From positions 8,972 through 72,971 of the forward strand of contig NZ_LMLW01000001.1 in NCBI RefSeq assembly GCF_001422045.1: a stretch of 64,000 bases of DNA, in the 5' to 3' direction. Positions 1 to 64,000 of the stretch are shown one piece after another. The stretch comes from Sphingomonas sp. Leaf242. Its GTDB lineage: Bacteria; Pseudomonadota; Alphaproteobacteria; Sphingomonadales; Sphingomonadaceae. The notes under the pieces are model-generated. The model saw nothing but the letters and a program-made list of their open reading frames with translations, was not told where the DNA came from and ran no database searches. Each line of letters opens with the position of its first letter. Position 1 is the first letter of the stretch. The translations under genes and the position numbers were made by a program.

Positions 1-837
1 CTGGACCGGGCGAACATGCGCATTGCCGCTCTACCAGAGCTTCTACCGCAAGCGTCTGCTTTCGTCGGGAGCTGCCGTTCCCGGCGGGCACATCCGATGA
101 CCGCTTTGTCTTAACTCAAGCCGTTCGACCGGTATGAACCAACGGCCGAAGTTGGGAAGCCGGAAAGAGCCCGCCAGTGTCGACTATTGGGTCTAACCCG
201 CCTTTATCGCGCCGCTGCGCGATAAAGGCGTCGCCCCCTGTGTCATCCCCATGGCAGCATCAAGGGTATCACCGGTGCTGCTAACCATCGTCCCCGGCGG
301 GTAGCGCTTTTAGTCCGGCAGCAATCGGGGCGGCGGGCATCGCGCCAGCCGGGGTCGGGGAGGGCCCAATTTCGCGACCCCATCTAACACGCTATTACCC
401 CCGCCTCGCCCGCGGTCTTTTCGTGGCCCAAAAGGTGCACCCCCCCATTGGCAGAAACCGGCCTAGATCCTAGCCCGACGCGCACCGATCGAGCAAACAG
501 CGACGGTGCAGTTCGGTGCAGCAATCGCTGGCGTTGCGCGACTGAGGGCTGGTAACTGCTAACGCCCATTATCGGTGATTTCTGCGTTGATCGGCGCACC
601 CCACAAGCGGACAGGCTACTCGCTTAACCAGGTTCCACCGCTACAGTCTGGAAATGGGTGAGGAGCAGTAGGTCCGCTTTCAGCTCCGATCGGTCAACAA
701 CGGTTGCGGTGCCCGCTACCCGAAATGTCGGCCAGGTTCGTGGCGAGGTTTCCGGCCCATACCGCGATGTCGTCTCGCTAGCAGCGGTCAGTAAACCCAA
801 GGACTGGCTGGTCATATATGCCAAGCCGAAACGATTG
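1..837. other. Non-coding or unassigned left edge
   Basis: I find no convincing gene in this stretch. The open frames here are short, lack ribosome-binding sites and read as low-complexity, arginine-rich sequence typical of antisense frames in high-GC DNA. One strong inverted repeat (199-230) is listed separately. The sequence may contain decayed gene fragments, but I cannot name any. Confidence 0.5.
199..230. repeat. Perfect 13-nt inverted repeat (hairpin)
   Basis: Two perfect 13-nt arms (CGCCTTTATCGCG at 199-211 and its complement at 218-230) are separated by six bases. No T-run follows, so it is not a classical intrinsic terminator on either strand. It could be a REP-like element or the transcript end of a gene outside the window. 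Confidence 0.6.
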
Positions 838-1686
838 CTATTTCACCGAACGGCAATCCTTCAACACCAGCACGTGGCGATCGAAATTCAACGATTCGTA
901 GGCGCCACTTAGCGTGATGCTCTTTCCCGGCTTGAGCTGTAGGTAGTATGTCGCCTGACCCGCCGCCATCTTGCAGACGATATCTGTTTTGAACGGTGCC
1001 TGATTCGGTAGTCGCAATGCCTCTCGGCTAGGTTCGGGAATGTCGAACATGACGGCGTAACTGTTACCCCATTTATCGAGGCTGCCTACATTACCGCTAA
1101 AAACGAAGGTCTGATCACGATATCGCAATTCAGTGGCCGCCGGGTTGCGTTGGGTATCCTTTGAAATCTGATGCGAAAAGGAGAACGCGGTCATCGCGAT
1201 CGGGGTAGATTTTCCAACTGCGGCTACTCTGCTGGCTGCGGCGGCAGTACCGGCACGACCGCCCTTCAACGCGCCTAAGATCTGGCACATTTCCGATTTT
1301 GCTGAAACTGCGTTGGCGGTCATCCCCCTGGGCAACTTCGCCTGGATCGACACGGTCGCGGCTCCGCCGTTGGCGGTCGTGCTCACTGTCAACGGAAAGC
1401 CCCGCGCCTTACCGCTGACGGATTGTTCAAACAACATGCTGCCAGCCTCGGGCTCGGCGGACATCACCACATAGCCGCGCGATGCAACGATTCCACGCAA
1501 CTGGCCGATCGCGCTTTCCGGCGTCAGGTCCGTCACTGTCACTGCCGCGCCGAAGCGCTGCCCGCCGATGATGTTACCGGTCTTTGTGAACGCTTCCTCA
1601 CAGGAAGTGGCATGCGCCAGTGAGGGCAGGCAAACAGCAACCGGTACGGCGAGATAAGCAAAGCGCATCAGATTTCCCAGCTTCAT
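838..1686 (-). CDS. Exported protein with possible C-terminal OB-fold
   Basis: The product is 282 aa. The N-terminus is a clear Sec signal peptide: a basic start, a hydrophobic stretch and a cleavage motif of the LAHA type near residue 25. The mature protein has four cysteines. The C-terminal ~100 residues contain a segment ending in LVLKDC, preceded by a strand-rich stretch with LKPGKSITLSG; this resembles the small periplasmic OB-fold (tRNA_anti-like) family, which is inference. I do not recognise the N-terminal half. The ATG at 1686 is preferred over the TTG codon just before it. It stands alone, with non-coding DNA on both sides. Confidence 0.7.
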   Translation of the reverse strand: MKLGNLMRFAYLAVPVAVCLPSLAHATSCEEAFTKTGNIIGGQRFGAAVTVTDLTPESAIGQLRGIVASRGYVVMSAEPEAGSMLFEQSVSGKARGFPLTVSTTANGGAATVSIQAKLPRGMTANAVSAKSEMCQILGALKGGRAGTAAAASRVAAVGKSTPIAMTAFSFSHQISKDTQRNPAATELRYRDQTFVFSGNVGSLDKWGNSYAVMFDIPEPSREALRLPNQAPFKTDIVCKMAAGQATYYLQLKPGKSITLSGAYESLNFDRHVLVLKDCRSVK

Positions 1687-1915
1687 CAATATATATCGGC
1701 CGTATCAATTAGGATCAGGGCTGACAACCCGACGCGGTAGAGGCAATTACCACCCAATTGCGTACGTTTGGGTTCCCGGTCGAGATCACTAGAAATAGCC
1801 ATTCGTTCGGTTTGTGTTCAACAACTGCACCCGTGGCGCACCCCGTCGACTATCGTGCAAACCGCCAAGCGGCGCATAGTGCAATTCCGAGAGCGCTTAA
1901 CGTAAGTCGTTGCAA

Positions 1916-3685
1916 TTAAGCGGCTATCCGCATGACGGCGTGTTTGGTTGTCATATCGGTGCTGCCCAGGCGAGCGATCTGGGTCCTGCTGTCTTCGAGC
2001 AACCCGTTGATTTCGGTAGTTGCGTCGCCCGCCTGGCCCGCCAGTTTGCGCACTTCTTCTGCCACCACCTTAAAGCCGTTGCCCGCCTCACCCGCCCGAC
2101 CCGCCTCCACCGCAGCGTTGAAAGCAAGCAGATTGGTCATTCTGGCAATAACGTCAATTTTGCCAACAATCGTAGTTACACCGTCCAGCATTCGCCGCAT
2201 CGCGCTCGACGTCTCCTCGACAGTGCGACGCCTCGGCGTGATATCGACTCCGCACATCAGAATGCGGTCGATCTTTCCCTCGAGATTGATCATTGGTGAA
2301 AAGGTCGCATCAAGCCACATGTCGTCACGCTTGGAACGAGGCCATGCCACTTCGCACCGCACCACCTCATTGCGAAAAATGCGTGCGATCTGATCCTTGG
2401 ACAACATCATCGCCAATGGCTGCACGGCAAAATCGGCAAGAAAGGGATTAAGCGCTTGGCACTCCCCGGCTCCATCCCATTCAGCCATAGCGGTGGATGC
2501 ACCGATCGCCTTGAGTTTCAAATCGAATTGCAGCGATTGGAGCTTAGTTTCGGTTATGTTGGCTTGGATAGATATGAACTTCTCTATATTTCCCTGTGAA
2601 TCGTGCACCGGGTTTATAGCCAACGATATCCAATAAGGTTCGCCAGATTTATTATAGTTCAAGATTTCGTCATAGAATGCCTCACCCGCTGCCAGCTTTT
2701 TCTTGATACGATCCACCGTTGCCTTATCGGTCGCTTCACCTTGCAAGATACTCCCGGGTGATTTGCCCATCACGGCGGTGTCTGAGTAGCCGGTCATGCG
2801 GCGAAAGCCTTCGTTGACGTAGATGATACGCTTTTCACGGTCCGTGATAACTACCGAATTATCAGTACCGTCCGCAACCAGTGAGAGCAGATTGAATTTT
2901 TGCCTTTCTTCGACGCGTTTCGTGATGTCGCTGGCATATTTCACCACCTTGAACGGTATTCCGGCGGGGTCGAGAATAGGCGTGTAGGATGCTTGAAGCC
3001 AAAGAGGGCGGCCTGATCGACCAACACGCAAAAACTCACCGGCTAGACATTCACCGCGATTAAGTGCCTCCCAGAACTGCGCATACGAAACGCTGTCGCG
3101 CTCTGTGGTCGGCATGAACAGTCGATGATGTTTGCCGACGATTTGATATTCAGCATAGTCTACTGCGTTGCAAAAAATCTCGTTCGCCGACGTGATGATC
3201 CCGTTCATGTCAAAGGTGATCACGGCTTGAGTGAGGCCAATTGCGGCAATCTGCCCTGCGTGATCCGCGCTTCTAAGCTTGTTGACGGTAATGTCGGTGG
3301 CAAATTTCATAATCCTGACTGGAACGCCATCCGGACCGAGCAGCGGATTGTAGGCGCCCTGAATCCATATAGGCTTGCCTCCCTTGCCGACGCGAGCAAA
3401 TTCCGCCGAGAAGAACTCCCCCGCGCGCAGTCTTTCCCAGAAATCGGCATAGGATTTACTGGCCGCCTCCCTCGGGTCGACGAACATCCGATGATGGCGC
3501 CCGACTATCTCGTCCAAGCTGTAACCCATCACCGCTAGGAAATTTGCGTTCGCATCCAGAACGATGCCGTCCAAGTCGAACTCAATAACAGCCTGCGACC
3601 GCCGGATGGCAACCCGCTCTGCTGCGTCGATAGCGAATGTAGGTATCGGCGGGTCGCTTTTGACCTTATCAAAAATTCCAAACAT
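1916..3685 (-). CDS. Cytoplasmic multi-PAS methyl-accepting chemotaxis transducer
   Basis: The product is about 589 aa with no signal peptide or transmembrane segment, so it should be a soluble receptor. Three PAS domains follow one another (roughly 30-135, 150-255 and 270-385), and a weaker fourth spans about 395-485. The tail (490-590) carries the chemoreceptor hairpin tip, with [20 protein letters not shown] and EEVRKLAG; this is where CheA and CheW dock. The signalling part is very short, about 100 residues, with little room for methylation helices. The third PAS has a LOV-like [10 protein letters not shown] segment but lacks the photoactive cysteine. I chose the second Met because a GGGGA ribosome site lies 7 nt upstream of it. 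A role in energy or redox taxis is inferred. Confidence 0.85.
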
Positions 3686-4138
3686 CGCCATTCCCCAAAT
3701 ATCTTTTGAATATTATAGGATTATTTTTCAGGGCTGGGCTCGATGATACGCTTGGATGAGCCGGCGGATCATGTGTGGCGGATGCTGCGGAACGGGGTCC
3801 CGCCCGAAAACACAATCGGCGCAAGCGATATTGCTTATTGACCAGTATTTATCCCGGCTATCTGCCGCGAAAGCGGTCATACCGCTTTCCTTCCCATTCC
3901 GGCCGTTCCGCGGCGGAGATACCCTCCGCCGCAACCACGCTTTTCCGCGGGTTTCACCGCGGGAAGTACCCCGTTTTCAGGCCGTTGATATCCCGGCTGG
4001 TTATGCCTAATCCTCGCCGCTCCCGGCTGCCAGCACTCTACCCGATTGAGGGCGCTCGTTCATCAAGGCAGCATGCCGATGATGAACAATCCAAGGGCAC
4101 GACAGACCAAGTCGTGCATCAGGTATCCTTTCAGAAGG
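3686..4138. other. Intergenic region between chemoreceptor and porin
   Basis: No gene is visible here. The part next to 3700 is AT-rich and probably holds the chemoreceptor promoter. The open frames are short and show no recognisable family. Confidence 0.5.
3712..3717 (-). promoter_or_regulatory. Possible -10 element (TATAAT)
   Basis: On the minus strand a perfect TATAAT lies 27 bases upstream of the PAS-chemoreceptor start, in an unusually AT-rich island. I see no good -35 box at the expected distance, so this is tentative. Confidence 0.3.
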
Positions 4139-5017
4139 TCAGAAGTCAGCCGTGAGCGAGACCACGACAGTGCCGCCGGCGATATTGCCGGCGCGGTCCT
4201 GACCCTTGCTGAAGCTGGGGCGGAGGTACGTTGCCTCCCGGTTCGAAATGTCGGTGTCGATATAGCTGACGTTGAATGTCAGGTTTTTGTACGTGGCATC
4301 GGTACCGAGAGACCAATCCCAGTATGCGCCGGTAGGCGTGACCGCAGTCGCGTTCGGCCCCAAGCCATCCTGGCCCCAACTGTGGCCGACATGCGCCTTC
4401 GCCGTGATCGGCGTGCCGGCAAGCGCCAGAGCTCCGTCACCCCAAAGGTAGAGGTTGTCGTCCTTGTCGCCGGGACTGTTGTAGACGCCGTTCGCGGCAT
4501 CGGTGCCGGTGTTATACCATTTGCCGAGCGCCTGCTGCTTGGGGGCGTAGGCAGCACCAGCGGTCAGCGTCGCAGGACCGGTAGTGCCGGCCAGTTTCAC
4601 GTAAGGCTCGGCAAAGTCGGTTTTATCAGCGCCGCCCGGATACATGTACCAGGTGAGGCCGACGTCGAGCGTAGCATTGGCGGCAAGCGCTGCTTTATAG
4701 CCCCCGATGAGATCGAGTTCCATGTTGGCGCCGCCAAACGTTCCCCACCCCGCGAGGTTCGATCCCCAGGCGCCAGCGTAAAGACCGCTCTCGTGCGCAA
4801 CCGTAATGCCACCCTGCACTGCCATTTCTTGGTCGGACTGCGATACGCCGCGGAACCTATAGTCGGAGGCAATTGCGGCCGAACCGCTAACCGTCAGCGT
4901 CGCGGGTGGCGCAGTGTCTTCGGAGGCTTCAGCCTTGTCGTTCGGTGTCGATTGTGCCCGCGCGGTAATTGGAAAAGCCAGGATCGCGACGACCGCGGCC
5001 GCTTGACGGAACTTCAT
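4139..5017 (-). CDS. TorF-family putative outer-membrane porin
   Basis: The product is 292 aa. A signal peptide (MKFRQAAAVVAILAFPITARA) is followed by a short acidic linker and then a beta-rich barrel of repeated alternating strands. The strand containing SDYRFRGVSQSD near residue 55 is the hallmark of the TorF/TIGR02001 family, and the protein ends in aromatic Phe as outer-membrane barrels do. A ribosome site AAGGGG lies 8 nt before the ATG. The substrate is unknown; family members are annotated only as putative porins. The gene is monocistronic. Confidence 0.88.
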   Translation of the reverse strand: MKFRQAAAVVAILAFPITARAQSTPNDKAEASEDTAPPATLTVSGSAAIASDYRFRGVSQSDQEMAVQGGITVAHESGLYAGAWGSNLAGWGTFGGANMELDLIGGYKAALAANATLDVGLTWYMYPGGADKTDFAEPYVKLAGTTGPATLTAGAAYAPKQQALGKWYNTGTDAANGVYNSPGDKDDNLYLWGDGALALAGTPITAKAHVGHSWGQDGLGPNATAVTPTGAYWDWSLGTDATYKNLTFNVSYIDTDISNREATYLRPSFSKGQDRAGNIAGGTVVVSLTADF

Positions 5018-5496
5018 TTCTACACCCCTTCACTACCGCTCGTCACATGACGATGCCTTCATGAAATGGGGATTAAACGCGTTCAGCATAGTAATTCGAG
5101 ATCGATTCTGGGGAAACGCATATAGTTCGAATGTGCAGCCAGCAGCTACATAACCGAGCGTTCTTATTCCTAATTTGATAGTTTGGGATGCCCCTGGCGT
5201 TATCAAAACACCATCATGATGGGAAACCGGCATCGGTAGAAACGCCCAAAGCCGGACGTTCAGGCTGGCGATCCGAGCTACCAATAACGGCCATTCGTTA
5301 AGCGGCATCTTTCCCGTTTCTCCGTCTTCGATTGGCCATTTCGGGAAAGAGCAATTGGGAACAGATTTCGCGAAAGCGAAACCCACAGACGTCCGTCAAC
5401 GCGATCGAGGCGGCGAGATTCCCGCTAGACGTTGGTTTGTGAGAAAGCCGTAAAAGCGGGTATAGAGCGCGCGAGATCACCTAGCGAGGGCTTGCC
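5018..5496. other. Intergenic region upstream of porin and ATPase genes
   Basis: This divergent intergenic stretch of about 480 bases should contain the promoters of both flanking genes. The open frames inside it do not look like proteins and have no ribosome sites. I found no clear operator. Confidence 0.5.
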
Positions 5497-6030
5497 GTGC
5501 CGGTAGCCGGAAGGAAAATCGTTATCGTTTCCGGTGCCCCCGGCGCTGGCAAGACGACCTTGGCGGTTCCCCTCGCCTCAAGGCTTGGTTTTCCTCTCTT
5601 CTCCAAGGACTTCATCAAGGAGACGCTGACGGATGTGTTCGGTGATGCTGACGGCGATCTAGCAGCATCAAGGAAGATCGGCGGCGCGTCCATGGAATTG
5701 ATCTGGTCTTTGGCGCGACACGCACCCCAAGCTGTCTTGGAGGCAAATTTTCGACCACACAGCGAGTATGAGCGATCCAAGCTCGCCGGCTTGGGTGCGC
5801 TCGTGATCGAGGTGCATTGCGACTGTGGTGCAGACGAGACTGCGCGCCGCTTCCGCGACCGCGCCGCTGCAAGCGGCCATCATGCCGCTCACCCATTAAA
5901 GGAAATGCCGCCAGAGATGCTGGCGGAATACGACAGGCCTGTTGGCTTGGGGCCGGTGATAACGGTAGATACGCGCGTCACAGCGGACGTTGAGAGGATC
6001 GCGCAGGACATTCTTCGATCCTTCGCGTGA
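5497..6030 (+). CDS. P-loop ATP-binding protein, kinase/zeta-toxin-like
   Basis: The product is 177 aa, a single P-loop domain. The Walker A motif GAPGAGKT sits at residues 14-21. The following segment (FSKDFIKETLTDVFG) is the lid/acceptor region seen in small-molecule kinases of the chloramphenicol phosphotransferase and zeta-toxin group, and the protein ends in a Rossmann-like strand plus helix. The substrate cannot be told. No antitoxin-like gene lies next to it, so a solitary metabolite or antibiotic kinase is as likely as a toxin. The start is GTG with GAGG about 8 nt upstream. Confidence 0.75.
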   Translation: MPVAGRKIVIVSGAPGAGKTTLAVPLASRLGFPLFSKDFIKETLTDVFGDADGDLAASRKIGGASMELIWSLARHAPQAVLEANFRPHSEYERSKLAGLGALVIEVHCDCGADETARRFRDRAAASGHHAAHPLKEMPPEMLAEYDRPVGLGPVITVDTRVTADVERIAQDILRSFA

Positions 6031-6037
6031 TCGCCGT

Positions 6038-6063
6038 TTCCCATTTCCCGATCGCAATGGGAA
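6038..6063. terminator. Stem-loop between convergent genes
   Basis: An inverted repeat with 8-nt arms (TTCCCATT / AATGGGAA) and a 10-nt loop begins 8 bases after the ATPase stop codon, between two convergent genes. There is no strong T-run, so it is only a probable transcription end. Confidence 0.4.
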
Positions 6064-6137
6064 TGGCCCGGCCGTCTCGCAGGCCTTTCCTAATCGGGAA
6101 AGATGCAGCGAGCCTTTCGGGCGGACTTTACCGTCTT

Positions 6138-7175
6138 TCACTGGATCACATTGATGGAGCGCAGCCATTGTTCCGCCAGCTTAGGCCAGTTGCCTATCGA
6201 TGATTTTGTCGGGCGGACCCCAAATGCGTGCCCGCCCTCTGCGTAGATATGCATTTCCGCGGGCACGTCGGCTTCCTTAAGCGCGATGTAGTATGCAAGA
6301 GATTGCTGGACGCTATCGGTGTCATCGTTTTCAGCATGTATGATGAAGGTTGGCGGTGTCTCCAATGATACTATGATGTCTCCGCGCAATTTCAAATCTG
6401 ACGGATCGCGCGATTTTGCCTCTTCATCTTCGTGCGCCCAAATATGTCCAGGGTAAGCGATCATGGCGAAGTCTGGTCGGCAGCTTACTACATCAGCGGC
6501 GTCTATTGAGCGGTAAGCCCGTTTTGCGAAGTTGGTACTCAACGCAGCGGCCAAATGCCCGCCAGCGGAGAAGCCCATTACACCGATTTTATTCGGGTCT
6601 ATCCCATGCTCCTTGGCACTTTTACGAATAAGGCCGAGGGTTCTTTGGGCATCCTGTAACGCGGTGGGAACCGGTGGATAGTACCGCTTGCCATCCCTGT
6701 AGGTCGGTCCGGATTCCGGCACTCTGTATTTGAGCAGGACGCAGGTAATCCCACGAGACGTCAACCAGTCACAGATTTCCGTACCTTCCAAATCCATGGC
6801 GAGGAACTGATACCCACCACCCGGAAGCACCATGACAGCCGCACCGGTATTGGCTCCTGTCGGAGCGTAGATCGTCATCGTGGGGCGACTGACGTTATTG
6901 GCTCTCGGCCACCATTCGCGACCAGGCGGGGGGCCAACAGATTCTGGTTTGGGATGTGGCAATGCATTCGGCACCGTGCCAGGCCAAATCGGCACTTGTA
7001 TATGTCCGGCGGACGGTTCCCAAATCCGAGAAGCAATTGCTGCCTTACCTGGGGTTCCGTTGATCGGCCTGACAGCCGCTTCGCTTACGTCATGCTGGCC
7101 GATCGTATCCGCTTGAACGTCGCAGGCTCCAAGCAAGGCTGCGAGTGTCACACAAAGAACGTCGCCACGCCCCAT
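6138..7175 (-). CDS. Alpha/beta hydrolase, acetyl-xylan-esterase-like lipoprotein
   Basis: From the ATG at 7175 the product is 345 aa. This start is preferred because it has AAAGGA upstream and leaves a typical signal ending in an LGAC lipobox; the Met 11 codons further upstream has no ribosome site. The hydrolase fold shows the oxyanion-loop motif LPGGGYQFLA, the nucleophile elbow GFSAGG, a late acidic residue in AENDD and the catalytic His in GGHAFG. This is the BD-FAE/polysaccharide-esterase pattern, so deacylation of plant polysaccharide or a similar ester at the cell envelope is likely. The gene stands alone. Confidence 0.82.
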   Translation of the reverse strand: MGRGDVLCVTLAALLGACDVQADTIGQHDVSEAAVRPINGTPGKAAIASRIWEPSAGHIQVPIWPGTVPNALPHPKPESVGPPPGREWWPRANNVSRPTMTIYAPTGANTGAAVMVLPGGGYQFLAMDLEGTEICDWLTSRGITCVLLKYRVPESGPTYRDGKRYYPPVPTALQDAQRTLGLIRKSAKEHGIDPNKIGVMGFSAGGHLAAALSTNFAKRAYRSIDAADVVSCRPDFAMIAYPGHIWAHEDEEAKSRDPSDLKLRGDIIVSLETPPTFIIHAENDDTDSVQQSLAYYIALKEADVPAEMHIYAEGGHAFGVRPTKSSIGNWPKLAEQWLRSINVIQ

Positions 7176-7409
7176 CGTCCGCCTGTCCTTTCCCGATTGC
7201 GGCAGCATATACGGGTTTCGAGAAAACCACAGTGTTCCCGTTATCGAATCCTTTTCGGGAAACGCAGCAGCGTCGGGCGACGTCCGCTAACGCCATCTGC
7301 CTCCCCAATAGCGGACGGGCTGCTTTCCTGCCCAACGCGGTCGTTCCCGCGACGCCGTCGCTGGCGGGGAGGCGCATCGGGCGACCACATTAATTGGGCG
7401 ATCAACAGC

Positions 7410-7838
7410 CTACGCCTTCGCAACGATTAATGTATGATGTTGGCCAGATCCTGTCCCCGCAACCATCATTACAGAACTCGACATCACGCCGCCCCTTGGG
7501 GCGGCGTTGTCGTTTGTGGACCAGGCCAGCAGGTTCGATACTTTGGCGACCACCTCCGCCTCCGGGCCGCCGGGTTCGTCGGGGCAGATCGTCACGCTTT
7601 CGATGGGCGTCGACATCACTGCCGCAGCCTCGGTCCGGATTGATCCGTCGTCGAGCGACTTGCGGAGTGCCGCAACCTTGCCGCGGAAGCGGTCCACAAG
7701 CACCGGGTTTGGCTGGAGGACTACGATCGGTTTCCCGGTAGTCGTTGCAACTCTTTGTGCCTCCAGCCGCTCCTTCTCCGCCTCTCGCTCCGCGATCATC
7801 GCCCGGAGCAATGGACTGGCAATGCCAGCGAGCAGGTT
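7410..7838 (-). pseudogene. C-terminal remnant of a large serine recombinase
   Basis: About 143 codons remain open. The segment beginning NLLAGIASPLLRAMIAERE is the long coiled linker of large serine recombinases. It is followed by a strand-rich part with TPIESVTICPDEPGG, and the end NDNAAPRGGV resembles the usual tail of such proteins in sphingomonads. The catalytic resolvase domain and zinc ribbon that should precede it are absent: at the 5' side the sequence switches to a PAAR-domain gene on the opposite strand. I infer a mobile-element remnant left by a deletion. Confidence 0.65.
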
Positions 7839-7852
7839 TGGTGCAGATTGTT

Positions 7853-8610
7853 GAGTTCAGTATTGACCTGCTTGAGGCGGTGTCGAGCGGCAACTGCCTG
7901 CAATTCAATGACTCACCCTGGCTCGGATCGATTATCGTCCGCAAGGGATCGGCGACCGTCTTCATCAACGGGCGGCCCGCCTCGCGCCTGAAATCGATGC
8001 TGACGTGCGGCGCGCATATCAAGACCGCATCGCCGAACGTCTTCATCGGCGGCGAGACGGTGCGGACCGGCTTCGTTTTCGACCTTGAGGCGTGGACGCG
8101 TAGTGGCCTGCAGATCTTGGGGATAGGCGCCGCGGTAGGTGCTGGCGCGTTTGCTGCGATGGCCGGTGTTGCCGCATTCGGCACGTTCGCCGGGATCGGC
8201 GCGCTCGGTTTTGCGGGTATGGAAGGCGTCGGCATGGTCGGCGACGCGATCGAGCCAGGCTACCGCGACCTGGTTTGGTCGGCATGGGAATGGTCGTGTC
8301 CGAGCCGAAGTATGCCAAGGCTCATGTAGGCACGACGCTGGAAGGCACACCGGGTGGCCGGGTCATCGATGACTGGGATCATTTGAACACCTTTATGCCA
8401 TGGGACAAAGGTGGCGAGCAGGTCTAGAGCCAAACATCTGCAGGCTATACCCGCGGATTGATGGGGGACGTTGAAGCGTTGCAACCACCAAGTAGGGCAG
8501 GCGGCGGTTACGTCTTCCGAAAATACGAGATCGAGGCCGGCAAAGCGGCAGGTCGGATCACCAGTTTCCAGGAGAAGATCGTGTTGCCTGATACGGGAAA
8601 TTGGCCGTGA
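7853..8610 (+). pseudogene. PAAR-domain polymorphic toxin remnant
   Basis: The frame starting near 7853 encodes most of a PAAR domain (GSATVFINGRPASRL, then SPNVFIGG), the spike tip of type VI secretion systems and Rhs toxins. A Gly/Ala-rich hydrophobic stretch follows. Near 8272-8278 the reading frame shifts, continuing as GMGMVVSEPKYAKAHVGT, then an in-frame TAG occurs at 8425-8427, probably from a Trp codon. The last ~60 codons resume and end at TGA 8608-8610. The N-terminus of the PAAR domain is missing at the recombinase junction. The C-terminal ~110 residues would be the toxin, of no class I recognise. Confidence 0.7.
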
Positions 8611-9197
8611 CCTGGACAGCCTTCAGCAAGCAATATGAGGCAAAGGGGCGGGAGAAGGCGGATGGCTATTTTCCCTTCCACTTTGAGGGCATGGACGCCA
8701 ACGAATTGACGCGGGCGCGAGCATTGATGGAAACGCGTGGCTCGGCCGGCGATACCACCGATCTCGACGGCTTGAGATTGATCGGCGATGCCGGCAGCAT
8801 CGCCGTGCTCGAAGCCGCAGAGGCTCAGGATAAGAGGCTAGGCATTGCGTTCGAGTGTGCGCGCCGTGAGACTTTGTTCGCCCTGACGGGGAATGCGCGC
8901 TTCCTTGCCCCGCTGATCGATCGATTGGACACACGCGAGGACCGCGATTCGGCCTTCGCTGCGCAAGCGATCGCCCGCCATCAACTGCCGCCATCCTTCG
9001 CCACAGTATTGGCGGCCCGTATCGCCGACGGGCGTCACGAAACCGCCTTGCTGTGGATCATAAAGGCATGGCTGTCGGCGCAAGGCGAAGCAATCTGGCA
9101 GGTGCCAGTATTCGACGCGAACCTTTCCTTTATCCGCAGCGTGATAGCCGAGCGTCCCGCGGCGCGGCGAGCGTTGCTGGAAACATGGCGGATGTAA
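8607..9197 (+). CDS. Candidate immunity protein, helical-repeat type
   Basis: The product is about 196 aa from the GTG at 8607, which overlaps the TGA of the toxin remnant in a GTGA arrangement typical of toxin/immunity pairs; a TTG at 8601 is an alternative. The sequence is all-helical, with repeated units such as LRLIGDAGSIAVLEAA and ARRETLFALTGN that look HEAT-like. It lacks a signal peptide and any enzymatic motif, fitting a cytoplasmic neutraliser. Its role is inferred from position only. It appears intact although its toxin is broken, and a decayed second copy follows at 9374. Confidence 0.65.
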   Translation: MTWTAFSKQYEAKGREKADGYFPFHFEGMDANELTRARALMETRGSAGDTTDLDGLRLIGDAGSIAVLEAAEAQDKRLGIAFECARRETLFALTGNARFLAPLIDRLDTREDRDSAFAAQAIARHQLPPSFATVLAARIADGRHETALLWIIKAWLSAQGEAIWQVPVFDANLSFIRSVIAERPAARRALLETWRM

Positions 9198-9373
9198 AAT
9201 GGCTTGGTAAATGAGAAGTCAGTGCTGCACGGTTCCGATATTGTGGAGTAATGCGAGGTTTCGAGTTTAGTGAAGGGATGACGAGCGGACGGTTTACTCT
9301 GGTTGAATACGAACGGGTAACATGACATCTGGTCGACGTGATTGACGCCGCTATTTGTAGTTATCAGTAAATG

Positions 9374-9943
9374 ATGTGGAGTGAATTCCAGCACCAGTAC
9401 GAAGCTCGGTGACGTGAAAGGGCGACGGTTATTCTCCAAGTGACTTCGACGGGATGACGGAAGAGCAGCGCGCGCGTGCGCGGGAAATGATGCTGGATCG
9501 GGCGCTGAAAGCGCGATACCATGGATCTTAGCGGTTTGCGTTATATTGGCGATGCCGATACCATCGCCGCTCTTTAAGTCGCTGCCGAAAAACTTACCCA
9601 CCTTGGATGGCGGGATGGCATCATCCGGCATGCAGTGTTCGAACTTACAGGCCAGGAAATATACCTGACCGATTGCGCGAATTAACTCGCCGAGCGCGAT
9701 CGCCCGTGCAGTAACGTGCCGCCAGCGCTTTCACCCGGGATGTCGTTTCTAGCCATACCGAACACTTTCTGCTCGATCGTATCTGTGACGGCCGGCATAA
9801 AACAGCCATATCTTCGCTTGTGCAGGCGTGGATCGCTGCCCACCAACGCGCCGCGTGCGATATCACGTGTTTTCAGCGTCACTTGGACTTGATTTGCCAG
9901 ATCAGCGGTGACCCTCCGAAACGTCGACATGATACATTGGCCA
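9374..9943 (+). pseudogene. Degenerate second copy of the immunity gene
   Basis: Reading across frames gives pieces that align in order with the intact immunity protein upstream: a start MWSEFQHQYEAR matching VTWTAFSKQYEAK, then FDGMTEEQRARAREMM matching FEGMDANELTRARALM, LRYIGDADTIAAL matching LRLIGDAGSIAVL, and DGRHKTAISSLVQAWIAA matching DGRHETALLWIIKAWLSA. Stops and frameshifts occur at several places (for example TGA near 9410 and TAA near 9577). It is therefore an ancient tandem duplicate, diverged and inactivated. Confidence 0.75.
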
Positions 9944-10465
9944 TGCCGCGAGGAAGCTTTCGCGCGGATCGTGTCGCGGGACCCTGATATGTTGACATTC
10001 GAACACGAGACATCCTCTTTCGTTTTTCACGGAGTTCGGATCGGACCAAGTGTCCCCGTCACGCAACTCGCAGCGGGTCTGGGCGTCAGCGTTCAAGACA
10101 AGCCAGATGATCGAGCATGGAGCTTCGTTAAAGTCGACGACCGACCGGTGGGGGCGTTTGTCGCGTTTTTGGAAGGCAAGATCAACGGCGGCTATTTCTG
10201 GGTCGACGTGCCTAGTGCCGGGTGGAATGACTATGAACGCGCAGAGCAGCAGCGTCGAAGGAAACACGAGTGTTTGATGTACGAGATGTTCGGAACGCTG
10301 CAATACGACGATCAATTTTTGAGCGTCGACCTCGTGCGCGATCCTCGGTCCGGCCTTGAGCAGATACGGTTCGAAACTGGGGAACGGCTTGAGGTGCGTC
10401 CGTTTGGATCCAGGCGTGCGATGCCGATGAGGCAGCTAATAGGAAGGGCGCGTTGCGTTGCTTGA
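9929..10465 (+). CDS. Hypothetical protein in toxin/immunity locus
   Basis: The product is 178 aa from the ATG at 9929; a GTG at 9908 is possible. It is soluble and rich in Trp, Tyr and acidic residues, with no motif I recognise. It begins at the end of the degenerate immunity copy, and its stop overlaps the next frame by 8 bases. The location and size suggest another immunity-type or orphan effector fragment, but this is inference. Confidence 0.45.
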   Translation: MIHWPCREEAFARIVSRDPDMLTFEHETSSFVFHGVRIGPSVPVTQLAAGLGVSVQDKPDDRAWSFVKVDDRPVGAFVAFLEGKINGGYFWVDVPSAGWNDYERAEQQRRRKHECLMYEMFGTLQYDDQFLSVDLVRDPRSGLEQIRFETGERLEVRPFGSRRAMPMRQLIGRARCVA

Positions 10466-10694
10466 GGACAATGAGCGCGGCGTACCATCCGACGCATTTC
10501 GCGGGGGGCGTGACGTCTATATGATTTATAGCTTCGAAGACGTCGCCTTCCACTGGGAGCATGTGTCGGGACGGATTTTCCGTCGCTTCAAGGGTACGGG
10601 GCGGGAGAGCGAAACCGTCCATTCAAACCGCTTATATATGGACGCTCGAATGGGCGGCCGGCTCGCGACCCGAGAGGAGTACGACAATTACTGA
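10458..10694 (+). CDS. Small hypothetical protein
   Basis: The product is up to 78 aa from a TTG at 10458, or 57 aa from the ATG at 10521, which starts MIYSFEDVAFHWEH. The composition is rich in aromatic and charged residues and looks protein-like. There is no recognised domain. It overlaps its neighbours on both sides (8 nt each), consistent with a tightly packed small operon in the toxin/immunity locus. The start is uncertain. Confidence 0.4.
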   Translation: MLEDNERGVPSDAFRGGRDVYMIYSFEDVAFHWEHVSGRIFRRFKGTGRESETVHSNRLYMDARMGGRLATREEYDNY

Positions 10695-11115
10695 CCTATC
10701 GTTTAGCCCACTTGACGAAGCGATTGTGTTCGCAACTCATGCGCATCAGGGACAGGTCGACAAAGCTGGCGCGCCCTACATCCTGCATCCGCTCCGGGTA
10801 ATGCTGGCGCAGGCGGACGATGTGCGCCGGATCACCGCGGTGCTGCACGATGTCGTCGAGGATTGCGCTGTAACGCCAGCTACGATCCGCGTTCGCTTCG
10901 GCGATGCGGTTGCCGACGCCGTGGTGGCACTCACCCGACGCGATGATGAGGACTACGATGCTTTCGTCGCGCGCTGCGCCGCAAACGAGATCGCGCGCGA
11001 CGTGAAGCGCGCCGACATTGCCGACAATTTGGACCTTTCGCGCCTTCCCGTTGTTACGAACCGGGATCGAGAACGCGCTGATAAATACCGACGAGCGCTC
11101 GCGTTGCTTCAATAG
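10687..11115 (+). CDS. HD-domain hydrolase, small alarmone-hydrolase-like
   Basis: The product is about 142 aa. The motifs HAHQGQVDKAGAPYILHP, VLHDVVEDC and KRADIADNLD are those of the RelA/SpoT metal-dependent HD hydrolase domain, so hydrolysis of (p)ppGpp or a related nucleotide is likely. No synthetase, TGS or ACT domain is attached. There is no ATG, GTG or TTG near the conserved start: an ATT at 10687 follows a GAGGAG ribosome site with 7-nt spacing and overlaps the upstream stop by 8 nt. The same frame is open back to an ATG at 10561, so an N-terminal extension is the alternative. Confidence 0.65.
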   Translation: MTDLSFSPLDEAIVFATHAHQGQVDKAGAPYILHPLRVMLAQADDVRRITAVLHDVVEDCAVTPATIRVRFGDAVADAVVALTRRDDEDYDAFVARCAANEIARDVKRADIADNLDLSRLPVVTNRDRERADKYRRALALLQ

Positions 11116-11807
11116 AAGATTGGCCAACGACGTCGAAGCGTCGCAATTTTCCGGTCGCGCAAACGGCAGCTACGTCTTTCGGGTGGAATGGTCGCTTCTG
11201 GAAAGCAGCGAGAGTTCCTTCGATGTCGGATTATGGGCGGACATGGCCTAGCCGCTTTTTAGTGTCGACTGGCCGCCGAGCGCCGTTGTAAAAGACCGGT
11301 TTGTCGTTGCCGCGCACCTTAAATCCCGGACAATTGCGGCTTGCGCGGTGGAGTACGTGCTCCATGTCAGCACTATTGTCCGAGATACCCTGTCGGATTG
11401 AGAAAGTGCGCGACAACCTCGGAAATGAGGTTTTTCGTCATGGACAGCGGCTGCTGTTTTGGCGTGAGATCCAATCTCGACGAAGTCGCTACCTTGCAGG
11501 CTGGCTTGGTACCGAGCCGACCTCGAAGGCCCCTCGAATGCCCAATTTTTCCAGAACTCGACATTCACGGCCGATTGCCCGAACGACCGCTTTGTTCCAA
11601 TGTTCGCCATTAAATTCTCGATCCGTGGCGGCTTGACGCCGCGTTCCACTGAGATGAAGACATGTCTGAAGTTGGAGCTAGCCAACGAAGCGCTGAGTGT
11701 CTGGGAGTGGGGCATCTGAGCTGTGCCAGCGTGAACGCCCCCTATAGTCGACCTTGCTGTGGGTGGATGACCGGCTACGGGCCAACTGGCCCCACCCACA
11801 CTACGGA
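11116..11807. other. Gene-free stretch
   Basis: Nearly 700 bases hold no gene I can support. The short open frames have no ribosome sites and no family resemblance. The DNA probably contains eroded coding sequence, but I cannot identify it. Confidence 0.5.
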
Positions 11808-12659
11808 CTAGAACGTATAGGCAAGACCGATCGTCCCGAGCCACTGATCGCGCGATCCGGCGATCGCGACGAGCGGGCTGCGGGCGATGTCACCTTCCAT
11901 GCGTCCATAAGTGCCGCCCGCGACGATCTTGATGCCCTGCAGTAGGTCGCCAGTGAGCGAATAGCTGCCGATCGCGCCGAGCGTCCAGTTCTTGAGGCCA
12001 GCACCGGCGGCATAGATAGGCAAACCGCTCGCTACGCTCTGCGCCGTTGAGACGCTGTAATAGGTTTGGGCATAGCCGCGTTCGACGATGTCGGCGGACG
12101 CGAACACGCCGATCGCAGCCTTGCGGGACAGTGGCGTGAAATAAGTGATGCTAGGGTTCCAGATGCCGCTGTCGTGGACATTGCTGATGTCGTGGCGATA
12201 GCCGAGCGTGACCGACAGCTTGTCGTACGGGCTCGTCAGCACCCCGGTTTTGCCTATGCCAACATAGCCGCCAAGTTCGACTGCGGTGGCGCGCTTGCCG
12301 AGCGCACGGACGCGAAGGTCGACTATGTTACCGAGCGAACTGCGGTTGAAGTTCAGCTGGACGATCGGACCCACCTGGAAATCCCAGACTGGACCGGGCT
12401 CGTCCTTGATTAGGTCGACGCTCAGCTGGTTGCCGGCAAGCACGAAGCCGTACCCCCTGACGGCGCCGATCGCGGCGGGGACGGGGGTGATCCGGTAGTC
12501 GTTGGAGCCTTCGTAATCAGGGAGCGCCGCGACGCCGGCACCGACGGTCACGGTATCGCGGTACAGATCGGCGGGCTGGTCCTGTGCGTAGGCGGGTAGC
12601 GTGACGGTCACAGCAAGAATGCTGGCGAGCGTGAACTTCAGGGTTTGGGTATAGAGCAC
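11808..12659 (-). CDS. MipA/OmpV-family outer-membrane protein
   Basis: The product is 283 aa from a GTG at 12659 with AAGGAT 7-8 nt upstream. The frame is open much further, but that part belongs to the decayed adaptor gene. A signal peptide ending PAYA-Q is followed by an OmpV-type barrel: an early VGAGVAALPDYEGSNDYR, internal paired strands and a C-terminal GTIGLAYTF ending in Phe. Family members act as scaffolds for murein hydrolases or as porin-like barrels; here the function is unknown. It sits beside efflux-gene remnants. Confidence 0.88.
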   Translation of the reverse strand: MLYTQTLKFTLASILAVTVTLPAYAQDQPADLYRDTVTVGAGVAALPDYEGSNDYRITPVPAAIGAVRGYGFVLAGNQLSVDLIKDEPGPVWDFQVGPIVQLNFNRSSLGNIVDLRVRALGKRATAVELGGYVGIGKTGVLTSPYDKLSVTLGYRHDISNVHDSGIWNPSITYFTPLSRKAAIGVFASADIVERGYAQTYYSVSTAQSVASGLPIYAAGAGLKNWTLGAIGSYSLTGDLLQGIKIVAGGTYGRMEGDIARSPLVAIAGSRDQWLGTIGLAYTF

Positions 12660-12869
12660 GGGAAGATCCTTTGCTGATCGATAAGGGTGAAGAAAACGGC
12701 TAGCCGCCAAGCGTGCGGTGGCGCCGGATGTGTGTGAGCGTTGACGCGACCGCTGGCGAACGACCGCGGGCTCTGCCGTTAATTTTGCTTGGCGCGTGTC
12801 GAACACGGGCAGTGCGCCGAAATCGCCACGGGCGTAGCGGGCCTCGACCGTCGCGACCGTTTGGTGCCG

Positions 12870-13170
12870 CGACGCCAGATCACGATCGTAGAGGTGAGCG
12901 CCGACCTGCACGTTCAGCGCGAGCACCCGGCCGCCGGTCTTGAAGCCAAGCGGAATGTCGCGGCGCGGGCGCAGGACGCCGTCCAACGCCGCAGTCTGTC
13001 CGCCAGCATGATGGATGGTGACCACGTTAACACGCGTGGCGTCGGATCGGGGGCGATATGACCGGCTCGGGAGAACAGCTGGCGCAGGCAAGGAGGGGCA
13101 GACCGGCGATAATCAGCTTAGTCGGCAGCTTGCTTGGCAGCCTGGTCGAGGCAATGGAAATCATCGGCAT
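12870..13170 (-). pseudogene. Truncated RND efflux adaptor (HlyD/MFP family) gene
   Basis: The ATG at 13170 opens a lipoprotein signal (KLIIAGLPLLACASC). After about 40 codons the frame is lost at a run of five G/C pairs (13049-13053). In the next frame the sequence continues as TRVNVVTIHHAGG and RRDIPLGFKTGGRVLALNV, a stretch typical of the N-terminal barrel and lipoyl start of RND membrane-fusion proteins. After LYDRDLA the similarity stops, so the coiled coil, the rest of the adaptor and the pump itself are missing. Confidence 0.65.
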
Positions 13171-13242
13171 CGTCGTGTCCCGTTGTGAACGCGGTCGCCC
13201 TGCCGATTTGAACCGATCCTGGCACGGCGATCCTCGAAACCG

Positions 13243-13268
13243 ACCAGTCGTTTTCGAAAACGACTGGT
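13243..13268. promoter_or_regulatory. Perfect 26-bp palindrome, probable TetR-type operator
   Basis: Half-site ACCAGTCGTTTTC is followed directly by its exact complement. It lies 73 bases upstream of the start of the decayed efflux adaptor gene. Perfect symmetry with a GACCAGTC core is typical of TetR-family operators in front of RND pump operons, so this is probably the old control site. No TetR gene is adjacent. Confidence 0.6.
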
Positions 13269-13292
13269 ACGCAGGCTTGGAAAACGGCGCGC

Positions 13293-13870
13293 CTAGCCTT
13301 CGAGATGCCGCCGCCCAAACGTGCTGGGGGCCTTGCCGAAAAGTTCTTTGAACACCCGGTTGAACATCACGAGGTTGCCAAACCTGGCACCCATCGCGCT
13401 CGTCAGGAGCGACACGTCGGCCTGCGAGGGCGGCGAGCGCGCTGCGGACTTCGGCGATCCGGTGTTCGTTTAGGTAGTCGCTGACGCTGCAAAGGCCGAG
13501 CCCGCCATTGATGTGACGCCGCACGCGGTATTCAGGCGTCTCGATCCGCGCAGCGACCTTCGACATGAGATGCGCTTCCGGCTCATCTCCCCGGATCGCT
13601 CCGTCAGCCTCTGCCTGTAGTCGGCGATTACCAGCGATCTTGGCGAGCAGCGTTCGGCTGCATCAGGTCGCGGCCATGATATCGCGCCAGCTTCGGCCGT
13701 CGCGGAGAAGGCTTGAGATAGCGGCGTTGCGAGCCTTATTTTCGGGGCGTTCCTGATAAAGGCCTGCAACCTGCTCACGGTGCCGAACCAACTCGGCGTC
13801 GACTATAACGCGCATGTGCTCGAGTCCGTCCTGACCTACGTCGCGCCCGCGCTCGGATGGCGCTGAGGCG
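13293..13870 (-). pseudogene. Decayed AraC-family regulator
   Basis: The C-terminal DNA-binding part is readable in two frames: KVAARIETPEYRVRRHING and SVSDYLNEHRIAEVRSAL in one, then DVSLLTSAMGARFGNLVMF and NRVFKELFGKAPSTF in another, with the shift near 13420-13440. These are the two helix-turn-helix units of AraC/XylS regulators. The stop is at 13293. Upstream, fragments in several frames up to about 13870 probably represent the rest, but the boundaries are vague. Confidence 0.65.
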
Positions 13871-14267
13871 GCGCGTGTCACGGTGTTTCGGCTGGTTCAG
13901 CACTTCGAAGAGTGAAGGTGGGAGGGCAGGTCTACCGTAACCGATCACCGTCGAAACGGATCATGAAGGCGTGTCCGGTTTCAAAAGCGACAACGTCGAC
14001 CTGAACGGCCGCTTTCATCCCCTCGCCGCGCGTTCAAACCCAACTACACAGCCGGCAAATATCTACTGGAAACCGCGTATTCGTCAGCTCCGCGCGCCGC
14101 CCTGTCGGCTGGTAAATTCGTCAGCGACTACAGGAATGACGATAGCGGCAGTGGTGCTTTCCACGCTCAACAGCTGAGAACCAACGCGCGCTTCCCCGCT
14201 GGCACAGACGGTCCTCTCCGACGATCGGATAGGCACTATTGCCGCCATCGCCAGCGAGGAAATCGAA
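13871..14267. other. Intergenic region
   Basis: About 400 bases between the AraC remnant and the flavoenzyme gene. No gene is visible. The 3' part presumably carries the flavoenzyme promoter; I see no clear boxes. Confidence 0.45.
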
Positions 14268-15455
14268 ATGACCGTTATGGTATCGCGCCTGCCAGCTACA
14301 CGCCCCACGGACTTCAACAGTGGCTATCCCATCCCCAACAGTATTGAAGAATTGCTGGCCGATATTCAGGCGCTCGCACCTGAAATACGGTTGCGTGCCG
14401 ACGAGATCGAGATCGACCGCCGCGTGCCGTCGGATCTGATCGACCGGCTCCGTACTATCGGCATCTTCCGGATGACAGCGGCCCGAAGTCGAGGTGGCTT
14501 GGAGTTCGATCTCGCATCGATCGTCGAGGCTATCAGTGCGCTCGGCCGCATCGATGGATCGGTTGGATGGACGGCGATGATCGGATGCAGCTCGTCGCTG
14601 TTCCTGCCGCTCCTGCCGCAGGAAACATATGACCTGATCTACCGGGACAGTCCCGACGTCGTCGTCGCGGGCTCCTCCCAGGCATTGGGCACCGCGCAGA
14701 CCGTCGATGGTGGCTGGCTGGTCACCGGGCGGTGGCCGTTCGCCAGTGGTTGCCAGCACGCGCAGTGGATGCTCGGCGTGTTCGTCGACGACGACGACGC
14801 GATGCGCGGCTTCATCATGCCGGCGCGCACATGGCACATCGAGGACACCTGGTCCGTCGCGGGCCTCAAAGGAACCGGTAGCCACCACATCCGGGTCGAC
14901 GGCGTCTTCGTCCCAGCTGCAAATGTGTTCGATCCGGCTATGGGGATCGTCTGCATGTCAGAGCCCCTCTTGCAGGCGCCCCGGCATTTGCTTCCACTGA
15001 TCTATGCTGCGGTCGTCGTCGGCATGGCAGAGGGGGCGGTCGACGATATCGTCGCCATGGCCAACAGCGGCAGGCGTCTTCAATACGCCAGGGATGCGCT
15101 ACGAGACATGGAGACGTTCCATGCCGAATTGGGCCGGATCGCGGCGGAGTTGAGGGCGGCCCGCGCGATGCTTCAGGCGCAGACCGCCATTCACTGGCAG
15201 CACGCGCTCACGGGGACTCTGCACACCGATGCGCGTCTTGCCGAGGCGACGCAGACCGCAGTGTGGCTGCAGTCGACCTGCGTGGAGATCGTCGATGCCT
15301 GTTTCCGCCTTGGCGGGGCGAGTGCGCTCTATGATACGTCGCCGTTGCAACGCCGACTGCGCGACATCCACGCCGCGGGACAGCACGCATCCGCGCAGCC
15401 GCGTCACTATGCCGGCGCCGGCAAGCTTTTGATCGAGGGGCATCGAGCGGTGTGA
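14268..15455 (+). CDS. Acyl-CoA-dehydrogenase-fold flavoenzyme (group D monooxygenase-like)
   Basis: The product is 395 aa from an ATG with GAGGA 8 nt upstream. It has the acyl-CoA dehydrogenase layout: an N-terminal helical domain to about 120, a beta domain (GGWLVTGRWPFASG, then LKGTGSHHIRVDGVFVP) and a C-terminal four-helix domain of the Acyl-CoA_dh_2 type. That C-terminal type, and the motif RSRGGLEFDL in place of a canonical acyl-CoA site, point to flavin-dependent monooxygenases such as HsaA, DszC or sulfur/aromatic-degrading oxygenases. The partner flavin reductase is not nearby. The substrate is unknown. Confidence 0.8.
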   Translation: MTVMVSRLPATRPTDFNSGYPIPNSIEELLADIQALAPEIRLRADEIEIDRRVPSDLIDRLRTIGIFRMTAARSRGGLEFDLASIVEAISALGRIDGSVGWTAMIGCSSSLFLPLLPQETYDLIYRDSPDVVVAGSSQALGTAQTVDGGWLVTGRWPFASGCQHAQWMLGVFVDDDDAMRGFIMPARTWHIEDTWSVAGLKGTGSHHIRVDGVFVPAANVFDPAMGIVCMSEPLLQAPRHLLPLIYAAVVVGMAEGAVDDIVAMANSGRRLQYARDALRDMETFHAELGRIAAELRAARAMLQAQTAIHWQHALTGTLHTDARLAEATQTAVWLQSTCVEIVDACFRLGGASALYDTSPLQRRLRDIHAAGQHASAQPRHYAGAGKLLIEGHRAV

Positions 15456-15847
15456 TCGAGATCGGGTAAGTGGGGCGAGCTGGCTTCCGGCCGCCCCAAA
15501 GACGAGGTAGCATCCGCGTAGGACGTGCCGGACTGGCGAAGGCTTGGGCTTTGTTAGGCCGGCAGGTTCCGGGATAGATGCCGACGCAGCGGCAGTTTGG
15601 TTCGGGTCGACAAGGGGTAACCGGACTACCCAACTGGGTCCCCTTCACGCCGCGTGGTCCCGGAATACCACGCGCGCGCGCGCCGTTTCCACGCTCACAT
15701 CCCCGACTGCGCCGCGGCCTGTCACCGATACAGATCGCGGCGTGACCGACATCCGGGCGCCGCGATCGAAGGATGGACATGTGAAGAACCCTATCGTCAG
15801 CGCTACCGGCCTTGGTACACGAAGGATCATCGAGCAAGGCCGTCGCC
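15456..15847. other. Intergenic region upstream of GMC oxidoreductase
   Basis: About 390 bases with no supported gene. The open frames are short and Arg/Pro-rich. It presumably contains the promoter of the downstream oxidoreductase. Confidence 0.45.
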
Positions 15848-17560
15848 ATGAAGCATGATGGCGAAACCACCGCTGCTTTTGAAACGCGTGTCTCGGCGAA
15901 CCAAGCGCTGCAGCGTGCCGAAGACCGTCGCGAATACGACTATATCGTTTGCGGGGCGGGGTCGTCCGGTTCGGTGGTCGCGCGGCGGCTTGCGGAGGAT
16001 CCCGATGTCACCGTGCTGCTGATCGAGGCGGGCGGCGGCGATGCCTCGCCGAGCGTTTCCAATCCCGCGCTCTGGATAGACAACCTCGGTGGCGAACGCG
16101 ACTGGGGGTTTGTCGCGGAGCCGAGCGCGCATCTGAACGGACGTGCGATGCCGTTGTCGATGGGCAAAGGGCTCGGCGGCGGATCGTCGATCAACGCGAT
16201 GGTCTGGTCGCGCGGGCATCGGACCGACTGGGACCATTTCGCGCGCGAAACCGGTGACGATGCCTGGAGCTACGAGTCGGTGCTGGGCATTTATCGCCGG
16301 ATCGAGGACTGGCGCGGTGCACCCGATCCACTGCGTCGCGGGCAGGGCGGGCTGTTCCCCGTCGAACCCGCCCGTGACCCGCATCCGCTCGCCACGGCGC
16401 TGCTCCGCGGGGTCGCCGATGCGGGGATCGCCACGTTCGCCGATCACAACGGCGCGATGATGGAAGGGGCGGGCGGTGCCGCGCTGTGCAATCTCGCGAT
16501 CAGCGGCGGGCTGCGATCGTCGGTGTTCCGGCGGTACCTGTACCCGGCGATGGCGCGGCCGAACCTGACCGTCTTGACCCACACCACGGTGACCCGCGTG
16601 TTGATCGAACGCCGCGAGGCGCGTGGTGTCGAGATCGTGATCGACGGCCAGTGGCGGCAGATCCGCACGCGGTGCGAAACGATCCTGTCGCTTGGCGCGA
16701 TCAACACCCCGAAGCTGCTGATGCAGTCGGGCATCGGGGATATGTCGCAGTTGCGGCGACACGGCATCGCGCTGGTCGAGCATCTGCCCGGCGTCGGGCG
16801 CAACCTCCAGGATCACGTGATGGTGGCGGGGTGTGTCTGGGAAAGTCCCGAACCGATCGTCCCCCGCAACAATCTGGGCGAGGCGACCTTTTTCTGGAAA
16901 AGCGATCCGCACCTGGAGACGCCCGATATCCAGGCCTTCGTGGTCGAAGCGCCGATCGTCGCGCACGATGCGGGGGGACGCGATCCCGCCCCCGCTGCGT
17001 CATGGTCGTTGCTGCCCGGTCTGGTTCGGCCAAAGAGCCGTGGCTCGGTGACGATCACCGGTGCAGCACCCGCATCGCCGGTGCGGATCGAGGCCAACGC
17101 ACTGGCCGATCCCGATGACCTGACGGCACTGGTGCGCAGCGTCGAGCTGTGTCGCGATATCGGCAACGGCGCAGCGCTGCGTCCGTACGTCAAGCGCGAG
17201 GTAATGCCCGGCAATTTGAGCCGCGAGGGCCTCACCGGATTCGTGCGGAATACGGCGTCGACCGTCTGGCATCAGGCTGGCACGGCCAAGATGGGGCGTG
17301 ATGCGATGTCGGTCGTCGACGCCGAGCTGCGCGTCTACGGTATCGCCAACCTGCGCGTCGCCGATGCCTCGATCATGCCGCGGGTGACGACCGGCAACAC
17401 GATGGCGCCGTGCGTCGTGATCGGCGAGCGGGCGGCGGCGCTGCTGACGGCCGCACGATCGTCGGAAACGCGGTCATCCGCCGATGCTCCTGCGTTCTTC
17501 GGCAAGGAACTGGCGGATATGCGCGACGAAGGCCGCGGCCGCGGGCTCCCGGCCGAGTAG
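15848..17560 (+). CDS. GMC-family FAD oxidoreductase (choline/alcohol dehydrogenase-like)
   Basis: The product is 570 aa from the ATG at 15848. The ADP-binding motif YDYIVCGAGSSGSVVARRLA and the GMC signature KGLGGGSSINAMVWSRGH are both present. The C-terminal catalytic region has VWHQAGTAKMG (active-site His) and GNTMAPCVVIGERAA. It oxidises an alcohol, choline or a related polyol with FAD; the electron acceptor is unknown. A TTG-started extension of 12 residues is possible. The last 87 bases overlap the 3' end of the convergent SARP-hydrolase gene, which is unusual for two full-length genes. Confidence 0.9.
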   Translation: MKHDGETTAAFETRVSANQALQRAEDRREYDYIVCGAGSSGSVVARRLAEDPDVTVLLIEAGGGDASPSVSNPALWIDNLGGERDWGFVAEPSAHLNGRAMPLSMGKGLGGGSSINAMVWSRGHRTDWDHFARETGDDAWSYESVLGIYRRIEDWRGAPDPLRRGQGGLFPVEPARDPHPLATALLRGVADAGIATFADHNGAMMEGAGGAALCNLAISGGLRSSVFRRYLYPAMARPNLTVLTHTTVTRVLIERREARGVEIVIDGQWRQIRTRCETILSLGAINTPKLLMQSGIGDMSQLRRHGIALVEHLPGVGRNLQDHVMVAGCVWESPEPIVPRNNLGEATFFWKSDPHLETPDIQAFVVEAPIVAHDAGGRDPAPAASWSLLPGLVRPKSRGSVTITGAAPASPVRIEANALADPDDLTALVRSVELCRDIGNGAALRPYVKREVMPGNLSREGLTGFVRNTASTVWHQAGTAKMGRDAMSVVDAELRVYGIANLRVADASIMPRVTTGNTMAPCVVIGERAAALLTAARSSETRSSADAPAFFGKELADMRDEGRGRGLPAE

Positions 17561-19099
17561 GACATGATTCTCGGTGTCGAGGGTCACGAACTCGGCACCG
17601 GGGATTGCCGCCGCTAGAGCACCGCCGACCGCCAGCGGGATCTGACGGTCGCCGCGGCCGTGCATCACCAGCGTCGGCGTGGTCACGCCGGCCAGCCGGT
17701 GGCGTACATCGATATCGGCGAACACGTTGGCGAAGCGTACCGCGTTCTCGGCGCTGACCGCCTCGCGCTGAAACGCGTCGAACCAGTCGAGTTCCTCGGC
17801 GGAGGCGCCCGGCATGAACTGCCACGTTACGAGCTTGCGGTACGCGGGATCGGATCGCCCCCAGCCTTGACGGACGAGCGTCAGGATCGCCTCGCGTTCC
17901 TTGTGGACATCGGGCGTGCCGATCACGCGCCAGCCGGCCGCAAAACCACCCCACAGGATCAGGTGACTGACGCGTTCCGGGTGCCGCGCGGCATATTCGA
18001 TCGCGACCGAACAGCCTTGCGAGATGCCGAGCAGCGGGAAACGGTCGATCCCGGCCGCGTCGACGACCGTCTCCAGATCGTGCACCAACGTATCGAAGTC
18101 GATCAGGGCGACCTCCCGGTCCGACATGCCGTTGCCGCGCCCGTCGTAGCGGAGGAAGCGGTGGTCCTGCGCCAAATCATGGAACAGCGGCGCCCACACC
18201 GGGGCATCCCAGTCGAGCTCGAGATGGTTGAGCCAATTTGCGACCTTGACGAGCGGTGGGCCGTCGCCGACCGAGGCAAAGGCGATCCGCACGCCGTCAT
18301 CGGTTGTCGCGAAGCTGATCTTCTGGCGGTGCAGCGTCATCCGATCAGTTCCTGCACCGAGCGCTGGAGCCGATACATCTGCGGGAGCCGGTGCCCGCGA
18401 GGGCGCAGGTTCGAATGGCATTGCCGGTGATCTAGGCAACCCTGCCTCACGCAGCCCGGCGGAGAAGTCTCGCTCGACTCGCTTGGCATCTGCAAGCCGG
18501 CCCAGTTCGCGCAAGGTCCTTTGCAACCGTGCCACGGCCTCGTGATTGAACGGATCGGCGTCGCACCATTCGCGGCACCACGGGAGCCGGTCCTCGTGAG
18601 AGAGCGGCATCTCGCCGACAAGCCGTTGCAGCAGCGTGCGTCGCAACCGTGCGGTCGCCTCGCGTTCCGCCACCAGCCAAGCCTGGAAGGCTGCGTTGTC
18701 GGGCAGATCGATCCCGGCGAGCAACGGTTGGCGCAACGCGGTAAGACACGCGACGATTTCCTCGACCGACGCGTCGGGACCGATCTGGCGGGCGGCATGA
18801 AGGTCGATCGTCACTTCGCCTGCATCGAACGCGACGGTCTCGCGGTCCGCGATGACGCGCGGGCGATCGGTATCGATCAGCGCGCGGATCTTGCTGAGCG
18901 ACCAGCGCAGCGCGCCGCGCGGATCGTCGGGACCATCGCCCCAGAACAGATCGATCAGATGCTCGCGGCGCTGTGGGCGGGTGGCGAGAACGAGATAGGC
19001 GAGGAGCGCGCGCGTCTTGCGCGAGGGGGGCAGCGGTACCGCATTGGTCGATTGGAAAACCGACAGGATGCCGAGTGTCGTTATAGCGAGATAACTCAT
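17474..19099 (-). CDS. SARP/BTAD transcriptional activator fused to alpha/beta hydrolase (paralogue 1)
   Basis: The product is 541 aa from the ATG at 19099. Residues 4-95 form an OmpR-type winged helix as in SARP regulators (SRKTRALLAYLVLATRPQRR, then GALRWSLSKIRALI). Residues ~100-240 are the helical bacterial transcriptional activation domain. Residues ~265-541 are an alpha/beta hydrolase with nucleophile elbow LLGISQGCS, Asp in MHGRGD and His in DTENHVLL, so the triad is complete. The hydrolase may act as a ligand sensor or a true enzyme. A close paralogue lies at 22228-23886 on the other strand. The gene overlaps the GMC gene end. Confidence 0.87.
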   Translation of the reverse strand: MSYLAITTLGILSVFQSTNAVPLPPSRKTRALLAYLVLATRPQRREHLIDLFWGDGPDDPRGALRWSLSKIRALIDTDRPRVIADRETVAFDAGEVTIDLHAARQIGPDASVEEIVACLTALRQPLLAGIDLPDNAAFQAWLVAEREATARLRRTLLQRLVGEMPLSHEDRLPWCREWCDADPFNHEAVARLQRTLRELGRLADAKRVERDFSAGLREAGLPRSPAMPFEPAPSRAPAPADVSAPALGAGTDRMTLHRQKISFATTDDGVRIAFASVGDGPPLVKVANWLNHLELDWDAPVWAPLFHDLAQDHRFLRYDGRGNGMSDREVALIDFDTLVHDLETVVDAAGIDRFPLLGISQGCSVAIEYAARHPERVSHLILWGGFAAGWRVIGTPDVHKEREAILTLVRQGWGRSDPAYRKLVTWQFMPGASAEELDWFDAFQREAVSAENAVRFANVFADIDVRHRLAGVTTPTLVMHGRGDRQIPLAVGGALAAAIPGAEFVTLDTENHVLLGREPAAAAFVAHIRQFLAEERRSIGG

Positions 19100-19184
19100 G
19101 AGACGGGTGGGCCGATGTGAAGTGCCGCGAGCATGGGGGCCGTACGCTTGGAGGGCGTCGGGTCCCAGCCGGGGCATGGTTCAT

Positions 19185-19223
19185 CACAAAGGCGGGGATC
19201 CGAACTGGATGCCCGCCTTTGTG
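19185..19223. repeat. REP-like inverted repeat, copy 1
   Basis: Arms CACAAAGGCGGG (19185-19196) and CCCGCCTTTGTG (19212-19223) flank a 15-base loop. A related element with the same GGCGGG/CCCGCC core occurs at 56917-56959, so this is probably a dispersed chromosomal repeat. It lies between two minus-strand genes and could also act as a transcript end. Confidence 0.6.
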
Positions 19224-19297
19224 GGAAAGCAGGGGGGGGCGAGCGCCCGATTTCTGGGGCGCGCGCGTGTTTGCAGAGATTGGCGAAGGGTTGGCGA

Positions 19298-20911
19298 TCA
19301 ATAAGCGAGGGCTTCGATCGACCCGCGCCGGAACATGCCGCCAGGGTCGAGGTCCACGGCGTCGGGCTTGCTCGGTTGCAGAAGCGCGATGCTTGCCGCG
19401 TCGCCGTTGCGGCACGCATCGTCGAGCGGGGTGTTGCCCCAGCGGTCGGCCACGTCCGTCGCCGCGCCGAGCGGCAGGAGATACCGGAGCACGTCCGCGC
19501 GGCCTTCGCTGGCCGCCAAATGAAGCGCCGTCCGGCCGTCATAGTCGGCAAGGTTCACGTCGATCGAGCGCGCCACCAGGCGGCGCAATTCGGTCAGGTC
19601 GCCCTTCGCTGCGGCGGCGCAAAAATAGGTCGCCTGATCGACCGCGGCTTCGGCAGACCTGCGACGCGGGTTGGTCTGTTCCGCCGTGGCGACCAAGCCG
19701 TCGAACGCGAACCGCTTGACGAGCCGGCGGGCAAATTCGACGCCGCGCACCGAGTTGCCCAGCGCGTCTAGGCGCGGGCTCCAGACCGCGATCCCGCAGA
19801 CGCCCGGAATGGTGATGAACAGCGCCCCCGATACGCCCGATTTTGCGGGCAACCCAACGGTGAACGCAAACTCGCCGGAGAAATCATACAGACCGCACGA
19901 CGCCATCAGCGGCAGGCAGTTTTTGGTGGTGTCGCTGGTGAAGACGCGCTCGTTGCTGAGTGGGCATACACCGCCGTTTGCGAACGTCGCCGCGATCGTC
20001 GCCATGCCGGGCGCATCGACGGTGATCGAACAGCATTGGAAATACAGGTCGAGCGTCGCCTTCAGGTCGGTGCCCTCGGGGAATGCGCCGTTCTCGCGCA
20101 TGAAATAGGCGAGCGCGAAATTGCGATCGGCGGTGTCGCGCTCGGACAGGAAGACCGCGTTGTCGAAACCGACCGCCCCCTTGCCGGCGAGCGCACCCCA
20201 GGTCTGCATCACGGTGTCGAACCGGTCCGCGGCGGACTGTTCCGGCGCGATCAAAGAGGCGCACATGATCGCGCCTGCGTTGATCATCGGATTGTGCGGC
20301 AGGCCTGCGCCGTTCAGCGTGATTGCGTTGAACGAATGCCCGGATGGCTCGCGACCGACATGACGATGGACCGCATCGACGCCAAGCCGGTCGAGCGCTA
20401 TCGCGTAGTTGACCGGCTTGCAGGTGGATTGCACGCAGTAGCGCGTCGCGGTGTCGCCGATCGCGAAGCGTTGCCCGTCGATCGTGCACACCGCCACCGC
20501 AAAGCCGTCGGGGTCGGCGCGCGCGAGTTGCGGGATGTAGGCGGCGACATCGCCGTCGCGGCAATCGCGCACCGTGTCGAACATCCGGGCGATCTCCGCG
20601 CAGAACGCAGTGAAGTCGGGGATCACCAGATTGCCGGTTAGCGCACGGCTGAGCAATGTCCGGTTCGCACCGGCCAGCGCGGGCGCGATCGCCTCGAACG
20701 GGATGTCGACCGCCTGCGCATAGCCCTGCATCAGTGCGTCGAGCTCGCGCAGGCGGGGATCGTCGATCGCCAGGCCATTGTCGCGCAGAACCCGCTCGAT
20801 CGCGGTCCGCGAACGCTCGCCCCCGCCATCGGTGAGCCCTTCGTAGAGTTTCCGCGCCGCGTCGTCTTCACCGGGGCGAACCGCCGTCATCCCCGTTGCC
20901 GTCGTCTTCAC
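19298..20911 (-). CDS. glsA: Glutaminase A with C-terminal ankyrin repeats
   Basis: The product is 537 aa from a GTG at 20911 that overlaps the cupin stop as GTGA; an ATG at 20890 gives 530 aa. The serine-dependent glutaminase domain spans ~95-395, with the catalytic segment YCVQSTCKPVNYAIALD (Ser and Lys of the S-x-x-K motif), PHNPMINAGA and a C-terminal SGALFITIPGVCGIAVWSP. It converts glutamine to glutamate and ammonia. Residues ~420-520 contain ankyrin repeats (DYDGRTALHLAASEG, DRWGNTPLDDA), the layout of animal kidney-type and some bacterial long glutaminases. It is in an operon with the upstream bicupin and DoxX-like genes. Confidence 0.9.
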   Translation of the reverse strand: MKTTATGMTAVRPGEDDAARKLYEGLTDGGGERSRTAIERVLRDNGLAIDDPRLRELDALMQGYAQAVDIPFEAIAPALAGANRTLLSRALTGNLVIPDFTAFCAEIARMFDTVRDCRDGDVAAYIPQLARADPDGFAVAVCTIDGQRFAIGDTATRYCVQSTCKPVNYAIALDRLGVDAVHRHVGREPSGHSFNAITLNGAGLPHNPMINAGAIMCASLIAPEQSAADRFDTVMQTWGALAGKGAVGFDNAVFLSERDTADRNFALAYFMRENGAFPEGTDLKATLDLYFQCCSITVDAPGMATIAATFANGGVCPLSNERVFTSDTTKNCLPLMASCGLYDFSGEFAFTVGLPAKSGVSGALFITIPGVCGIAVWSPRLDALGNSVRGVEFARRLVKRFAFDGLVATAEQTNPRRRSAEAAVDQATYFCAAAAKGDLTELRRLVARSIDVNLADYDGRTALHLAASEGRADVLRYLLPLGAATDVADRWGNTPLDDACRNGDAASIALLQPSKPDAVDLDPGGMFRRGSIEALAY

Positions 20912-21564
20912 GACGCGCTGCCGGTGGCGGCAAGCGGCCATTGTCTTGCGCCGCCGCCGAATACGGCAAGCGATTGGTTGCGCGGCGCATGGTCATCGCG
21001 CAGCGGCTCAGCTTTGCCGAAGCCTGGGTATTGCGGCAGGGCGATGGCAGCCTCGTCGGGCGACAGGATGGTCATGCCATGCTCGTTGGCCAGCGCGACC
21101 GCGTGATCCGGATCCTCGGTCTGATAGGTCGCGGCGGTATTCGGGGGCAGCGTCATGCTTACCGCGACGGTGCTCATCCGACGGAAATACTCGTCGAGCT
21201 GGACGGAATCTTCGCCCACCGCCTGCACGATCACCAGGGCCCGAAACTGTGCCGAGCGGATGTAGAAGGCGTGCGGCTGGCCACGCGGGACGAACGCCAT
21301 CTCCCCCGGATGAAGTAGCATGACCGTATCGCCGCAATACATCTCTAGGGCGCCGTCCAGAACGTAGACGATCTCGTTTTCCCAGAGGTGGATATGCGGG
21401 GGCGGCTCGTTACCGGGTTTGCCGCGATATTCCATCAGCGCAAAGCCGCCTTCGGTTTCGGCGCCGGTGGTCAGGAAGCTCATCAGGCTGCCCATATAGA
21501 AGCGCGTCGTGTCGAGCGTCGCCGCGCGGGTGAACGGGGCGGGCGTGAGTGTTGAAATGGTCAT
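20908..21564 (-). CDS. Bicupin, quercetin-dioxygenase-like
   Basis: The product is 218 aa from the ATG at 21564 (AAGGAC 6 nt upstream). The N-terminal cupin has the metal-binding motif PPHIHLWENEIVYVLDGALE, with two His and a Glu, and then GEMAFVPRGQPHAFY, with a third His. The C-terminal half is a shorter, less conserved cupin or linker. Quercetin 2,3-dioxygenases and related dioxygenases or isomerases have this layout; the real substrate is unknown. It is translationally coupled to the glutaminase gene. Confidence 0.8.
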   Translation of the reverse strand: MTISTLTPAPFTRAATLDTTRFYMGSLMSFLTTGAETEGGFALMEYRGKPGNEPPPHIHLWENEIVYVLDGALEMYCGDTVMLLHPGEMAFVPRGQPHAFYIRSAQFRALVIVQAVGEDSVQLDEYFRRMSTVAVSMTLPPNTAATYQTEDPDHAVALANEHGMTILSPDEAAIALPQYPGFGKAEPLRDDHAPRNQSLAVFGGGARQWPLAATGSAS

Positions 21565-21623
21565 GTCGGGTCCTTGGCCGGCACCCGAAGTGACGGCGTA
21601 TAAAGTGAAAAGGGCGTGGCGGG

Positions 21624-22043
21624 TCAGGCGCGAAAGGGCAGCAGCGCGCGCAACCGCGGATCGCGCAGGTACAGTCCGCCCCACGCCATGACGCCAAGCG
21701 TCAGACAGACTATCTGCGGTGGCGAGCCGATCTCGTTCAGGCGGAGATGCAAGCAGATTGCGCCGCCCAGAAACCCGGTGAGCAGGATCGCGCCCAGCAC
21801 CGCGGTGCGCGGGGCCGCGTACAGGACGACGCAGGTCATCGTAATCGTTCCGACCACCGGCGACAACGCGAAGGGAAAGCCGCTCGCCTCGACCTCGGCA
21901 CGGAGAACCGGCAACGAGACCAGCTGGGCGACCGCATCGGCGAACAGCAGCATGATCACAATCACGCTGAGGACATGCCCGATACGGATCGCGGCAGACG
22001 GCGAAGCGATGTCCTTTGCGGGGAAGTTGCGATCCGATCGCAC
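21624..22043 (-). CDS. DoxX-like small membrane protein
   Basis: The product is about 139 aa from a GTG at 22043 (the frame is open further upstream without a good start). There are four hydrophobic helices; the motif RTAVLGAILLTGFLGGAI and the ending LYLRDPRLRALL are characteristic of the DoxX-like (DoxX_2) family. Function is unknown; relatives are inner-membrane proteins often near cupins or regulators. It lies 59 bases upstream of the bicupin start on the same strand. Confidence 0.78.
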   Translation of the reverse strand: MRSDRNFPAKDIASPSAAIRIGHVLSVIVIMLLFADAVAQLVSLPVLRAEVEASGFPFALSPVVGTITMTCVVLYAAPRTAVLGAILLTGFLGGAICLHLRLNEIGSPPQIVCLTLGVMAWGGLYLRDPRLRALLPFRA

Positions 22044-22227
22044 GGCAACGCCGCCCAGGTCGAGCCAGAACGTCACAGCAACGCTGCGGGCAAGCGGGCC
22101 AGCATCGGCGCTTCGAGAAGATACGAGGTTTTCATGAGGATGGTCCAGTCGATCGGGTGCGACGTCGTGTCGCGCTTTGCCGACGTTGCACTCGACCCCC
22201 GTCGTGGGGACCAGCGATTGAGCGCGC

Positions 22228-23886
22228 GTGGACATTGCCGCTGGCGGCGTGGTAACTGCTTTTTCACGTCGAGAGGCCGTATCGATCGATCATTTGCCAA
22301 ATCTGGTCGTCAACTTACTGGGTTCTCTGGCGATAACGTCAGAATCGGTAGCCGTTGATCTCCCGGCCTCGCGCAAGACTCGGGCGCTGATCGCGTATCT
22401 TCTCATGGCGGACCGCCCGCAGCGCCGCGAACACTTGTGCGATCTGTTGTGGGACGAGGGTCCCGACGATCCCCGCGGCGCGCTACGCTGGTCGCTGAGC
22501 AAGCTGCGACCAGTCATGGATCGGGATCGCCGACGGCTGATCGCCGACCGCGAGACGGTCGTGATCGACCGCGAGGGGATCGTCGTCGATATCCATGACG
22601 CGCAACGGGCGCTCGATACGAAGCCATCCGTGGCAGCCGATCTGCTGGCAGCGTTGGTTGCTCTTCGCGAGCCGTTGCTGGCGGGGCTCGATATGCCGCG
22701 ACACGAAAGGTTTGCGATCTGGCTTGCCGCCGAACGCGCCGCCGCCGAGCGGCTGCGTCGATCGCTGTTGCACCGCCTCGTCGTGTCGATCGCGTTGTCG
22801 CCGGAAGATCGGCTTCCCTGGGCGCGCGAGTGGCTCGACGCGGATCCGTTCAACACCGATGCGGCGGTGCATCTGCAGGAGACGCTGCGACAGCTCGGGC
22901 GGCAGGACGATGCGAAGGTCGCCAAGCGTAGTTTCGCGGATGCGGTGAGCGAGGCGGGCCTGCCGCCACCGCCGGTGACGCAGGAAGCGGCGCGCGAACT
23001 GGCGATCCCGGTTCTGCCCGCACACGACATGCTGCAGCGGCAGAAGATTCAGTTCTGCAAGGCGGCGGACGGCGTTCGGCTGGCCTATGCCTGCGTCGGG
23101 GAGGGGCTGCCGCTCGTCAAGGCAGCGAACTGGCTCAACCACCTCGAGCTCGACTGGGATGCGCCGATCTGGGCCCCGCTGTTCCAGGAGCTGGCGCGCG
23201 ATCACATGTTCGTACGCTATGACGCGCGGGGCAACGGCATGTCGGAAGCGTGTGTCGCGGATATCAACTTCGACGCGTTCGTCAGCGATCTGGAGGCGGT
23301 GGTCGATGCCGCCGGGATCGATCGCTTCCCGTTATTGGGCCTGTCGCAGGGTTGCGCGGTCGCGATCGCTTACGCGGTGCGCCATCCCGAACGAGTGAGT
23401 CACCTGATTCTGTGGGGCGGGTATGCCGCCGGGTGGCGGATCAATGCCACACCCGACGTGATCGAAGAACGCGAGGCGATCATCACGCTCGTCCGGCAGG
23501 GTTGGGGGCGTACCGATGCCGCCTACCGCCAGGTCGTGACCGCGACCTTCATGCCGAGCGCGACCGCGGAGGAACTCGACTGGTTCAACATCTTCCAGCG
23601 CCAGACCGTCCACGCCGAGAACGCCGCCCGCTATCTCGAAGTGTTCGCCGATATCGACGTCCGCGCGATCCTGAAGGACGTGCAGGCCCCAACGCTTGTG
23701 ATGCACGCGCGCGGCGATCGTCGTATCCCGCTGGCGACCGGGGGCGAGCTCGCCGCCGAGATACCGGGTGCCGAGTTCGTCACGCTCGACAGCGACAACC
23801 ATCTCCTGCTCGGGCGCGAGCCCGCGTCGCTCGCGTTCGTGGCGCATGTTCGGCATTTCCTGTCGGTGCCACTGCGGGTCGGCTAG
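22228..23886 (+). CDS. SARP/BTAD transcriptional activator fused to alpha/beta hydrolase (paralogue 2)
   Basis: The product is up to 552 aa from GTG 22228; a TTG at 22294 would match the shorter N-terminus of the paralogue. The same three parts appear: winged helix (SRKTRALIAYLLMADRPQRR, GALRWSLSKLRPVM), activation domain (~115-265), and hydrolase with nucleophile motif LLGLSQGCA, Asp in MHARGD and His in DSDNHLLL. Identity with the 17474-19099 protein is high along the whole length. It is divergent from the DoxX-bicupin-glutaminase operon and probably regulates it; the shared upstream region is 22044-22227. Confidence 0.87.
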   Translation: MDIAAGGVVTAFSRREAVSIDHLPNLVVNLLGSLAITSESVAVDLPASRKTRALIAYLLMADRPQRREHLCDLLWDEGPDDPRGALRWSLSKLRPVMDRDRRRLIADRETVVIDREGIVVDIHDAQRALDTKPSVAADLLAALVALREPLLAGLDMPRHERFAIWLAAERAAAERLRRSLLHRLVVSIALSPEDRLPWAREWLDADPFNTDAAVHLQETLRQLGRQDDAKVAKRSFADAVSEAGLPPPPVTQEAARELAIPVLPAHDMLQRQKIQFCKAADGVRLAYACVGEGLPLVKAANWLNHLELDWDAPIWAPLFQELARDHMFVRYDARGNGMSEACVADINFDAFVSDLEAVVDAAGIDRFPLLGLSQGCAVAIAYAVRHPERVSHLILWGGYAAGWRINATPDVIEEREAIITLVRQGWGRTDAAYRQVVTATFMPSATAEELDWFNIFQRQTVHAENAARYLEVFADIDVRAILKDVQAPTLVMHARGDRRIPLATGGELAAEIPGAEFVTLDSDNHLLLGREPASLAFVAHVRHFLSVPLRVG

Positions 23887-24047
23887 GCAAATGCGCTCGG
23901 GCGCGTCTGCGGACTGCTCACGACCATGTGGGCGGATCGCTCGTAAACGGGACCAACGACCGCCAGTAGGCACAGCGTCGTACTGAAGGCGGTCGCGGCA
24001 GTGACGATCATTGCCTGGGCAACGCTCATTTTCGAGGGGAGGGGCAT
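23883..24047 (-). CDS. Possible small membrane protein
   Basis: A 54-aa frame (from the ATG at 24047; ATG 24065 is also in frame) with one strong hydrophobic segment, MIVTAATAFSTTLCLLAVVG. A GGAAA stretch precedes the start. Its stop overlaps the end of the convergent SARP-hydrolase gene by 4 bases. Nothing identifies a family, so it may be chance. Confidence 0.35.
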   Translation of the reverse strand: MPLPSKMSVAQAMIVTAATAFSTTLCLLAVVGPVYERSAHMVVSSPQTRPSAFA

Positions 24048-24065
24048 AGCTGTCTTTCCGATCAT

Positions 24066-24536
24066 GGTAGGAACGCCGGTGCGGCTTTCCTAACGGACTC
24101 TAGGCCGGGGATTTCCGGCATCCCTCCAATGCGGCGCTGCCGTCGACACGTACGTTGATCGGCGCGTGGAAACGGACCGTCCCAGCGTGGTATTGCGCGG
24201 TGCTGAAAGGAGCTGCGGGGAAAATGTGCGCGGCTCCATTAATGCGCTGATGCGTTGTCGGTGAGTTTGCAAAACCACCAGACTATCAGGCAGTCTCTAA
24301 TTTTGATGTAAACTGGGACTCGTTCGGCTGAGTGCAAATACATTTTAGGTATAGCCAACTACTTCACAAGCAGGTGCATCGAGTTCGTCGACCTAGAAAT
24401 GTTGCGCTATCTCGATTTATATCGGACGGGCGGACTTGATGGCGGAGTGTCCTGTTCGAAACCTGCTAGTGGTCTTGATGAAGCTAAATGTAGCGGATGT
24501 TCAGGCTGGGACGTGAACTGACGAGCAAGAGGCAAG
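24066..24536. other. AT-richer intergenic stretch
   Basis: About 470 bases without a supported gene. Base composition is lower in G+C than the neighbouring genes, as expected for non-coding or recently acquired DNA. I see no clear regulatory site apart from the ribosome-binding site of the following pseudogene. Confidence 0.45.
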
Positions 24537-24994
24537 ATGTTCGAAATCCGCAAAGATGATTTATCCGGCGATCAAACCCGTTCCCTGTTGGCGCTGCATC
24601 TTGCTGGAATGCATGACACCTCGCCCCCGGACAATGTTTTTGCTCTCGATCTTACAGGCTTGCAGGCTCCGGAAATCACAGTGTGGACGGCGTGCGTGAC
24701 GGCCAGGTTGCCAGTGTTGGCGCGATCAAGATGCTGGCCGGCGATGGCGCTGAGGTGAAGTCGATGCGAACTCACCCTGAGTTCCTGCGTCAGGGGGCAG
24801 CAGCGGCCCTGCTGGATACGATTATAGGTGTTGCGTGAAGCCGGGGCGTAAAACGGTTGAGCCTCGAAACCGGTAGCGGTGCTGCGTTCGAGCCAGCCCT
24901 CGCACTCTACCGCCGTCGAGGTTTCACGAGCGGAGCGGCGTTTGGACAATATAGAGCTACCGCGTTCAACCAGTTTCTACATCTGGATTTGTAG
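24537..24994 (+). pseudogene. GNAT N-acetyltransferase, frameshifted
   Basis: An ATG with AGAGG upstream opens MFEIRKDDLSGDQTRSLLAL. After about 50 codons the frame shifts (near 24690) to DGQVASVGAIKMLAGD and MRTHPEFLRQGAAAALLD, which is the acetyl-CoA-binding region of GNAT enzymes. A second shift near 24838 leads to KRLSLETGSGAAFEPALALY, YRRRGFTSGAAFG and FNQFLHLDL, then TAG at 24992-24994. The three parts join into one full-length acetyltransferase of about 150 aa, so two single-base lesions inactivated a once complete gene. Confidence 0.85.
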
Positions 24995-25304
24995 TCCCAC
25001 GCTCTGAATCCTGAGGTACCGCGATCGCGCCAGGGCGGCCTCTGCTAATGTCCATGCCGGTTCGCTTGACCTCAATCCTGTATCCGTCCGGCAAGTGCTC
25101 GCTCTTGGGCATCGCAGTTGCCTCCATGAAGTAGCCCGGAGCGTGTAGCGTCCCGCCACTCGGCAGGGCTGCTTGCAAATAACCGGCCGCGCCGCACAGC
25201 TTCAAAAAATAGCGGGGATCGCTGATGGAACGAGCGAGGCGTTCAAGAGAATAGCTTGACTTGGGAAACACCCAGCGGGCGACTTCGGCGTTGGCCGTGA
25301 TCAT
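24966..25304 (-). CDS. Hypothetical protein, second gene of a two-gene operon
   Basis: The product is 112 aa. No signal peptide, membrane helix or known motif is visible; the C-terminal third is polar and probably disordered. Its ATG overlaps the stop of the upstream membrane protein (4-nt overlap), so the two are translated together. The 3' end overlaps the end of the convergent acetyltransferase pseudogene by 29 bases. Confidence 0.5.
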   Translation of the reverse strand: MITANAEVARWVFPKSSYSLERLARSISDPRYFLKLCGAAGYLQAALPSGGTLHAPGYFMEATAMPKSEHLPDGYRIEVKRTGMDISRGRPGAIAVPQDSERGTTNPDVETG

Positions 25305-25993
25305 CGCGCGTGTCCTTCGTTGAGCAGGCTGTCGATCTGCGTCGACAGGGCAGTATTATCATTGCCGGATGCTTCACGCTCGTGGTTCATCGATACCTCG
25401 TTGCCTGTCGCCTGTATCGCCGAAGTGTCCGGCGCGCGCGGCTCGGCAGCGCGCATGCGTGCATCACGCTCGGGGACCAGCGCATTCTGCCAGGTAATAA
25501 CTGCACCGCCCGCGGCGATCCCCGCTGCCAGCAACAACGCAGCTACCATCAGACCCGCCCGCCCATCGGCAGGTCCGCTCGATGTCCAAGGCGTGGGCGG
25601 GACGCCATGGTCATTGATACCGCGCTCGCCCGGTCGCAGCCCCAACGCCGCTGTCGCAATTCCCGCAAGCGTTAGCGTTCCCCAGACAATCGCATCGGCA
25701 TCATGGCCTAACCAGCGCGCGACTGCGGTCAGCACAAGCGCGACCACGCCAGTGGCGACCGTCGGCACCCACCAGCCGCTCTGCCCGCTGTCATGAACGC
25801 GGCGCACCGTTTCGGTCCCGATCTTCGCTGCGAATAAGCCTAGCGCGGCGAACACGCTCATCAGCACGACGCCTTCCACCCGAGCTAGCGTTTCGACGCT
25901 CAGCCAACCAAGCCCCAGCATCAGCGTCAGCCAAGCGAGCCACCGCAGCGGCGCCGTTCGTGCACGATATGAGAAGAACCGGACCAGAATCAC
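25301..25993 (-). CDS. DUF805-like inner-membrane protein
   Basis: The product is 230 aa with about five hydrophobic helices: around residues 16-32, 40-55, 72-95, 102-122 and 145-165. The motif SGQSGWWVPTVATG and the ending of the core, GLRPGERGINDHGVPP, resemble DUF805 proteins, which end with a G-x-x-G-x-N-xx-G signature. The C-terminal ~65 residues are cytoplasmic and charged. Function is unknown. It heads a two-gene operon. Confidence 0.6.
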   Translation of the reverse strand: MILVRFFSYRARTAPLRWLAWLTLMLGLGWLSVETLARVEGVVLMSVFAALGLFAAKIGTETVRRVHDSGQSGWWVPTVATGVVALVLTAVARWLGHDADAIVWGTLTLAGIATAALGLRPGERGINDHGVPPTPWTSSGPADGRAGLMVAALLLAAGIAAGGAVITWQNALVPERDARMRAAEPRAPDTSAIQATGNEVSMNHEREASGNDNTALSTQIDSLLNEGHAR

Positions 25994-26299
25994 TGTACGC
26001 TCCCGTTGTCATGGTCGTCAGGCAGTTCTACACTCCTGACCGCAATGAGACAGTGTCGGCTTACAGGCAGCGTGCCGCAGTGCGAACCCGCTCTACGGTC
26101 CGTACGCTTACGATGCAGACTTTGACTGAGCTGCAGAGTGATCGCGTGCAAAACGCTTTATTTTTTCCATTCGTGTTGCCGCCCAAAGCGCTGACAGAGC
26201 ATCGCGGGTTTGCGCGATGACTCGCCGGGTGATCGATAGGGCAAAGCGCGGTCCGCTGTTCCCCGGCCTTATCTCCAGCAACATTATCAATGATTAGGT
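25994..26299. other. Intergenic region
   Basis: Roughly 300 bases upstream of the membrane-protein operon and of the dehydrogenase remnant. No gene is recognisable. Confidence 0.45.
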
Positions 26300-26580
26300 C
26301 CAAAAGGGTATTTGGTGAATGTCGCGCGTGGATACCTCATAAATGAAGATGCTTTGATTGCTGCACTAGAAACAGGTCATCTTGGCGGGGCTGCTCTCGA
26401 CGTTTTTGCGACGAGCCCGCGGACGCAGGCCGCTGGAAGTACGTACCCAATGTCCTTTTGACGCCTCATATCACAGGCAAAACAGCGGAGGCCATTGCCA
26501 AAATGGGCCGACAACTCCGCGTTAACCTCGATACATTCTTTGCCAGCTCAGATTCCCTAGGTTCGGTGAGAACGGAATAA
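26300..26580 (+). pseudogene. Remnant of D-isomer-specific 2-hydroxyacid dehydrogenase
   Basis: The sequence begins abruptly with PKGYLVNVARGYLINEDALI and ETGHLGGAALDVF, the catalytic C-terminal part of the NAD-binding domain of D-2-hydroxyacid dehydrogenases. A frameshift near 26407 is followed by DAGRWKYVPNVLLTPHITGK (the catalytic His segment) and the terminal helix, ending at TAA 26580. The first ~230 residues of the enzyme are gone, so it is a 3' relic. Confidence 0.8.
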
Positions 26581-26741
26581 TCGGCCTAATCTTTGTAGAA
26601 TGCGTCAAAAGGGTAGCACTTCCGCCGGCAAGCGACATCAGGGAGGGGTGATCCTCAATTGTCGTTTTATGATCGAATTTCGGGAAGGGGGCGGCTTGTT
26701 TGCTGCGACGGCGCAAAGGATCAATGATGCCCTATACCAAG

Positions 26742-27623
26742 CTACTTTAGTGGCAGGAACAATTCCGCGACCGCCTCATGCTCCGGCACCTCCGGGAAGA
26801 AGGCGACGCGCTGGCAGTAGAGTGGAAAATCTCGTGCCTCCTCGCCGCTGGCGGGTAGCCAATCGCGGTAGAGGTATAGCGCGGCCAGCTCCAGATTGTC
26901 GGTGTTGCCGACGACGCGCAGCACCGCGCAGCGTCCGCCGGGGATGGTGTCGGCTTCGATCCGCTCGCCGTTTGCCTCGATCGGTCGATCGGTGCCGACG
27001 CATAGGTCCATGCGATACTGGGCCGGGGGCGTCGTGCGCGGATCGGAGTGGAAAACGTTGAATGTCGGGCTAACCGTCGGCGACAGGCCGGTTGCCTTCC
27101 GCCAACCGATGAACCGCTGAATGGTAGCGCCGATTGTTACCGGGTCGCCGCGATGCTCCATGATCGCCACAGGGGTCGGGGCTACGTCGCGGATCGTCAC
27201 ATCGTTGGGTGTGTAGGTGGTCTGCATGAGCTTGCTCCTCGCGTTGTTGAGAGGCCCGAAGGCCGCAAGCCACGGTTCCCAATCGGGAGCCTTCCTAAAC
27301 GACGACGGCGATTGCCCGACCCGTTGCCGGAAGGCGCGGGCAAAGGCATCCGGGGCGTCGTATCCGGCGTCCATTGCTATTTCAGTGATACTCTGCGCGT
27401 CCCTGTAAACCAGCCGATAGGATGCACGCTTCATGCGGGCGAGCTGGACGTAGCGATGCACGGATAGCCCGAAGGTCGCCGTGAACTGCCGGTGGAAGTG
27501 GAATTTCGAAAAGGCCGCGACGCCGCTCATCGCATCTAGGTCTAGGTCATCGTCCAAATGCTGGTCGATGTGATCTAGTACCCGCTGCATCCGGGCACGG
27601 TAATTGGGAAGCGCCGCCTTCAT
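26742..27623 (-). CDS. AraC-family regulator with GyrI-like effector domain
   Basis: The product is 293 aa with a strong ribosome site (AGGAGG) before the ATG. Two helix-turn-helix units occupy residues 8-110 (FSKFHFHRQFTATFGLSVHR and ITEIAMDAGYDAPDAFARAF). Residues ~135-293 are a GyrI-like/SHV domain that binds small hydrophobic molecules in regulators such as Rob and BmrR. It probably senses a toxic amphipathic compound and activates efflux or detoxification genes; the targets are not evident here. Confidence 0.92.
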   Translation of the reverse strand: MKAALPNYRARMQRVLDHIDQHLDDDLDLDAMSGVAAFSKFHFHRQFTATFGLSVHRYVQLARMKRASYRLVYRDAQSITEIAMDAGYDAPDAFARAFRQRVGQSPSSFRKAPDWEPWLAAFGPLNNARSKLMQTTYTPNDVTIRDVAPTPVAIMEHRGDPVTIGATIQRFIGWRKATGLSPTVSPTFNVFHSDPRTTPPAQYRMDLCVGTDRPIEANGERIEADTIPGGRCAVLRVVGNTDNLELAALYLYRDWLPASGEEARDFPLYCQRVAFFPEVPEHEAVAELFLPLK

Positions 27624-27960
27624 CGTCCTGTCCTCCTTGGCGTCGCTATCTAGGCGCTCCCGGATCTGACGCGCTCGACCGATCTTGCGGTTCTAGCAAG
27701 GCTCGCAGTCTTTCCCGCAAAGGACCGACGATCGAGACGGGGAGGTCATTCTCGGAATTGATCCTAATCGGGAAATTGAGCTTGCCGTCGGGTAGGGGGA
27801 ATGCGTGCGCCAATAGCCCGCCTAGACATGAACGAAGGGCCGAAATTGGGGAGCTGAAATTACCCCGTGAACGTCCACAATGGGGTCCAGCCTGCTGCCG
27901 CAATTTCAAACGACAGGTTACTAAGTACGCTGTTTCGAGATCAGATGACCCGCGCTCGCT
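27624..27960. other. Intergenic region
   Basis: About 340 bases between the regulator's promoter side and the small DUF5818-like gene. The minus-strand frame at 27646-27909 has no ribosome site and no resemblance to a family, so I do not call it. Confidence 0.45.
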
Positions 27961-28161
27961 TTATGCCGGCGCGACGCCGTCGGCGCTGACCAGTTCGGCG
28001 CCCACGAGTGTGCCGACGAGCCTTACCCGCTTCTCAACCAGGTCCACGGGCGTACGCTGAAGTTCCAGCTGATAGCGCCCGCCTGCGTCCCGGCGCAGGC
28101 AGAAGGCACCACCATCGCGTGACAAAGTGCCCGTTTCGTCAATTCGGGTTCCAATTTCCAT
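27961..28161 (-). CDS. Small DUF5818-like protein
   Basis: The product is 66 aa from the ATG at 28161, with AGGAAG 7 nt upstream. The sequence (GTRIDETGTLSRDGGAFCLR, then VEKRVRLVGTLVG) is a compact beta-barrel-like fold and matches, from memory, the DUF5818 family common in sphingomonads. Function is unknown. It lies 13 bases downstream of rpsU and is probably co-transcribed with it. Confidence 0.65.
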   Translation of the reverse strand: MEIGTRIDETGTLSRDGGAFCLRRDAGGRYQLELQRTPVDLVEKRVRLVGTLVGAELVSADGVAPA

Positions 28162-28174
28162 CGCCAGCTTCCTA

Positions 28175-28375
28175 TCAGCGATCACGTTCCTCGCGCTTGC
28201 GATCGGCTTTGCGCGCGCGACTGACGGCGGCTGCATGCTCCCGCGCGCGCTTCTCGGATGGCTTTTCATAATGGCGGCGCAGCTTCATCTCGCGATACAC
28301 ACCCTCGCGCTGCAGTTTCTTTTTCAACGCGCGCAAAGCTTGATCGACATTGTTATCGCGAACGGTGATCAACAT
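28175..28375 (-). CDS. rpsU: 30S ribosomal protein S21
   Basis: The product is 66 aa and starts [20 protein letters not shown], followed by [20 protein letters not shown], the diagnostic S21 sequence, with a very basic C-terminal tail. It is a small-subunit protein needed for base pairing between mRNA and the anti-Shine-Dalgarno sequence. Many alphaproteobacteria carry more than one copy, and the tail here ([20 protein letters not shown]) is somewhat unusual. It may form a two-gene unit with the downstream DUF5818-like gene. Confidence 0.95.
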
Positions 28376-28662
28376 GCGTGCGTGCCCTAGCTGTGTCTAT
28401 AATCTCGGCTAAGCTCGTTAACGGTGAGCGGGCCGGCTGCCAAGAGAGGCTGCATGTAAGCGGCATATGCTGCACGCAGAAAACGCTGTTGGGCGCCTCC
28501 TTTCGGAACGACGGCTTCAGTTTTCTTCATTCAATACGACTTCAGGATGATTGCACACCGATGATGAGTGGCGGAAGTTGGGAAGGCTAGGATGCGCCAC
28601 GAATGTCGGCTTATGGGTCGATCTGTTGCGCACTATGCCGCTGGGTCATGTTGTTCGAAGCG

Positions 28663-29805
28663 CTAAGCTCGCGGAAGGGTCATGCGAAATATGGTGCCGG
28701 GGCCGTTCACGAGCGTGAGGCTCCCGCCGTGAGCTAGCGCAATTTGTCGCGCGAGACTGAGGCCGATGCCGTTACCGTCTGGCTTGGTCGTATGAAACGG
28801 CCGGAAGACTAGCGTGGAACTAGCCGGGGCGATACCTGCGCCATTGTCTACGACATCGATAACGAGCTGGGCTTTTACATGGTTTATCGACAGGCTGACC
28901 CGCGCGTCGCTCGATCGCGCCGCTTCTGCCGCATTCTGTAGTAGAGCCCAAAGCGCCTGATCGATCTGATCGCGGTCAAACGACCATGTGAGACCGTCGT
29001 CAACCTCGACCCAAAGCGTGATATCCGGCCAGCGTCCGGCACTTAGCCGCGCGAGATCGTCCGCCATCTCGCGAAGGTTCGTCGGCCTCAGTATAGGGCC
29101 GGGTAGGCGGGCTAGCGCACGATAGGCTTCGGTGAAGCGCTGCAATCCCTCCGCCCGACGGGCCAGCGTGCCGAGAATCTCACGCAGGAGGTCAAGATCG
29201 ACGCCCGGCCGGTCGATAGCCGTCACCCCACTTTCGGCAAGCGAGGCGATCGGCGCCAGGCCGTTGAGCAATTCGTGGCCCAGCACCTGGATCATTTCGG
29301 TGGTCGCTCGCGCTTCGGCCACGCGCTCTTCCTGTTCGATATCGATCAAGGCGGCGACGGCGCGATGGTCCGAGACGATGACGCGGTCGATCCGCCAGCG
29401 TCGGCCTTCGTGGCTCAGATGGCTCACACCTAGCTGGGAGAGCGCGGCAGGGATTGGGAGGATGCGGTCGTCGGTCGCGAACAGCGTGCGGGCGGCACGG
29501 TTGAGAGCCCGAGCTGCGTTGCCCTCAATGGCGAGCAGAGGAGTCGGCGCGGCGTCGAGCAGGACGAGCAAGACCAAAGCGTCGGCGTCCGCTTCGGTTG
29601 CCGTCGATGGCTGGGGAGCGGCCCGCGGACGCATTACCGCCCACCAGACGAGCGTCCCCAGCCACGCGGCGATCAGCGTTGCGCCCGTCAGCAGGCCCCA
29701 CAGGCCGATCCGCCATGCCGTCGCTCCGGCGATTCCAGACGCGACGAGACCGAGGCTTGCGAAGATCGCGGAAAGGCTCCTGCTCGCAGGCAGTCTAAAG
29801 CCCAT
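28663..29805 (-). CDS. Membrane sensor histidine kinase, NtrY/PrsK-like
   Basis: The product is about 380 aa from the ATG at 29805, which overlaps the response-regulator stop by 11 bases. Two N-terminal transmembrane helices (around 15-55) are followed by a PAS-like region, an H-box VLGHELLNGLAPIASL around residue 175, and an ATPase domain with N-box LLQNAAEAA, G1 DNGAGIAP and G2 GNGIGLSLARQIA. It should autophosphorylate and pass phosphate to the adjacent regulator. The pair is divergent from an export operon, its probable target. The input signal is unknown. Confidence 0.88.
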   Translation of the reverse strand: MGFRLPASRSLSAIFASLGLVASGIAGATAWRIGLWGLLTGATLIAAWLGTLVWWAVMRPRAAPQPSTATEADADALVLLVLLDAAPTPLLAIEGNAARALNRAARTLFATDDRILPIPAALSQLGVSHLSHEGRRWRIDRVIVSDHRAVAALIDIEQEERVAEARATTEMIQVLGHELLNGLAPIASLAESGVTAIDRPGVDLDLLREILGTLARRAEGLQRFTEAYRALARLPGPILRPTNLREMADDLARLSAGRWPDITLWVEVDDGLTWSFDRDQIDQALWALLQNAAEAARSSDARVSLSINHVKAQLVIDVVDNGAGIAPASSTLVFRPFHTTKPDGNGIGLSLARQIALAHGGSLTLVNGPGTIFRMTLPRA

Positions 29806-31015
29806 AGCGCGCCATGCGACGATACAGCGCGCCTCGGCTAAGCCCGAGCGCGGTGGCAGCATGGGTAACATTGTGGCGATGCTCGCGCAGCGCCGCCTCG
29901 ATCAGCGTCCGTTCGGCATCGGTCAGATCGAACGCTGCGTCGGATACGCCGGCCGCGATCTGCGCATCGGCCGTCGGGGGAGCGAGTATCGCTGCGTCGA
30001 TGATGCCGCCATCCGACAGAAGCACGGCGCGCTCGACGGTAAGTGCCAGCCCGCGCACATCGTCGGGCCACACGGTCGCGCGGATCGCGGCCACGGCTGT
30101 TTCGCTCAACGTCGGCTCTGGCTGACCGAACCGGTCCGCAGCAACGCGGGCGAAATGCCGAGCTAGTAATACGGCATCGTCCTCGCGAGCGGCGAGCGGC
30201 GGTACGCTGACTTCAACGGTGCAGAGCCGCCGCCGCAGCGCCGGCGTCAGCGGAAACACGGTCTTGGCAATCGCGATGCAGCGCACGCCGGGCGGGATGC
30301 GGTCGATCAATCGCGATTGGGCGACCGTGTCGAGCTGGTCGGGATGGCGTAGGATGGCGGTGCCTTTGGCATCGTCGAGCCGTACCCATGCTGCCCCGTC
30401 GCGCAGGTCGATCCGCATCGGCGCGGTATCGGCATGCGGCGACGCGGCGTGGATCGCGAGCGCCGTCAGCGTCCGGCCACTGCCTGGGGCACCTGTGACG
30501 GTGACCCCTGCCGGAGTCGGAGCGATCCGGCGAACGAGGTCGCGCAGCCGGTGCATCGCTGCGCTTTCGCCGAGCAACCGCGCCGGCTCGTCGCTGTTGG
30601 CAGAGCGGGGCGTGCCCGTGCTGACGGTCGCGCCACGAGCGATGGCGCCCTCGACCTTGGCAATCAGCTCGGCGTTGCGCCACGGCTTCATCAGAAAATC
30701 GCTTGCGCCGGCCTGCATCGCCGCGACCGCGATCCGTATGCCGCTATGGGCGGTGATGATCACGACGCGGGCGTTCGGATCGTCGGACATGATGCGAGCG
30801 AGGCAGGCCATCCCTTCGCTGCCGCTCGATTCACCTGCGCTGAAATTCATGTCGAGCAGGATGGCATCGTAACCGCACGCAGCGAGCCGAGAGAAGGCGT
30901 CTTCCGGCGTGGTCGCGACATCCAGCCGGTGTCCTGCCATGCGGAATACGATCTCCATTGCCCGAGCCACCGCCTGGTTGTCGTCGACCAGCAGGATGGT
31001 GGCGACACTTGACAT
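29795..31015 (-). CDS. NtrC-type response regulator with degenerate AAA+ domain
   Basis: The product is about 406 aa from the ATG at 31015 (frame open to 31099). The receiver domain spans ~5-120: ILLVDDNQ, phospho-Asp in ILLDMN, Thr in IITAHS, Lys in FLMKPW. The central AAA+ domain is eroded: the Walker A Lys is Arg (GAPGSGRT) and no GAFTGA sigma-54 loop is visible. A Fis-type helix-turn-helix ends the protein (HAATALGLSRGALYRRMARY). Such regulators usually act without sigma-54. It is coupled to the kinase gene downstream. Confidence 0.87.
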   Translation of the reverse strand: MSSVATILLVDDNQAVARAMEIVFRMAGHRLDVATTPEDAFSRLAACGYDAILLDMNFSAGESSGSEGMACLARIMSDDPNARVVIITAHSGIRIAVAAMQAGASDFLMKPWRNAELIAKVEGAIARGATVSTGTPRSANSDEPARLLGESAAMHRLRDLVRRIAPTPAGVTVTGAPGSGRTLTALAIHAASPHADTAPMRIDLRDGAAWVRLDDAKGTAILRHPDQLDTVAQSRLIDRIPPGVRCIAIAKTVFPLTPALRRRLCTVEVSVPPLAAREDDAVLLARHFARVAADRFGQPEPTLSETAVAAIRATVWPDDVRGLALTVERAVLLSDGGIIDAAILAPPTADAQIAAGVSDAAFDLTDAERTLIEAALREHRHNVTHAATALGLSRGALYRRMARYGL

Positions 31016-31023
31016 GGCCTCGA

Positions 31024-31043
31024 ACCGTCCATTGGTGGACGGT
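31024..31043. promoter_or_regulatory. Inverted repeat in divergent promoter (probable regulator site)
   Basis: Arms ACCGTCCA (31024-31031) and TGGACGGT (31036-31043) flank TTGG; a further GGTCCGTCC follows. The site lies just upstream of the preferred regulator start and about 100 bases upstream of the export operon. It is probably the binding site of the adjacent response regulator. Confidence 0.5.
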
Positions 31044-31141
31044 CCGTCCATTTTCGAACGGCCGCCCGGTGGGGCAATCATGTTAAGAGGCTGATCCATA
31101 ACGATTTAGTCTTTCGGCCGGTGATCGGCGACACTGGCGCC

Positions 31142-32437
31142 ATGATGCCCGAACAGCCCGTACACGCAACTGCTTCTGCCAGCCCATCCGCGGGCGCGGC
31201 AATGGACCGCCGGGTCGACCGGCATGCGACGCCTCGGTGGCGTAACCCGCGCGTGCTGATCGCGGTGGCGCTCATCGTTGCTGCGGGCTTGGTGTGGCGG
31301 TTCCTGCCGGCCAGCGGATCGACCGATATGGCTGCGTCCGAGGTCGAGACCGGCATCGTCGAGCGTGCACCGTTCGCCGACTATTTGCCGGTGCGCGCCT
31401 CCGTTGCGCCGCGCGTCACGACGCTGGTCGGCGTGTTGTCGGGCGGACAGGTCGAAAAGCTGTTCGTACAGGACGGTTCGATGGTCGCCGAAGGCCAGCC
31501 GCTCGCGACGGTCGCCAACCCGGCGCTCAAGCTCGACGTGCTGACCCGCGAGGCACAGATCGCGAGCCAGCTCGGCAGTGTCGCGGGTGAGAATCTGGGG
31601 ATCGAGCGTAACCGCCTCGATCGCGCTGGCCAGATCGCACAGGCGAACTACGACCTGATCAAGGCGCGTCGCGAACTGGGGATTCGCCAGCAGCTGCATG
31701 ACAAGGGCTTTGTGTCAGATGCGGGGGTGCGGAGCTTCGTAGAGGAGGCTGCGTACCAGGAAAAGCGCCTCGCGCAGTTGCAGTCCGGCGGCGCGGCGGA
31801 GGCGCGGATCACGGCCACGCAGGGCCAACGGCTCGACGATACGCGCGGTCGGTTGGAAAGCAACCTGTCGGCGGTGCGTGCCGGTCTGGATGCACTGGTG
31901 ATTCGTGCGCCGGCGGGTGGGCGGTTGACCAACTTCACGATCCAGCCGGGCCAGACGCTCAAGGCTGGTGACCCTGCGGGGCAGATCGACAGCGAAGGCT
32001 CGTGGAAGCTCGAAGCGGACGTCGACGAATACTATGTCGGGCGCGTCGCGGTGGGGCAGACGGCGACGGCGGGCGACGCACGGCTGCGCGTGTCGAAGGT
32101 GTTGCCGGCGGTGAAGGACGGGCGTTTCCGCGTCGAACTGACGTTCGTGTCGGCCCCGCCGGCCGGGCTCAACCGCGGCCAGACGCTCGACAGCCGTATC
32201 ACGCTGGGAAGCACCGCCCCCGCACTCGTCGCGCCGGTCGGCGGCTGGCTGGAATCGGGCGGCGGCGCGTCCGTCTTCGTGTTCGACGCCGACGGCCGTC
32301 ACGCCCGCCGCCAGGCGGTCAAGACCGGTCGGCGCAATCCCGAACAGGTCGAGATCCTGTCCGGCGTGGCCACCGGCGATCGCATCGTCACCTCCAGTAC
32401 CGCGACCGTGAAGGGCGACATCCTCAACCTCCGCTAG
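31142..32437 (+). CDS. Periplasmic adaptor (membrane-fusion protein) of ABC exporter
   Basis: The product is about 431 aa from the ATG at 31142; GTG 31121 and ATG 31202 are alternatives. One N-terminal transmembrane helix (~35-55) is followed by a barrel-sandwich hybrid (GGQVEKLFVQDGSMVAEGQP), a long coiled-coil hairpin (~130-250), the return half (APAGGRLTNFTIQPGQTLKA) and a beta-barrel. It links an inner-membrane MacB-like pump to an outer-membrane channel. It is the first gene of the operon adaptor-ATPase-permease-permease-channel. Confidence 0.88.
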   Translation: MMPEQPVHATASASPSAGAAMDRRVDRHATPRWRNPRVLIAVALIVAAGLVWRFLPASGSTDMAASEVETGIVERAPFADYLPVRASVAPRVTTLVGVLSGGQVEKLFVQDGSMVAEGQPLATVANPALKLDVLTREAQIASQLGSVAGENLGIERNRLDRAGQIAQANYDLIKARRELGIRQQLHDKGFVSDAGVRSFVEEAAYQEKRLAQLQSGGAAEARITATQGQRLDDTRGRLESNLSAVRAGLDALVIRAPAGGRLTNFTIQPGQTLKAGDPAGQIDSEGSWKLEADVDEYYVGRVAVGQTATAGDARLRVSKVLPAVKDGRFRVELTFVSAPPAGLNRGQTLDSRITLGSTAPALVAPVGGWLESGGGASVFVFDADGRHARRQAVKTGRRNPEQVEILSGVATGDRIVTSSTATVKGDILNLR

Positions 32438-32460
32438 ACCCATCCTCCGAAAGGCTTCCC

Positions 32461-33171
32461 GTGATCCATCTTGAGAATATCCAGCGCCGCTACGTCTCCG
32501 ACGAGGTCGAGACGACCGCGCTCGCCGATATCGACCTGCACGTCGAGGCGGGCGAGTTCGTCGCGATCATGGGCCCGTCGGGGTGTGGCAAGTCGACTCT
32601 GCTCAATACGCTCGGCACCGTCGATCGTCCGACGGGGGGCAAGTATCTGTTCGACGATCGCGATCTCGCCGCGCTCGACGAGAAGGCACTGGCGCAGTTC
32701 CGCGGCGCCACGCTCGGTTTCGTGTTTCAGAGCTTCAACCTGATCGACGAATTGACGATCGAGGAGAACGTCGCGCTCGGGCTCGCCTATCGCAAGGATG
32801 ATGGCGGCAAGAAGAGCGGGGCTGGCAAGGGGATTGGGGACCGGCGGGCGCGGGTCGCCGCTGCGATGGACAAGGTCGGCATCGCCCACCGTGCACGGCA
32901 TTATCCGCACCAACTGTCGGGCGGGCAGCAGCAACGCGCCGCGATCGCCCGCGCGATCGTCGGAGCGCCCAAGCTGATCCTCGCCGACGAGCCGACCGGC
33001 AACCTCGACACCGCCAATGGCGAGCAGGTGATGAATATCCTCGCCGGACTGAATGACGAGGGCGCGACGATCATCATGGTCACGCATTCGCCTAGCCACG
33101 CAGACATGGCGAAGCGGCGCATCGACATGCTCGACGGCCGAATCGTCGCGTCCGCCGCGCGCGTGATCTGA
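32461..33171 (+). CDS. ABC transporter ATP-binding protein, LolD/MacB-like
   Basis: The product is 236 aa from the GTG at 32461. Walker A GPSGCGKST, Q-loop VFQSFNLIDELT, signature LSGGQQQRAAIARAIV, Walker B LILADEPTGNLD and a switch His (MVTHSP) are all present. It energises the two FtsX-type permeases encoded next. The insertion of about 15 Gly/Lys-rich residues around 115-130 is a small peculiarity. Confidence 0.93.
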   Translation: MIHLENIQRRYVSDEVETTALADIDLHVEAGEFVAIMGPSGCGKSTLLNTLGTVDRPTGGKYLFDDRDLAALDEKALAQFRGATLGFVFQSFNLIDELTIEENVALGLAYRKDDGGKKSGAGKGIGDRRARVAAAMDKVGIAHRARHYPHQLSGGQQQRAAIARAIVGAPKLILADEPTGNLDTANGEQVMNILAGLNDEGATIIMVTHSPSHADMAKRRIDMLDGRIVASAARVI

Positions 33172-33219
33172 GCCATCCCCTCGCTCGACCATCCCCTTGT
33201 TCGAAAGGTCCCGCGCGCG

Positions 33220-35646
33220 ATGAACCGTTTCGCCCTGCTCTCGCTCTACCGGTCGCTCACGCGTCACAAGCTGCATGCCGCGCTCAACATCGGCGGGCTC
33301 GCGGTTGGCATCGCCGTGTTCCTGGTTCTGAGCCTGTATGTCCGGTTCGAGACGAGCTTCGAGACGTGGTTGCCGCGACACCGGGGCATCTATGTCGTGC
33401 AAAGCGCGCTCCATCTGCCGGGCAACGCGTTCAACGGCGCCTATCCGGGAACCATGTCTGGCATGCTCGAACAGATGCGGCAGGATTTCCCCGGCCTCGT
33501 CGGCACGCGTATTCGCGGCGGCAAGGGCGGCGGCACCGTGTTGCGCGGCGACGACGCCACCAAGGAGGATGTCGCGCAGGTCGATGCGGCGTTCTTCGAC
33601 GTGTTCGACCTGCCGATGGTGCGCGGCGAGGGCGCGCGCGCGTTGGCCGATCCGGCCGCCGCGCTGGTCAGCCGCTCTGCCGCGCGCAAATTCTTTGGCA
33701 CCACCGATCCGCTCGGGCAGACGATCCGGATCGCGGTCGATGCACCCGCCAATTACCGCGTCGCGGGCGTGTTCGAGGATCTGCCGGCCAACACCGATCT
33801 CCACTTCTCGATCCTGCTGCCGATCCCGCGCACGCCGCCGCCCGCCGAATGGGCGTGGTATAAATGGGGCACCGCGTCGCTCTGGACCTATCTGCGTTTC
33901 GAGACGCCGGGTGCGGCACAGCGGTTTCAGCAGGCGCTGCCAGCCTTCATCAAACGCCATGCCGGGCAGGATCTCGGGCCGGCACCGACCGATATCTTCT
34001 CGCTGCCGCTGGTCCCGATCGCCGCCGCACATCTGCGACCGGTCGGCGAGGAGAGCGGGGGACGCAAGCTGACCGTTGCGACGCTCGGCATCGTCGGGGT
34101 GCTGACGCTCCTGATCGCGATCGTGAACTATGTGAACCTCGCCACCGCGCGGGCTAGCCTGCGCGCGCGCGAAGTGGCGATGCGCAAGGTGCTGGGCGCG
34201 GACCGGGCCGCGCTGATACGCCAGTTCCTCGGCGAGGCGATCGCTACCGCCGCGCTGGCCGCTTTGCTTGGCCTGATCCTCGCCGAACTCGGCCTGCCAC
34301 TCGTTAATGCGGCGGCGCGGCTGGCGCTCAAGATCCCCTATGCGCTGGTCGTGCCGTCGCTGGCGCTTGTGGTGCTGATCGTTGGTCTGCTCGCCGGGTT
34401 CTATCCCGCGCTGCTGTTGTCGCGTTATCCCGCCGCAACGGTACTGGCGTCGGCGCGCGCGCCGGGCGGGGGGCGCGCAGGAACGCGTCTGCGCGAGGCA
34501 CTGGTAGTGTTCCAGTTCGGCCTAGCGATCGCGTTCGTCACCGGCACGATGATCCTCGCTGCGCAGACCGCGCATGTCCGCAAGGCGGATCTCGGTTTCC
34601 GGCGCGATGGCCTGCTTACCGTTTCTTCGTTGCTGGACAAGGCGATCTGGCCGGCGCGCGCGACCGCGATCCTCGCGGCGATGCGCGCGCTGCCCGGTGT
34701 CGAGTCTGTCGGTGTCGGAGGCACCGGACCGGGCGGCGACGGTACCGCCAATATCGACGTGATCGACATGCCGGGACGCCCCCCGCCGGGCCTGTCGGTC
34801 GCCACGATCATTGCGGGCAAGGGCTTCTTCCGCACCTACGGCGTCACGCTACTTGCCGGACGTCTATTCGACGATGCCCACGGCGCGGACGATTCGAGCG
34901 ACTGGAAGGCGTGGCCGAAGGGGCGAAATATCGTCATCAACCGCAAGGCCGCGGCGGCGCTCGGCTTCCGCTCGCCGACCGAAGCGATCGGCAAAACGGT
35001 CGGCGGCGGCATGCCCCGCACGATCGTCGGCGTGATCGACCAGCTCCGCTTTTATGCGCCACGCGCACCCGACCAGGCGACGTATTACGTCTATTATCGC
35101 AATATGCCGCCGACACCCGTGGCGGCGATCCGCTACGCGGGCGATCGCAAGGCCGTCATGGACGCGGTGCGCGCGACATGGCGGAGGCTCGCGCCCGAGG
35201 TTCCGTTGTCGGTCGAGACTGCCGAACACCGGCTCGCGCCATTCTACGAGGCTGACGATCATGCTGCGCGGCTGTTCGGGATCGGCGCGGGGCTGGCGGT
35301 GCTGATCGCCTGTGGCGGGCTATGGGGCCTCGCCTCGTTCAACACGACGCGGCGGATCCGCGAGATCGGCATCAGGAAGACGCTCGGCGCGTCGTCCTCC
35401 GACATCGTCCGGCTGTTGATAGGCCAGTTCCTGCGGCCTGTGCTGATCGCCAATCTGGTCGCGTGGCCGCTAGCGTTCGTCGCGATGCGGACGTGGCTGG
35501 CCGGGTTCGATGACCGGATCGCGCTGTCGCCGATCTATTTCGTCGGCGCCAGCCTGCTCGCGCTCGCGATCGCGCTGATTACCATCGTCGGCCAGTCAGT
35601 CCGTGCCAGTCGTGCCGCGCCCGCCTGGGCCCTGCGCCATGACTGA
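33220..35646 (+). CDS. FtsX/MacB-type ABC permease (first of tandem pair)
   Basis: The product is 808 aa. It has the ~800-residue tandem layout: an N-terminal helix (~18-42), a periplasmic MacB core to ~280, three helices (~285-420), then a second unit with one helix, a periplasmic domain and three helices near the C-terminus (GLWGLASFNTTRRIREIGIR, KTLGASSSDIVRLL). MacB-like transporters use a mechanotransmission mechanism to push substrate through the outer channel. It is closely similar along its whole length to the next gene, so the two likely arose by tandem duplication and may form a heterodimer. Confidence 0.92.
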   Translation: MNRFALLSLYRSLTRHKLHAALNIGGLAVGIAVFLVLSLYVRFETSFETWLPRHRGIYVVQSALHLPGNAFNGAYPGTMSGMLEQMRQDFPGLVGTRIRGGKGGGTVLRGDDATKEDVAQVDAAFFDVFDLPMVRGEGARALADPAAALVSRSAARKFFGTTDPLGQTIRIAVDAPANYRVAGVFEDLPANTDLHFSILLPIPRTPPPAEWAWYKWGTASLWTYLRFETPGAAQRFQQALPAFIKRHAGQDLGPAPTDIFSLPLVPIAAAHLRPVGEESGGRKLTVATLGIVGVLTLLIAIVNYVNLATARASLRAREVAMRKVLGADRAALIRQFLGEAIATAALAALLGLILAELGLPLVNAAARLALKIPYALVVPSLALVVLIVGLLAGFYPALLLSRYPAATVLASARAPGGGRAGTRLREALVVFQFGLAIAFVTGTMILAAQTAHVRKADLGFRRDGLLTVSSLLDKAIWPARATAILAAMRALPGVESVGVGGTGPGGDGTANIDVIDMPGRPPPGLSVATIIAGKGFFRTYGVTLLAGRLFDDAHGADDSSDWKAWPKGRNIVINRKAAAALGFRSPTEAIGKTVGGGMPRTIVGVIDQLRFYAPRAPDQATYYVYYRNMPPTPVAAIRYAGDRKAVMDAVRATWRRLAPEVPLSVETAEHRLAPFYEADDHAARLFGIGAGLAVLIACGGLWGLASFNTTRRIREIGIRKTLGASSSDIVRLLIGQFLRPVLIANLVAWPLAFVAMRTWLAGFDDRIALSPIYFVGASLLALAIALITIVGQSVRASRAAPAWALRHD

Positions 35647-35682
35647 TTCCGTCGCCATCTCCTCTCGTTCGGATCATCCGCA

Positions 35683-38106
35683 ATGAACCGCTTCGCCCTG
35701 CTCTCGCTCTACCGGTCGCTGACCCGCCACCGGCTTTATGCCGCGCTCAACATCGGCGGGCTGGCGGTGGGGGTCGCCGTCTTTCTCGTCCTCGGGCTCT
35801 ACGTCCGGTTCGAGACGAGCTTCGAGAAATGGCTGCCGCGCCACGCCGGAATCTATGTCGTGCAGACGGTGTGGAACCTGCCGGAAAGCCCCGTCAACGG
35901 TGCCTATCCGAACACGATGGGCGGTCTGCTGGACCAGCTGCGTGAGGATTTCCCCGGTATCGTCGGCACGCGGATCCGCGGCGGCGAGAACGGGGGATCG
36001 GTGATCCGCGGCGGTGTCGCGACGGCCGAGGACGTCGCGCAGGTCGACGCATCTTTCTTCCGGGTATTCGACCTGCCAATGGCGCGGGGCGACGGCCGCG
36101 CCGCGCTTGCCAGCCCAACCAACGCGCTGATCAGTGAGAGCGTGGCGCGCAAATATTTCGGCACCGCCAACCCCGTCGGTCAGACGCTGACGATCGCGAC
36201 CGATGCGCAGACCAACTACCAGATCGCCGGCGTCTTCCGCGACCTGCCCAAGACCAGCGACCTGCGGCTCTCGATCCTGATCCCGCTGCCGCGGACCCCG
36301 CCGTCGGAGAGCTGGTTCCACTGGGGCAGTACGTCGCTCCAAACGTTTCTGCGGTTCGATACGCCAGCCGCGGCGCGCGCGTTTTCGCAGACAATCCCGT
36401 CGTTCGTGAACCGGCGAGGCTTGGCGGATCTCGGCAAGAATGCGTGGGACACGCAGCGGATCGCCGTCCTGCCGATCGACCGGCTTCATCTCGAACCGAC
36501 CGGATCGCAGAGCGCCAGCCGCAAGATCACCGTCGTGACACTCGGGCTGGTCGGGCTGCTGACGCTGGTCATCGCGGTCGTGAACTACGTCAACCTGGCG
36601 ACCGCACGCGCCGGTCTGCGCGCACGCGAGGTGGCGATGCGCAAGGTCCTGGGTGCGGACCGCGCCACGCTGGTCCGCCAGTTCCTGGGGGAGGCGGTGC
36701 TGACCGTGATCGTCGCGGGCCTGACCGGGCTGATTCTCGCCGAGCTCGGACTGCCGCTGGTCAATGCGGCCGGAGGCCTGTCGCTGAGCATTCCCTATGC
36801 GCTCGTCGTGCCCGCGCTGGCGGTGCTTGCGGTAATGGTGGGGATCCTCGCCGGCTTCTATCCGGCGGTGCTGCTGTCGCGGTTTCCCGCGGCGGCGGTG
36901 CTGGCGTCGGCGCGTTCACCAGGCGGCGGCCGTGCCGGAACCCGCACGCGCGAGGCGCTGGTCGTGCTGCAGTTCGCGCTGGCGATCGCGTTCATGATAG
37001 GCACCACGGTGCTGGTCGCGCAGACCCGCCATGTTCGCCAGTCCGATCTCGGTTTCAGGCGCGAGGGGCTGCTGGTGCTCCTGTCGATGCGCGACAGCCT
37101 CGTCGACAGCGCGCAGCGTCGCGCAGTCATCGCGGCGATCCGCGATCTTCCGGGTGTTACCGGTGTCGCCGTCGGCAACACCGCGGTCGGCGGCAGCGGC
37201 GAGGACAATAGCGACAACGTACCCTTGCCGGGCGTGACCGGTCCCGGACCGTCGCTCCGCTGGTCGATCGTCGGGCCGGCGTTCTTCCGGGTCTATGGCA
37301 CGCGTTTGCTAGCTGGCCGGGTCTTCGACGAAGCGCATCGCGCGGACGACGATCCGTCCCGCGCAAAAGGGGTGTCCATAGCCATCGTCATCAACCGACG
37401 CGCTGTCGCCGTGCTGGGCTTCCGCTCGCCGGAGGATGCGGTCGGCAAGACGGTCGGCGGCGACCGGCCGCGGACGATTATCGGCGTGGTCGACGACATG
37501 CGTTTCTCCTCGCCGCGCGAACCCAACAGCGCGGCATATTATATCTATTACCGCGAGCCCGAGCGTACCGGCACGGCGGTCGCCTCGATCCGCTTTGCGG
37601 GCGACCCACGCGCGATGCTCGACGCGGTCAGGAAGACTTGGCAGCGGATCGTGCCTCAGGTGCCGTTCGCCGCCGATACCGCCGACTCCCGCCTGAACGC
37701 GTTCTACGAAACCGACGACCGCGCCACGCGGCTGTTCGGCATCGGCGCAGCGCTGGCGGTGCTGATCGGTTGCGTCGGGCTGTGGGGTCTGGCCTCGTTC
37801 AACACCGCGCGGCGGATTCGGGAGATCGGGATCAGGAAGACGCTCGGCGCGTCGTCCGCCGATATCGTCATGCTCCTGGTCGGCCAGTTTCTCCGCCCCG
37901 TGCTGATCGCCAACGTCATCGCATGGCCGCTCGCCTTTGTGTCGATGCGGACGTGGCTGGCCGGCTTCGACGACCGGATCACGCTATCGCCGCTCTATTT
38001 CGTTGGCGCCAGCCTGCTCGCGCTTGCGGTCGCAGTGTTGACCGTGCTGGGCCAGTCGCTCCGCGCCAGCCGTGCTGCGCCGGCTTGGGCGCTCCGCCAT
38101 GACTAA
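35683..38106 (+). CDS. FtsX/MacB-type ABC permease (second of tandem pair)
   Basis: The product is 807 aa with the same architecture as the preceding permease, and the first 15 residues (MNFRALLSLYRSLTR-like start) are nearly identical. Conserved blocks include ALNIGGLAVGVAVFLVLGLY, RAREVAMRKVLGADRA and IGIRKTLGASSADIVMLL. The periplasmic loops differ most, as expected if each permease contributes a different part of the substrate path. Its stop overlaps the start of the truncated channel gene by 8 bases. Confidence 0.92.
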   Translation: MNRFALLSLYRSLTRHRLYAALNIGGLAVGVAVFLVLGLYVRFETSFEKWLPRHAGIYVVQTVWNLPESPVNGAYPNTMGGLLDQLREDFPGIVGTRIRGGENGGSVIRGGVATAEDVAQVDASFFRVFDLPMARGDGRAALASPTNALISESVARKYFGTANPVGQTLTIATDAQTNYQIAGVFRDLPKTSDLRLSILIPLPRTPPSESWFHWGSTSLQTFLRFDTPAAARAFSQTIPSFVNRRGLADLGKNAWDTQRIAVLPIDRLHLEPTGSQSASRKITVVTLGLVGLLTLVIAVVNYVNLATARAGLRAREVAMRKVLGADRATLVRQFLGEAVLTVIVAGLTGLILAELGLPLVNAAGGLSLSIPYALVVPALAVLAVMVGILAGFYPAVLLSRFPAAAVLASARSPGGGRAGTRTREALVVLQFALAIAFMIGTTVLVAQTRHVRQSDLGFRREGLLVLLSMRDSLVDSAQRRAVIAAIRDLPGVTGVAVGNTAVGGSGEDNSDNVPLPGVTGPGPSLRWSIVGPAFFRVYGTRLLAGRVFDEAHRADDDPSRAKGVSIAIVINRRAVAVLGFRSPEDAVGKTVGGDRPRTIIGVVDDMRFSSPREPNSAAYYIYYREPERTGTAVASIRFAGDPRAMLDAVRKTWQRIVPQVPFAADTADSRLNAFYETDDRATRLFGIGAALAVLIGCVGLWGLASFNTARRIREIGIRKTLGASSADIVMLLVGQFLRPVLIANVIAWPLAFVSMRTWLAGFDDRITLSPLYFVGASLLALAVAVLTVLGQSLRASRAAPAWALRHD

Positions 38107-38316
38107 GTGGCTGGCGTTGATCGGCGTGGCGTTCCTTGTTGCACCGGTTTCGGCGGAAACCCTGCGCGAGGCGATAGCGACGGCTTATGCGACCAACCCG
38201 CAACTCGGCGCAGCACGCGCCCGCCAGGAAGCGCTCGCCAAGAGCCCGGAGCAGGCGCGTGTGCTCGGTCGCCCGACCGTGTCCGTCGACGCGGGCGCGG
38301 GGTATGACCGGCTGGG
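38099..38316 (+). pseudogene. 5' fragment of TolC-type outer-membrane channel gene
   Basis: The ATG at 38099 starts a signal peptide (MTKWLALIGVAFLVAPVSA) followed by the TolC-family N-terminus ETLREAIATAYATNPQLGAA. After roughly 72 codons, near VDAGAGYDRLG, the homology ends and the DNA continues as the antisense of another gene. A normal TolC protein has 430-500 residues, so more than 80% is missing. The operon has therefore lost its own outer-membrane partner. Confidence 0.8.
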
Positions 38317-38535
38317 CCGCATGTCGCGGTGGATCCGCGAGACGCACTTCTTCGGATCGAGATCGAGCCCGGCCACCGCCTCGTCGTAACTGGCGGCGGC
38401 GTCGATCAGCTGGGCAGCAACGTCCGTCAGGTTCTCGAGCGCCGTCTCGTAGCGGTCACGGTGCGCCTCGAACCATTCCTTGTCATTGTTCTTGCCCAGG
38501 TCGCGCAGGAACTTGAACGTAGCGGCATCGATCAT
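38317..38535 (-). pseudogene. 5' fragment of DUF2461-family gene
   Basis: The ATG at 38535 opens MIDAATFKFLRDLGKNNDKE, and the frame runs to DLDPKKCVSRIHRDMR, the conserved first third of DUF2461 proteins. There it stops at the junction with the TolC fragment. The remaining ~150 residues of the family are absent. The two fragments face each other, so one rearrangement truncated both genes. Confidence 0.75.
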
Positions 38536-38558
38536 CGGGATACTCCTTGTGGGGATGG

Positions 38559-38774
38559 TCAGGCGCCGGTGGCGGAGACGGCGACCACGGGTTCGACGGC
38601 GCGGAAGAGGACGCCGGCGATCTCCGAATCATATTCGTTGGCGCGATCGATCAGGTCCTCCTCGAGCGCGAGAAGATCGTCGCGGGCGGCATGCAATGCA
38701 CCGCGATGTGCGACGGCCCATACCTTGCTGTTGTCGCCCGGATGTTTGGCGAATAGGAACGCTCGATCGACCAT
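38559..38774 (-). CDS. Small conserved-looking hypothetical protein
   Basis: The product is 71 aa, soluble and helical, beginning MVDRAFLFAKHPGDNSKVWA. It lies 23 bases upstream of the DUF2461 fragment on the same strand and is divergent from a TetR gene. I know no family for it. The amino-acid pattern (alternating helices, balanced charge) argues for a real gene. Confidence 0.5.
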   Translation of the reverse strand: MVDRAFLFAKHPGDNSKVWAVAHRGALHAARDDLLALEEDLIDRANEYDSEIAGVLFRAVEPVVAVSATGA

Positions 38775-38838
38775 CGCGCAATAACGGACGGTATCGTCCT
38801 TTGTTGCAATGCCGGGTGAACGGACTAACTCTGACGCT

Positions 38839-39483
38839 ATGGCTGACGCTCCTCCGACAGATCGCCCGCGTAGAGGCCGCCCCCGCGCCGAAGATCGCGG
38901 ATTGGTCGATGAGCGCGTCCTCGACGCCGCGACGGCGCTGTTTCTCGAACAGGGGTTCGGGCGGACGACGCTGGACCAGGTCTCGGAGCGATCGCGGACG
39001 GGAAAATCGACGCTCTACGGGCGGTATGCGAACAAGGAGGCCTTGTTCGCGGCGGTGGTGACGCGGTCGATCGACGCGATGTTCGACGATCTGAAAGCCG
39101 CTCCGTCCGGTGGCGACGTGCAAAGCCGGTTGCGCCATCTCGGACGCGAGCTGGCGCTGGTGATGCTCGATGCGCGGTGTGTCGCGCTGATGCGGATCAC
39201 CGCGGCCGAGGCCGGCAACTTTCCGGCGCTGGCGACGCTCGGGTATCAAAAGAGCTTCGACGGCACGGCGCGCTTCGTCGCGGAGGCGATCGTCGGGCCG
39301 GACGGGAGCAGGTCGGTAGAGAACGCCCTGCCGATCGCCTGCCGGTTCGTCGAACTCGCGCTTCAGCCGATCAGTTTCCAGGCGACCTTCGGCGTCGATC
39401 CCGAACTGTTGAAAGAGCATGTCGGTCGTCATGTCGACGATGCGATCGTCCTGCTGACCACGACCGGTTTGCTCAAGAGCTGA
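38839..39483 (+). CDS. TetR-family transcriptional regulator
   Basis: The product is 214 aa from the ATG at 38839. A basic N-terminal extension (RPRRGRPRAEDRG) precedes the helix-turn-helix: ALFLEQGFGRTTLDQVSERS and KSTLYGRYANKEALFAAVV. The C-terminal domain belongs to the group with TetR_C_7-like helices. It probably represses the divergent small-protein/DUF2461 operon at 38535-38774, now truncated. Confidence 0.88.
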   Translation: MADAPPTDRPRRGRPRAEDRGLVDERVLDAATALFLEQGFGRTTLDQVSERSRTGKSTLYGRYANKEALFAAVVTRSIDAMFDDLKAAPSGGDVQSRLRHLGRELALVMLDARCVALMRITAAEAGNFPALATLGYQKSFDGTARFVAEAIVGPDGSRSVENALPIACRFVELALQPISFQATFGVDPELLKEHVGRHVDDAIVLLTTTGLLKS

Positions 39484-39545
39484 CGACGCTCTCGGGCGTC
39501 ACCGCAGTCGGCACGCTGTTTTCTGGGCTTATTTCTATCACCCCG

Positions 39546-39570
39546 GGAACCATGATCGCGCCGACGCGTC
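39546..39570 (+). promoter_or_regulatory. Possible EcfG-type general stress promoter
   Basis: GGAAC at 39546-39550 and CGTC at 39567-39570 are 16 bases apart, close to the alphaproteobacterial general-stress sigma consensus GGAAC-N16/17-CGTT. It lies about 145 bases upstream of the ferritin-like stress gene. The last base of the -10 is off consensus, so this is a candidate only. Confidence 0.4.
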
Positions 39571-39712
39571 TTTAATGGACGAAACCCTCCGTTAATTAGC
39601 GGCGGCGATCGCATTTCTTCACCCGACCCTTTCAACGCGTTTTCGTCCGTCGTTCCGTCCCCGTTTGCGGCACGGGATCGGTGTGCGCGGGGTCACAGTT
39701 CAAGGACGCACG

Positions 39713-40204
39713 ATGTCTAAAGCAGCCTATATGGAATGGTACAAAGCTGGCTCGCATGCCGCACGCTCGGCGTGCGAGCAGGGTGTCGCGGCCGCATCTA
39801 AGGCCGAGCAGCACTTCACCGACAGCGATGCCAAGGCGCTGGCTGGCGATGGCAGGACGATGCTCGAGCAGCACCAGAAGGCGTTTGTCGGCTTCCTCGC
39901 CGACATCCGTGAACAGCCGAACGACTTCGTCGATCAGATCATGAAGGGTATCGGCGAGGGCGTCGGCCTGTCGCTCGAGGCGGCAGAGGAACCCGAGATC
40001 GTCGATGTCGCGCTGGTGACGGGTGAACAGACCGGGCTGCACTATTTCATCGCAGCATACGGCGCCCATGGTGCCGCTGCCAAGGCGCTCGGGATGCCCG
40101 CGCATGCCGAGACTCTGGAGCAGATGATCGAAGAGTGCCACGCGCTAGACCGTCGCTACACCGATGTCGCTGAAGCCAGAGTCAATCCAGCGGCGGCGGC
40201 CTAA
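39713..40204 (+). CDS. Ferritin-like DUF892 (YciE/YciF-type) protein
   Basis: The product is 163 aa with AAGGAC 6 nt before the ATG. It is entirely helical, a four-helix bundle of about 160 residues. The segments AYGAHGAAAKALGMPAHAET and EEPEIVDVALVTGEQTGLHY contain the conserved Glu and His-rich faces of the YciE/YciF family, stress-induced proteins of unclear function that may bind metal. Control by the general stress sigma factor is suggested by the upstream box. Confidence 0.75.
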   Translation: MSKAAYMEWYKAGSHAARSACEQGVAAASKAEQHFTDSDAKALAGDGRTMLEQHQKAFVGFLADIREQPNDFVDQIMKGIGEGVGLSLEAAEEPEIVDVALVTGEQTGLHYFIAAYGAHGAAAKALGMPAHAETLEQMIEECHALDRRYTDVAEARVNPAAAA

Positions 40205-40296
40205 CGACCTTCCAGTCCGAAGAGCCCGGATGCTGCCGTTCCACGCTCTGCGGTGGGCCGGCAGTATTCGCTTCGTCGATCCACGAGGATGAATTC

Positions 40297-40425
40297 ATGG
40301 CGATGCCCCGGATGATGCAGGCTGCACGACTATACGATGTCGACTCCGACATGCAGCTGGAAGAGATTGTGAGAAAAGCCGAACGCAGCGGTGGTTTCAC
40401 CAACTTCGTCGTCAATCCGAACTGA
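40297..40425 (+). CDS. Possible 42-residue small protein upstream of photolyase homologue
   Basis: An ATG preceded by GAGGA at 7 nt opens MAMPRMMQAARLYDVDSDMQ and ends with FTNFVVNPN at TGA 40423-40425. It is 3-12 bases upstream of the cryptochrome/photolyase start, so the two could be coupled. The amphipathic helix and tight spacing suggest a leader peptide or small protein, but I know no homologue. Confidence 0.45.
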   Translation: MAMPRMMQAARLYDVDSDMQLEEIVRKAERSGGFTNFVVNPN

Positions 40426-40437
40426 CGGGTGCCGACG

Positions 40438-41778
40438 ATGCCAAAGTCCTTGCCTGGAAAGGTGCTCGTCCTGCTGGCCGAGGATTTGCGACTGGAAGAC
40501 AATCTCGCCTTCGCCTTGGCATCGGACCCCAACGGCGATGGACTGGCGGTTCTCCGCATTCTTCCCGAAGCGCGAGGCCGGCCCCTGCGTACCCAACACC
40601 GGCGGGAGATCGAGGATGCGGCTGAGATCCGTCTCGGCAAGCAGCTGTGCGACAGGGGTATCGCGTTCGAAATCGTGGGTCCCGAAGACGACGCATCGCT
40701 GGTGCACGCCTGCCGTCGGTTGGGGTGCACATCCGTCATTCGCAACGCAGCCGACGGCATGGCGATCGAGAACGCGTATCGTCTGGAGTGGGAGCGGGAG
40801 TCGGCGGCTGCGAACATTCCCTTCCTGACGGTCAACGGGGAGATGATCCGGCGGCTGGGTCCGGGCGGTGCAAAACCCGACCGTCCGTTCCTGTCGGATG
40901 ACCGGGAGGTCGAAGCAGATCGCTTGCCTGACGATCATCCGATCCTGCTGCTGCGTGCGTTCCTGCTTGCGCTGCCGGATCGCAATTATCTGGCCGACAT
41001 GTGGATACCAGGTCGGGACCGGACGAGTTCCAGCCAGCTCTCGACCCATTTTGCCGCGGGAACGCTGTCGAGTGACCGTGCGACATGGGAAACCGTCAAG
41101 GCCGAACGCGCGTGGAACGCGGCCAATCCTGGGCAATCACGGACGCCGGAAGGTGCGTCGTTTCGCCACTTCCGGAGTAGGGTCAGCATGAGGACGGGGT
41201 TTCTGACGACGTTCTCCCGCTACCAGGACACGACGCCACCGCTGGCATCGCCTCCGGCGGAGATGGAGCGGGTCCGGGCATGGCGAGACGGTCGCACCGG
41301 CATCCCCATGCCCGACGCCGCCATGCGCGAGCTGGCTCGCACCGGCTGGATCAATTTCCGGCTGCGGCAGCTCGTCACGTCCTACGGTGTCCAGCTTCTT
41401 CAACTCCCCGCGGCCGAGGTCGGTGGCGCGCTTGCCGAGATGTTCGACGACTATGAGCCGGGCATCACCTGGCCACAGGTCGGCCTGAACGATGGGACGA
41501 TCATGCAGGATCGCGGTCCACGCATCCTCAATCCGGTCAAGCAAGGCCGCGATCTCGATCCGTTTGAGACGTACGTCAGGCGGTGGATCCCCGAACTGGA
41601 ACCGGTGCCGGTCGGCTTCGGACACGAGCCATGGCTCTGGCTCGACAATCCGCTGCCTGCCCCGATCGTCGATCACAAAGCCGCCTTCCGCGATGCCCGA
41701 GCCCGATGGGGGAATCAAAAGCAACGTCTAAGGCCACGTGAAGATGTGCTCCTCACGCACGGGAGTGACCCTTCCTGA
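40438..41778 (+). CDS. Cryptochrome/photolyase-family FAD protein
   Basis: The product is 446 aa from the ATG at 40438 (GTG 40429 adds three residues). The N-terminal Rossmann domain (~8-130) begins VLVLLAEDLRLEDNLAFALA, the antenna-binding region. The FAD-binding C-terminal half has VRAWRDGRTGIPMPDAAMRE, the classical photolyase signature, and later RILNPVKQGRDLDPFETYVR and RWIPELEPVP. The usual Trp-rich segment between them is altered. It repairs pyrimidine dimers with blue light or serves as a photoreceptor; the sequence cannot decide. Confidence 0.85.
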   Translation: MPKSLPGKVLVLLAEDLRLEDNLAFALASDPNGDGLAVLRILPEARGRPLRTQHRREIEDAAEIRLGKQLCDRGIAFEIVGPEDDASLVHACRRLGCTSVIRNAADGMAIENAYRLEWERESAAANIPFLTVNGEMIRRLGPGGAKPDRPFLSDDREVEADRLPDDHPILLLRAFLLALPDRNYLADMWIPGRDRTSSSQLSTHFAAGTLSSDRATWETVKAERAWNAANPGQSRTPEGASFRHFRSRVSMRTGFLTTFSRYQDTTPPLASPPAEMERVRAWRDGRTGIPMPDAAMRELARTGWINFRLRQLVTSYGVQLLQLPAAEVGGALAEMFDDYEPGITWPQVGLNDGTIMQDRGPRILNPVKQGRDLDPFETYVRRWIPELEPVPVGFGHEPWLWLDNPLPAPIVDHKAAFRDARARWGNQKQRLRPREDVLLTHGSDPS

Positions 41779-42084
41779 GAGCTGCAGCATGCAAATGGTG
41801 ACCATTAGGATACTGGCCGAAACTATGGATCTGCAGCTACCGCCTGTCCCGAAGCTCGATTGTTTTGGAGACAGGCGGTAATGCAGCCCGACGGCAGCTA
41901 TCGCACACGCCTCTCTGAAGGCTGCAGTACGACTGACCTGCCCAGTCCCTGCCGTCCAACCAGATGAACGAGTGGCTGAAGTCCGGAAGTCGATAGGTAA
42001 ATCTGCGGGGACAAGAGGCTAGCTGGCCTACAACCGTTAGCTCTCACCTCGGGTTGCCGCGCCACGTTGAAAACACCGGTGTTC
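41779..42084. other. Intergenic stretch with one long stem-loop
   Basis: About 300 bases beyond the photolyase gene. The main structure is the long inverted repeat at 41831-41886, listed separately. No gene is visible. Confidence 0.5.
41831..41886. repeat. Long stem-loop downstream of photolyase homologue
   Basis: Arms TACCGCCTGTC (41838-41848) and GACAGGCGGTA (41870-41880) pair perfectly over 11 bases, and CTGCA/TGCAG extends the stem after a small bulge. The loop is about 21 bases. There is no T-run. It may be a transcript end, a small RNA structure or a miniature mobile element. Confidence 0.55.
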
Positions 42085-42325
42085 TAGTACGCACCTTCAG
42101 ATGGGGCATCCAAATGCTCGTGACGTCCGATCCCGTTTTGCACGATCGAATCCAGCGCAGTGATGGCCTCGATGTCCTGATCATCTCGAGTCGGCACCGC
42201 GAAACGCCATAGCTGCCGTCGGGATCGATCACCGGGCCGTGCGCCACGATCTGCCCTTTGGCGAGCAGGTCGTCGAGCAACGCGCCGTGCTGCTCATCGA
42301 TGTCTTTTATCGTCGGTCATCGTCG
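42085..42325 (-). pseudogene. YCII-domain protein gene, frameshifted
   Basis: One frame gives HGALLDDLLAKGQIVAHGPV and IDPDGSYGVS, the core of YCII-related proteins; a one-base shift near 42190 gives DDQDIEAITALDSIVQNGIG and HLDAPSEGAY before TAG at 42085. Upstream, the start MTDDKRHR meets a stop soon after. Joined together this is a complete short YCII-domain protein, so the gene is broken by small lesions. Confidence 0.7.
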
Positions 42326-42444
42326 CGAGGAATCCGCGCGGGGTGGCAGGTATTTGCACAGCTGACATTTCATCGATGGTACCGTCAGACCTGAAACTGC
42401 TCGGCGCAGGCGGTGCGCAAGAGCCTACGCTATCCGGTTCTGGC

Positions 42445-42822
42445 CTAGCCTCGGGTGAGCTCGGGCAGCGTGTCTTCGATCCAGTCGGCCAGCGCCTGTA
42501 CGAGGAGGGCGGCCTGCTTGCCTTGCTCGGTCAGCGCATACTCGACACGGGGCGGTACGACCGGGAAGCTTCGGCGGCGGACGAGCCCGTCGCCTTCGAG
42601 CTGCTTCAATGTCTGCGAGAGCATGCGTTCGCTGACGCCGGCGACCTTGCGGCGAAGGTCGCTGAACCGAAGCGTCCCGGGTAGCAGCGCGATCAACGCC
42701 AGTGTGCCCCAACTGCTCGTCACGTGCCGCAGGATGGCGCGAGAGGGACACCGGGGCGCGAACACGTCGCCGCGTTCCATGCGATCGGCAAGGCGCGTGG
42801 ACGATGCGGTGGTGATTTCCAA
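42445..42822 (-). CDS. HxlR-family transcriptional regulator
   Basis: The product is 125 aa from a TTG at 42822 with AAAAGG upstream; ATG 42780 would give 111 aa. The winged helix shows the HxlR hallmark CPSRAILRHVTSSWG with a Cys near the start, then LRFSDLRRKVAGVSERMLSQ and LEGDGLVRRRSFPVVPPRVE. Members of this family control the neighbouring quinone reductase or formaldehyde/electrophile-response genes via the redox-active Cys. It is divergent from the qorB-like gene and very probably represses it. Confidence 0.88.
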   Translation of the reverse strand: MEITTASSTRLADRMERGDVFAPRCPSRAILRHVTSSWGTLALIALLPGTLRFSDLRRKVAGVSERMLSQTLKQLEGDGLVRRRSFPVVPPRVEYALTEQGKQAALLVQALADWIEDTLPELTRG

Positions 42823-42905
42823 AACTAACCTTTTTGTGCGTACTTCTGTTTCGTAAGTTAAGCGCTTACCTCGCCTGCATCAACAGCGTGAAAGTGGAGA
42901 CCATC

Positions 42906-43769
42906 ATGTACGCAGTCACGGGAGCTTCCGGTCAGCTTGGTCGCTTGGTCATCGACGCCCTTCTCCGGACGGCCAGGCCATCCGACATCGTCGCGCTCGT
43001 ACGCAATCCCGCCAAGCTGAGCGACCTTGCCGCGCGCGGCGTCGTCGTGCGGGCCTTCGATTACGATGCGCCGGATACGCTCGAGCCCGCACTCGCCGGG
43101 GTCGAGCGCCTGCTGCTGATCTCCTCGAGCGACGTCGGTTCGCGCGAGGCGCAGCACAAGGCCGTGATCTCCGCCGCCAAGACGGCGGGTGTCGGCTACA
43201 TCGCGTACACCAGCATCCTCCATGCCGACGCCAATCCGATGAACCTGGCGGTCGAGCACCGCGCGACCGAGGCCGCGATCAAGGCAAGCGGCCTGCCGCA
43301 CGCGATCCTTCGCAACGGCTGGTATACCGAGAATTACGTTATGTCCGCCGCGTCCGCGATCGAGCATGGTGCACTGGTCGGTAGTGCAGGCGACGGCCGG
43401 ATTTCCAGCGCGAGCCGCGAGGACTATGCCGATGCGGCGGCCGCGGTGCTGATCGATGGTTCCGCCGAGACCCGGGTCTTCGAACTCGCCGGGGACGATG
43501 CGTTCACGCTTGCCGAGTTCACCGCTGCGATCGGCGAGATCGCGGGACGCCCGGTCGTCTACCAGGATCTACCGCAGGACGACTATCGCCGGATCCTTGA
43601 AGGCGCCGGCCTTCCGGCACCGATCGCCGACATGCTCGCGGAAAGCGATGCAAAGGCGGCCAACGGCTCATTGTTCGACGAGGGCCGGGCACTCAGCGCG
43701 CTGATCGGTCGTCCGACGACGCCATGGCGCACGACGCTCGCCGACGCATTGAAGGGCAAGCAAGGCTGA
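42906..43769 (+). CDS. NAD(P)H:quinone oxidoreductase type 2 (QorB-like)
   Basis: The product is 287 aa from an ATG with GGAGA 6 nt upstream. The NmrA-like short-chain dehydrogenase fold begins with MYAVTGASGQLGRLVIDALL (NADP-binding GASGQLG). Residues SNP-binding NP in ALVRNPAKLSDLAARG, YIAYTSILHAD and LRNGWYTENY match the QOR2/YtfG group, which reduces quinones. The 83-base divergent region with the HxlR gene is the expected operator region. Confidence 0.88.
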   Translation: MYAVTGASGQLGRLVIDALLRTARPSDIVALVRNPAKLSDLAARGVVVRAFDYDAPDTLEPALAGVERLLLISSSDVGSREAQHKAVISAAKTAGVGYIAYTSILHADANPMNLAVEHRATEAAIKASGLPHAILRNGWYTENYVMSAASAIEHGALVGSAGDGRISSASREDYADAAAAVLIDGSAETRVFELAGDDAFTLAEFTAAIGEIAGRPVVYQDLPQDDYRRILEGAGLPAPIADMLAESDAKAANGSLFDEGRALSALIGRPTTPWRTTLADALKGKQG

Positions 43770-43779
43770 CGCTGGCGCT

Positions 43780-44352
43780 TCAAGCGCGCGCGTCGGGATC
43801 GCGCTTGGCCGCTACGCGTGCGGGAATGCCGACAACGGTCGTTCCCGCCGCGACATCCCGGGTGACGACGCTGCCGGCACCGACGATCGCGTCGTCGCCG
43901 ATCGTCACGCCGGGCAGGATCAGCGCGCCGGCGCCGATCCAGACGTTGCGGCCGATGACGACCGGGCGGCCGAACTCCAGCATCTTCGCCCTGATCGCTG
44001 GATCGCGGGGGTGATCCGCCGTGAGGATCTGGACACCCGGTCCGATCTGCGTTCCCGCGCCGATCCGGACCGACACGACATCCAGGACGATGCATCCGAA
44101 ATTGAGAAAGACACCGTCTTCGAGGTGGATGTTGTAGCCATAATCGCAGTAGAACGGCGATCGCACGGTGGCGCCGTTGCCGACGTGCCCTAGCGCTTCG
44201 GCGAGCATCGCATGCCGCTCTGACGCAGGCGCAGCGGGCGCGGTATTGTAGCGCGCGAGCCAGATAGAGGCCGCCGCGGCGTCGGCCGCAAGTTCGGGAC
44301 CGTCCGCGGTGTACAGGTCGCCGCGCAACATCTTCTGCTTTTCGGTCGGCAT
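43780..44352 (-). CDS. maa: Maltose/galactoside O-acetyltransferase, left-handed beta-helix
   Basis: The product is 190 aa from the ATG at 44352. It starts MPTEKQKMLRGDLYTADGPE, the typical start of Maa and LacA-like enzymes, and then has the hexapeptide repeats of the left-handed beta-helix (IGAGTQIGPGVQILTADHP, catalytic His in DHP, VWIGAGALILPGVTIGDDAI, VGAGSVVTRDVAAGT). It transfers acetyl from acetyl-CoA to a sugar. It is 2 bases downstream of the DUF1349 gene, so the two form an operon. Confidence 0.9.
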   Translation of the reverse strand: MPTEKQKMLRGDLYTADGPELAADAAAASIWLARYNTAPAAPASERHAMLAEALGHVGNGATVRSPFYCDYGYNIHLEDGVFLNFGCIVLDVVSVRIGAGTQIGPGVQILTADHPRDPAIRAKMLEFGRPVVIGRNVWIGAGALILPGVTIGDDAIVGAGSVVTRDVAAGTTVVGIPARVAAKRDPDARA

Positions 44353-44354
44353 GC

Positions 44355-45044
44355 TCAGCTCAGATCGTGAAGGTCTTTGCCGAGCGGGGCGGTGATCTGG
44401 AGGTCTGAGAACCGGATATTCAGGCCACTGCGTTCGGGCGTGCAGGCCATCGGACCGACCTGATACGACGATGCGATCGGGAACGGCGCGAGGCGGACCA
44501 GCGGCCAGGTCTTGCCGTCCGCCGAGACCTGAAGCCGCAGCACGCCTTTGGCGACGGTCGCGCGCATCCAGAAATCCTGCGCCGGATGCTCGTAAGGCCC
44601 GGTTGCCCAATCGGACTTGCCGTCGGTCAACACGCTGCTGAGCATCGCGCGTCCGTCGGACAGTTCGATCCCGGCCTTGACCCAATGAAGATCGTCGACC
44701 CGCACCATGATCCCGGCCTGATCGTAGAGCTTTTCATACTGGCCACGAATGCGGACCTGTGCGGTGAACGCATCGGGCGCGGTGAAACCGAGGAAGTGGC
44801 CGCTGTCGCGCGTGAAGCCGTAATGCGTTTCCCGCCAGAAATCGGTTCCCTGGTCGGTGACGATCGACAGGTCGTCATTCGGATCGACCGTCCAAGTCTT
44901 CGGTTCGTTCAACCAACGCCCGTCGGATCGTCCGAGTATCGACTTACCGCTCGCCGCTGCGACCGGCGTTGCCACAACCGAGGGGATCGCCAACGCTGCC
45001 GCTCCACCGAGAACCGTACGTCGCGATATATCAGGGGTCTTCAC
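44355..45044 (-). CDS. Exported DUF1349 protein
   Basis: The product is 229 aa. The start has a twin-arginine motif SRRTVLGG and a hydrophobic stretch to about residue 30, so Tat export is likely. The rest is a concanavalin-like beta-sandwich of the DUF1349 family (DFWRETHYGFTRDSGHFLGF, QAGIMVRVDDLHWVKAGIEL), known from enolase-regulation and carbohydrate-binding proteins. The ligand is unknown, but coupling with a sugar acetyltransferase suggests carbohydrate. It is divergent from a TetR gene. Confidence 0.83.
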   Translation of the reverse strand: MKTPDISRRTVLGGAAALAIPSVVATPVAAASGKSILGRSDGRWLNEPKTWTVDPNDDLSIVTDQGTDFWRETHYGFTRDSGHFLGFTAPDAFTAQVRIRGQYEKLYDQAGIMVRVDDLHWVKAGIELSDGRAMLSSVLTDGKSDWATGPYEHPAQDFWMRATVAKGVLRLQVSADGKTWPLVRLAPFPIASSYQVGPMACTPERSGLNIRFSDLQITAPLGKDLHDLS

Positions 45045-45075
45045 AAGCGCTGCCTTTCGCTACAATCTCCGGATG

Positions 45076-45089
45076 TGTACAGATGTACA
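45076..45089. promoter_or_regulatory. TGTACA-GA-TGTACA operator
   Basis: Two TGTACA boxes separated by GA form an inverted repeat in the 66-base gap between the divergent DUF1349 and TetR genes. It is very probably the TetR binding site, overlapping the promoters of both units. Confidence 0.65.
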
Positions 45090-45110
45090 TAATGGCTGGA
45101 AAGGCAGAAA

Positions 45111-45665
45111 TTGACCGTGGAACCTCGTCGGCGGAATGATCCGGAGCGCAGACAGCGGATCGTCGACGCGACGCTGATCGTCATCGAACGCCACGGCGTG
45201 GCCGGGACCACGCATCGTCGGATCGCCGAGGCGGCCGCGGTGCCGCTGGGCTCAGTCACCTATTATTTCGCATCGCTCGAGGACCTGCTGACGACCGCGT
45301 TCCTGCAACTGGCGACGATCTCGTCCGGCGCGTTCGAGGCGAGACTGGACGCAGCCACCACGCGCAGCGAGGCGATCGAGGGTGTCATCGACATCATTGC
45401 CGGATCGGTCTGGGCGGATCCGCGCACGCTGTTGCTGAGCTACGAGCTATACGCCTACGCGACGCGCCATCCCGAGGTGACGACGGTCATGCGGCAATGG
45501 ATGGACAATAGTCGCGCTGCGCTGGGGCGGTTCTTCGATCCCGTCACGGCGCGGGCGCTGGATGCGCTTGTCGAGGGGATCGGCATCCACAATTCGATCG
45601 ACTCCGCACCGCTCGACCGGGATGCGATCCGTATGATCGTCGACAGAATTACCAGGGTCGCATGA
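45111..45665 (+). CDS. TetR-family transcriptional regulator
   Basis: The product is 184 aa from a TTG at 45111 with AAGG at 6 nt; GTG 45117 is an alternative. The helix-turn-helix is RRIAEAAAVPLGSVTYYFAS near residue 40. The C-terminal domain is the type with WADPRTLLLSYELYAYATRH, typical of the TetR_C_6 group, which senses small molecules. It probably represses the divergent DUF1349-acetyltransferase operon through the TGTACA repeat. Confidence 0.87.
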   Translation: MTVEPRRRNDPERRQRIVDATLIVIERHGVAGTTHRRIAEAAAVPLGSVTYYFASLEDLLTTAFLQLATISSGAFEARLDAATTRSEAIEGVIDIIAGSVWADPRTLLLSYELYAYATRHPEVTTVMRQWMDNSRAALGRFFDPVTARALDALVEGIGIHNSIDSAPLDRDAIRMIVDRITRVA

Positions 45666-45911
45666 CTCAAAGACGATTTGCAGCCGAGTATATTCGCCGA
45701 CCAATCGCTACGGGGCGCTCCGCTTCTGCCGTGAACTAGCAAGCCTGCCTTCTGGCATCGTCTGGCTTCGACTCAATATCGTTGCTCCATCAGTGTGGAG
45801 ACGTCGCGATCGGCATGCCGATAGCCAGGCTCGATCCGATTGACCCACAAGAACATTGCAAGAACATGGATTCGATGCGATTGTCAGCCCGACGATTCGT
45901 AGGACGAGAGA

Positions 45912-46148
45912 ATGACCGATCACGATGACGACCAGCAGGAGCCGAGGCCGGCGTTCGGCCAGTGGCTTGTGACGCAGAAGGACCGGACCGACCTTGTCGG
46001 TCAGCTTGCGATCGGAGCGGTTGCCGACCGCCGTTTTCCGCGCAACGGGGATCCCGAAGCGGTACGGAAGCATCTTAGCGCCATGCAGGCGGAGGGCGAC
46101 ATGTTTGCCGCGGTCGATGACGCCGAGTCGGATTGGTTGTCGGCATGA
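45912..46148 (+). CDS. Small YozE-like protein
   Basis: The product is 78 aa. The motif FGQWLVTQKDRTDLVGQLAI followed by RRFPRNGDPEAVRKHL, and DMFAAVDDAESDW, matches the YozE SAM-like fold from memory: a short helical domain with the QKDR and GDPEAVRKHL blocks. Its function is unknown, probably regulatory. The stop overlaps the next start (ATGA), so the two are coupled. Confidence 0.7.
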   Translation: MTDHDDDQQEPRPAFGQWLVTQKDRTDLVGQLAIGAVADRRFPRNGDPEAVRKHLSAMQAEGDMFAAVDDAESDWLSA

Positions 46149-46330
46149 TGCAGGACGCGTGGGAGCAGGCATTTGCGCTGATGGCTGATCATGGGCAACT
46201 GGGTGCCTGCGCGGTCGTAGCGTCTGGCATGCAGAAGACGCCGCCAGGGCGACCGGAGCAATACCGACAATGGGAGGTGCTAGCGGACTGCCTGAATGCC
46301 GTGGCCGACGCCAGCCGGACGACGCATTGA
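46145..46330 (+). CDS. Small hypothetical protein, DUF6961-like
   Basis: The product is 61 aa, all-helical, beginning MMQDAWEQAFALMADHGQLG. The shape (two helices joined by a PPGRPEQYRQWEVL segment) resembles the short DUF6961 group, but this is recollection. It is coupled to the YozE-like gene by a 4-base overlap. Confidence 0.55.
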   Translation: MMQDAWEQAFALMADHGQLGACAVVASGMQKTPPGRPEQYRQWEVLADCLNAVADASRTTH

Positions 46331-46459
46331 TCCGAAAGATAGTTCGCTGATCGCCGTCGCTGCAGCGAGGACGTTCCCCTGCACGGTACCGCGAACACGA
46401 TCGCATCGGAAATACCGATGAGATGCCCGCGTCACCTTATATTGCGGCGCCTGTGACCT

Positions 46460-47035
46460 ATGTCGCGGCGACTTATGGAAAACGTCCCACCTCTCATCCT
46501 CGCGATCGGCGATAGTCTCATTGCGGGATACGGACTGGCAGTCGCGGACAGCTTTCCGGCGCAACTGCAGTCATCGCTGCGGTATCGATATCCCGGCGTG
46601 TCCGTGATCAACGCCGGCGTGTCAGGCGATACGAGCGCCGACGTTCTACGCCGCCTGCCACGGCTGCTGTCGAGCCTCGACCAGCGGCCAGCGCTGGCCA
46701 TCGTCCAGGTAGGGCCGAACGACGTCCTGCGGCAGGTGCCCGTAGCGCGTACCCGCGCGCAACTCGCGAACATCCTGCTGAGCCTGAGCGATTGCGGCAT
46801 TCCCGTGGTCCTTACGACCGTCGAGCCGCCGGCGTTCATACGCGACCGCGCTGCTGCGTATCTGAACATCCATGCCGAGGTGGCTGCCGAACACGGTGCG
46901 ACCGTCTGGCCGTTCTTCCCGCCGGGTGTGCTGGGGCACTCCGCCATGGTGCTGGCAGATAGGGTGCATCCCAACGCGAAGGCGATCGCTGCGGTCGTGG
47001 CCGCGATGCTGCCTGTAGTGGAGCGAATGGTGTAG
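46460..47035 (+). CDS. SGNH/GDSL-type esterase (TesA-like)
   Basis: The product is 191 aa from ATG 46460, or 186 aa from ATG 46475. Block I is AIGDSLIAGYGL (nucleophile Ser), block II GVSGDTSADVLRRL (Gly), block III VGPNDVLR (Asn) and block V ADRVHPNAKA (Asp and His). It is a small cytoplasmic or periplasmic esterase or lysophospholipase; there is no signal peptide. The canonical catalytic residues are all present. Confidence 0.88.
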   Translation: MSRRLMENVPPLILAIGDSLIAGYGLAVADSFPAQLQSSLRYRYPGVSVINAGVSGDTSADVLRRLPRLLSSLDQRPALAIVQVGPNDVLRQVPVARTRAQLANILLSLSDCGIPVVLTTVEPPAFIRDRAAAYLNIHAEVAAEHGATVWPFFPPGVLGHSAMVLADRVHPNAKAIAAVVAAMLPVVERMV

Positions 47036-47083
47036 CGCCGCGCGTTCGAGCGTAACCACAGGCTGTTGGGATCATGTCGGAAT

Positions 47084-47602
47084 ATGAAGACTAAAGTCGT
47101 GGCGACGGAGCCGACGTGGTTGAAGGCAGCTAGAGCGAAGTCGGGCACCAAAGAGGCTGCCGGTTCGGCGAACAGTGCCACCATTCTCGGCTGGGCGAAG
47201 CGGCTCGGCACGAAAGTGCTCGGCATGGTCTACAACGCCGACAGCGTCCCGTGGTGCGGCGTGTTCGTCGCCTATTGTCTTCAGGAAGACGGGATCGAGC
47301 CCGTAGCGATCGCGGTTCGCGCGACGTCGTGGTCGACATGGGGGCAGGGGCTTCGTCCGGAACGGCTCGCACCCGGCGCGGTGCTGGTGTTCGCGCGTCC
47401 GGGCGGTGGTCACGTCGGATTCTATGTCGGCGAGGATGCCGTTGCGTATCATGTCCTTGGCGGCAATCAGGGCGATGCCGTCACTGTCGCGAGGGTCGCA
47501 AAGGATCGGTGCATTGCGCGACGGTGGCCATCAGGCCGTCCGGTCATCGGCAAGCCGGTGCAGATGGCCGCGCGTAAGCCGACCTCGAGCGACGAGGCCT
47601 GA
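47084..47602 (+). CDS. TIGR02594-like CHAP/NlpC-type protein
   Basis: The product is 172 aa from the ATG at 47084. The catalytic Cys lies in SVPWCGVFVAYCLQEDG and the His in PGGGHVGFYVGEDAVAYHVL, the layout of the TIGR02594 family of papain-like cysteine amidases, which often come from prophages. It would cut peptidoglycan peptides. No other phage gene is nearby, so it is probably domesticated. Confidence 0.8.
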   Translation: MKTKVVATEPTWLKAARAKSGTKEAAGSANSATILGWAKRLGTKVLGMVYNADSVPWCGVFVAYCLQEDGIEPVAIAVRATSWSTWGQGLRPERLAPGAVLVFARPGGGHVGFYVGEDAVAYHVLGGNQGDAVTVARVAKDRCIARRWPSGRPVIGKPVQMAARKPTSSDEA

Positions 47603-47620
47603 CCGCCCCATGCTATTCTC

Positions 47621-47639
47621 GGTTACCGGGGCGGTAACC
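47621..47639. terminator. Short stem-loop after CHAP-type gene
   Basis: GGTTACC (47621-47627) and GGTAACC (47633-47639) pair around GGGGC, 19 bases after the stop codon. No long T-run follows, so it is a weak terminator or a regulatory structure for the next gene. Confidence 0.4.
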
Positions 47640-47714
47640 TTCAATGTCTGGAACGATCATCTGTCGACACCGCTTTTAGGAGCATCTGCAACCGAGCCAT
47701 CGACAGGAAGCACA

Positions 47715-48233
47715 ATGAGCACGAACCTCATATCCGCCGTATTCGATAATCACGCCGACGCAGAGCGCGCGGTCTCGGAGCTTCGTGCTGCCGGGGTCGA
47801 CGACCGCGCCATTTCCATCGTCGCTCAGCACGACGGCAAGACCGCGACGACCGACGGCAACGGCGACACGCAGGAGTTCGCCGGTAAGGTTGCCGCCGGC
47901 GCAGGCATCGGGACCCTGCTCGGCATCGCGGCGCTGGCCATTCCCGGGGTCGGTCCCCTGGTCGCAGCGGGTGCGATCGCATCGGCGGCGATTCCCGGTG
48001 CCGCGATCACTGGCGCGGCGCTTGGTGGGGCCATCGGGGGGCTCGAGAAGGTGATGACCGACCACGGCGTCAGCCGCGTCGATGCGAGCTACTACGAGGG
48101 GCGCATCAAGGAGGGCGGCGTTTTCGTGTCGGTCGATACCAGCGCTGCCGGGATTGCCCCGAACGATGCGGCCGACCTGTTGTATCGCGCCGGCGGTCAC
48201 ACCTCCACGCGCACCAAAGTGGCCGCAGCGTAA
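47715..48233 (+). CDS. General stress protein 17M-like membrane-associated protein
   Basis: The product is 172 aa with AGGAAG before the ATG. An N-terminal YflT/GSP17M-like domain (VFDNHADAERAVSELRAAGV near the start) is followed by a long Gly/Ala-rich hydrophobic stretch (~55-110), probably two membrane helices, and a soluble tail. It is a stress-response protein of unknown function, perhaps linked to the general stress regulon: a GGAAC at 47650 with a CGCT 16 bases later is a weak EcfG-like promoter candidate. Confidence 0.78.
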   Translation: MSTNLISAVFDNHADAERAVSELRAAGVDDRAISIVAQHDGKTATTDGNGDTQEFAGKVAAGAGIGTLLGIAALAIPGVGPLVAAGAIASAAIPGAAITGAALGGAIGGLEKVMTDHGVSRVDASYYEGRIKEGGVFVSVDTSAAGIAPNDAADLLYRAGGHTSTRTKVAAA

Positions 48234-48390
48234 GAACTAGCCCAGGATCGGAGGGGCGTCCACGGACGGGGCTGGCTTGGCAAGCGTGTCCCGTCCGCTG
48301 CCGCGTCAGTCTCGGCTACCGCGGCGCACGCCCGCGCGGCGCCTATGGACCGCAGCGCGCTTTGCGACCTTCCCGACCGCCCCTGCTAAT

Positions 48391-49377
48391 TCAGGTCACC
48401 GTTCGACCGAGGAAGTCCCGGATATAGCTGGCGATCACGTCATGGTGCGTTTCCAGCGCGAAATGGCCGGCCTCGAGCAGGTGTATCTCTGCCTTGGGCA
48501 GGTCCTGCCGATAGGCTTGCGCACCGGCGGGAATGAAAGCGGGATCGTGTCTGCCCCACACCGCGAGCAGCGGAGGCTGATGCTGGCGGAAATACGCGTG
48601 GAAGGCGGGGTACAGAGCGACGTTGCTGCGGTAATCCAGGATCAGGTCGAGCTGGATGTCCGCAGCGCTCGGACGTTCCATATAGGCGATGTCGAGTTCG
48701 TAGCCGTCCGGTGACAGCAGCGCGGGATCCGAGCCGGTCCCATATTGCCAGTCGCGGATCGTGTTTGGTGCCAAGGATGCGCGGCAGGCCTCGCGGTGGG
48801 CGTCGTTCGGCTCGCGCCAATACGCTTGCCAGGCACCCCACTGATCGCTGAAACCCTCTTCATAGGCGTTGCCGTTCTGGCTGATGATAGCGGTCACCCG
48901 CTCGGGATGGCGCATTGCCAGCCTGAGTCCGACGGGTGCCCCGTAATCGAAGATGTACAGGGCGTAGCGGTCGAGGCCGAGCGCATCGACGAACTCCCCG
49001 AGCACCCGGGCAAGCGTGTCGAAGGTGTAGGGGAATGCCCCTCGCGCCGGTGCTCTGGTCTGTCCGAATCCTGCCAGATCTGGCGCGATGACGCGATAGC
49101 GGTCCGCCAGCAACGGGATCAGATCGCGGAACATGTGGCTTGCGGAGGGAAATCCATGCAGCAGCAACAGCACCGGCGCGTCGGCGGGACCGGCTTCGCG
49201 GTAGAAGACGTCGACCTCGCCGACCTGTTTTCGACGATAGTGAATTTTGGACACGGGCGGTTCCTTTGATCGGGGTGGGGCAGCGGTGAGAAGGCTTGGG
49301 ATGCTCGCCAGCGCTGGCCCTGTCGCGAGCCATGAGAGAAGGGTCCGGCGGGGGTAGAGAGTCGGTCGATGGCGCAT
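48391..49377 (-). CDS. Exported alpha/beta hydrolase, haloalkane dehalogenase/epoxide hydrolase-like
   Basis: The product is 328 aa with a twin-arginine-like leader (RRTLLSW) and a hydrophobic run. The nucleophile is Asp, in YIFDYGAPVGL, with HGFPSASHMFRD for the oxyanion hole, Asp in GRHDPAF and His in AGHFALETH. This Asp-type triad belongs to haloalkane dehalogenases, epoxide hydrolases and related enzymes. It is divergent from a LysR gene, its probable regulator. Confidence 0.85.
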   Translation of the reverse strand: MRHRPTLYPRRTLLSWLATGPALASIPSLLTAAPPRSKEPPVSKIHYRRKQVGEVDVFYREAGPADAPVLLLLHGFPSASHMFRDLIPLLADRYRVIAPDLAGFGQTRAPARGAFPYTFDTLARVLGEFVDALGLDRYALYIFDYGAPVGLRLAMRHPERVTAIISQNGNAYEEGFSDQWGAWQAYWREPNDAHREACRASLAPNTIRDWQYGTGSDPALLSPDGYELDIAYMERPSAADIQLDLILDYRSNVALYPAFHAYFRQHQPPLLAVWGRHDPAFIPAGAQAYRQDLPKAEIHLLEAGHFALETHHDVIASYIRDFLGRTVT

Positions 49378-49465
49378 GCGGCCTCCTTGCCGACCTCATG
49401 TATGTCTTGCAGGGAGCGGCGGTTAGCCTTGTATAATGACAGGCTTGATTGCAGGATCCGAAACG

Positions 49466-50404
49466 ATGGATCGATTGGAAGCGATGGCGCTGTTCGTTGC
49501 CGCGGTGGATCGCGGGTCGCTCGCGGCGGCTGCCAAACGCTACGGGCGATCGCCGGCCAGCGTGACGCGCGCGGTCGCGTTGCTGGAGCGGGACGCCGGC
49601 GAGACGCTTCTGCTGCGCTCCACCCGCAAGCTGAGCTTGACCGCATCCGGCGAGCATCACGTAACGGTATGGCGGGACGTGCTCGAAAAGCTCGAACACC
49701 TTGCGCCGATCGGCGCGGGCGCGCCGGTCCAGGGAAATATCGTGCTCACGGCGCCCGAATTGTTTGGCCGCGTCGCCGTCCTGCCGCTCCTCGAAAGCTT
49801 TCTCGACGATCATCCGCTGGTGTCGGCACGCGTTCTTCTGATGAACCGCTTGGTCAACCTCATCGGGGAAGGGGTCGATCTCGCCGTGCGGCTGGCGCCG
49901 CTGGGGGATTCTTCTCTGCGCGCCATCCGGATCGGCGCGGTCCGTACGCTGCTGTGCGCATCCCCGGAGTACCTGGACAAGGCAGCACCTCTGACGACCC
50001 CGGCCGATCTCGAGCACCACGCGTGCATCGGCTTAGACGTAGCGGCCGAGGGCGAGCGCTGGACGTTCGCAAGCCCTACGACCCCCGCGCGCAAGCGGCG
50101 ATCGGTCCGGGTCCAGCCCCGGCTCAGCATCAGCAACGCAGCCGCCGCCATCGATGCCGCTCTGCGCGGCCACGGCTTGATTCAGGCTCGCTCCTATCAA
50201 ATCGTCGACGCGATCGCGGACGGTCGCCTGATACGCCTGCTGCCGGAATGGGAGGAGCCGCCCGTACCCGTGCATTTGGTGTTCCCCGCCGGGCGCGCGT
50301 CTCATGGAAGCGTGCGGGCGCTGATCGACCATCTTGGTCCCGCCTTGCGACGCAATCTGGCGGACGTCGAGGCGTCCATGCGCGTGGTACCGACTATATC
50401 GTAA
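49466..50404 (+). CDS. LysR-family transcriptional regulator
   Basis: The product is 312 aa from the ATG at 49466. The N-terminal winged helix has DRLEAMALFVAAVDRGSLAA, AKRYGRSPASVTRAVALLER and LLLRSTRKLSLTASG. The rest is the periplasmic-binding-fold effector domain (GNIVLTAPELFGRVAVLPLL). It should control the divergent hydrolase gene; the shared upstream region is about 88 bases. Confidence 0.9.
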   Translation: MDRLEAMALFVAAVDRGSLAAAAKRYGRSPASVTRAVALLERDAGETLLLRSTRKLSLTASGEHHVTVWRDVLEKLEHLAPIGAGAPVQGNIVLTAPELFGRVAVLPLLESFLDDHPLVSARVLLMNRLVNLIGEGVDLAVRLAPLGDSSLRAIRIGAVRTLLCASPEYLDKAAPLTTPADLEHHACIGLDVAAEGERWTFASPTTPARKRRSVRVQPRLSISNAAAAIDAALRGHGLIQARSYQIVDAIADGRLIRLLPEWEEPPVPVHLVFPAGRASHGSVRALIDHLGPALRRNLADVEASMRVVPTIS

Positions 50405-50758
50405 TTACCGACGTACGCTTTCGCTCCGGGCAAGCCACGGCTGCTCGCGATCGTCGCGGCCGAAGAGAGCAATGGGCACGAGGACGTCGCGGCCGGTAGA
50501 AACGATCCTGATCGCGGAGATCGCCGCCGCGAACGGAATACTGAACTCGATGGCATGAGCGTCGGTCAGCGGCGGTGCCGAGCCCTCGACCGAAGGGCCA
50601 CCACCCGTCGGTTTGTCTCGCGTGATCAGCAGCGCGCGGTGGATCGTTACCGGCGGCAGCAACCGCGACGTACCGCGCCATACGATGCTCAGGTAGTCGC
50701 GGTGCAGCACGGCGTCGCCGAGCGGAACGACGACCGCGGGTTCGGCTGCCGCCACCAC
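50405..50758 (-). CDS. Possible protein or truncated gene of unknown family
   Basis: A frame of about 117 codons from GTG 50758 ends right behind the LysR stop on the opposite strand. Its second half reads like folded protein (VTIHRALLITRDKP, HAIEFSIPFAAAISAIRIVS, GRDVLVPIALFGRDDR). The frame continues open upstream into antisense of the quinone-reductase gene, so the true start is unclear and a 5'-truncated gene is likely. Family unknown. Confidence 0.4.
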   Translation of the reverse strand: MVAAAEPAVVVPLGDAVLHRDYLSIVWRGTSRLLPPVTIHRALLITRDKPTGGGPSVEGSAPPLTDAHAIEFSIPFAAAISAIRIVSTGRDVLVPIALFGRDDREQPWLARSESVRR

Positions 50759-50832
50759 ATGATCCCGACTTATCGGGGCAATTCGGAACAGAGCCTGGAT
50801 ACGTATCGGAACGCCGCAGCGGAATTGCGACC

Positions 50833-50849
50833 TGCGTACTTTCCGAGGG
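50833..50849 (+). promoter_or_regulatory. Candidate FixJ-type site upstream of fermentation operon
   Basis: TGCGTACTTTCCGAGGG lies 111 bases upstream of the quinone-reductase ATG. It shares the pattern T[AG]CGT[AG][CG]TT[TC]CCGA with sites at 56131 and, as inverted pair, at 60795-60835. It may be the binding site for the FixJ-like regulator encoded at 57471. Confidence 0.45.
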
Positions 50850-50959
50850 TCACGTCGGGGGCTGTCGACGGATAAACGTCCAGACCAGATACCCCGCAGG
50901 ATCGCGCCGCGCTTTGCTGCGGCTGGCGGGGATCGCGACACTTTGGCGAGGACGCAACG

Positions 50960-51643
50960 ATGGCAGGTGGCGAGCGCGGCACGACAGGCGGACGGCATGC
51001 CGTGATCCTGTGTCATCCCGATCCGTCGAGCTTCAACCATGCGATCGCGGGCGCCTATTGCGACGCGGTGCGCGGGGCGGGGCAGGCGGCCGTGTTGCGG
51101 GATCTGTACGCAATGGGGTTCGATCCAGTCCTCAAGGCGGCGGAGCGGCCGACCAACGTCGCCGCAGTATATGAAGCGGACGTACTGGTCGAAGTCGACG
51201 CGATCGCCGGCTGCGACGTCTTCGTTCTCGTCTACCCGATCTGGTTCGGGACGCCGCCGGCGATGCTGAAAGGCTATGTCGAACGCGTGTTCGGCGCAGG
51301 CGTGCAGCCTGAGGCGTTGCAGGGGCGAGTGCGGACCGACCTTCTCGGCGGCAAGCGGCTTGTCAGCTTCTCGACCTCCGCGGCGAGCAAGGTCTGGCTC
51401 GACGAACAGGGGCAGGGGCAGGGGCTCAACAGCGTGTTCGACCAGTAACTGGTGCATGCGTTCGGGATGCGGTCGCAGGAGCATCGCCGGTTTGCACACA
51501 TCGTGCCGGGGCTGAGCGCGCGCTTTGCCGATCAGTATCTGCGCGAGGTTGCGGTCCAGGCGCAGCGGACGTGTGCGCAGATCGCGTTCGGGGACGAGGC
51601 CTTGCTGGCCGATCCCGCGCTCGTCGCCCGGATGGCCCGCTGA
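50960..51643 (+). pseudogene. NAD(P)H quinone reductase, interrupted by TAA
   Basis: An ATG with AGGA 7 nt upstream opens a flavodoxin-fold oxidoreductase: HAVILCHPDPSSFNHAIAGA, VLVYPIWFGTPPAMLKGYVE and [15 protein letters not shown]. After NSVFDQ an in-frame TAA (51446-51448) interrupts it, and the same frame continues [20 protein letters not shown] to a normal stop at 51643. Without the TAA the protein would be 227 aa, a normal length for the family (KefF/MdaB-like), so a single point change, probably Tyr to stop, broke it. A truncated 162-residue product is possible. Confidence 0.8.
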
Positions 51644-51669
51644 TCCATCCGCATCTTCAAGGAAATTCC

Positions 51670-52701
51670 ATGACCCGTATGATGCACGCCGCCGTCGTCG
51701 AGGCGTTCGGCAAACCCCTGACCTTGCGCGAATGGCCGGTACCGGTCGCAGGGCCCGGACAGATCGTCGTCAAGACCGAAGCATGCGGGGTGTGCCACAC
51801 CGATCTGCACGCCACGCATGGCGACTGGCCGGTCAAGCCGACGCCGCCGTTCATTCCGGGCCATGAGGGCATCGGCATCGTCGTCGAAGTCGGCGCGGGG
51901 GTAACGATCGTGAAACTCGGCGACCGGGTTGGTGTGCCGTGGCTATACTCCGCGTGCGGGCATTGCGAATACTGCCTGTCCGCCTGGGAAACCGTGTGCG
52001 CCGAGGCGGAGTTCGGCGGCTACACGCGCAGTGGCGGGTTCGCCGAGTATATCCTCGCCGACCCGAACTACGTCGCGCATATTCCCGCCGGGCTGTCCGC
52101 GGTCGAGGCGGCGCCGATCATCTGTGCGGGAGTGACGACGTACAAGGGCATCAAGGAAACCGGCGCGAAGCCGGGCGAGTGGGTCGCGATCTCGGGCGTC
52201 GGCGGGCTGGGGCATCTCGCGGTGCAGTACGCCAAGGCGATGGGGTTGCGCGTTGCCGCGGTCGATGTCGACGAAGGCAAGCTCGCGCATGCCGAGGCGC
52301 TGGGCGCGGAACTGTTGATCGACGCGCGCAAGCCGGATGCGATCACGGCGCTGAAGGACAGGACCGGGGGTGGCGCGCACGGCGTGCTGATCACCGCGCC
52401 GTCGCTGACCGCGTTCAATCAGGGCGTGGCGATGACGCGGCGCAAGGGGACGTGCGTGCTCGTCGGACTGCCGCCGGGCGACTTTCCGATGCCGCTGTTC
52501 GACGTGGTGGCGCAGTGCATCACGGTGCGCGGATCGTTCGTCGGGACGCGCAAGGATATGGCGGAGGCGCTCGCCTTTGCCGCCGACGGCAAGGTGAAGG
52601 CCGACATCGAAGTGCAGCCCTTGTCGGCGATCAACGACATCTTCGACCGGCTCGAACGCGGGCAGGTTGCGTCGCGCGTCGTCCTCGATTTCGGGAGCTG
52701 A
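51670..52701 (+). CDS. adhP: Zinc-dependent alcohol dehydrogenase
   Basis: The product is 343 aa from ATG 51670 with AAGGA upstream. Catalytic zinc ligands are in [11 protein letters not shown] and GHEG; the structural zinc has four cysteines in [15 protein letters not shown]. The NAD-binding motif is [18 protein letters not shown]. The whole matches the ethanol-active AdhP group, which interconverts alcohols and aldehydes. It lies between the quinone-reductase gene (26 bases) and the phosphoketolase gene (2 bases), in one operon. It should help dispose of reducing power during fermentation. Confidence 0.93.
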
Positions 52702-52703
52702 AC

Positions 52704-55088
52704 ATGGCCGATATTGCAACGATGATGCCTCCTAAGATGCATCCTCTGTCTCACGACATGCTGCGCCGGATGGACGCGTATTGGCGTGCCGCGAATTATT
52801 TGTCGGTCGGGCAGATCTACCTGCGCGACAACGCGTTGCTCGATCGACCGCTGACGATCGCCGACGTCAAGCCGCGGCTGCTCGGGCATTGGGGGACGAC
52901 GCCGGGGCTGAATTTCCTGTACGTCCATCTCAACCGCCTGATCGTCGAGCATGACCTCGACATGATCAACATCATCGGTCCGGGGCATGGCGGGCCGGGG
53001 CTGGTCGCGAATACCTATCTGGAGGGCTCGTACACCGAACGCTATCCGGCGATCGAGCGGAGCCGCAGCGGCATGCACCGGCTGTTCCGGCAATTCTCGT
53101 GGCCGGGCGGTATCCCGAGCCATGTCGCACCCGAGACGCCGGGGTCTATCCACGAAGGCGGCGAGCTCGGCTATTCGCTCGCGCATGCCTATGGCGCAGC
53201 GTTCGACAATCCAGACCTGATCGTCGCATGCGTCATCGGCGACGGCGAGGCGGAGACGGGCGCGCTGGCGGCGAGCTGGCATTCGAACAAGTTCCTCAAC
53301 CCCGCCCGCGACGGCGCGGTGCTGCCGATCCTGCACCTCAACGGCTTCAAGATCGCCAATCCGACGATCCTAGCGCGGATCGACGAGCATGAGCTCGACG
53401 CGTTGCTGCGCGGTTATGGGCATGAGCCCTATTATGTCGGCGGCAGCGACCCGGCGGCCGTCCACCAGCAACTCGCCGCCGCCCTCGACAAGGCGTTGGC
53501 ACGGATCCAGGCGATCCAGGCGGCGGCGCGGATCGAGGGCGTGACGCCCCAGCGACCGCGTTGGCCGATGATCGTGTTCCAGACGCCGAAGGGCTGGACG
53601 GGGCCGAAGTTCGTCGACGGCAAGCCGGTCGAGGGCACTTGGCGCGCACATCAGGTGCCGATCGCCGACTTCGAGGATCCCGAGCATCTGCGCCAGCTCG
53701 AAGACTGGATGCGGAGCTATCGTCCCGAGGAGCTGTTCGATGCGAACGGCAAGTTCCTGGAGGAGTACGCCTCGCTTGCACCGACCGGGCATCGGCGGAT
53801 GGGATCGAACCCGCACGCCAATGGCGGGGAATTGATGGTGCCGCTGTCGCTGCCCGATTTCCGCAGCTTTGCGGTGCCGGTGGCAACGCCGGGCGGAGTC
53901 AAGGCGGAAGCGACGCGGGTGCTCGGGCGCTATTTGCGCGACGTGATGAAGCTCAATCTGGCGACGGTGAATTTCCGGCTGTTCGGGCCCGACGAGACCG
54001 CGTCGAACCGGCTCGCCGACGTGTACGACGTGTCGGGGAAAGTCTGGATGGCGGAGATCGAGGCGGTCGACGAGCATCTCGGGCCCGACGGCCGGGTGAT
54101 GGAGGTGCTCAGCGAGCATCTTTGCCAGGGCTGGCTCGAGGGGTATCTGCTGACCGGGCGGCACGGGCTGTTCTCGTGTTACGAAGCGTTCGTTCACATT
54201 GTCGATTCGATGGTCAACCAGCATGCCAAGTGGCTGAAGGTGACGCGCGGCATTCCGTGGCGGCGGCCGATCGCTTCTTTGAATTATCTGCTGACCTCGC
54301 ATGTCTGGCGGCAGGATCATAACGGGCTGTCGCACCAGGATCCGGGGTTCATCGATCACGTTGCGAACAAGACCGCGGACGTCGCGCGGATCTACCTGCC
54401 GCCCGATGCGAACTGCCTGTTGTCGGTCGGCGACCATTGCCTGCGTAGTCGCGGCTATGTGAACGTGATCGTCGCGGGCAAACAGCCCGAGTGGCAATGG
54501 CTCGGGATCGACGCAGCGGTGCGGCATTGCACCGCGGGGGCGGGGATCTGGGACTGGGCGGGCGACGATGCGGACCCGGACGTGGTGATGGCGTGTGCGG
54601 GCGACGTGGCGACGCTGGAGACGCTCGCGGCAGTGACGCTGTTGCGCGCATACGTGCCCGACATCCGCATCCGGGTGGTCAACGTGGTCGACCTGATGGT
54701 GTTGCAGCCACGCTCCGAACATTCGCACGGGCTCGACGAGCGCGAGTTCGACGCGATGTTCACGCGCGACAAGCCGGTGATCTTCGCGTTTCACGGGTAC
54801 CCGGCGATGATCCACAAGCTGACCTACCGGCGCGCGAACCACGCCAATATCCACGTCCGCGGGTACAAGGAGATGGGGACGACGACGACGCCGTTCGACA
54901 TGGTCGTTCTGAACGATCTCGACCGGTACAGGCTGGCGCTCGACGCGATCGAGCGCGTGCCTCGGCTGCGCGACTGCGTGCCGCGCGAGATGGCGCGGTA
55001 TTGGACGACGATGGAGCGGCACAAGCTGTACATCGCCGAGCAGGGCGACGATCTGCCGGAGGTGCGTGACTGGCAATGGTCACGGTAG
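52704..55088 (+). CDS. xfp: Phosphoketolase (xylulose/fructose 6-phosphate)
   Basis: The product is 794 aa, the normal length. Thiamine-diphosphate binding is seen in [20 protein letters not shown]; the active-site [40 protein letters not shown] and [10 protein letters not shown] are diagnostic. It cleaves xylulose 5-phosphate or fructose 6-phosphate with phosphate to acetyl-phosphate plus an aldose phosphate. The acetate kinase gene follows with a 13-base overlap and would turn acetyl-phosphate into acetate and ATP. The real start is ATG 52704, not the much longer open frame. Confidence 0.95.
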
Positions 55089-56116
55089 AGGGGCGCGCGG
55101 TAGTTCTCGCGCTCAACAGCGGTTCGTCGTCGCTGAAATATGGGCTGTACGCGGTCGATCCGGAGCCGGTCCTGCTCGTTGGCGGTACGATCGAGACGCT
55201 CGACGATGATAGCGACGATCACGCGCGCTTCCTCGATACGATCGAGACCGCGTTGAAGGGGTGGCCGACGCCTACGGTGATCGGTCACCGGATCGTCCAC
55301 GGTGGCCCGCACCGCCACGCGCATTGTCGGATCGACGATGCGGTGATGGCGGATATGGAGGCGGCGTGTGCGTTCGCGCCACTGCATGGGCCGGCGTCGC
55401 TGGCGCTGATCCGGGCGGCGGGCGCGCGCTATCCGGGCGTGCCGCAGGTCGCGTGCTTCGATACCGCGTTCCACGCCGGGATGCCCGACGTTGCCAAGAC
55501 GCTGCCGATCCCGCGCGCGTATCAGGCGGCTGGCGTGCGACGCTACGGCTTCCACGGCCTGTCCTGCGAGTCGATCGTCCGCCAACTCGGCGGCGACATG
55601 CCGGCACGGCTCGTGATCGCGCATCTCGGCAACGGCGCGAGCGTGACCGCCGTGCGCGATGGACGATCGATTGATACCAGCATGGGGCTGACCCCGTCCG
55701 GCGGCGTGATGATGGCGACGCGGACGGGGGATATCGACCCGGGCGTGTTGCTGTACCTTCTGCGAGAAACCGAGCTGGACGCCAAGGCGCTGGCGACGCT
55801 GGTCGATCATGCTGCCGGGATGACGGGTATCTCGGGGCTGTCCGGCGACATGCGCGTCCTGCGCGCTGCGGCGACCGAAGACGCCGACCTCGCCATCCGT
55901 ATGTTCGAGCGGTCGGTGTGCAAGCAGGTCGCAGCGATGATCGCCTCGCTCGGCGGCGCCGACATGCTTGTGCTGACGGGGGGCATCGGTGAGAACGACA
56001 GACTCACCGGCCGCGCCGTTCGCGACGGCCTAGCCTGGATGTCGGGGCTCGAAATCCGGATACTGCCCTCGCAGGAAGACGCGCAGATCGCGCTGCACGC
56101 TGGCGTACTCGCCTGA
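55076..56116 (+). CDS. ackA: Acetate kinase (short form)
   Basis: The product is 346 aa, shorter than the usual ~400. It retains [76 protein letters not shown] and TGGIGEN, so both sugar-kinase-fold halves and the catalytic Arg and His are present. The missing length comes from loops in the N-terminal half. It converts acetyl-phosphate and ADP to acetate and ATP. It overlaps the phosphoketolase gene by 13 bases and needs no phosphotransacetylase for this role. Confidence 0.93.
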
Positions 56117-56130
56117 CGACCTTGGCGAGG

Positions 56131-56147
56131 TACGTGCTTTCCGAGTC
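56131..56147 (+). promoter_or_regulatory. Candidate FixJ-type site
   Basis: TACGTGCTTTCCGAGTC lies about 100 bases upstream of the small gene at 56246 and shares CGT-CTTTCCGAG with the site at 50833. Its position between ackA and a short gene suggests a separate promoter. The assignment to FixJ is inferred. Confidence 0.4.
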
Positions 56148-56245
56148 CCGACGCCGCCGTCCACGCCCGCTACCGTCTGGATACGGATCGGCTCATCGAC
56201 ACCCGCATCGTGCGGCAGCGGGGGCGAACCGGCGGGGACTTCGTG

Positions 56246-56515
56246 ATGAACGCTATCCACACCGAGATACTTTATTTCCAGCGCCGCCTCGACGCCACGC
56301 GGGCGATGGCCGATGCCGCCGCCGGGCCGTGTGCGCGCCGGGCTCACGAACTGCTCGCGCAACTCTATGGCGAGAACCTAGAGGTGTTGTCAGTCCAGGC
56401 CGCCGGCCTGATCGCCGAACCCGTGCCGACATTGGCGGTGCGGAGTATCGGCGCCGCCCCGCGCCTTCGGCCGATCGCGCACCGTGCGCGCCTGACGCTT
56501 AAGCTCGCCTGCTAG
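56246..56515 (+). CDS. Hypothetical protein
   Basis: The product is 89 aa from the ATG at 56246 (the frame extends 12 codons upstream). It is helical at first (NAIHTEILYFQRRLDATRAM) and basic at the end, with no membrane segment. Its position after the acetate kinase gene and near the FixLJ genes suggests a role in the same response, but I have no family for it. Confidence 0.5.
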   Translation: MNAIHTEILYFQRRLDATRAMADAAAGPCARRAHELLAQLYGENLEVLSVQAAGLIAEPVPTLAVRSIGAAPRLRPIAHRARLTLKLAC

Positions 56516-56984
56516 CCCACATTCCTGCTGCTATGGTGCGCAGCGAAGCATGGATCAGCGAGCGGTAGCGCAGCGCAGGCGAACGCCGGGAAGCATGGCT
56601 TAAGGCTGGGGAGGTCGGCTTTGGACCACCACGGGGCATCGTTCGACAGGATCGCCGTGGAGCCCCCTGCGCCTGCGCGTGCGTCAGGCGATCGGCTCGA
56701 TGATCGGCAGTTCGCCGGTCAGTTGTGGTCGTCGAAGCCGGCGACGATCGAATGGCTGAATTCATGGCGTAATCACGTTAATTGGGCATTGCCAGACTGT
56801 AGGATCGAGATGTGGCGGCACCAGAGTCGGGAACTAGTCTAGCGCGCCCTAGCGATCGGTGCGGGCGTGGGACGGGCGCTCGAATGGCGCTTGCGGATCG
56901 AACACGCTTTTGGCCTCCCGCGAAGGCGGTAGATCAGTCTGGGTCCCCGCCTTCGCGGGAAAACAGGCTATCCTTACGCCGCAG
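56516..56984. other. Intergenic stretch with REP-like element
   Basis: About 470 bases with no supported gene. The inverted repeat at 56917-56959 sits near its right end, close to the receiver gene stop. Confidence 0.5.
56917..56959. repeat. REP-like inverted repeat, copy 2
   Basis: CCCGCGAAGGCGG (56917-56929) and CCGCCTTCGCGGG (56947-56959) are exact complements separated by 17 bases. The core AAGGCGG/CCGCCTT is shared with the element at 19185. Such elements are often dispersed in sphingomonad chromosomes. Confidence 0.6.
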
Positions 56985-57401
56985 TCAGCCCGCCGCGTTC
57001 CAGCCGGACCAGCCGCGATCGATCGACGCAGCGATCGCGGTAAGCAGCGGGGCGTCCCCGGCGGTGCGGTCGAGGATGCGGTCGCCGTGGCGTTCGGCGG
57101 CGTGGACCAGCGCGGGGGGCGGGGCGGTGCCGTCGAGCAGGATCGCCTTGCCGCGCCAACCCGACGCGCGCATCGCCTGGAGCGTGGCCATGCCGGTGCC
57201 CTCCGGGCCTTCGACATCGACGACGATGCAGGGCACGTCGCGCGATCGGGGGTCGGCGAGCAGCGCCGCGCCGGTCGCATAGGAGCGGACGTCATAGTGC
57301 TCCGAGAGCAGCATGATCTGGCGCGCGCGACGGATCGCGGGGTCGCCGTCGACCAGCGAAACGCCGATGCCGTCATGCGATTGGGGAGCGTGGTCGGTCA
57401 T
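56985..57401 (-). CDS. Degenerate receiver-domain protein
   Basis: The product is 138 aa, a single CheY-like domain: an acidic pair in GVSLVDGDPAIRRA, the probable phospho-Asp in CIVVDVEGPEGTGM, then KAILLDGTAPPPALVHAAER. The conserved Thr/Ser and Lys positions of the canonical receiver are not seen (Arg near GDRILDRTAG), so it may not switch by phosphorylation. It is beside the FixJ-like gene on the same strand (57471) and may act as a phosphate sink or protein partner. Confidence 0.7.
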   Translation of the reverse strand: MTDHAPQSHDGIGVSLVDGDPAIRRARQIMLLSEHYDVRSYATGAALLADPRSRDVPCIVVDVEGPEGTGMATLQAMRASGWRGKAILLDGTAPPPALVHAAERHGDRILDRTAGDAPLLTAIAASIDRGWSGWNAAG

Positions 57402-57470
57402 CGGGCGGGTCCTTCTCGACCCTCGATGACACGCGGACCCCGCCGCGTCTGTACGTAGAAGACGAGGGTG

Positions 57471-58103
57471 TCAGGCGGGCTCAGCGGTTTCGCCTAGCCC
57501 GGCCGAGAACGCGATGCGCAGGACGTCGGACAGGCTGCGCGCAGCGAGCTTTTCCATCAAACTGGCGCGGTGGACTTCGACGGTGCGGGTGGCGATGGCG
57601 AGGTCGTAGGCGATCAGCTTGTTCGGGCGGCCGAGCACCATGCCGTCAAGCACGTCGCGTTCGCGCGGGGTAAGGGCGGCGAGGCGGACGAGCGCGTCGG
57701 CGGCGGCAAGGTGCTCACGGTCTGACCGTGCCGCGTGCGCCAGCGCCGTATCGATCGCGGCAAGCAACGCGCTGCGCTCGAACGGCTTTTCGAGAAACTC
57801 GATCGCGCCCGCCTTGATCGCGCGAACGGCCAGCGTCACGTCGCCGTGGCCGGTCAGCAGGATCACCGGCAGCGCGATGCCGGTCTGCGCGAGGCGCGCC
57901 TGTACCTCCAACCCGTCGAGGTCGGGCATGCGGACGTCGAGTAGCACGCAGCCGCGCGTCTCCCGCGTCACGGACTTCAGGAAATGCGTGCCCGCCGGAT
58001 AGGTCTCGACCGCATACCCTGCCTTGCGCAACAGGAAACCGACCGACTGGCGGATCGCCTCGTCGTCGTCGACGATATGCACCGTGCGGAGTACGTCAGT
58101 CAT
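57471..58103 (-). CDS. fixJ: FixJ/NarL-type response regulator
   Basis: The product is 210 aa from ATG 58103. Receiver: TVHIVDDDEAIRQSVGFLLR, phospho-Asp in GCVLLDVRMPDLDGLEV, Thr in LLTGHGD, Lys in FLEKPF. The LuxR-type helix-turn-helix follows: LTPRERDVLDGMVLGRPNKL, IAYDLAIATRTVEVHRA. This matches FixJ of rhizobia and relatives, which activate microaerobic genes. Its ATG overlaps the stop of the sensor kinase by 8 bases. It presumably binds the shared motif upstream of the fermentation, Usp and BON genes. Confidence 0.9.
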   Translation of the reverse strand: MTDVLRTVHIVDDDEAIRQSVGFLLRKAGYAVETYPAGTHFLKSVTRETRGCVLLDVRMPDLDGLEVQARLAQTGIALPVILLTGHGDVTLAVRAIKAGAIEFLEKPFERSALLAAIDTALAHAARSDREHLAAADALVRLAALTPRERDVLDGMVLGRPNKLIAYDLAIATRTVEVHRASLMEKLAARSLSDVLRIAFSAGLGETAEPA

Positions 58104-59781
58104 CGGTGTCGCCTTCTTGTGGCGCGGCAAGCGGCACGGTGAAGTGGAACGCCGTGCCGCCGTTCGTAACGCCCTCCGCCCAGATCCGCCCGCCATGCGC
58201 CTCGACGATCGTCCGGCAGATCGACAGGCCGAGCCCCATGCCGTCCTCCTTGGTGGTCGCGAACGCCTCGAACAGACGAGCGCGGACGTCGGTGTCGATA
58301 CCGGAGCCCGTGTCGGCGACGGTGACTTGCATCCAGCCATCTCGTTCGGGCGCGGTGGCGATCGACAGCGTCCGGACCGGCGACGCGGTCATCGCATGGA
58401 TCGCGTTGCGGATGAGGTTGACGAGCACCTGCTGGATCTGGATGCGATCAACGCGGACCATGATCGGGCCCGGCGAGGCCGTGTTGACGACGGCAATCCC
58501 CGCCTCGTGTGCGCCGAGCAGACCAAGGCTGGTCGCCTCTTCGACGAGCAGGTCGAGCGCTTCGTCGCGGAACCCCGTGTCGCCGCCATCGACGAACGCG
58601 CGCAGTCGGCGGACGATCGTGCCCGCCCTCAGCGACTGCGCCGCTGCCAGGTCGAGCGCCTCGGCGATATCGGCCAGCAGCGGGTCAGCGCTGCCGTCTA
58701 TCATCGCCCGCGTTGCCTCGAGATAATTGGCGATCGCGGTCAGCGGCTGGTTGATCTCGTGCGCCAGGGTGGACGCCATCGTGCCCATCGCGCTGACGCG
58801 GGAGACATGGACGAGTTCGGATTGAAGCTCCTGTACGCGGCGCTCGGTCGCATGGCGGTTGGTGAGGTCGCGGATGAAGCCGGTGAAGATGCGTTCGCCC
58901 GCGATCGACGCCTCGCCGACCGCGAGTTCGATCGGAAACGTCTCGCCGCCTTTACGCATCGCGCGTTCGAGCCGGACGTTGCCGATCACGTGGCGCTCGC
59001 CGGTGTGGCGGTATTTCCCCAGGTGCGCGTCGTGATCGCGCGATTCCACCTGCGGCATCAGCATCGCGACGTTCTGGCCGATCACGTCGCTCGCCGCATA
59101 GCCGAAGACGAGTTCGGCGGCGGCGCTGAACGAGGCGACGATGCCGTTCTCGTTCATCACGATCATCGCGTCGGGGACGGTGTTGAGGATCGAGCGGAGA
59201 TGGTGTTCGCGGCGGACGATCGCGGCCTCGGCGGCCTTCTCATGCGTGATGTCGCGGATCACCTTGCCGAACCCGCGCAACGCACCGGCATCGTCGTGGA
59301 GCGCGGTGATCGTGACGTGCGCGAGGAATTCGGAGCCGTCCTTGCGGACCCGCCAGCTCTCTTCCTCGATCCGGCCATCGCAGTGTGCGCGGGCGAGGTC
59401 GGCTTCGGGCTTGCCCGCGGCGATATCGTCGGCGGGGTAGAAGATCGCGAAATCGCGGCCGATGATCTCTGCCTCGGCCCAGCCCTTGATCCGTTCCGCG
59501 CCGCGGTTCCAGATCGTCACGCGGCCGCGGGGATCGAGCATGTAGATTGCATAGGTCGCCGCGCCGTCGATCAGCAGCCCCAGTTCCTCCGCCAGCGCCG
59601 CATCGCCGCGCGCCACCGCCTGGGGGTCGGTACCGGGCGAAGACTGCGACGCGATCATGCGGGCGGTGCGGTGGCTCGGGGGGCGCAGAGGCAAATCATC
59701 GAGATGCGGGCCTTGTTCGACACACTGATCCGATCCGGCAGGGGGCAATGATACGACGCCCTCGTTCGGACCATGACGCAT
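58096..59781 (-). CDS. fixL: FixL-type heme-PAS sensor histidine kinase
   Basis: The product is 561 aa from ATG 59781 (ATG 59658 would give 520). Two PAS domains, ~70-180 and ~195-315, precede a kinase core. The second PAS closely follows the FixL heme domain: VPDAMIVMNENGIVASFSAA, FGYAASDVIGQNVAMLMP and the heme-ligand His in GERHVIGN, then GERIFTGFIRDLTN. The H-box is TLAHEINQPLTAIANYLEA, with N-, G1- and G2-box motifs beyond (NLIRNAIHAM, VADTGSGID, GMGLGLSICRTI). No transmembrane helix is seen. It should sense oxygen and phosphorylate the FixJ-like protein. Confidence 0.9.
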   Translation of the reverse strand: MRHGPNEGVVSLPPAGSDQCVEQGPHLDDLPLRPPSHRTARMIASQSSPGTDPQAVARGDAALAEELGLLIDGAATYAIYMLDPRGRVTIWNRGAERIKGWAEAEIIGRDFAIFYPADDIAAGKPEADLARAHCDGRIEEESWRVRKDGSEFLAHVTITALHDDAGALRGFGKVIRDITHEKAAEAAIVRREHHLRSILNTVPDAMIVMNENGIVASFSAAAELVFGYAASDVIGQNVAMLMPQVESRDHDAHLGKYRHTGERHVIGNVRLERAMRKGGETFPIELAVGEASIAGERIFTGFIRDLTNRHATERRVQELQSELVHVSRVSAMGTMASTLAHEINQPLTAIANYLEATRAMIDGSADPLLADIAEALDLAAAQSLRAGTIVRRLRAFVDGGDTGFRDEALDLLVEEATSLGLLGAHEAGIAVVNTASPGPIMVRVDRIQIQQVLVNLIRNAIHAMTASPVRTLSIATAPERDGWMQVTVADTGSGIDTDVRARLFEAFATTKEDGMGLGLSICRTIVEAHGGRIWAEGVTNGGTAFHFTVPLAAPQEGDTDD

Positions 59782-59920
59782 GTTAAGCCAAAGACCCGCT
59801 ATATGCTAATAGTCCTTCGATGATCGCGATTGCCGACAAGGTCGTGACGCCGACGACTAGTCTTCGGTTCGCCTTGGCAACCGGGCCAAGATAATTGCGG
59901 ATCACGGCGCCCGTCACGGT

Positions 59921-60739
59921 TCAGTGCGACAGCAATGTGCAACGCCGGTCGCGCAGCAGCAGGTCGCGGGTGACGCCGCCGAACGCCCATTCGCGGATCC
60001 GGCTGTGACCATAGGCGCCCGCGACGACGAGGTCGGCCTCGACGTCGTTCGCGATGCCCGCGAGCGTGTCGATGCTGGTGCCTTTCATCCGCGCGACGAT
60101 CTTATCCGCATCGACGCCGTGGCGTGCGAGCCAGGCGGTGACGTCGTCGATCGGTTTCCGCGCGTCGATCGCGTCGATCGCCACCTCGACGATCACGACC
60201 CGGTCGGCGGCGTGGAGCATCGGCAACGCATCGCTGATCGCGCGGCGGCATTCGCGCGTATCCGTCCACGCGATCATGATCGTCGAGAAGATGGCGGTCG
60301 CGGCGCCGTCGGGAACGATCAGCACCGGGCGGCCGGCGCGCAGGATGAGATCGCCGGTGTCGGCATGCGTCGCGCGGTCGGCAAACCCTGGGCCAGCGCT
60401 GGTGATGACGAGATCGGCGGCGCGCGCGTTCTCCGCGACGACGTGCGCGATGTTGACGATCGTCGGGATCGACCGCCATTCGAGGACGTGCTTGGCGAGC
60501 CGTTCGTGCGCGTAAAACTCGGTCTTGGCGCGGGCGAGTTCGTCGGCGACGATATCGCGCTCGATCACCGCATAGTCGCCGCCGAGATAGCCGTCGCACG
60601 TGCCGATCGGCACCGGCTGGCAGGCGGCGATGCCGATCACCGCGGCGTCATGCTGATCGGCAAGCGTGGCCGCGACGTCGAGCAGGACGGCGTTAGGTCG
60701 GCCGCCGTCGAGATGCACCATCAGGGTCGAATAGGTCAT
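59921..60739 (-). CDS. Tandem universal stress protein (UspA family)
   Basis: The product is 272 aa, two Usp domains. The second has the nucleotide-binding GAYGHSRIREWAFGGVTRDL near the end. The first domain (TLMVHLDGGRPNAVLLDVAA) lacks that motif. Expression in low oxygen is suggested because the gene shares a divergent promoter with the BON gene containing FixJ-like motifs. It probably stabilises cells during anaerobic or stress conditions, as Usp proteins do in other bacteria. Confidence 0.88.
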   Translation of the reverse strand: MTYSTLMVHLDGGRPNAVLLDVAATLADQHDAAVIGIAACQPVPIGTCDGYLGGDYAVIERDIVADELARAKTEFYAHERLAKHVLEWRSIPTIVNIAHVVAENARAADLVITSAGPGFADRATHADTGDLILRAGRPVLIVPDGAATAIFSTIMIAWTDTRECRRAISDALPMLHAADRVVIVEVAIDAIDARKPIDDVTAWLARHGVDADKIVARMKGTSIDTLAGIANDVEADLVVAGAYGHSRIREWAFGGVTRDLLLRDRRCTLLSH

Positions 60740-60794
60740 GCGCGGTCTCCCTCTTTCGCCGAGCTGTCGGCGTTAGGGCGGGCGCATGAAAGGA

Positions 60795-60835
60795 TCGGGA
60801 ACTACGCATAAGCGCGGCATGTGCGTAGTTCCCGA
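60795..60835. promoter_or_regulatory. Inverted pair of FixJ-like sites in divergent promoter
   Basis: Perfect 14-nt arms (TCGGGAACTACGCA at 60795-60808 and its complement TGCGTAGTTCCCGA at 60822-60835) with a 13-base spacer sit between the Usp and BON genes. Each arm carries the T[AG]CGTA[CG]TT[TC]CCGA pattern, one facing each gene. Confidence 0.6.
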
Positions 60836-60912
60836 CGCTGGCCGCGACCGGTCGCGGCGATAGGGTGTGGTCATCGGCTCGGGCCTCTCCGCGCTGTCTC
60901 CAGGAGCGTGTC

Positions 60913-61563
60913 ATGTCTCACGACGCCAGATTGCAGAAAGCCGTACTCGCCGAACTCAACTGGGACCCGAGCGTCCCCGCCGGTCACATCGCCGTCACCG
61001 CGAACAACGGCGTCGTCACGCTGAGCGGCCACGCCGGCAGCTACGCCGCAAAATACGCCGCCGAACGCGCCGCCGCGCGCGTCGATGGCGTGAAGGCGGT
61101 CGCCGAGGCGATCGAGGTGCAGCTGGAGGACCGCTTCAAGCGTGGGGACGAGGCGATCGCCAGCGCGATCGTCGAGCGCCTCTCCTGGGATACCACTGTT
61201 CCGCATGACAGCATCAAGGCGCAGGTCGAGGATGGCTGGGTCAGCCTGCGCGGCGAAGTGCGCTGGCATTTCCAGAAGGACGCAGCCGAGGCGGCGGTAC
61301 GGCCGCTCGCAGGCGTGGTCGGCGTGATCAACCACGTCACGCTGAAGCCGCGCGTCGACGTGACCGACGTCAGCAACGACATCCGCACCGCGCTGCACCG
61401 CTCGTGGTTCTTCGACGGCGACACGATCAAAGTGTCGGTCGACGGCGGCACGGTGCGGCTCACCGGCTCGGTCGATTCGCCGCACGACCGGATGGTCGCC
61501 GAGCGCACCGCCTGGGCGGCGCCGGGCGCGGTGAAGGTCGAGAACATGCTCGAAATCGTCTGA
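60913..61563 (+). CDS. Protein with three BON domains
   Basis: The product is 216 aa from ATG 60913 with CAGGAG upstream. Three BON domains of about 70 residues follow one another: VTANNGVVTLSGHAGSYAAK, VEDGWVSLRGEVRWHFQKDA and VSVDGGTVRLTGSVDSPHDR mark each. BON domains bind membranes or osmotic-stress partners; there is no signal peptide, so it may be cytoplasmic. It is divergent from the Usp gene with a shared control region and is probably induced with it. Confidence 0.9.
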   Translation: MSHDARLQKAVLAELNWDPSVPAGHIAVTANNGVVTLSGHAGSYAAKYAAERAAARVDGVKAVAEAIEVQLEDRFKRGDEAIASAIVERLSWDTTVPHDSIKAQVEDGWVSLRGEVRWHFQKDAAEAAVRPLAGVVGVINHVTLKPRVDVTDVSNDIRTALHRSWFFDGDTIKVSVDGGTVRLTGSVDSPHDRMVAERTAWAAPGAVKVENMLEIV

Positions 61564-61590
61564 CATGGGCGCGGTGTCGTCGCACCGCGA

Positions 61591-61615
61591 ACGTCACGTC
61601 ACGTCACGTCACGTC
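61591..61615. repeat. Pentanucleotide tandem repeat (ACGTC)5
   Basis: Five perfect copies of ACGTC in a row, just before the VIT-family remnant. Copy number changes by slipped strand would shift the reading frame of anything downstream, although the gene after it is already broken. Confidence 0.7.
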
Positions 61616-61872
61616 ACCGATCGGATCGGCTGGCTTCGCGCGGCGGTGCTCGGCGCCAATGACGGGCCAATGACGAGATCGCCTCGACTGGCAGCCTGAT
61701 CATCGGCGTCGCCGCCGCCGGTGGTCAGGTCGCCGAGATCGTCATCGGCGTGACACTCGCGGCCCTGCTGTTCACGGCGCGGGTGAGCGATACCGTTGCG
61801 ATTATTGGTCCTGGGGACGACGCGCCCACCGAACGCGAAGCACCGCCGACCTGGCCAGATTTCCAGACCTAG
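61616..61872 (+). pseudogene. VIT1/CCC1-family transporter remnant
   Basis: One frame reads TDRIGWLRAAVLGANDG, the N-terminal signature of the VIT iron/manganese transporters. A nearby frame continues EIASTGSLIIGVAAAGGQVA, matching the second block. Some sequence is deleted between them and the rest of the transporter is absent. The following VTLAALLFTARVSDTVAI segment ends at TAG 61872 and may come from another membrane protein, so this is a deletion-fusion relic. Confidence 0.6.
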
Positions 61873-61972
61873 CCTCCGCGCGCTGGGCTCGTGTCCCTCG
61901 AGAACCGGGTCTTGGTGCACCGGGACGACCGGAGAAATGCCGAAGCGTTCCGATCGTCGCGCGAAGCGGAAT

Positions 61973-63541
61973 TCAGGTCATCGTCACGGCGGCACGGCCG
62001 TGCTCGACGATCGCCGTGCCGGCCGTTTTGACAGCACCGTCGGGGCGCGCGACGGTATCGACCGTCCGGAACTGCGTTTTCCACTGGTCCGTACCCACGT
62101 CGCACAGCAGGTAACCGCGACGGTCGTTGGTCCAGGCGAGGAACGGGTTGCGGGCGCGTATCCGGTCTTCGCCGACCCGGCGATCCGCACCGTCGCCGCC
62201 CGAGCTGATCGACGTGCCGACGAACTCGACGGCGACGGCATCCCCCTGGCCACCCCCGGTACGCAGCACGCCAGCATAGTTCTGATGCTCGTCGCCGGTC
62301 AGGACGACGGCATTGCCGAGCCCCTCGACCATCTTCAACACGCGTTCGCGCGGCGCGTCGTAGCCGCCCCAGCTGTCCATGTTGCGGATCGGCGCGGGCT
62401 CATCGCCGGTGCGCCGGTCGAGCGGCATCATCATCACCTGCTGCGCCAGCGCGTTCCACCGCGCCTTCTTCTGCTTCAGCGCCGTCGCCAGCCACGCCTC
62501 CTGCGCGCGTCCCATGACCTGCGCCGCGGGATCCGCCCAGCCCTTGCAACGCGTCTTGAAGCCGTCATCGCAGGGTTGGTCGGTCCGGAACTGCCGGGTG
62601 TCGAGCAAATGCAGGTCGAGCAGATTGCCGATCGTCGCGCGGCGATAGATCTGCATCCCCGCAGGCCCCGGAAACGCCGAGCGACGCAGCGGCATATGCT
62701 CGTAATAGGCCTGGAATGCCGCCGCCCGGCGCAGTGCGAACACCTCGGGCGGGTCGTTCTCCTGGTCGATCTCGCCGACCCAGTTGTTTTCGACTTCGTG
62801 ATCGTCGAACGTGACGAACCACGCCGCGGCCGCGTGGGCGGCCTGGAGGTCCGGGTCGGTCTTGTACTGGGCGTAGCGGCGGCGATAATCGGCGAGGTCG
62901 AACAGCTTCTGCCCGGCATGTTCGCGGACGAAGCGGCGGGGCTTGCCGTCATAGCCGACCGGCATCGGCGCGCTTCGCCCTTCGTAGATATAGTCGCCGT
63001 AATGGAAGACGAAGGCGGGATCGTCCGCCGCGAGGTGACGATAGGCGGTGTAGAGGCCGTCCTCGTAGTTCTGGCAGCCGGCGACCGCGAACCGTAGCCG
63101 GTCGAGTGGCGCACCGGCGACCGGCAGCGTGCGTGCGCATCCCGTGGTCGAGCGCTCGCTGCCGACCGTGAACCGGTACCAATACGGCCGATCGGGTAGC
63201 AGGCCCGCAACCTCGACATGGACGGAGTGGGCGAGTTCGGGCCGCGCCAGCGTCTTGCCGCCCGCGACGAGCGTCGCAAAGCGCGGGTCGGTTGCGACCT
63301 GCCAATCGACCTCGACCGGCTGCATCGGCATGCCGCCATGCTCGGCGAGCGGATCGGGCGCGAGCCGGGTCCAGATGACGAAGCCGTCCGCTGCCGGATC
63401 GCCCGCCGCGATGCCGAGGCGAAACGGGTAGGCGGCGAACAGTTGTTGGGCGCGCAGGATCGCCGGCGCGCCGACCAGCGCCGCGGCGGCGCCGATCATG
63501 GTGCGGCGATTGAGGAGCAGGCGCGAGGTGGTGTCGGTCAT
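61973..63541 (-). CDS. phoD: PhoD-type alkaline phosphatase/phosphodiesterase
   Basis: The product is 522 aa from ATG 63541. A Tat leader (NRRTMIGAAAALVGAPAILR) precedes an N-terminal beta domain (GIAAGDPAADGFVIWTRL) and the metallophosphoesterase core with AVAGCQNYEDGLYTAYRHLA, HYGDYIYEG, TFDDHEVENNW and LTGDEHQNYAG, which supply the Fe/Ca-binding residues. It is exported folded and releases phosphate from organic esters. The next gene, a class A acid phosphatase, is 10 bases upstream of its start, so the two form a phosphate-scavenging operon. Confidence 0.93.
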   Translation of the reverse strand: MTDTTSRLLLNRRTMIGAAAALVGAPAILRAQQLFAAYPFRLGIAAGDPAADGFVIWTRLAPDPLAEHGGMPMQPVEVDWQVATDPRFATLVAGGKTLARPELAHSVHVEVAGLLPDRPYWYRFTVGSERSTTGCARTLPVAGAPLDRLRFAVAGCQNYEDGLYTAYRHLAADDPAFVFHYGDYIYEGRSAPMPVGYDGKPRRFVREHAGQKLFDLADYRRRYAQYKTDPDLQAAHAAAAWFVTFDDHEVENNWVGEIDQENDPPEVFALRRAAAFQAYYEHMPLRRSAFPGPAGMQIYRRATIGNLLDLHLLDTRQFRTDQPCDDGFKTRCKGWADPAAQVMGRAQEAWLATALKQKKARWNALAQQVMMMPLDRRTGDEPAPIRNMDSWGGYDAPRERVLKMVEGLGNAVVLTGDEHQNYAGVLRTGGGQGDAVAVEFVGTSISSGGDGADRRVGEDRIRARNPFLAWTNDRRGYLLCDVGTDQWKTQFRTVDTVARPDGAVKTAGTAIVEHGRAAVTMT

Positions 63542-63551
63542 GATGGTCTCG

Positions 63552-64000
63552 TCAGTAGAGGGGCTGGGCGACGAGGGCCGCTTCGCCTGTGCAGAGCGCA
63601 GCGTCGGGTTTCGCCGTTCCGCCGTCGTGTCGAAGCGCCGCGATCTCCTGCCTGGCTGCGGCGAGATCCGCGGTGAAGGCCGGGTCGCCATGCATCGCTG
63701 TCAGCGTCGACGACGCCGACAGCCGCCCCGCCTCGACGGCGCTGGCATTGTGGACGCCGCACACGATCCGGCTTTCGCCATAAGCCCGGCCGCGTGCGAG
63801 CAGGGCGGTCGCGCGATCGGGCGCGATCTGCGCAAGCAACGTCGCCATCGTCCAGCCTGCGGTCGTGTGGCCCGACGGGTAATCATAGCTGTCAGCGACC
63901 TCGGCGGCGGGCTGGCAGATCGGTCCGCGGTCGATCAGGAACGGTCGCTGCCGCTTGTAGAATGTCTTGGCACCGTTGGTTTGACGGGATGTGTCGAACA
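63552..64000 (-). CDS. Class A acid phosphatase (PAP2 fold), 5' part outside the window
   Basis: About 149 residues of the C-terminal part lie in the window. The phosphatase motif K-x6-RP is in AKTFYKRQRPFL, PSGH in DYPSGHTTAGWTMA, and SR-x5-H in ESRIVCGVHNASAVEAGRLS. The third motif normally ends H-x3-D (HxxSD); here the Asp position is Ala. The signal peptide and start are beyond the window. It would hydrolyse phosphomonoesters in the periplasm, alongside PhoD. Confidence 0.87.
   Translation of the reverse strand, partial: FDTSRQTNGAKTFYKRQRPFLIDRGPICQPAAEVADSYDYPSGHTTAGWTMATLLAQIAPDRATALLARGRAYGESRIVCGVHNASAVEAGRLSASSTLTAMHGDPAFTADLAAARQEIAALRHDGGTAKPDAALCTGEAALVAQPLY

Follow-up and report, generated by a model that had tools for sequence, protein, structure and literature searches.

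Predicted FixJ boxes ahead of fermentation and stress genes around fixLJ in Sphingomonas sp. Leaf242

Described FixLJ systems and the Sphingomonas locus

In the rhizobial FixL-FixJ-FixK cascade of S. meliloti and B. diazoefficiens, a haem-PAS FixL and a REC-LuxR FixJ are associated with a GTAGTTTCC core, and regulation passes through FixK. For S. meliloti, the SELEX consensus of FixJ was given as GTAGTTTCCC and the fixK site as TAAGTAATTTCCCTTA, while for Sphingomonadales the same source reports only FnrN, not FixK (PMC4999443). Targets listed for Bradyrhizobium FixK2 include phosphoketolase-acetate kinase and oleate hydratase (PMC9104804); phosphoketolase is also described as under FixK in Rhodopseudomonas and is predicted in FixK regulons. 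The FixLJ pair of Burkholderia dolosa responds to low oxygen, its deletion alters ~11% of genes, and the target presented is fixK; the S. meliloti fixK promoter was unresponsive in that work, which we read as lineage-specific boxes (PMC5234846).

Two other low-oxygen systems are comparable in content. The lxa locus of Burkholderia cenocepacia, named for its low-oxygen activation and more abundant in later patient isolates, encodes Usp, BON-domain, flavin-reductase and heat-shock proteins, though its FixLJ homologues are described as encoded away from lxa (BCAL2210/2211), with a FixK homologue discussed as the regulator; the same source counts 10 Usps among the 48 genes of the mycobacterial DosR hypoxia regulon (PMC6127331). 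By description, the DosR regulon resembles the regulon predicted here in tying Usps to hypoxia. The DosR system has haem kinases and a NarL-family regulator, and both its sensor family and its box differ from those of FixLJ. Sphingomonads are commonly regarded as aerobes. FixLJ has been noted in the sphingomonad Sphingobium hydrophobicum, with two copies on plasmids (PMC6783567).

The window analysed here, a 64-kb stretch from Sphingomonas sp. Leaf242, encodes the same haem-PAS FixL and REC-LuxR FixJ and carries the same GTAGTTTCC core, but where the rhizobial cascade acts through FixK, the predicted boxes here lie on the effector genes themselves. We put the probability at roughly 0.9 that the four motif sites of the window are FixJ boxes through which an oxygen-sensing FixL-FixJ pair would activate the facing genes directly.

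Four motif copies in one 10-kb stretch

An earlier note placed the motif T[AG]CGT[AG][CG]TT[TC]CCGA at 50833, 56131 and 60795-60835, with fixL and fixJ between the sites. The scan reproduced this arrangement: exact matches lie at 50833 (+), 56131 (+), 60795 (-) and 60822 (+), and no fifth mismatch-free copy occurs anywhere else in the window. In the whole genome (4.30 Mb, 14 contigs) the exact copies are the same four only, all within one 10-kb stretch around fixLJ, and a reversed-pattern control gave none. The features are listed below; genes were called with a simple custom script rather than a standard gene finder.

50833-50846, +, predicted FixJ box 1, ahead of the qor-adhP-xfp-ackA operon; exact match, 113 bp to the qor start
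50871-50876, +, putative -10-like element at a fixed distance from box 1; TA at +40/+41, columns conserved over 59 non-redundant sites
50960-51448, +, quinone reductase (Flavodoxin_2), qor; Pfam, 162 aa, in-frame stop at 51446-51448
51670-52701, +, zinc alcohol dehydrogenase, adhP-like; Pfam ADH_N, ADH_zinc_N
52704-55088, +, phosphoketolase, xfp; Pfam XFP_N, XFP, XFP_C
55076-56116, +, acetate kinase, ackA; Pfam Acetate_kinase
56131-56144, +, predicted FixJ box 2, ahead of the small gene; exact match
56246-56515, +, small conserved 89-aa protein; orthologues behind boxes in 11 genomes
56985-57401, -, stand-alone receiver-domain protein adjoining fixJ; Pfam Response_reg
57471-58103, -, FixJ response regulator, REC-LuxR HTH, encoded beside fixL; Pfam and best PDB match
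58096-59658, -, FixL sensor kinase with two PAS domains, the second haem-type, followed by HisKA and HATPase; Pfam PAS (two stretches), HisKA, HATPase_c
59921-60739, -, universal stress protein, usp; Pfam Usp
60795-60808, -, predicted FixJ box 3, facing usp; exact match, 55 bp to the usp start
60822-60835, +, predicted FixJ box 4, oriented toward the BON gene; exact match, 77 bp to the BON start
60913-61563, +, three-BON-domain protein; Pfam BON, three stretches

The haem-PAS of FixL (start as picked by the custom gene caller) aligns with PDB FixL PAS chains at E 7.3e-43. In BjFixL numbering, the proximal His (H200) and distal Arg (R220) are both aligned and conserved, while the second Arg (R206) is a Lys. 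For FixJ, the best PDB match is 5xso, Response regulator FixJ (E 5.7e-52), and its HTH stretch IATRTVEVHRASLMEKL aligns to ISPRTIEVYRANVMTKM of that protein. No exact box lies ahead of fixLJ. The operon proposed in the earlier note holds in its Pfam assignments of a Flavodoxin_2 quinone reductase, zinc alcohol dehydrogenase, phosphoketolase and acetate kinase, with the correction that the quinone reductase is shortened by the in-frame stop (162 aa, versus 213-228 aa as called for most relatives' copies). No Pfam family was found for the 89-aa protein. A gene named LysR-like by eye lies upstream of qor.

Since the motif was derived from the four window sites, the window alone is no proof, and support has to come from relatives. 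With up to two mismatches the Leaf242 genome gave 222 motif matches versus 244 for the control; the loosened motif thus gives no excess and offers no basis for a wider regulon in this genome.

Co-occurrence with a FixJ clade and promoter geometry

Among 201 genomes of the genus, 26 encode a FixJ with 75% identity or more (the FixJ clade). At least two motif copies were found in 22/26 of these versus 5/175 without the clade (Fisher p 8.6e-21), although the genomes are related and these are therefore not independent events. The clade genomes hold 115 sites and the other 175 hold 39, where the reversed control gave 9 and 67, respectively. For 100 of the 115 copies, a clade fixJ is no more than 50 kb away on that contig. 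An extended 42-nt pattern matched in 25/26 clade genomes versus 9/175 others (73 versus 16 matches), with one control match in the 201; the 26th clade genome, G177, has a two-mismatch box with the downstream T and TA ahead of qor. Within the family outside the genus, at least two extended matches occurred in all three genomes whose FixJ reaches 72% identity versus 1/193 others. The family-wide totals were 19 matches versus 24 for the reversed control (199 genomes) and differ only in their concentration in a few genomes, so that single matches there are meaningless and the multi-match genomes alone were used. The motif does not track every FixJ-like protein: in 64 genomes of the genus the best FixJ homologue (E 1e-60) falls below 75% identity, and only 4 of these genomes have at least two sites, while exact sites occur at only one of 15 loci around such homologues. 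In the five clade loci compared (L061-L065, which contain fixJ by construction), fixL was present in all.

Judged from these relatives, the motif is a promoter element. At the fetched loci, which cover part of the 115 clade sites and are 85% coding, 103/105 exact, 61/65 one-mismatch and 23/60 two-mismatch copies were intergenic, with reversed-control values of 0/1, 0/10 and 10/62. Start codons lie 50-125 bp downstream of 78/96 exact copies. Removal of repeats with identical sequence over +/-30 bp left 108 sites, including those of G022 and G071, two genomes without the clade; for 12 of the 108 no gene was called in the direction pointed to, and a gene on the other side within 260 bp was then used for gene-family counts. 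One of two sites scored as inside a gene among the 108 reflects an over-long gene call spanning the usp-BON gap. In the 59 sites retained as non-redundant (downstream similarity below 62%), conserved columns appeared as T at +17 (52/59), A at +41 (43/59) and T at +40 (32/59). These columns are common to the sites and had escaped the earlier note.

Of the four window boxes, box 1 alone has the full extended geometry, with T at +17 and TA at 50873-50874 (+40/41). Box 2 has C, not T, at +17 and keeps the TA at +40/41; box 3 has the T and GA in place of TA; and box 4 has the T with TA one base closer (+39/40). Distances are kept in relatives: a box precedes the small-gene orthologues by 76-101 bp in 11 genomes and the BON family in 15 genomes, where 14 of the 16 sites have a spacing of 76-80 bp, and the usp-facing box lies at 54-56 bp in several relatives. 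The qor family is preceded by a box at 17 sites in 16 genomes. The sites are not randomly spread, and they precede fermentation, alternative-oxidase, chaperone and stress genes. In Leaf242, 10/11 one-mismatch sites lie inside called frames (two of them short and low-scoring), the sole intergenic one lacks the +17 T, and the relaxed extended pattern gave one match and one control match.

Proposed FixJ control and competing readings

In the proposed mechanism, FixL, as a haem-PAS kinase, would sense falling oxygen and phosphorylate FixJ. FixJ~P would bind 18-bp boxes of the type TGCGTAGTTYCCGANGST. With its centre ~32 bp ahead of the -10-like TA, such a box would be near -42 to -45 relative to the inferred start of transcription, a class II position from which FixJ~P would activate. 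Each oriented box would serve the gene to which it points, namely the operon, the small gene, usp and the BON gene, with the operon providing fermentation and acetyl-phosphate ATP and the 60795-60835 pair forming two back-to-back promoters. The reading in the earlier note of a FixLJ-controlled fermentation and stress regulon is supported by the computed co-occurrence, clustering and target genes, together with the domain identities of FixL and FixJ; we infer FixJ binding and phosphorylation, activation as the direction, the oxygen signal and low-oxygen induction. With its clear definition, a fixed promoter geometry, ~100 predicted sites across the 26 clade genomes and a predicted low-oxygen regulon that is coherent, the box opens FixJ recognition, class II activation and the rewiring of regulation to direct tests. 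On this model, these Sphingomonas should turn to phosphoketolase fermentation of sugars once oxygen runs out.

The four sites are very probably docking sites for FixJ. The motif co-occurs with FixJ and agrees with the consensus for GTAGTTTCC-type DNA, and the likeness to rhizobial sites pointed out in the earlier note extends to its core, which matches the published GTAGTTTCCC (PMC4999443); the downstream half differs (CCGANGST here versus CCCTTA in rhizobial boxes). At five of seven Hyphomicrobiales loci examined, TACGTAGTTTCCCTTA precedes a Crp-like gene that neighbours fixLJ (Crp domains Pfam-verified in 2/5), and at L204 and L245, which also have such a gene, the core is absent. The 54 most distant FixJ loci (L199-L253, excluding L216, which is in the clade) have no strict site. 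The core CGTAGTTYCC occurs at six of these loci versus nine for the reversed control, so the sole support there is the shared position ahead of a Crp-like gene, seen for five of the six (the sixth is L209).

Improbably, a different regulator travelling with the cluster, such as a neighbouring LysR- or TetR-like protein, or an unlinked factor could bind the motif. The LysR-like gene upstream of qor would suit this, as would the boxes of G022, G019 and G357, which lack the FixJ clade. Against it, a LysR match was found in only one of the five clade loci compared, and the core is identical to the FixJ consensus in the literature and recurs upstream of the Crp-like gene in Hyphomicrobiales. The three genomes without the clade have, near their boxes, a CheB-CheR-PAS-kinase-REC-REC-LuxR fusion, which some relatives carry flanked by boxes instead of FixLJ and which, in the two scanned (G022 and G031), itself ends in REC and a LuxR HTH.

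It is less probable still that FixJ binds the boxes as a repressor, leaving the genes off at low oxygen, even though a 2026 paper reports oxygen-responsive inhibition of nif genes by FixLJ in Rhodopseudomonas palustris (PMC13327599). A box centre ~32 bp ahead of the -10-like TA would suggest an activator position, and phosphoketolase, acetate kinase, alcohol dehydrogenase, alternative oxidase and chaperones fit induction under oxygen shortage. We give almost no credence to an alternative sigma factor, in place of an activator, recognising the motif. The motif's orientation toward the gene and fixed spacing to a TA ~23 bp past the last conserved base would allow this, but an 18-bp block centred ~32 bp before that TA is longer and further upstream than a -35 element, and the motif tracks fixJ across genomes in a comparison that covered fixJ. 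The EcfG-type promoter does not match it either. The equally remote reading of the 60795-60835 pair as an RNA hairpin or terminator, with the likeness of the four sites due to chance, draws on the perfect match of its two 14-nt inverted arms between the divergent usp and BON genes and fails on the varying arm offset (25-27 bp) against kept distances of each arm to its own gene, on a usp-facing arm that is TGCGTAATTCCCGA in several relatives, where the pair is thus no longer perfect, and on the 108 sites with shared geometry in this and related genomes. The "perfect 14-nt inverted pair" of the earlier note is exact in both arms, but is better described as two sites, one directed at each of the divergent genes.

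Under FixJ activation, FixK seems to be bypassed. No exact box was found at a Crp/FixK-type gene in the Leaf242 genome, whose eight Crp-domain matches (six over the cut-off) lie outside the 10 kb; the box before fixK of the canonical cascade is thus lacking among its exact boxes, which points to FixJ acting on the end-point genes itself. A FixK-type palindrome (at most one mismatch) is absent from the four box promoters, and the FNR/FixK palindrome has four one-mismatch matches in the window versus 2.85 expected, one of them within adhP at 52621. On sequence grounds, FixJ thus seems to switch on fermentation and stress genes directly, with no FixK as go-between. The earlier note had called a link of phosphoketolase to FixLJ rare; the tie already exists via FixK in Bradyrhizobium and Rhodopseudomonas, and the new element is the apparent direct control by FixJ, which is unusual.

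FixJ boxes are predicted, here or in relatives, at members of the Bradyrhizobium FixK2 target families (phosphoketolase-acetate kinase and oleate hydratase). We consider the chances about even that sphingomonads rewired this xfp-ackA/oleate hydratase regulon to FixJ boxes of its own, and that in some lineages the fusion replaced FixL-FixJ and reads the same boxes, in which case the cis code would have outlived a change of sensor. No regulator was assigned to the boxes of G006, G197 and G208; for the multi-box genomes G022, G019 and G357, the nearby fusion would be the candidate.

Occurrence of the motif with FixJ

A pattern scan found the four claimed copies of the motif T[AG]CGT[AG][CG]TT[TC]CCGA to be exact:

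50833 (+), box 1, facing the operon that begins with the quinone reductase gene (qor)
56131 (+), box 2, facing the gene for an 89-aa protein
60795 (-), box 3, facing usp
60822 (+), box 4, facing the BON gene

By Pfam, the window genes concerned encode a Flavodoxin_2 quinone reductase, a zinc alcohol dehydrogenase (ADH), phosphoketolase, acetate kinase, the 89-aa protein (without a Pfam family), a lone receiver protein, FixJ, FixL, Usp and a three-BON protein. The 4.30-Mb genome held no fifth exact copy and no match to a reversed control (the pattern written backwards), and with two mismatches allowed there was no excess (222 matches vs 244 for the control). Since the motif had been derived from the four window sites, proof must be sought in relatives.

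We compared 201 genomes of the genus, 26 in which a FixJ shares at least 75% identity with that of the window (the FixJ clade) and 175 in which none does. At least two exact copies were present in 22/26 clade genomes vs 5/175 others (Fisher p 8.6e-21, a value that ignores relatedness). Exact copies totaled 115 in the clade genomes and 39 in the others; the corresponding totals for the reversed control were 9 and 67. Of the 175, 64 encode a more distant FixJ homologue (E 1e-60, 51–66% identity); at least two copies were found in four of these and in one of the other 111. The copies, which the earlier note had attributed to a FixLJ regulon, are not randomly scattered: 100 of the 115 in the 26 clade genomes share a contig with a clade fixJ that is no farther than 50 kb away. 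All nine copies in one 5.1-Mb genome (G033) are no more than ~31 kb from its two fixLJ pairs.

Architecture of the sites and genes behind them

The genomic context of 108 motif sites was examined. Intergenic locations were found for 103/105 exact, 61/65 one-mismatch and 23/60 two-mismatch copies, compared with 0/1, 0/10 and 10/62 for the reversed control in the same loci, which are 85% coding. A gene was called in the pointed direction at 96 sites, and at 78 of these its start codon is 50–125 bp downstream of the box. Among 59 non-redundant sites, conservation extends outside the original motif to C or G at +16 (57/59), T at +17 (52/59), T at +40 (32/59) and A at +41 (43/59), counted from the box start toward the gene, with little conserved in between. 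Judged by these alignments, the motif is a predicted promoter element, with the look of an 18-bp activator box and, at a constant spacing downstream, a -10-like element. If transcription starts ~12 bp past the TA, the box center would be near -42 to -45. In the window, +17 is T in three of the four boxes and TA is at +40/41 in two; one box has the TA shifted one base nearer, and the usp-facing box has GA where TA is expected.

An extended 42-nt pattern built from the conserved geometry of the genus sites, which only box 1 fits in full among the window boxes, matched 25/26 clade genomes (73 matches) and 9/175 others (16 matches), with one control match in the 201 genomes. Four clade genomes are exceptions on the exact motif, with no copies in G021 and G177 and one each in G141 and G183. 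G021 has one-mismatch boxes upstream of qor and of two genes identified by eye as GNAT-like and YkuD-like, and G177 a two-mismatch box upstream of qor with the correct +17 T and TA. Genomes from other genera of the family served as an independent set not used for building the pattern. At least two extended matches were detected in all three with a FixJ at least 72% identical (G253, G314 and G377) and in 1/193 without (G357). The total in 199 genomes was not above the control (19 vs 24 matches); control matches were singles, while extended-pattern matches were concentrated in four genomes.

The arms of the inverted pair at 60795-60835 face usp and the BON gene, respectively. In relatives, the usp arm often reads TGCGTAATTCCCGA and is 54–56 bp from usp in several genomes, the BON arm is 76–80 bp from its gene at 14/16 sites, and the offset between the arms varies (25–27). 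A single hairpin was rejected because the arm-to-gene distances are kept while the arm-to-arm offset is variable and the usp arm altered; by this comparison the pair are two putative promoters. A short tandem CACGT run was noted downstream of the BON gene (61592-61617).

Genes behind boxes. Counts include the window's own sites. Acetate kinase and receiver were named from the starts of their sequences; a few genes, including those for alternative oxidase and aldehyde dehydrogenase, sit on the side opposite to the box direction.
Flavodoxin_2 quinone reductase: 17 sites, 16 genomes
BON: 16 sites, 15 genomes
Small gene (89 aa in the window): 11 genomes
Usp: 11 sites, 10 genomes
Further genes: YkuD protein 7, GNAT 6, ADH 4, phosphoketolase 4, VIT1 3
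Once or twice: acetate kinase, alternative oxidase, cation P-type ATPase, GrpE, DnaJ, oleate hydratase (MCRA), aldehyde dehydrogenase, FAD_binding_2 flavoprotein
Less telling: cupin, erythromycin-esterase-type protein, receiver, three without a Pfam family or unscanned
Other genera or genomes: phosphoketolase (twice), ATP-synthase-type subunit, acetate kinase, alternative oxidase

This predicted gene set matches what would be expected for oxygen-short cells. The small protein (56246-56515 in the window) is 89–102 aa long across genomes; in G033 and G071, a protein of 60 aa encoded close to the 59% FixJ has a start resembling that of the window protein. In the window, an in-frame stop (51446-51448) cuts the quinone reductase to 162 aa, compared with 227 aa in two close relatives (G094 and G192), and may reflect recent loss of the gene in this strain or a sequence error. 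A 117-aa frame divergent from qor (50405-50758, -), with a 106-aa counterpart called in G034, has its start 74 bp away from box 1, of which it may be a second target.

Relation to known FixJ and FixK control

The motif is very probably a FixJ box, as predicted from the following comparisons. One report gives GTAGTTTCCC as the SELEX consensus of S. meliloti FixJ, TAAGTAATTTCCCTTA as the fixK site and fixK as the only known conserved FixJ target (PMC4999443). The likeness to rhizobial FixJ sites that the earlier note had pointed out is borne out, in that TRCGTAGTTTCC is common to the Sphingomonas box and to the S. meliloti and Methyloceanibacter/Hyphomicrobiaceae sites; the 3´ half of the Sphingomonas box differs from theirs. 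At five of seven Methyloceanibacter/Hyphomicrobiaceae loci gathered by FixJ similarity, TACGTAGTTTCCCTTA is found upstream of a Crp-like gene adjoining fixL-fixJ (Pfam verified the Crp domain at two of these loci, and the others were judged by eye); it is absent from the other two (L204 and L245). At the remaining distant FixJ loci, the box core was no commoner than its control, and the argument is therefore the position before the Crp-like gene. As far as sequence comparison reaches, the FixLJ-regulon interpretation is supported.

The phosphoketolase link, which the earlier note had considered rare, is not new. A FixK2 site precedes phosphoketolase-acetate kinase and also oleate hydratase in Bradyrhizobium (PMC9104804), and FixK of Rhodopseudomonas has a ~ninefold effect on a phosphoketolase in one of the listed conditions (PMC3050613), so that oxygen control of this gene through FixLJ was already known by way of FixK. 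A predicted FixK regulon includes a phosphoketolase and an ADH (PMC2908626). For the window genes, control by FixJ looks direct, given that no exact box was found at the eight Crp-domain matches in the genome and no FixK palindrome at the box-bearing window promoters. In a literature collection that includes a minority of subscription papers, this regulon was not found described in work on FixJ with phosphoketolase or on Sphingomonas with FixL, and no paper combined three of FixJ, Sphingomonas, hypoxia and phosphoketolase.

FixL, FixJ and a fusion protein

The named loci whose FixJ is most like that of the window (93–99% identity) belong to Sphingomonas, S. faeni included, with S. aurantiaca at 88%, so that the window very probably comes from this genus. 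The best PDB match of window FixJ is the Bradyrhizobium FixJ 5xso (E 5.7e-52); the putative recognition helices are very similar. Window FixL has two PAS stretches, the second of which aligns with the FixL haem PAS (E 7.3e-43) and conserves both the His that ligates haem and the distal Arg (H200 and R220 in BjFixL numbering); the position of R206 is Lys.

Three genomes (G022, G019 and G357) have multiple boxes and no FixJ of the clade; the 60% FixJ of G022 is on a different contig from the boxes. Their box-bearing contigs each carry one or two open frames, ~1450–1510 codons long, with a FixJ-like stretch (36–43% to window FixJ). These frames, and one in G031, which has FixLJ as well, are about 1420–1510 aa long:

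L151 (locus of G022), 7923-12281 (-)
L146 (locus of G031), 3475-7731 (+)
G357, contig C2, near 342489 and 432339
G019, contig C19, near 253604

A Pfam scan covering G022 and G031 gave the order CheB-CheR-PAS-HisKA-HATPase-REC-REC-LuxR HTH, with a FixJ-like end; G019 and G357 were assigned by frame length and FixJ similarity. We infer that the fusion protein would read the same boxes as FixJ. In the three of these four genomes without the FixJ clade, it looks as though a single protein had taken the place of FixLJ.

A lone receiver-like gene adjoins fixJ in Sphingomonas, and in Methyloceanibacter one identified by eye has fixJ on one side and the Crp-like gene on the other (window 56985-57401; locus L222, 9746-10147; locus L159, 12731-13141). 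The receiver beside fixJ is a possible phosphate sink or FixLJ modulator.
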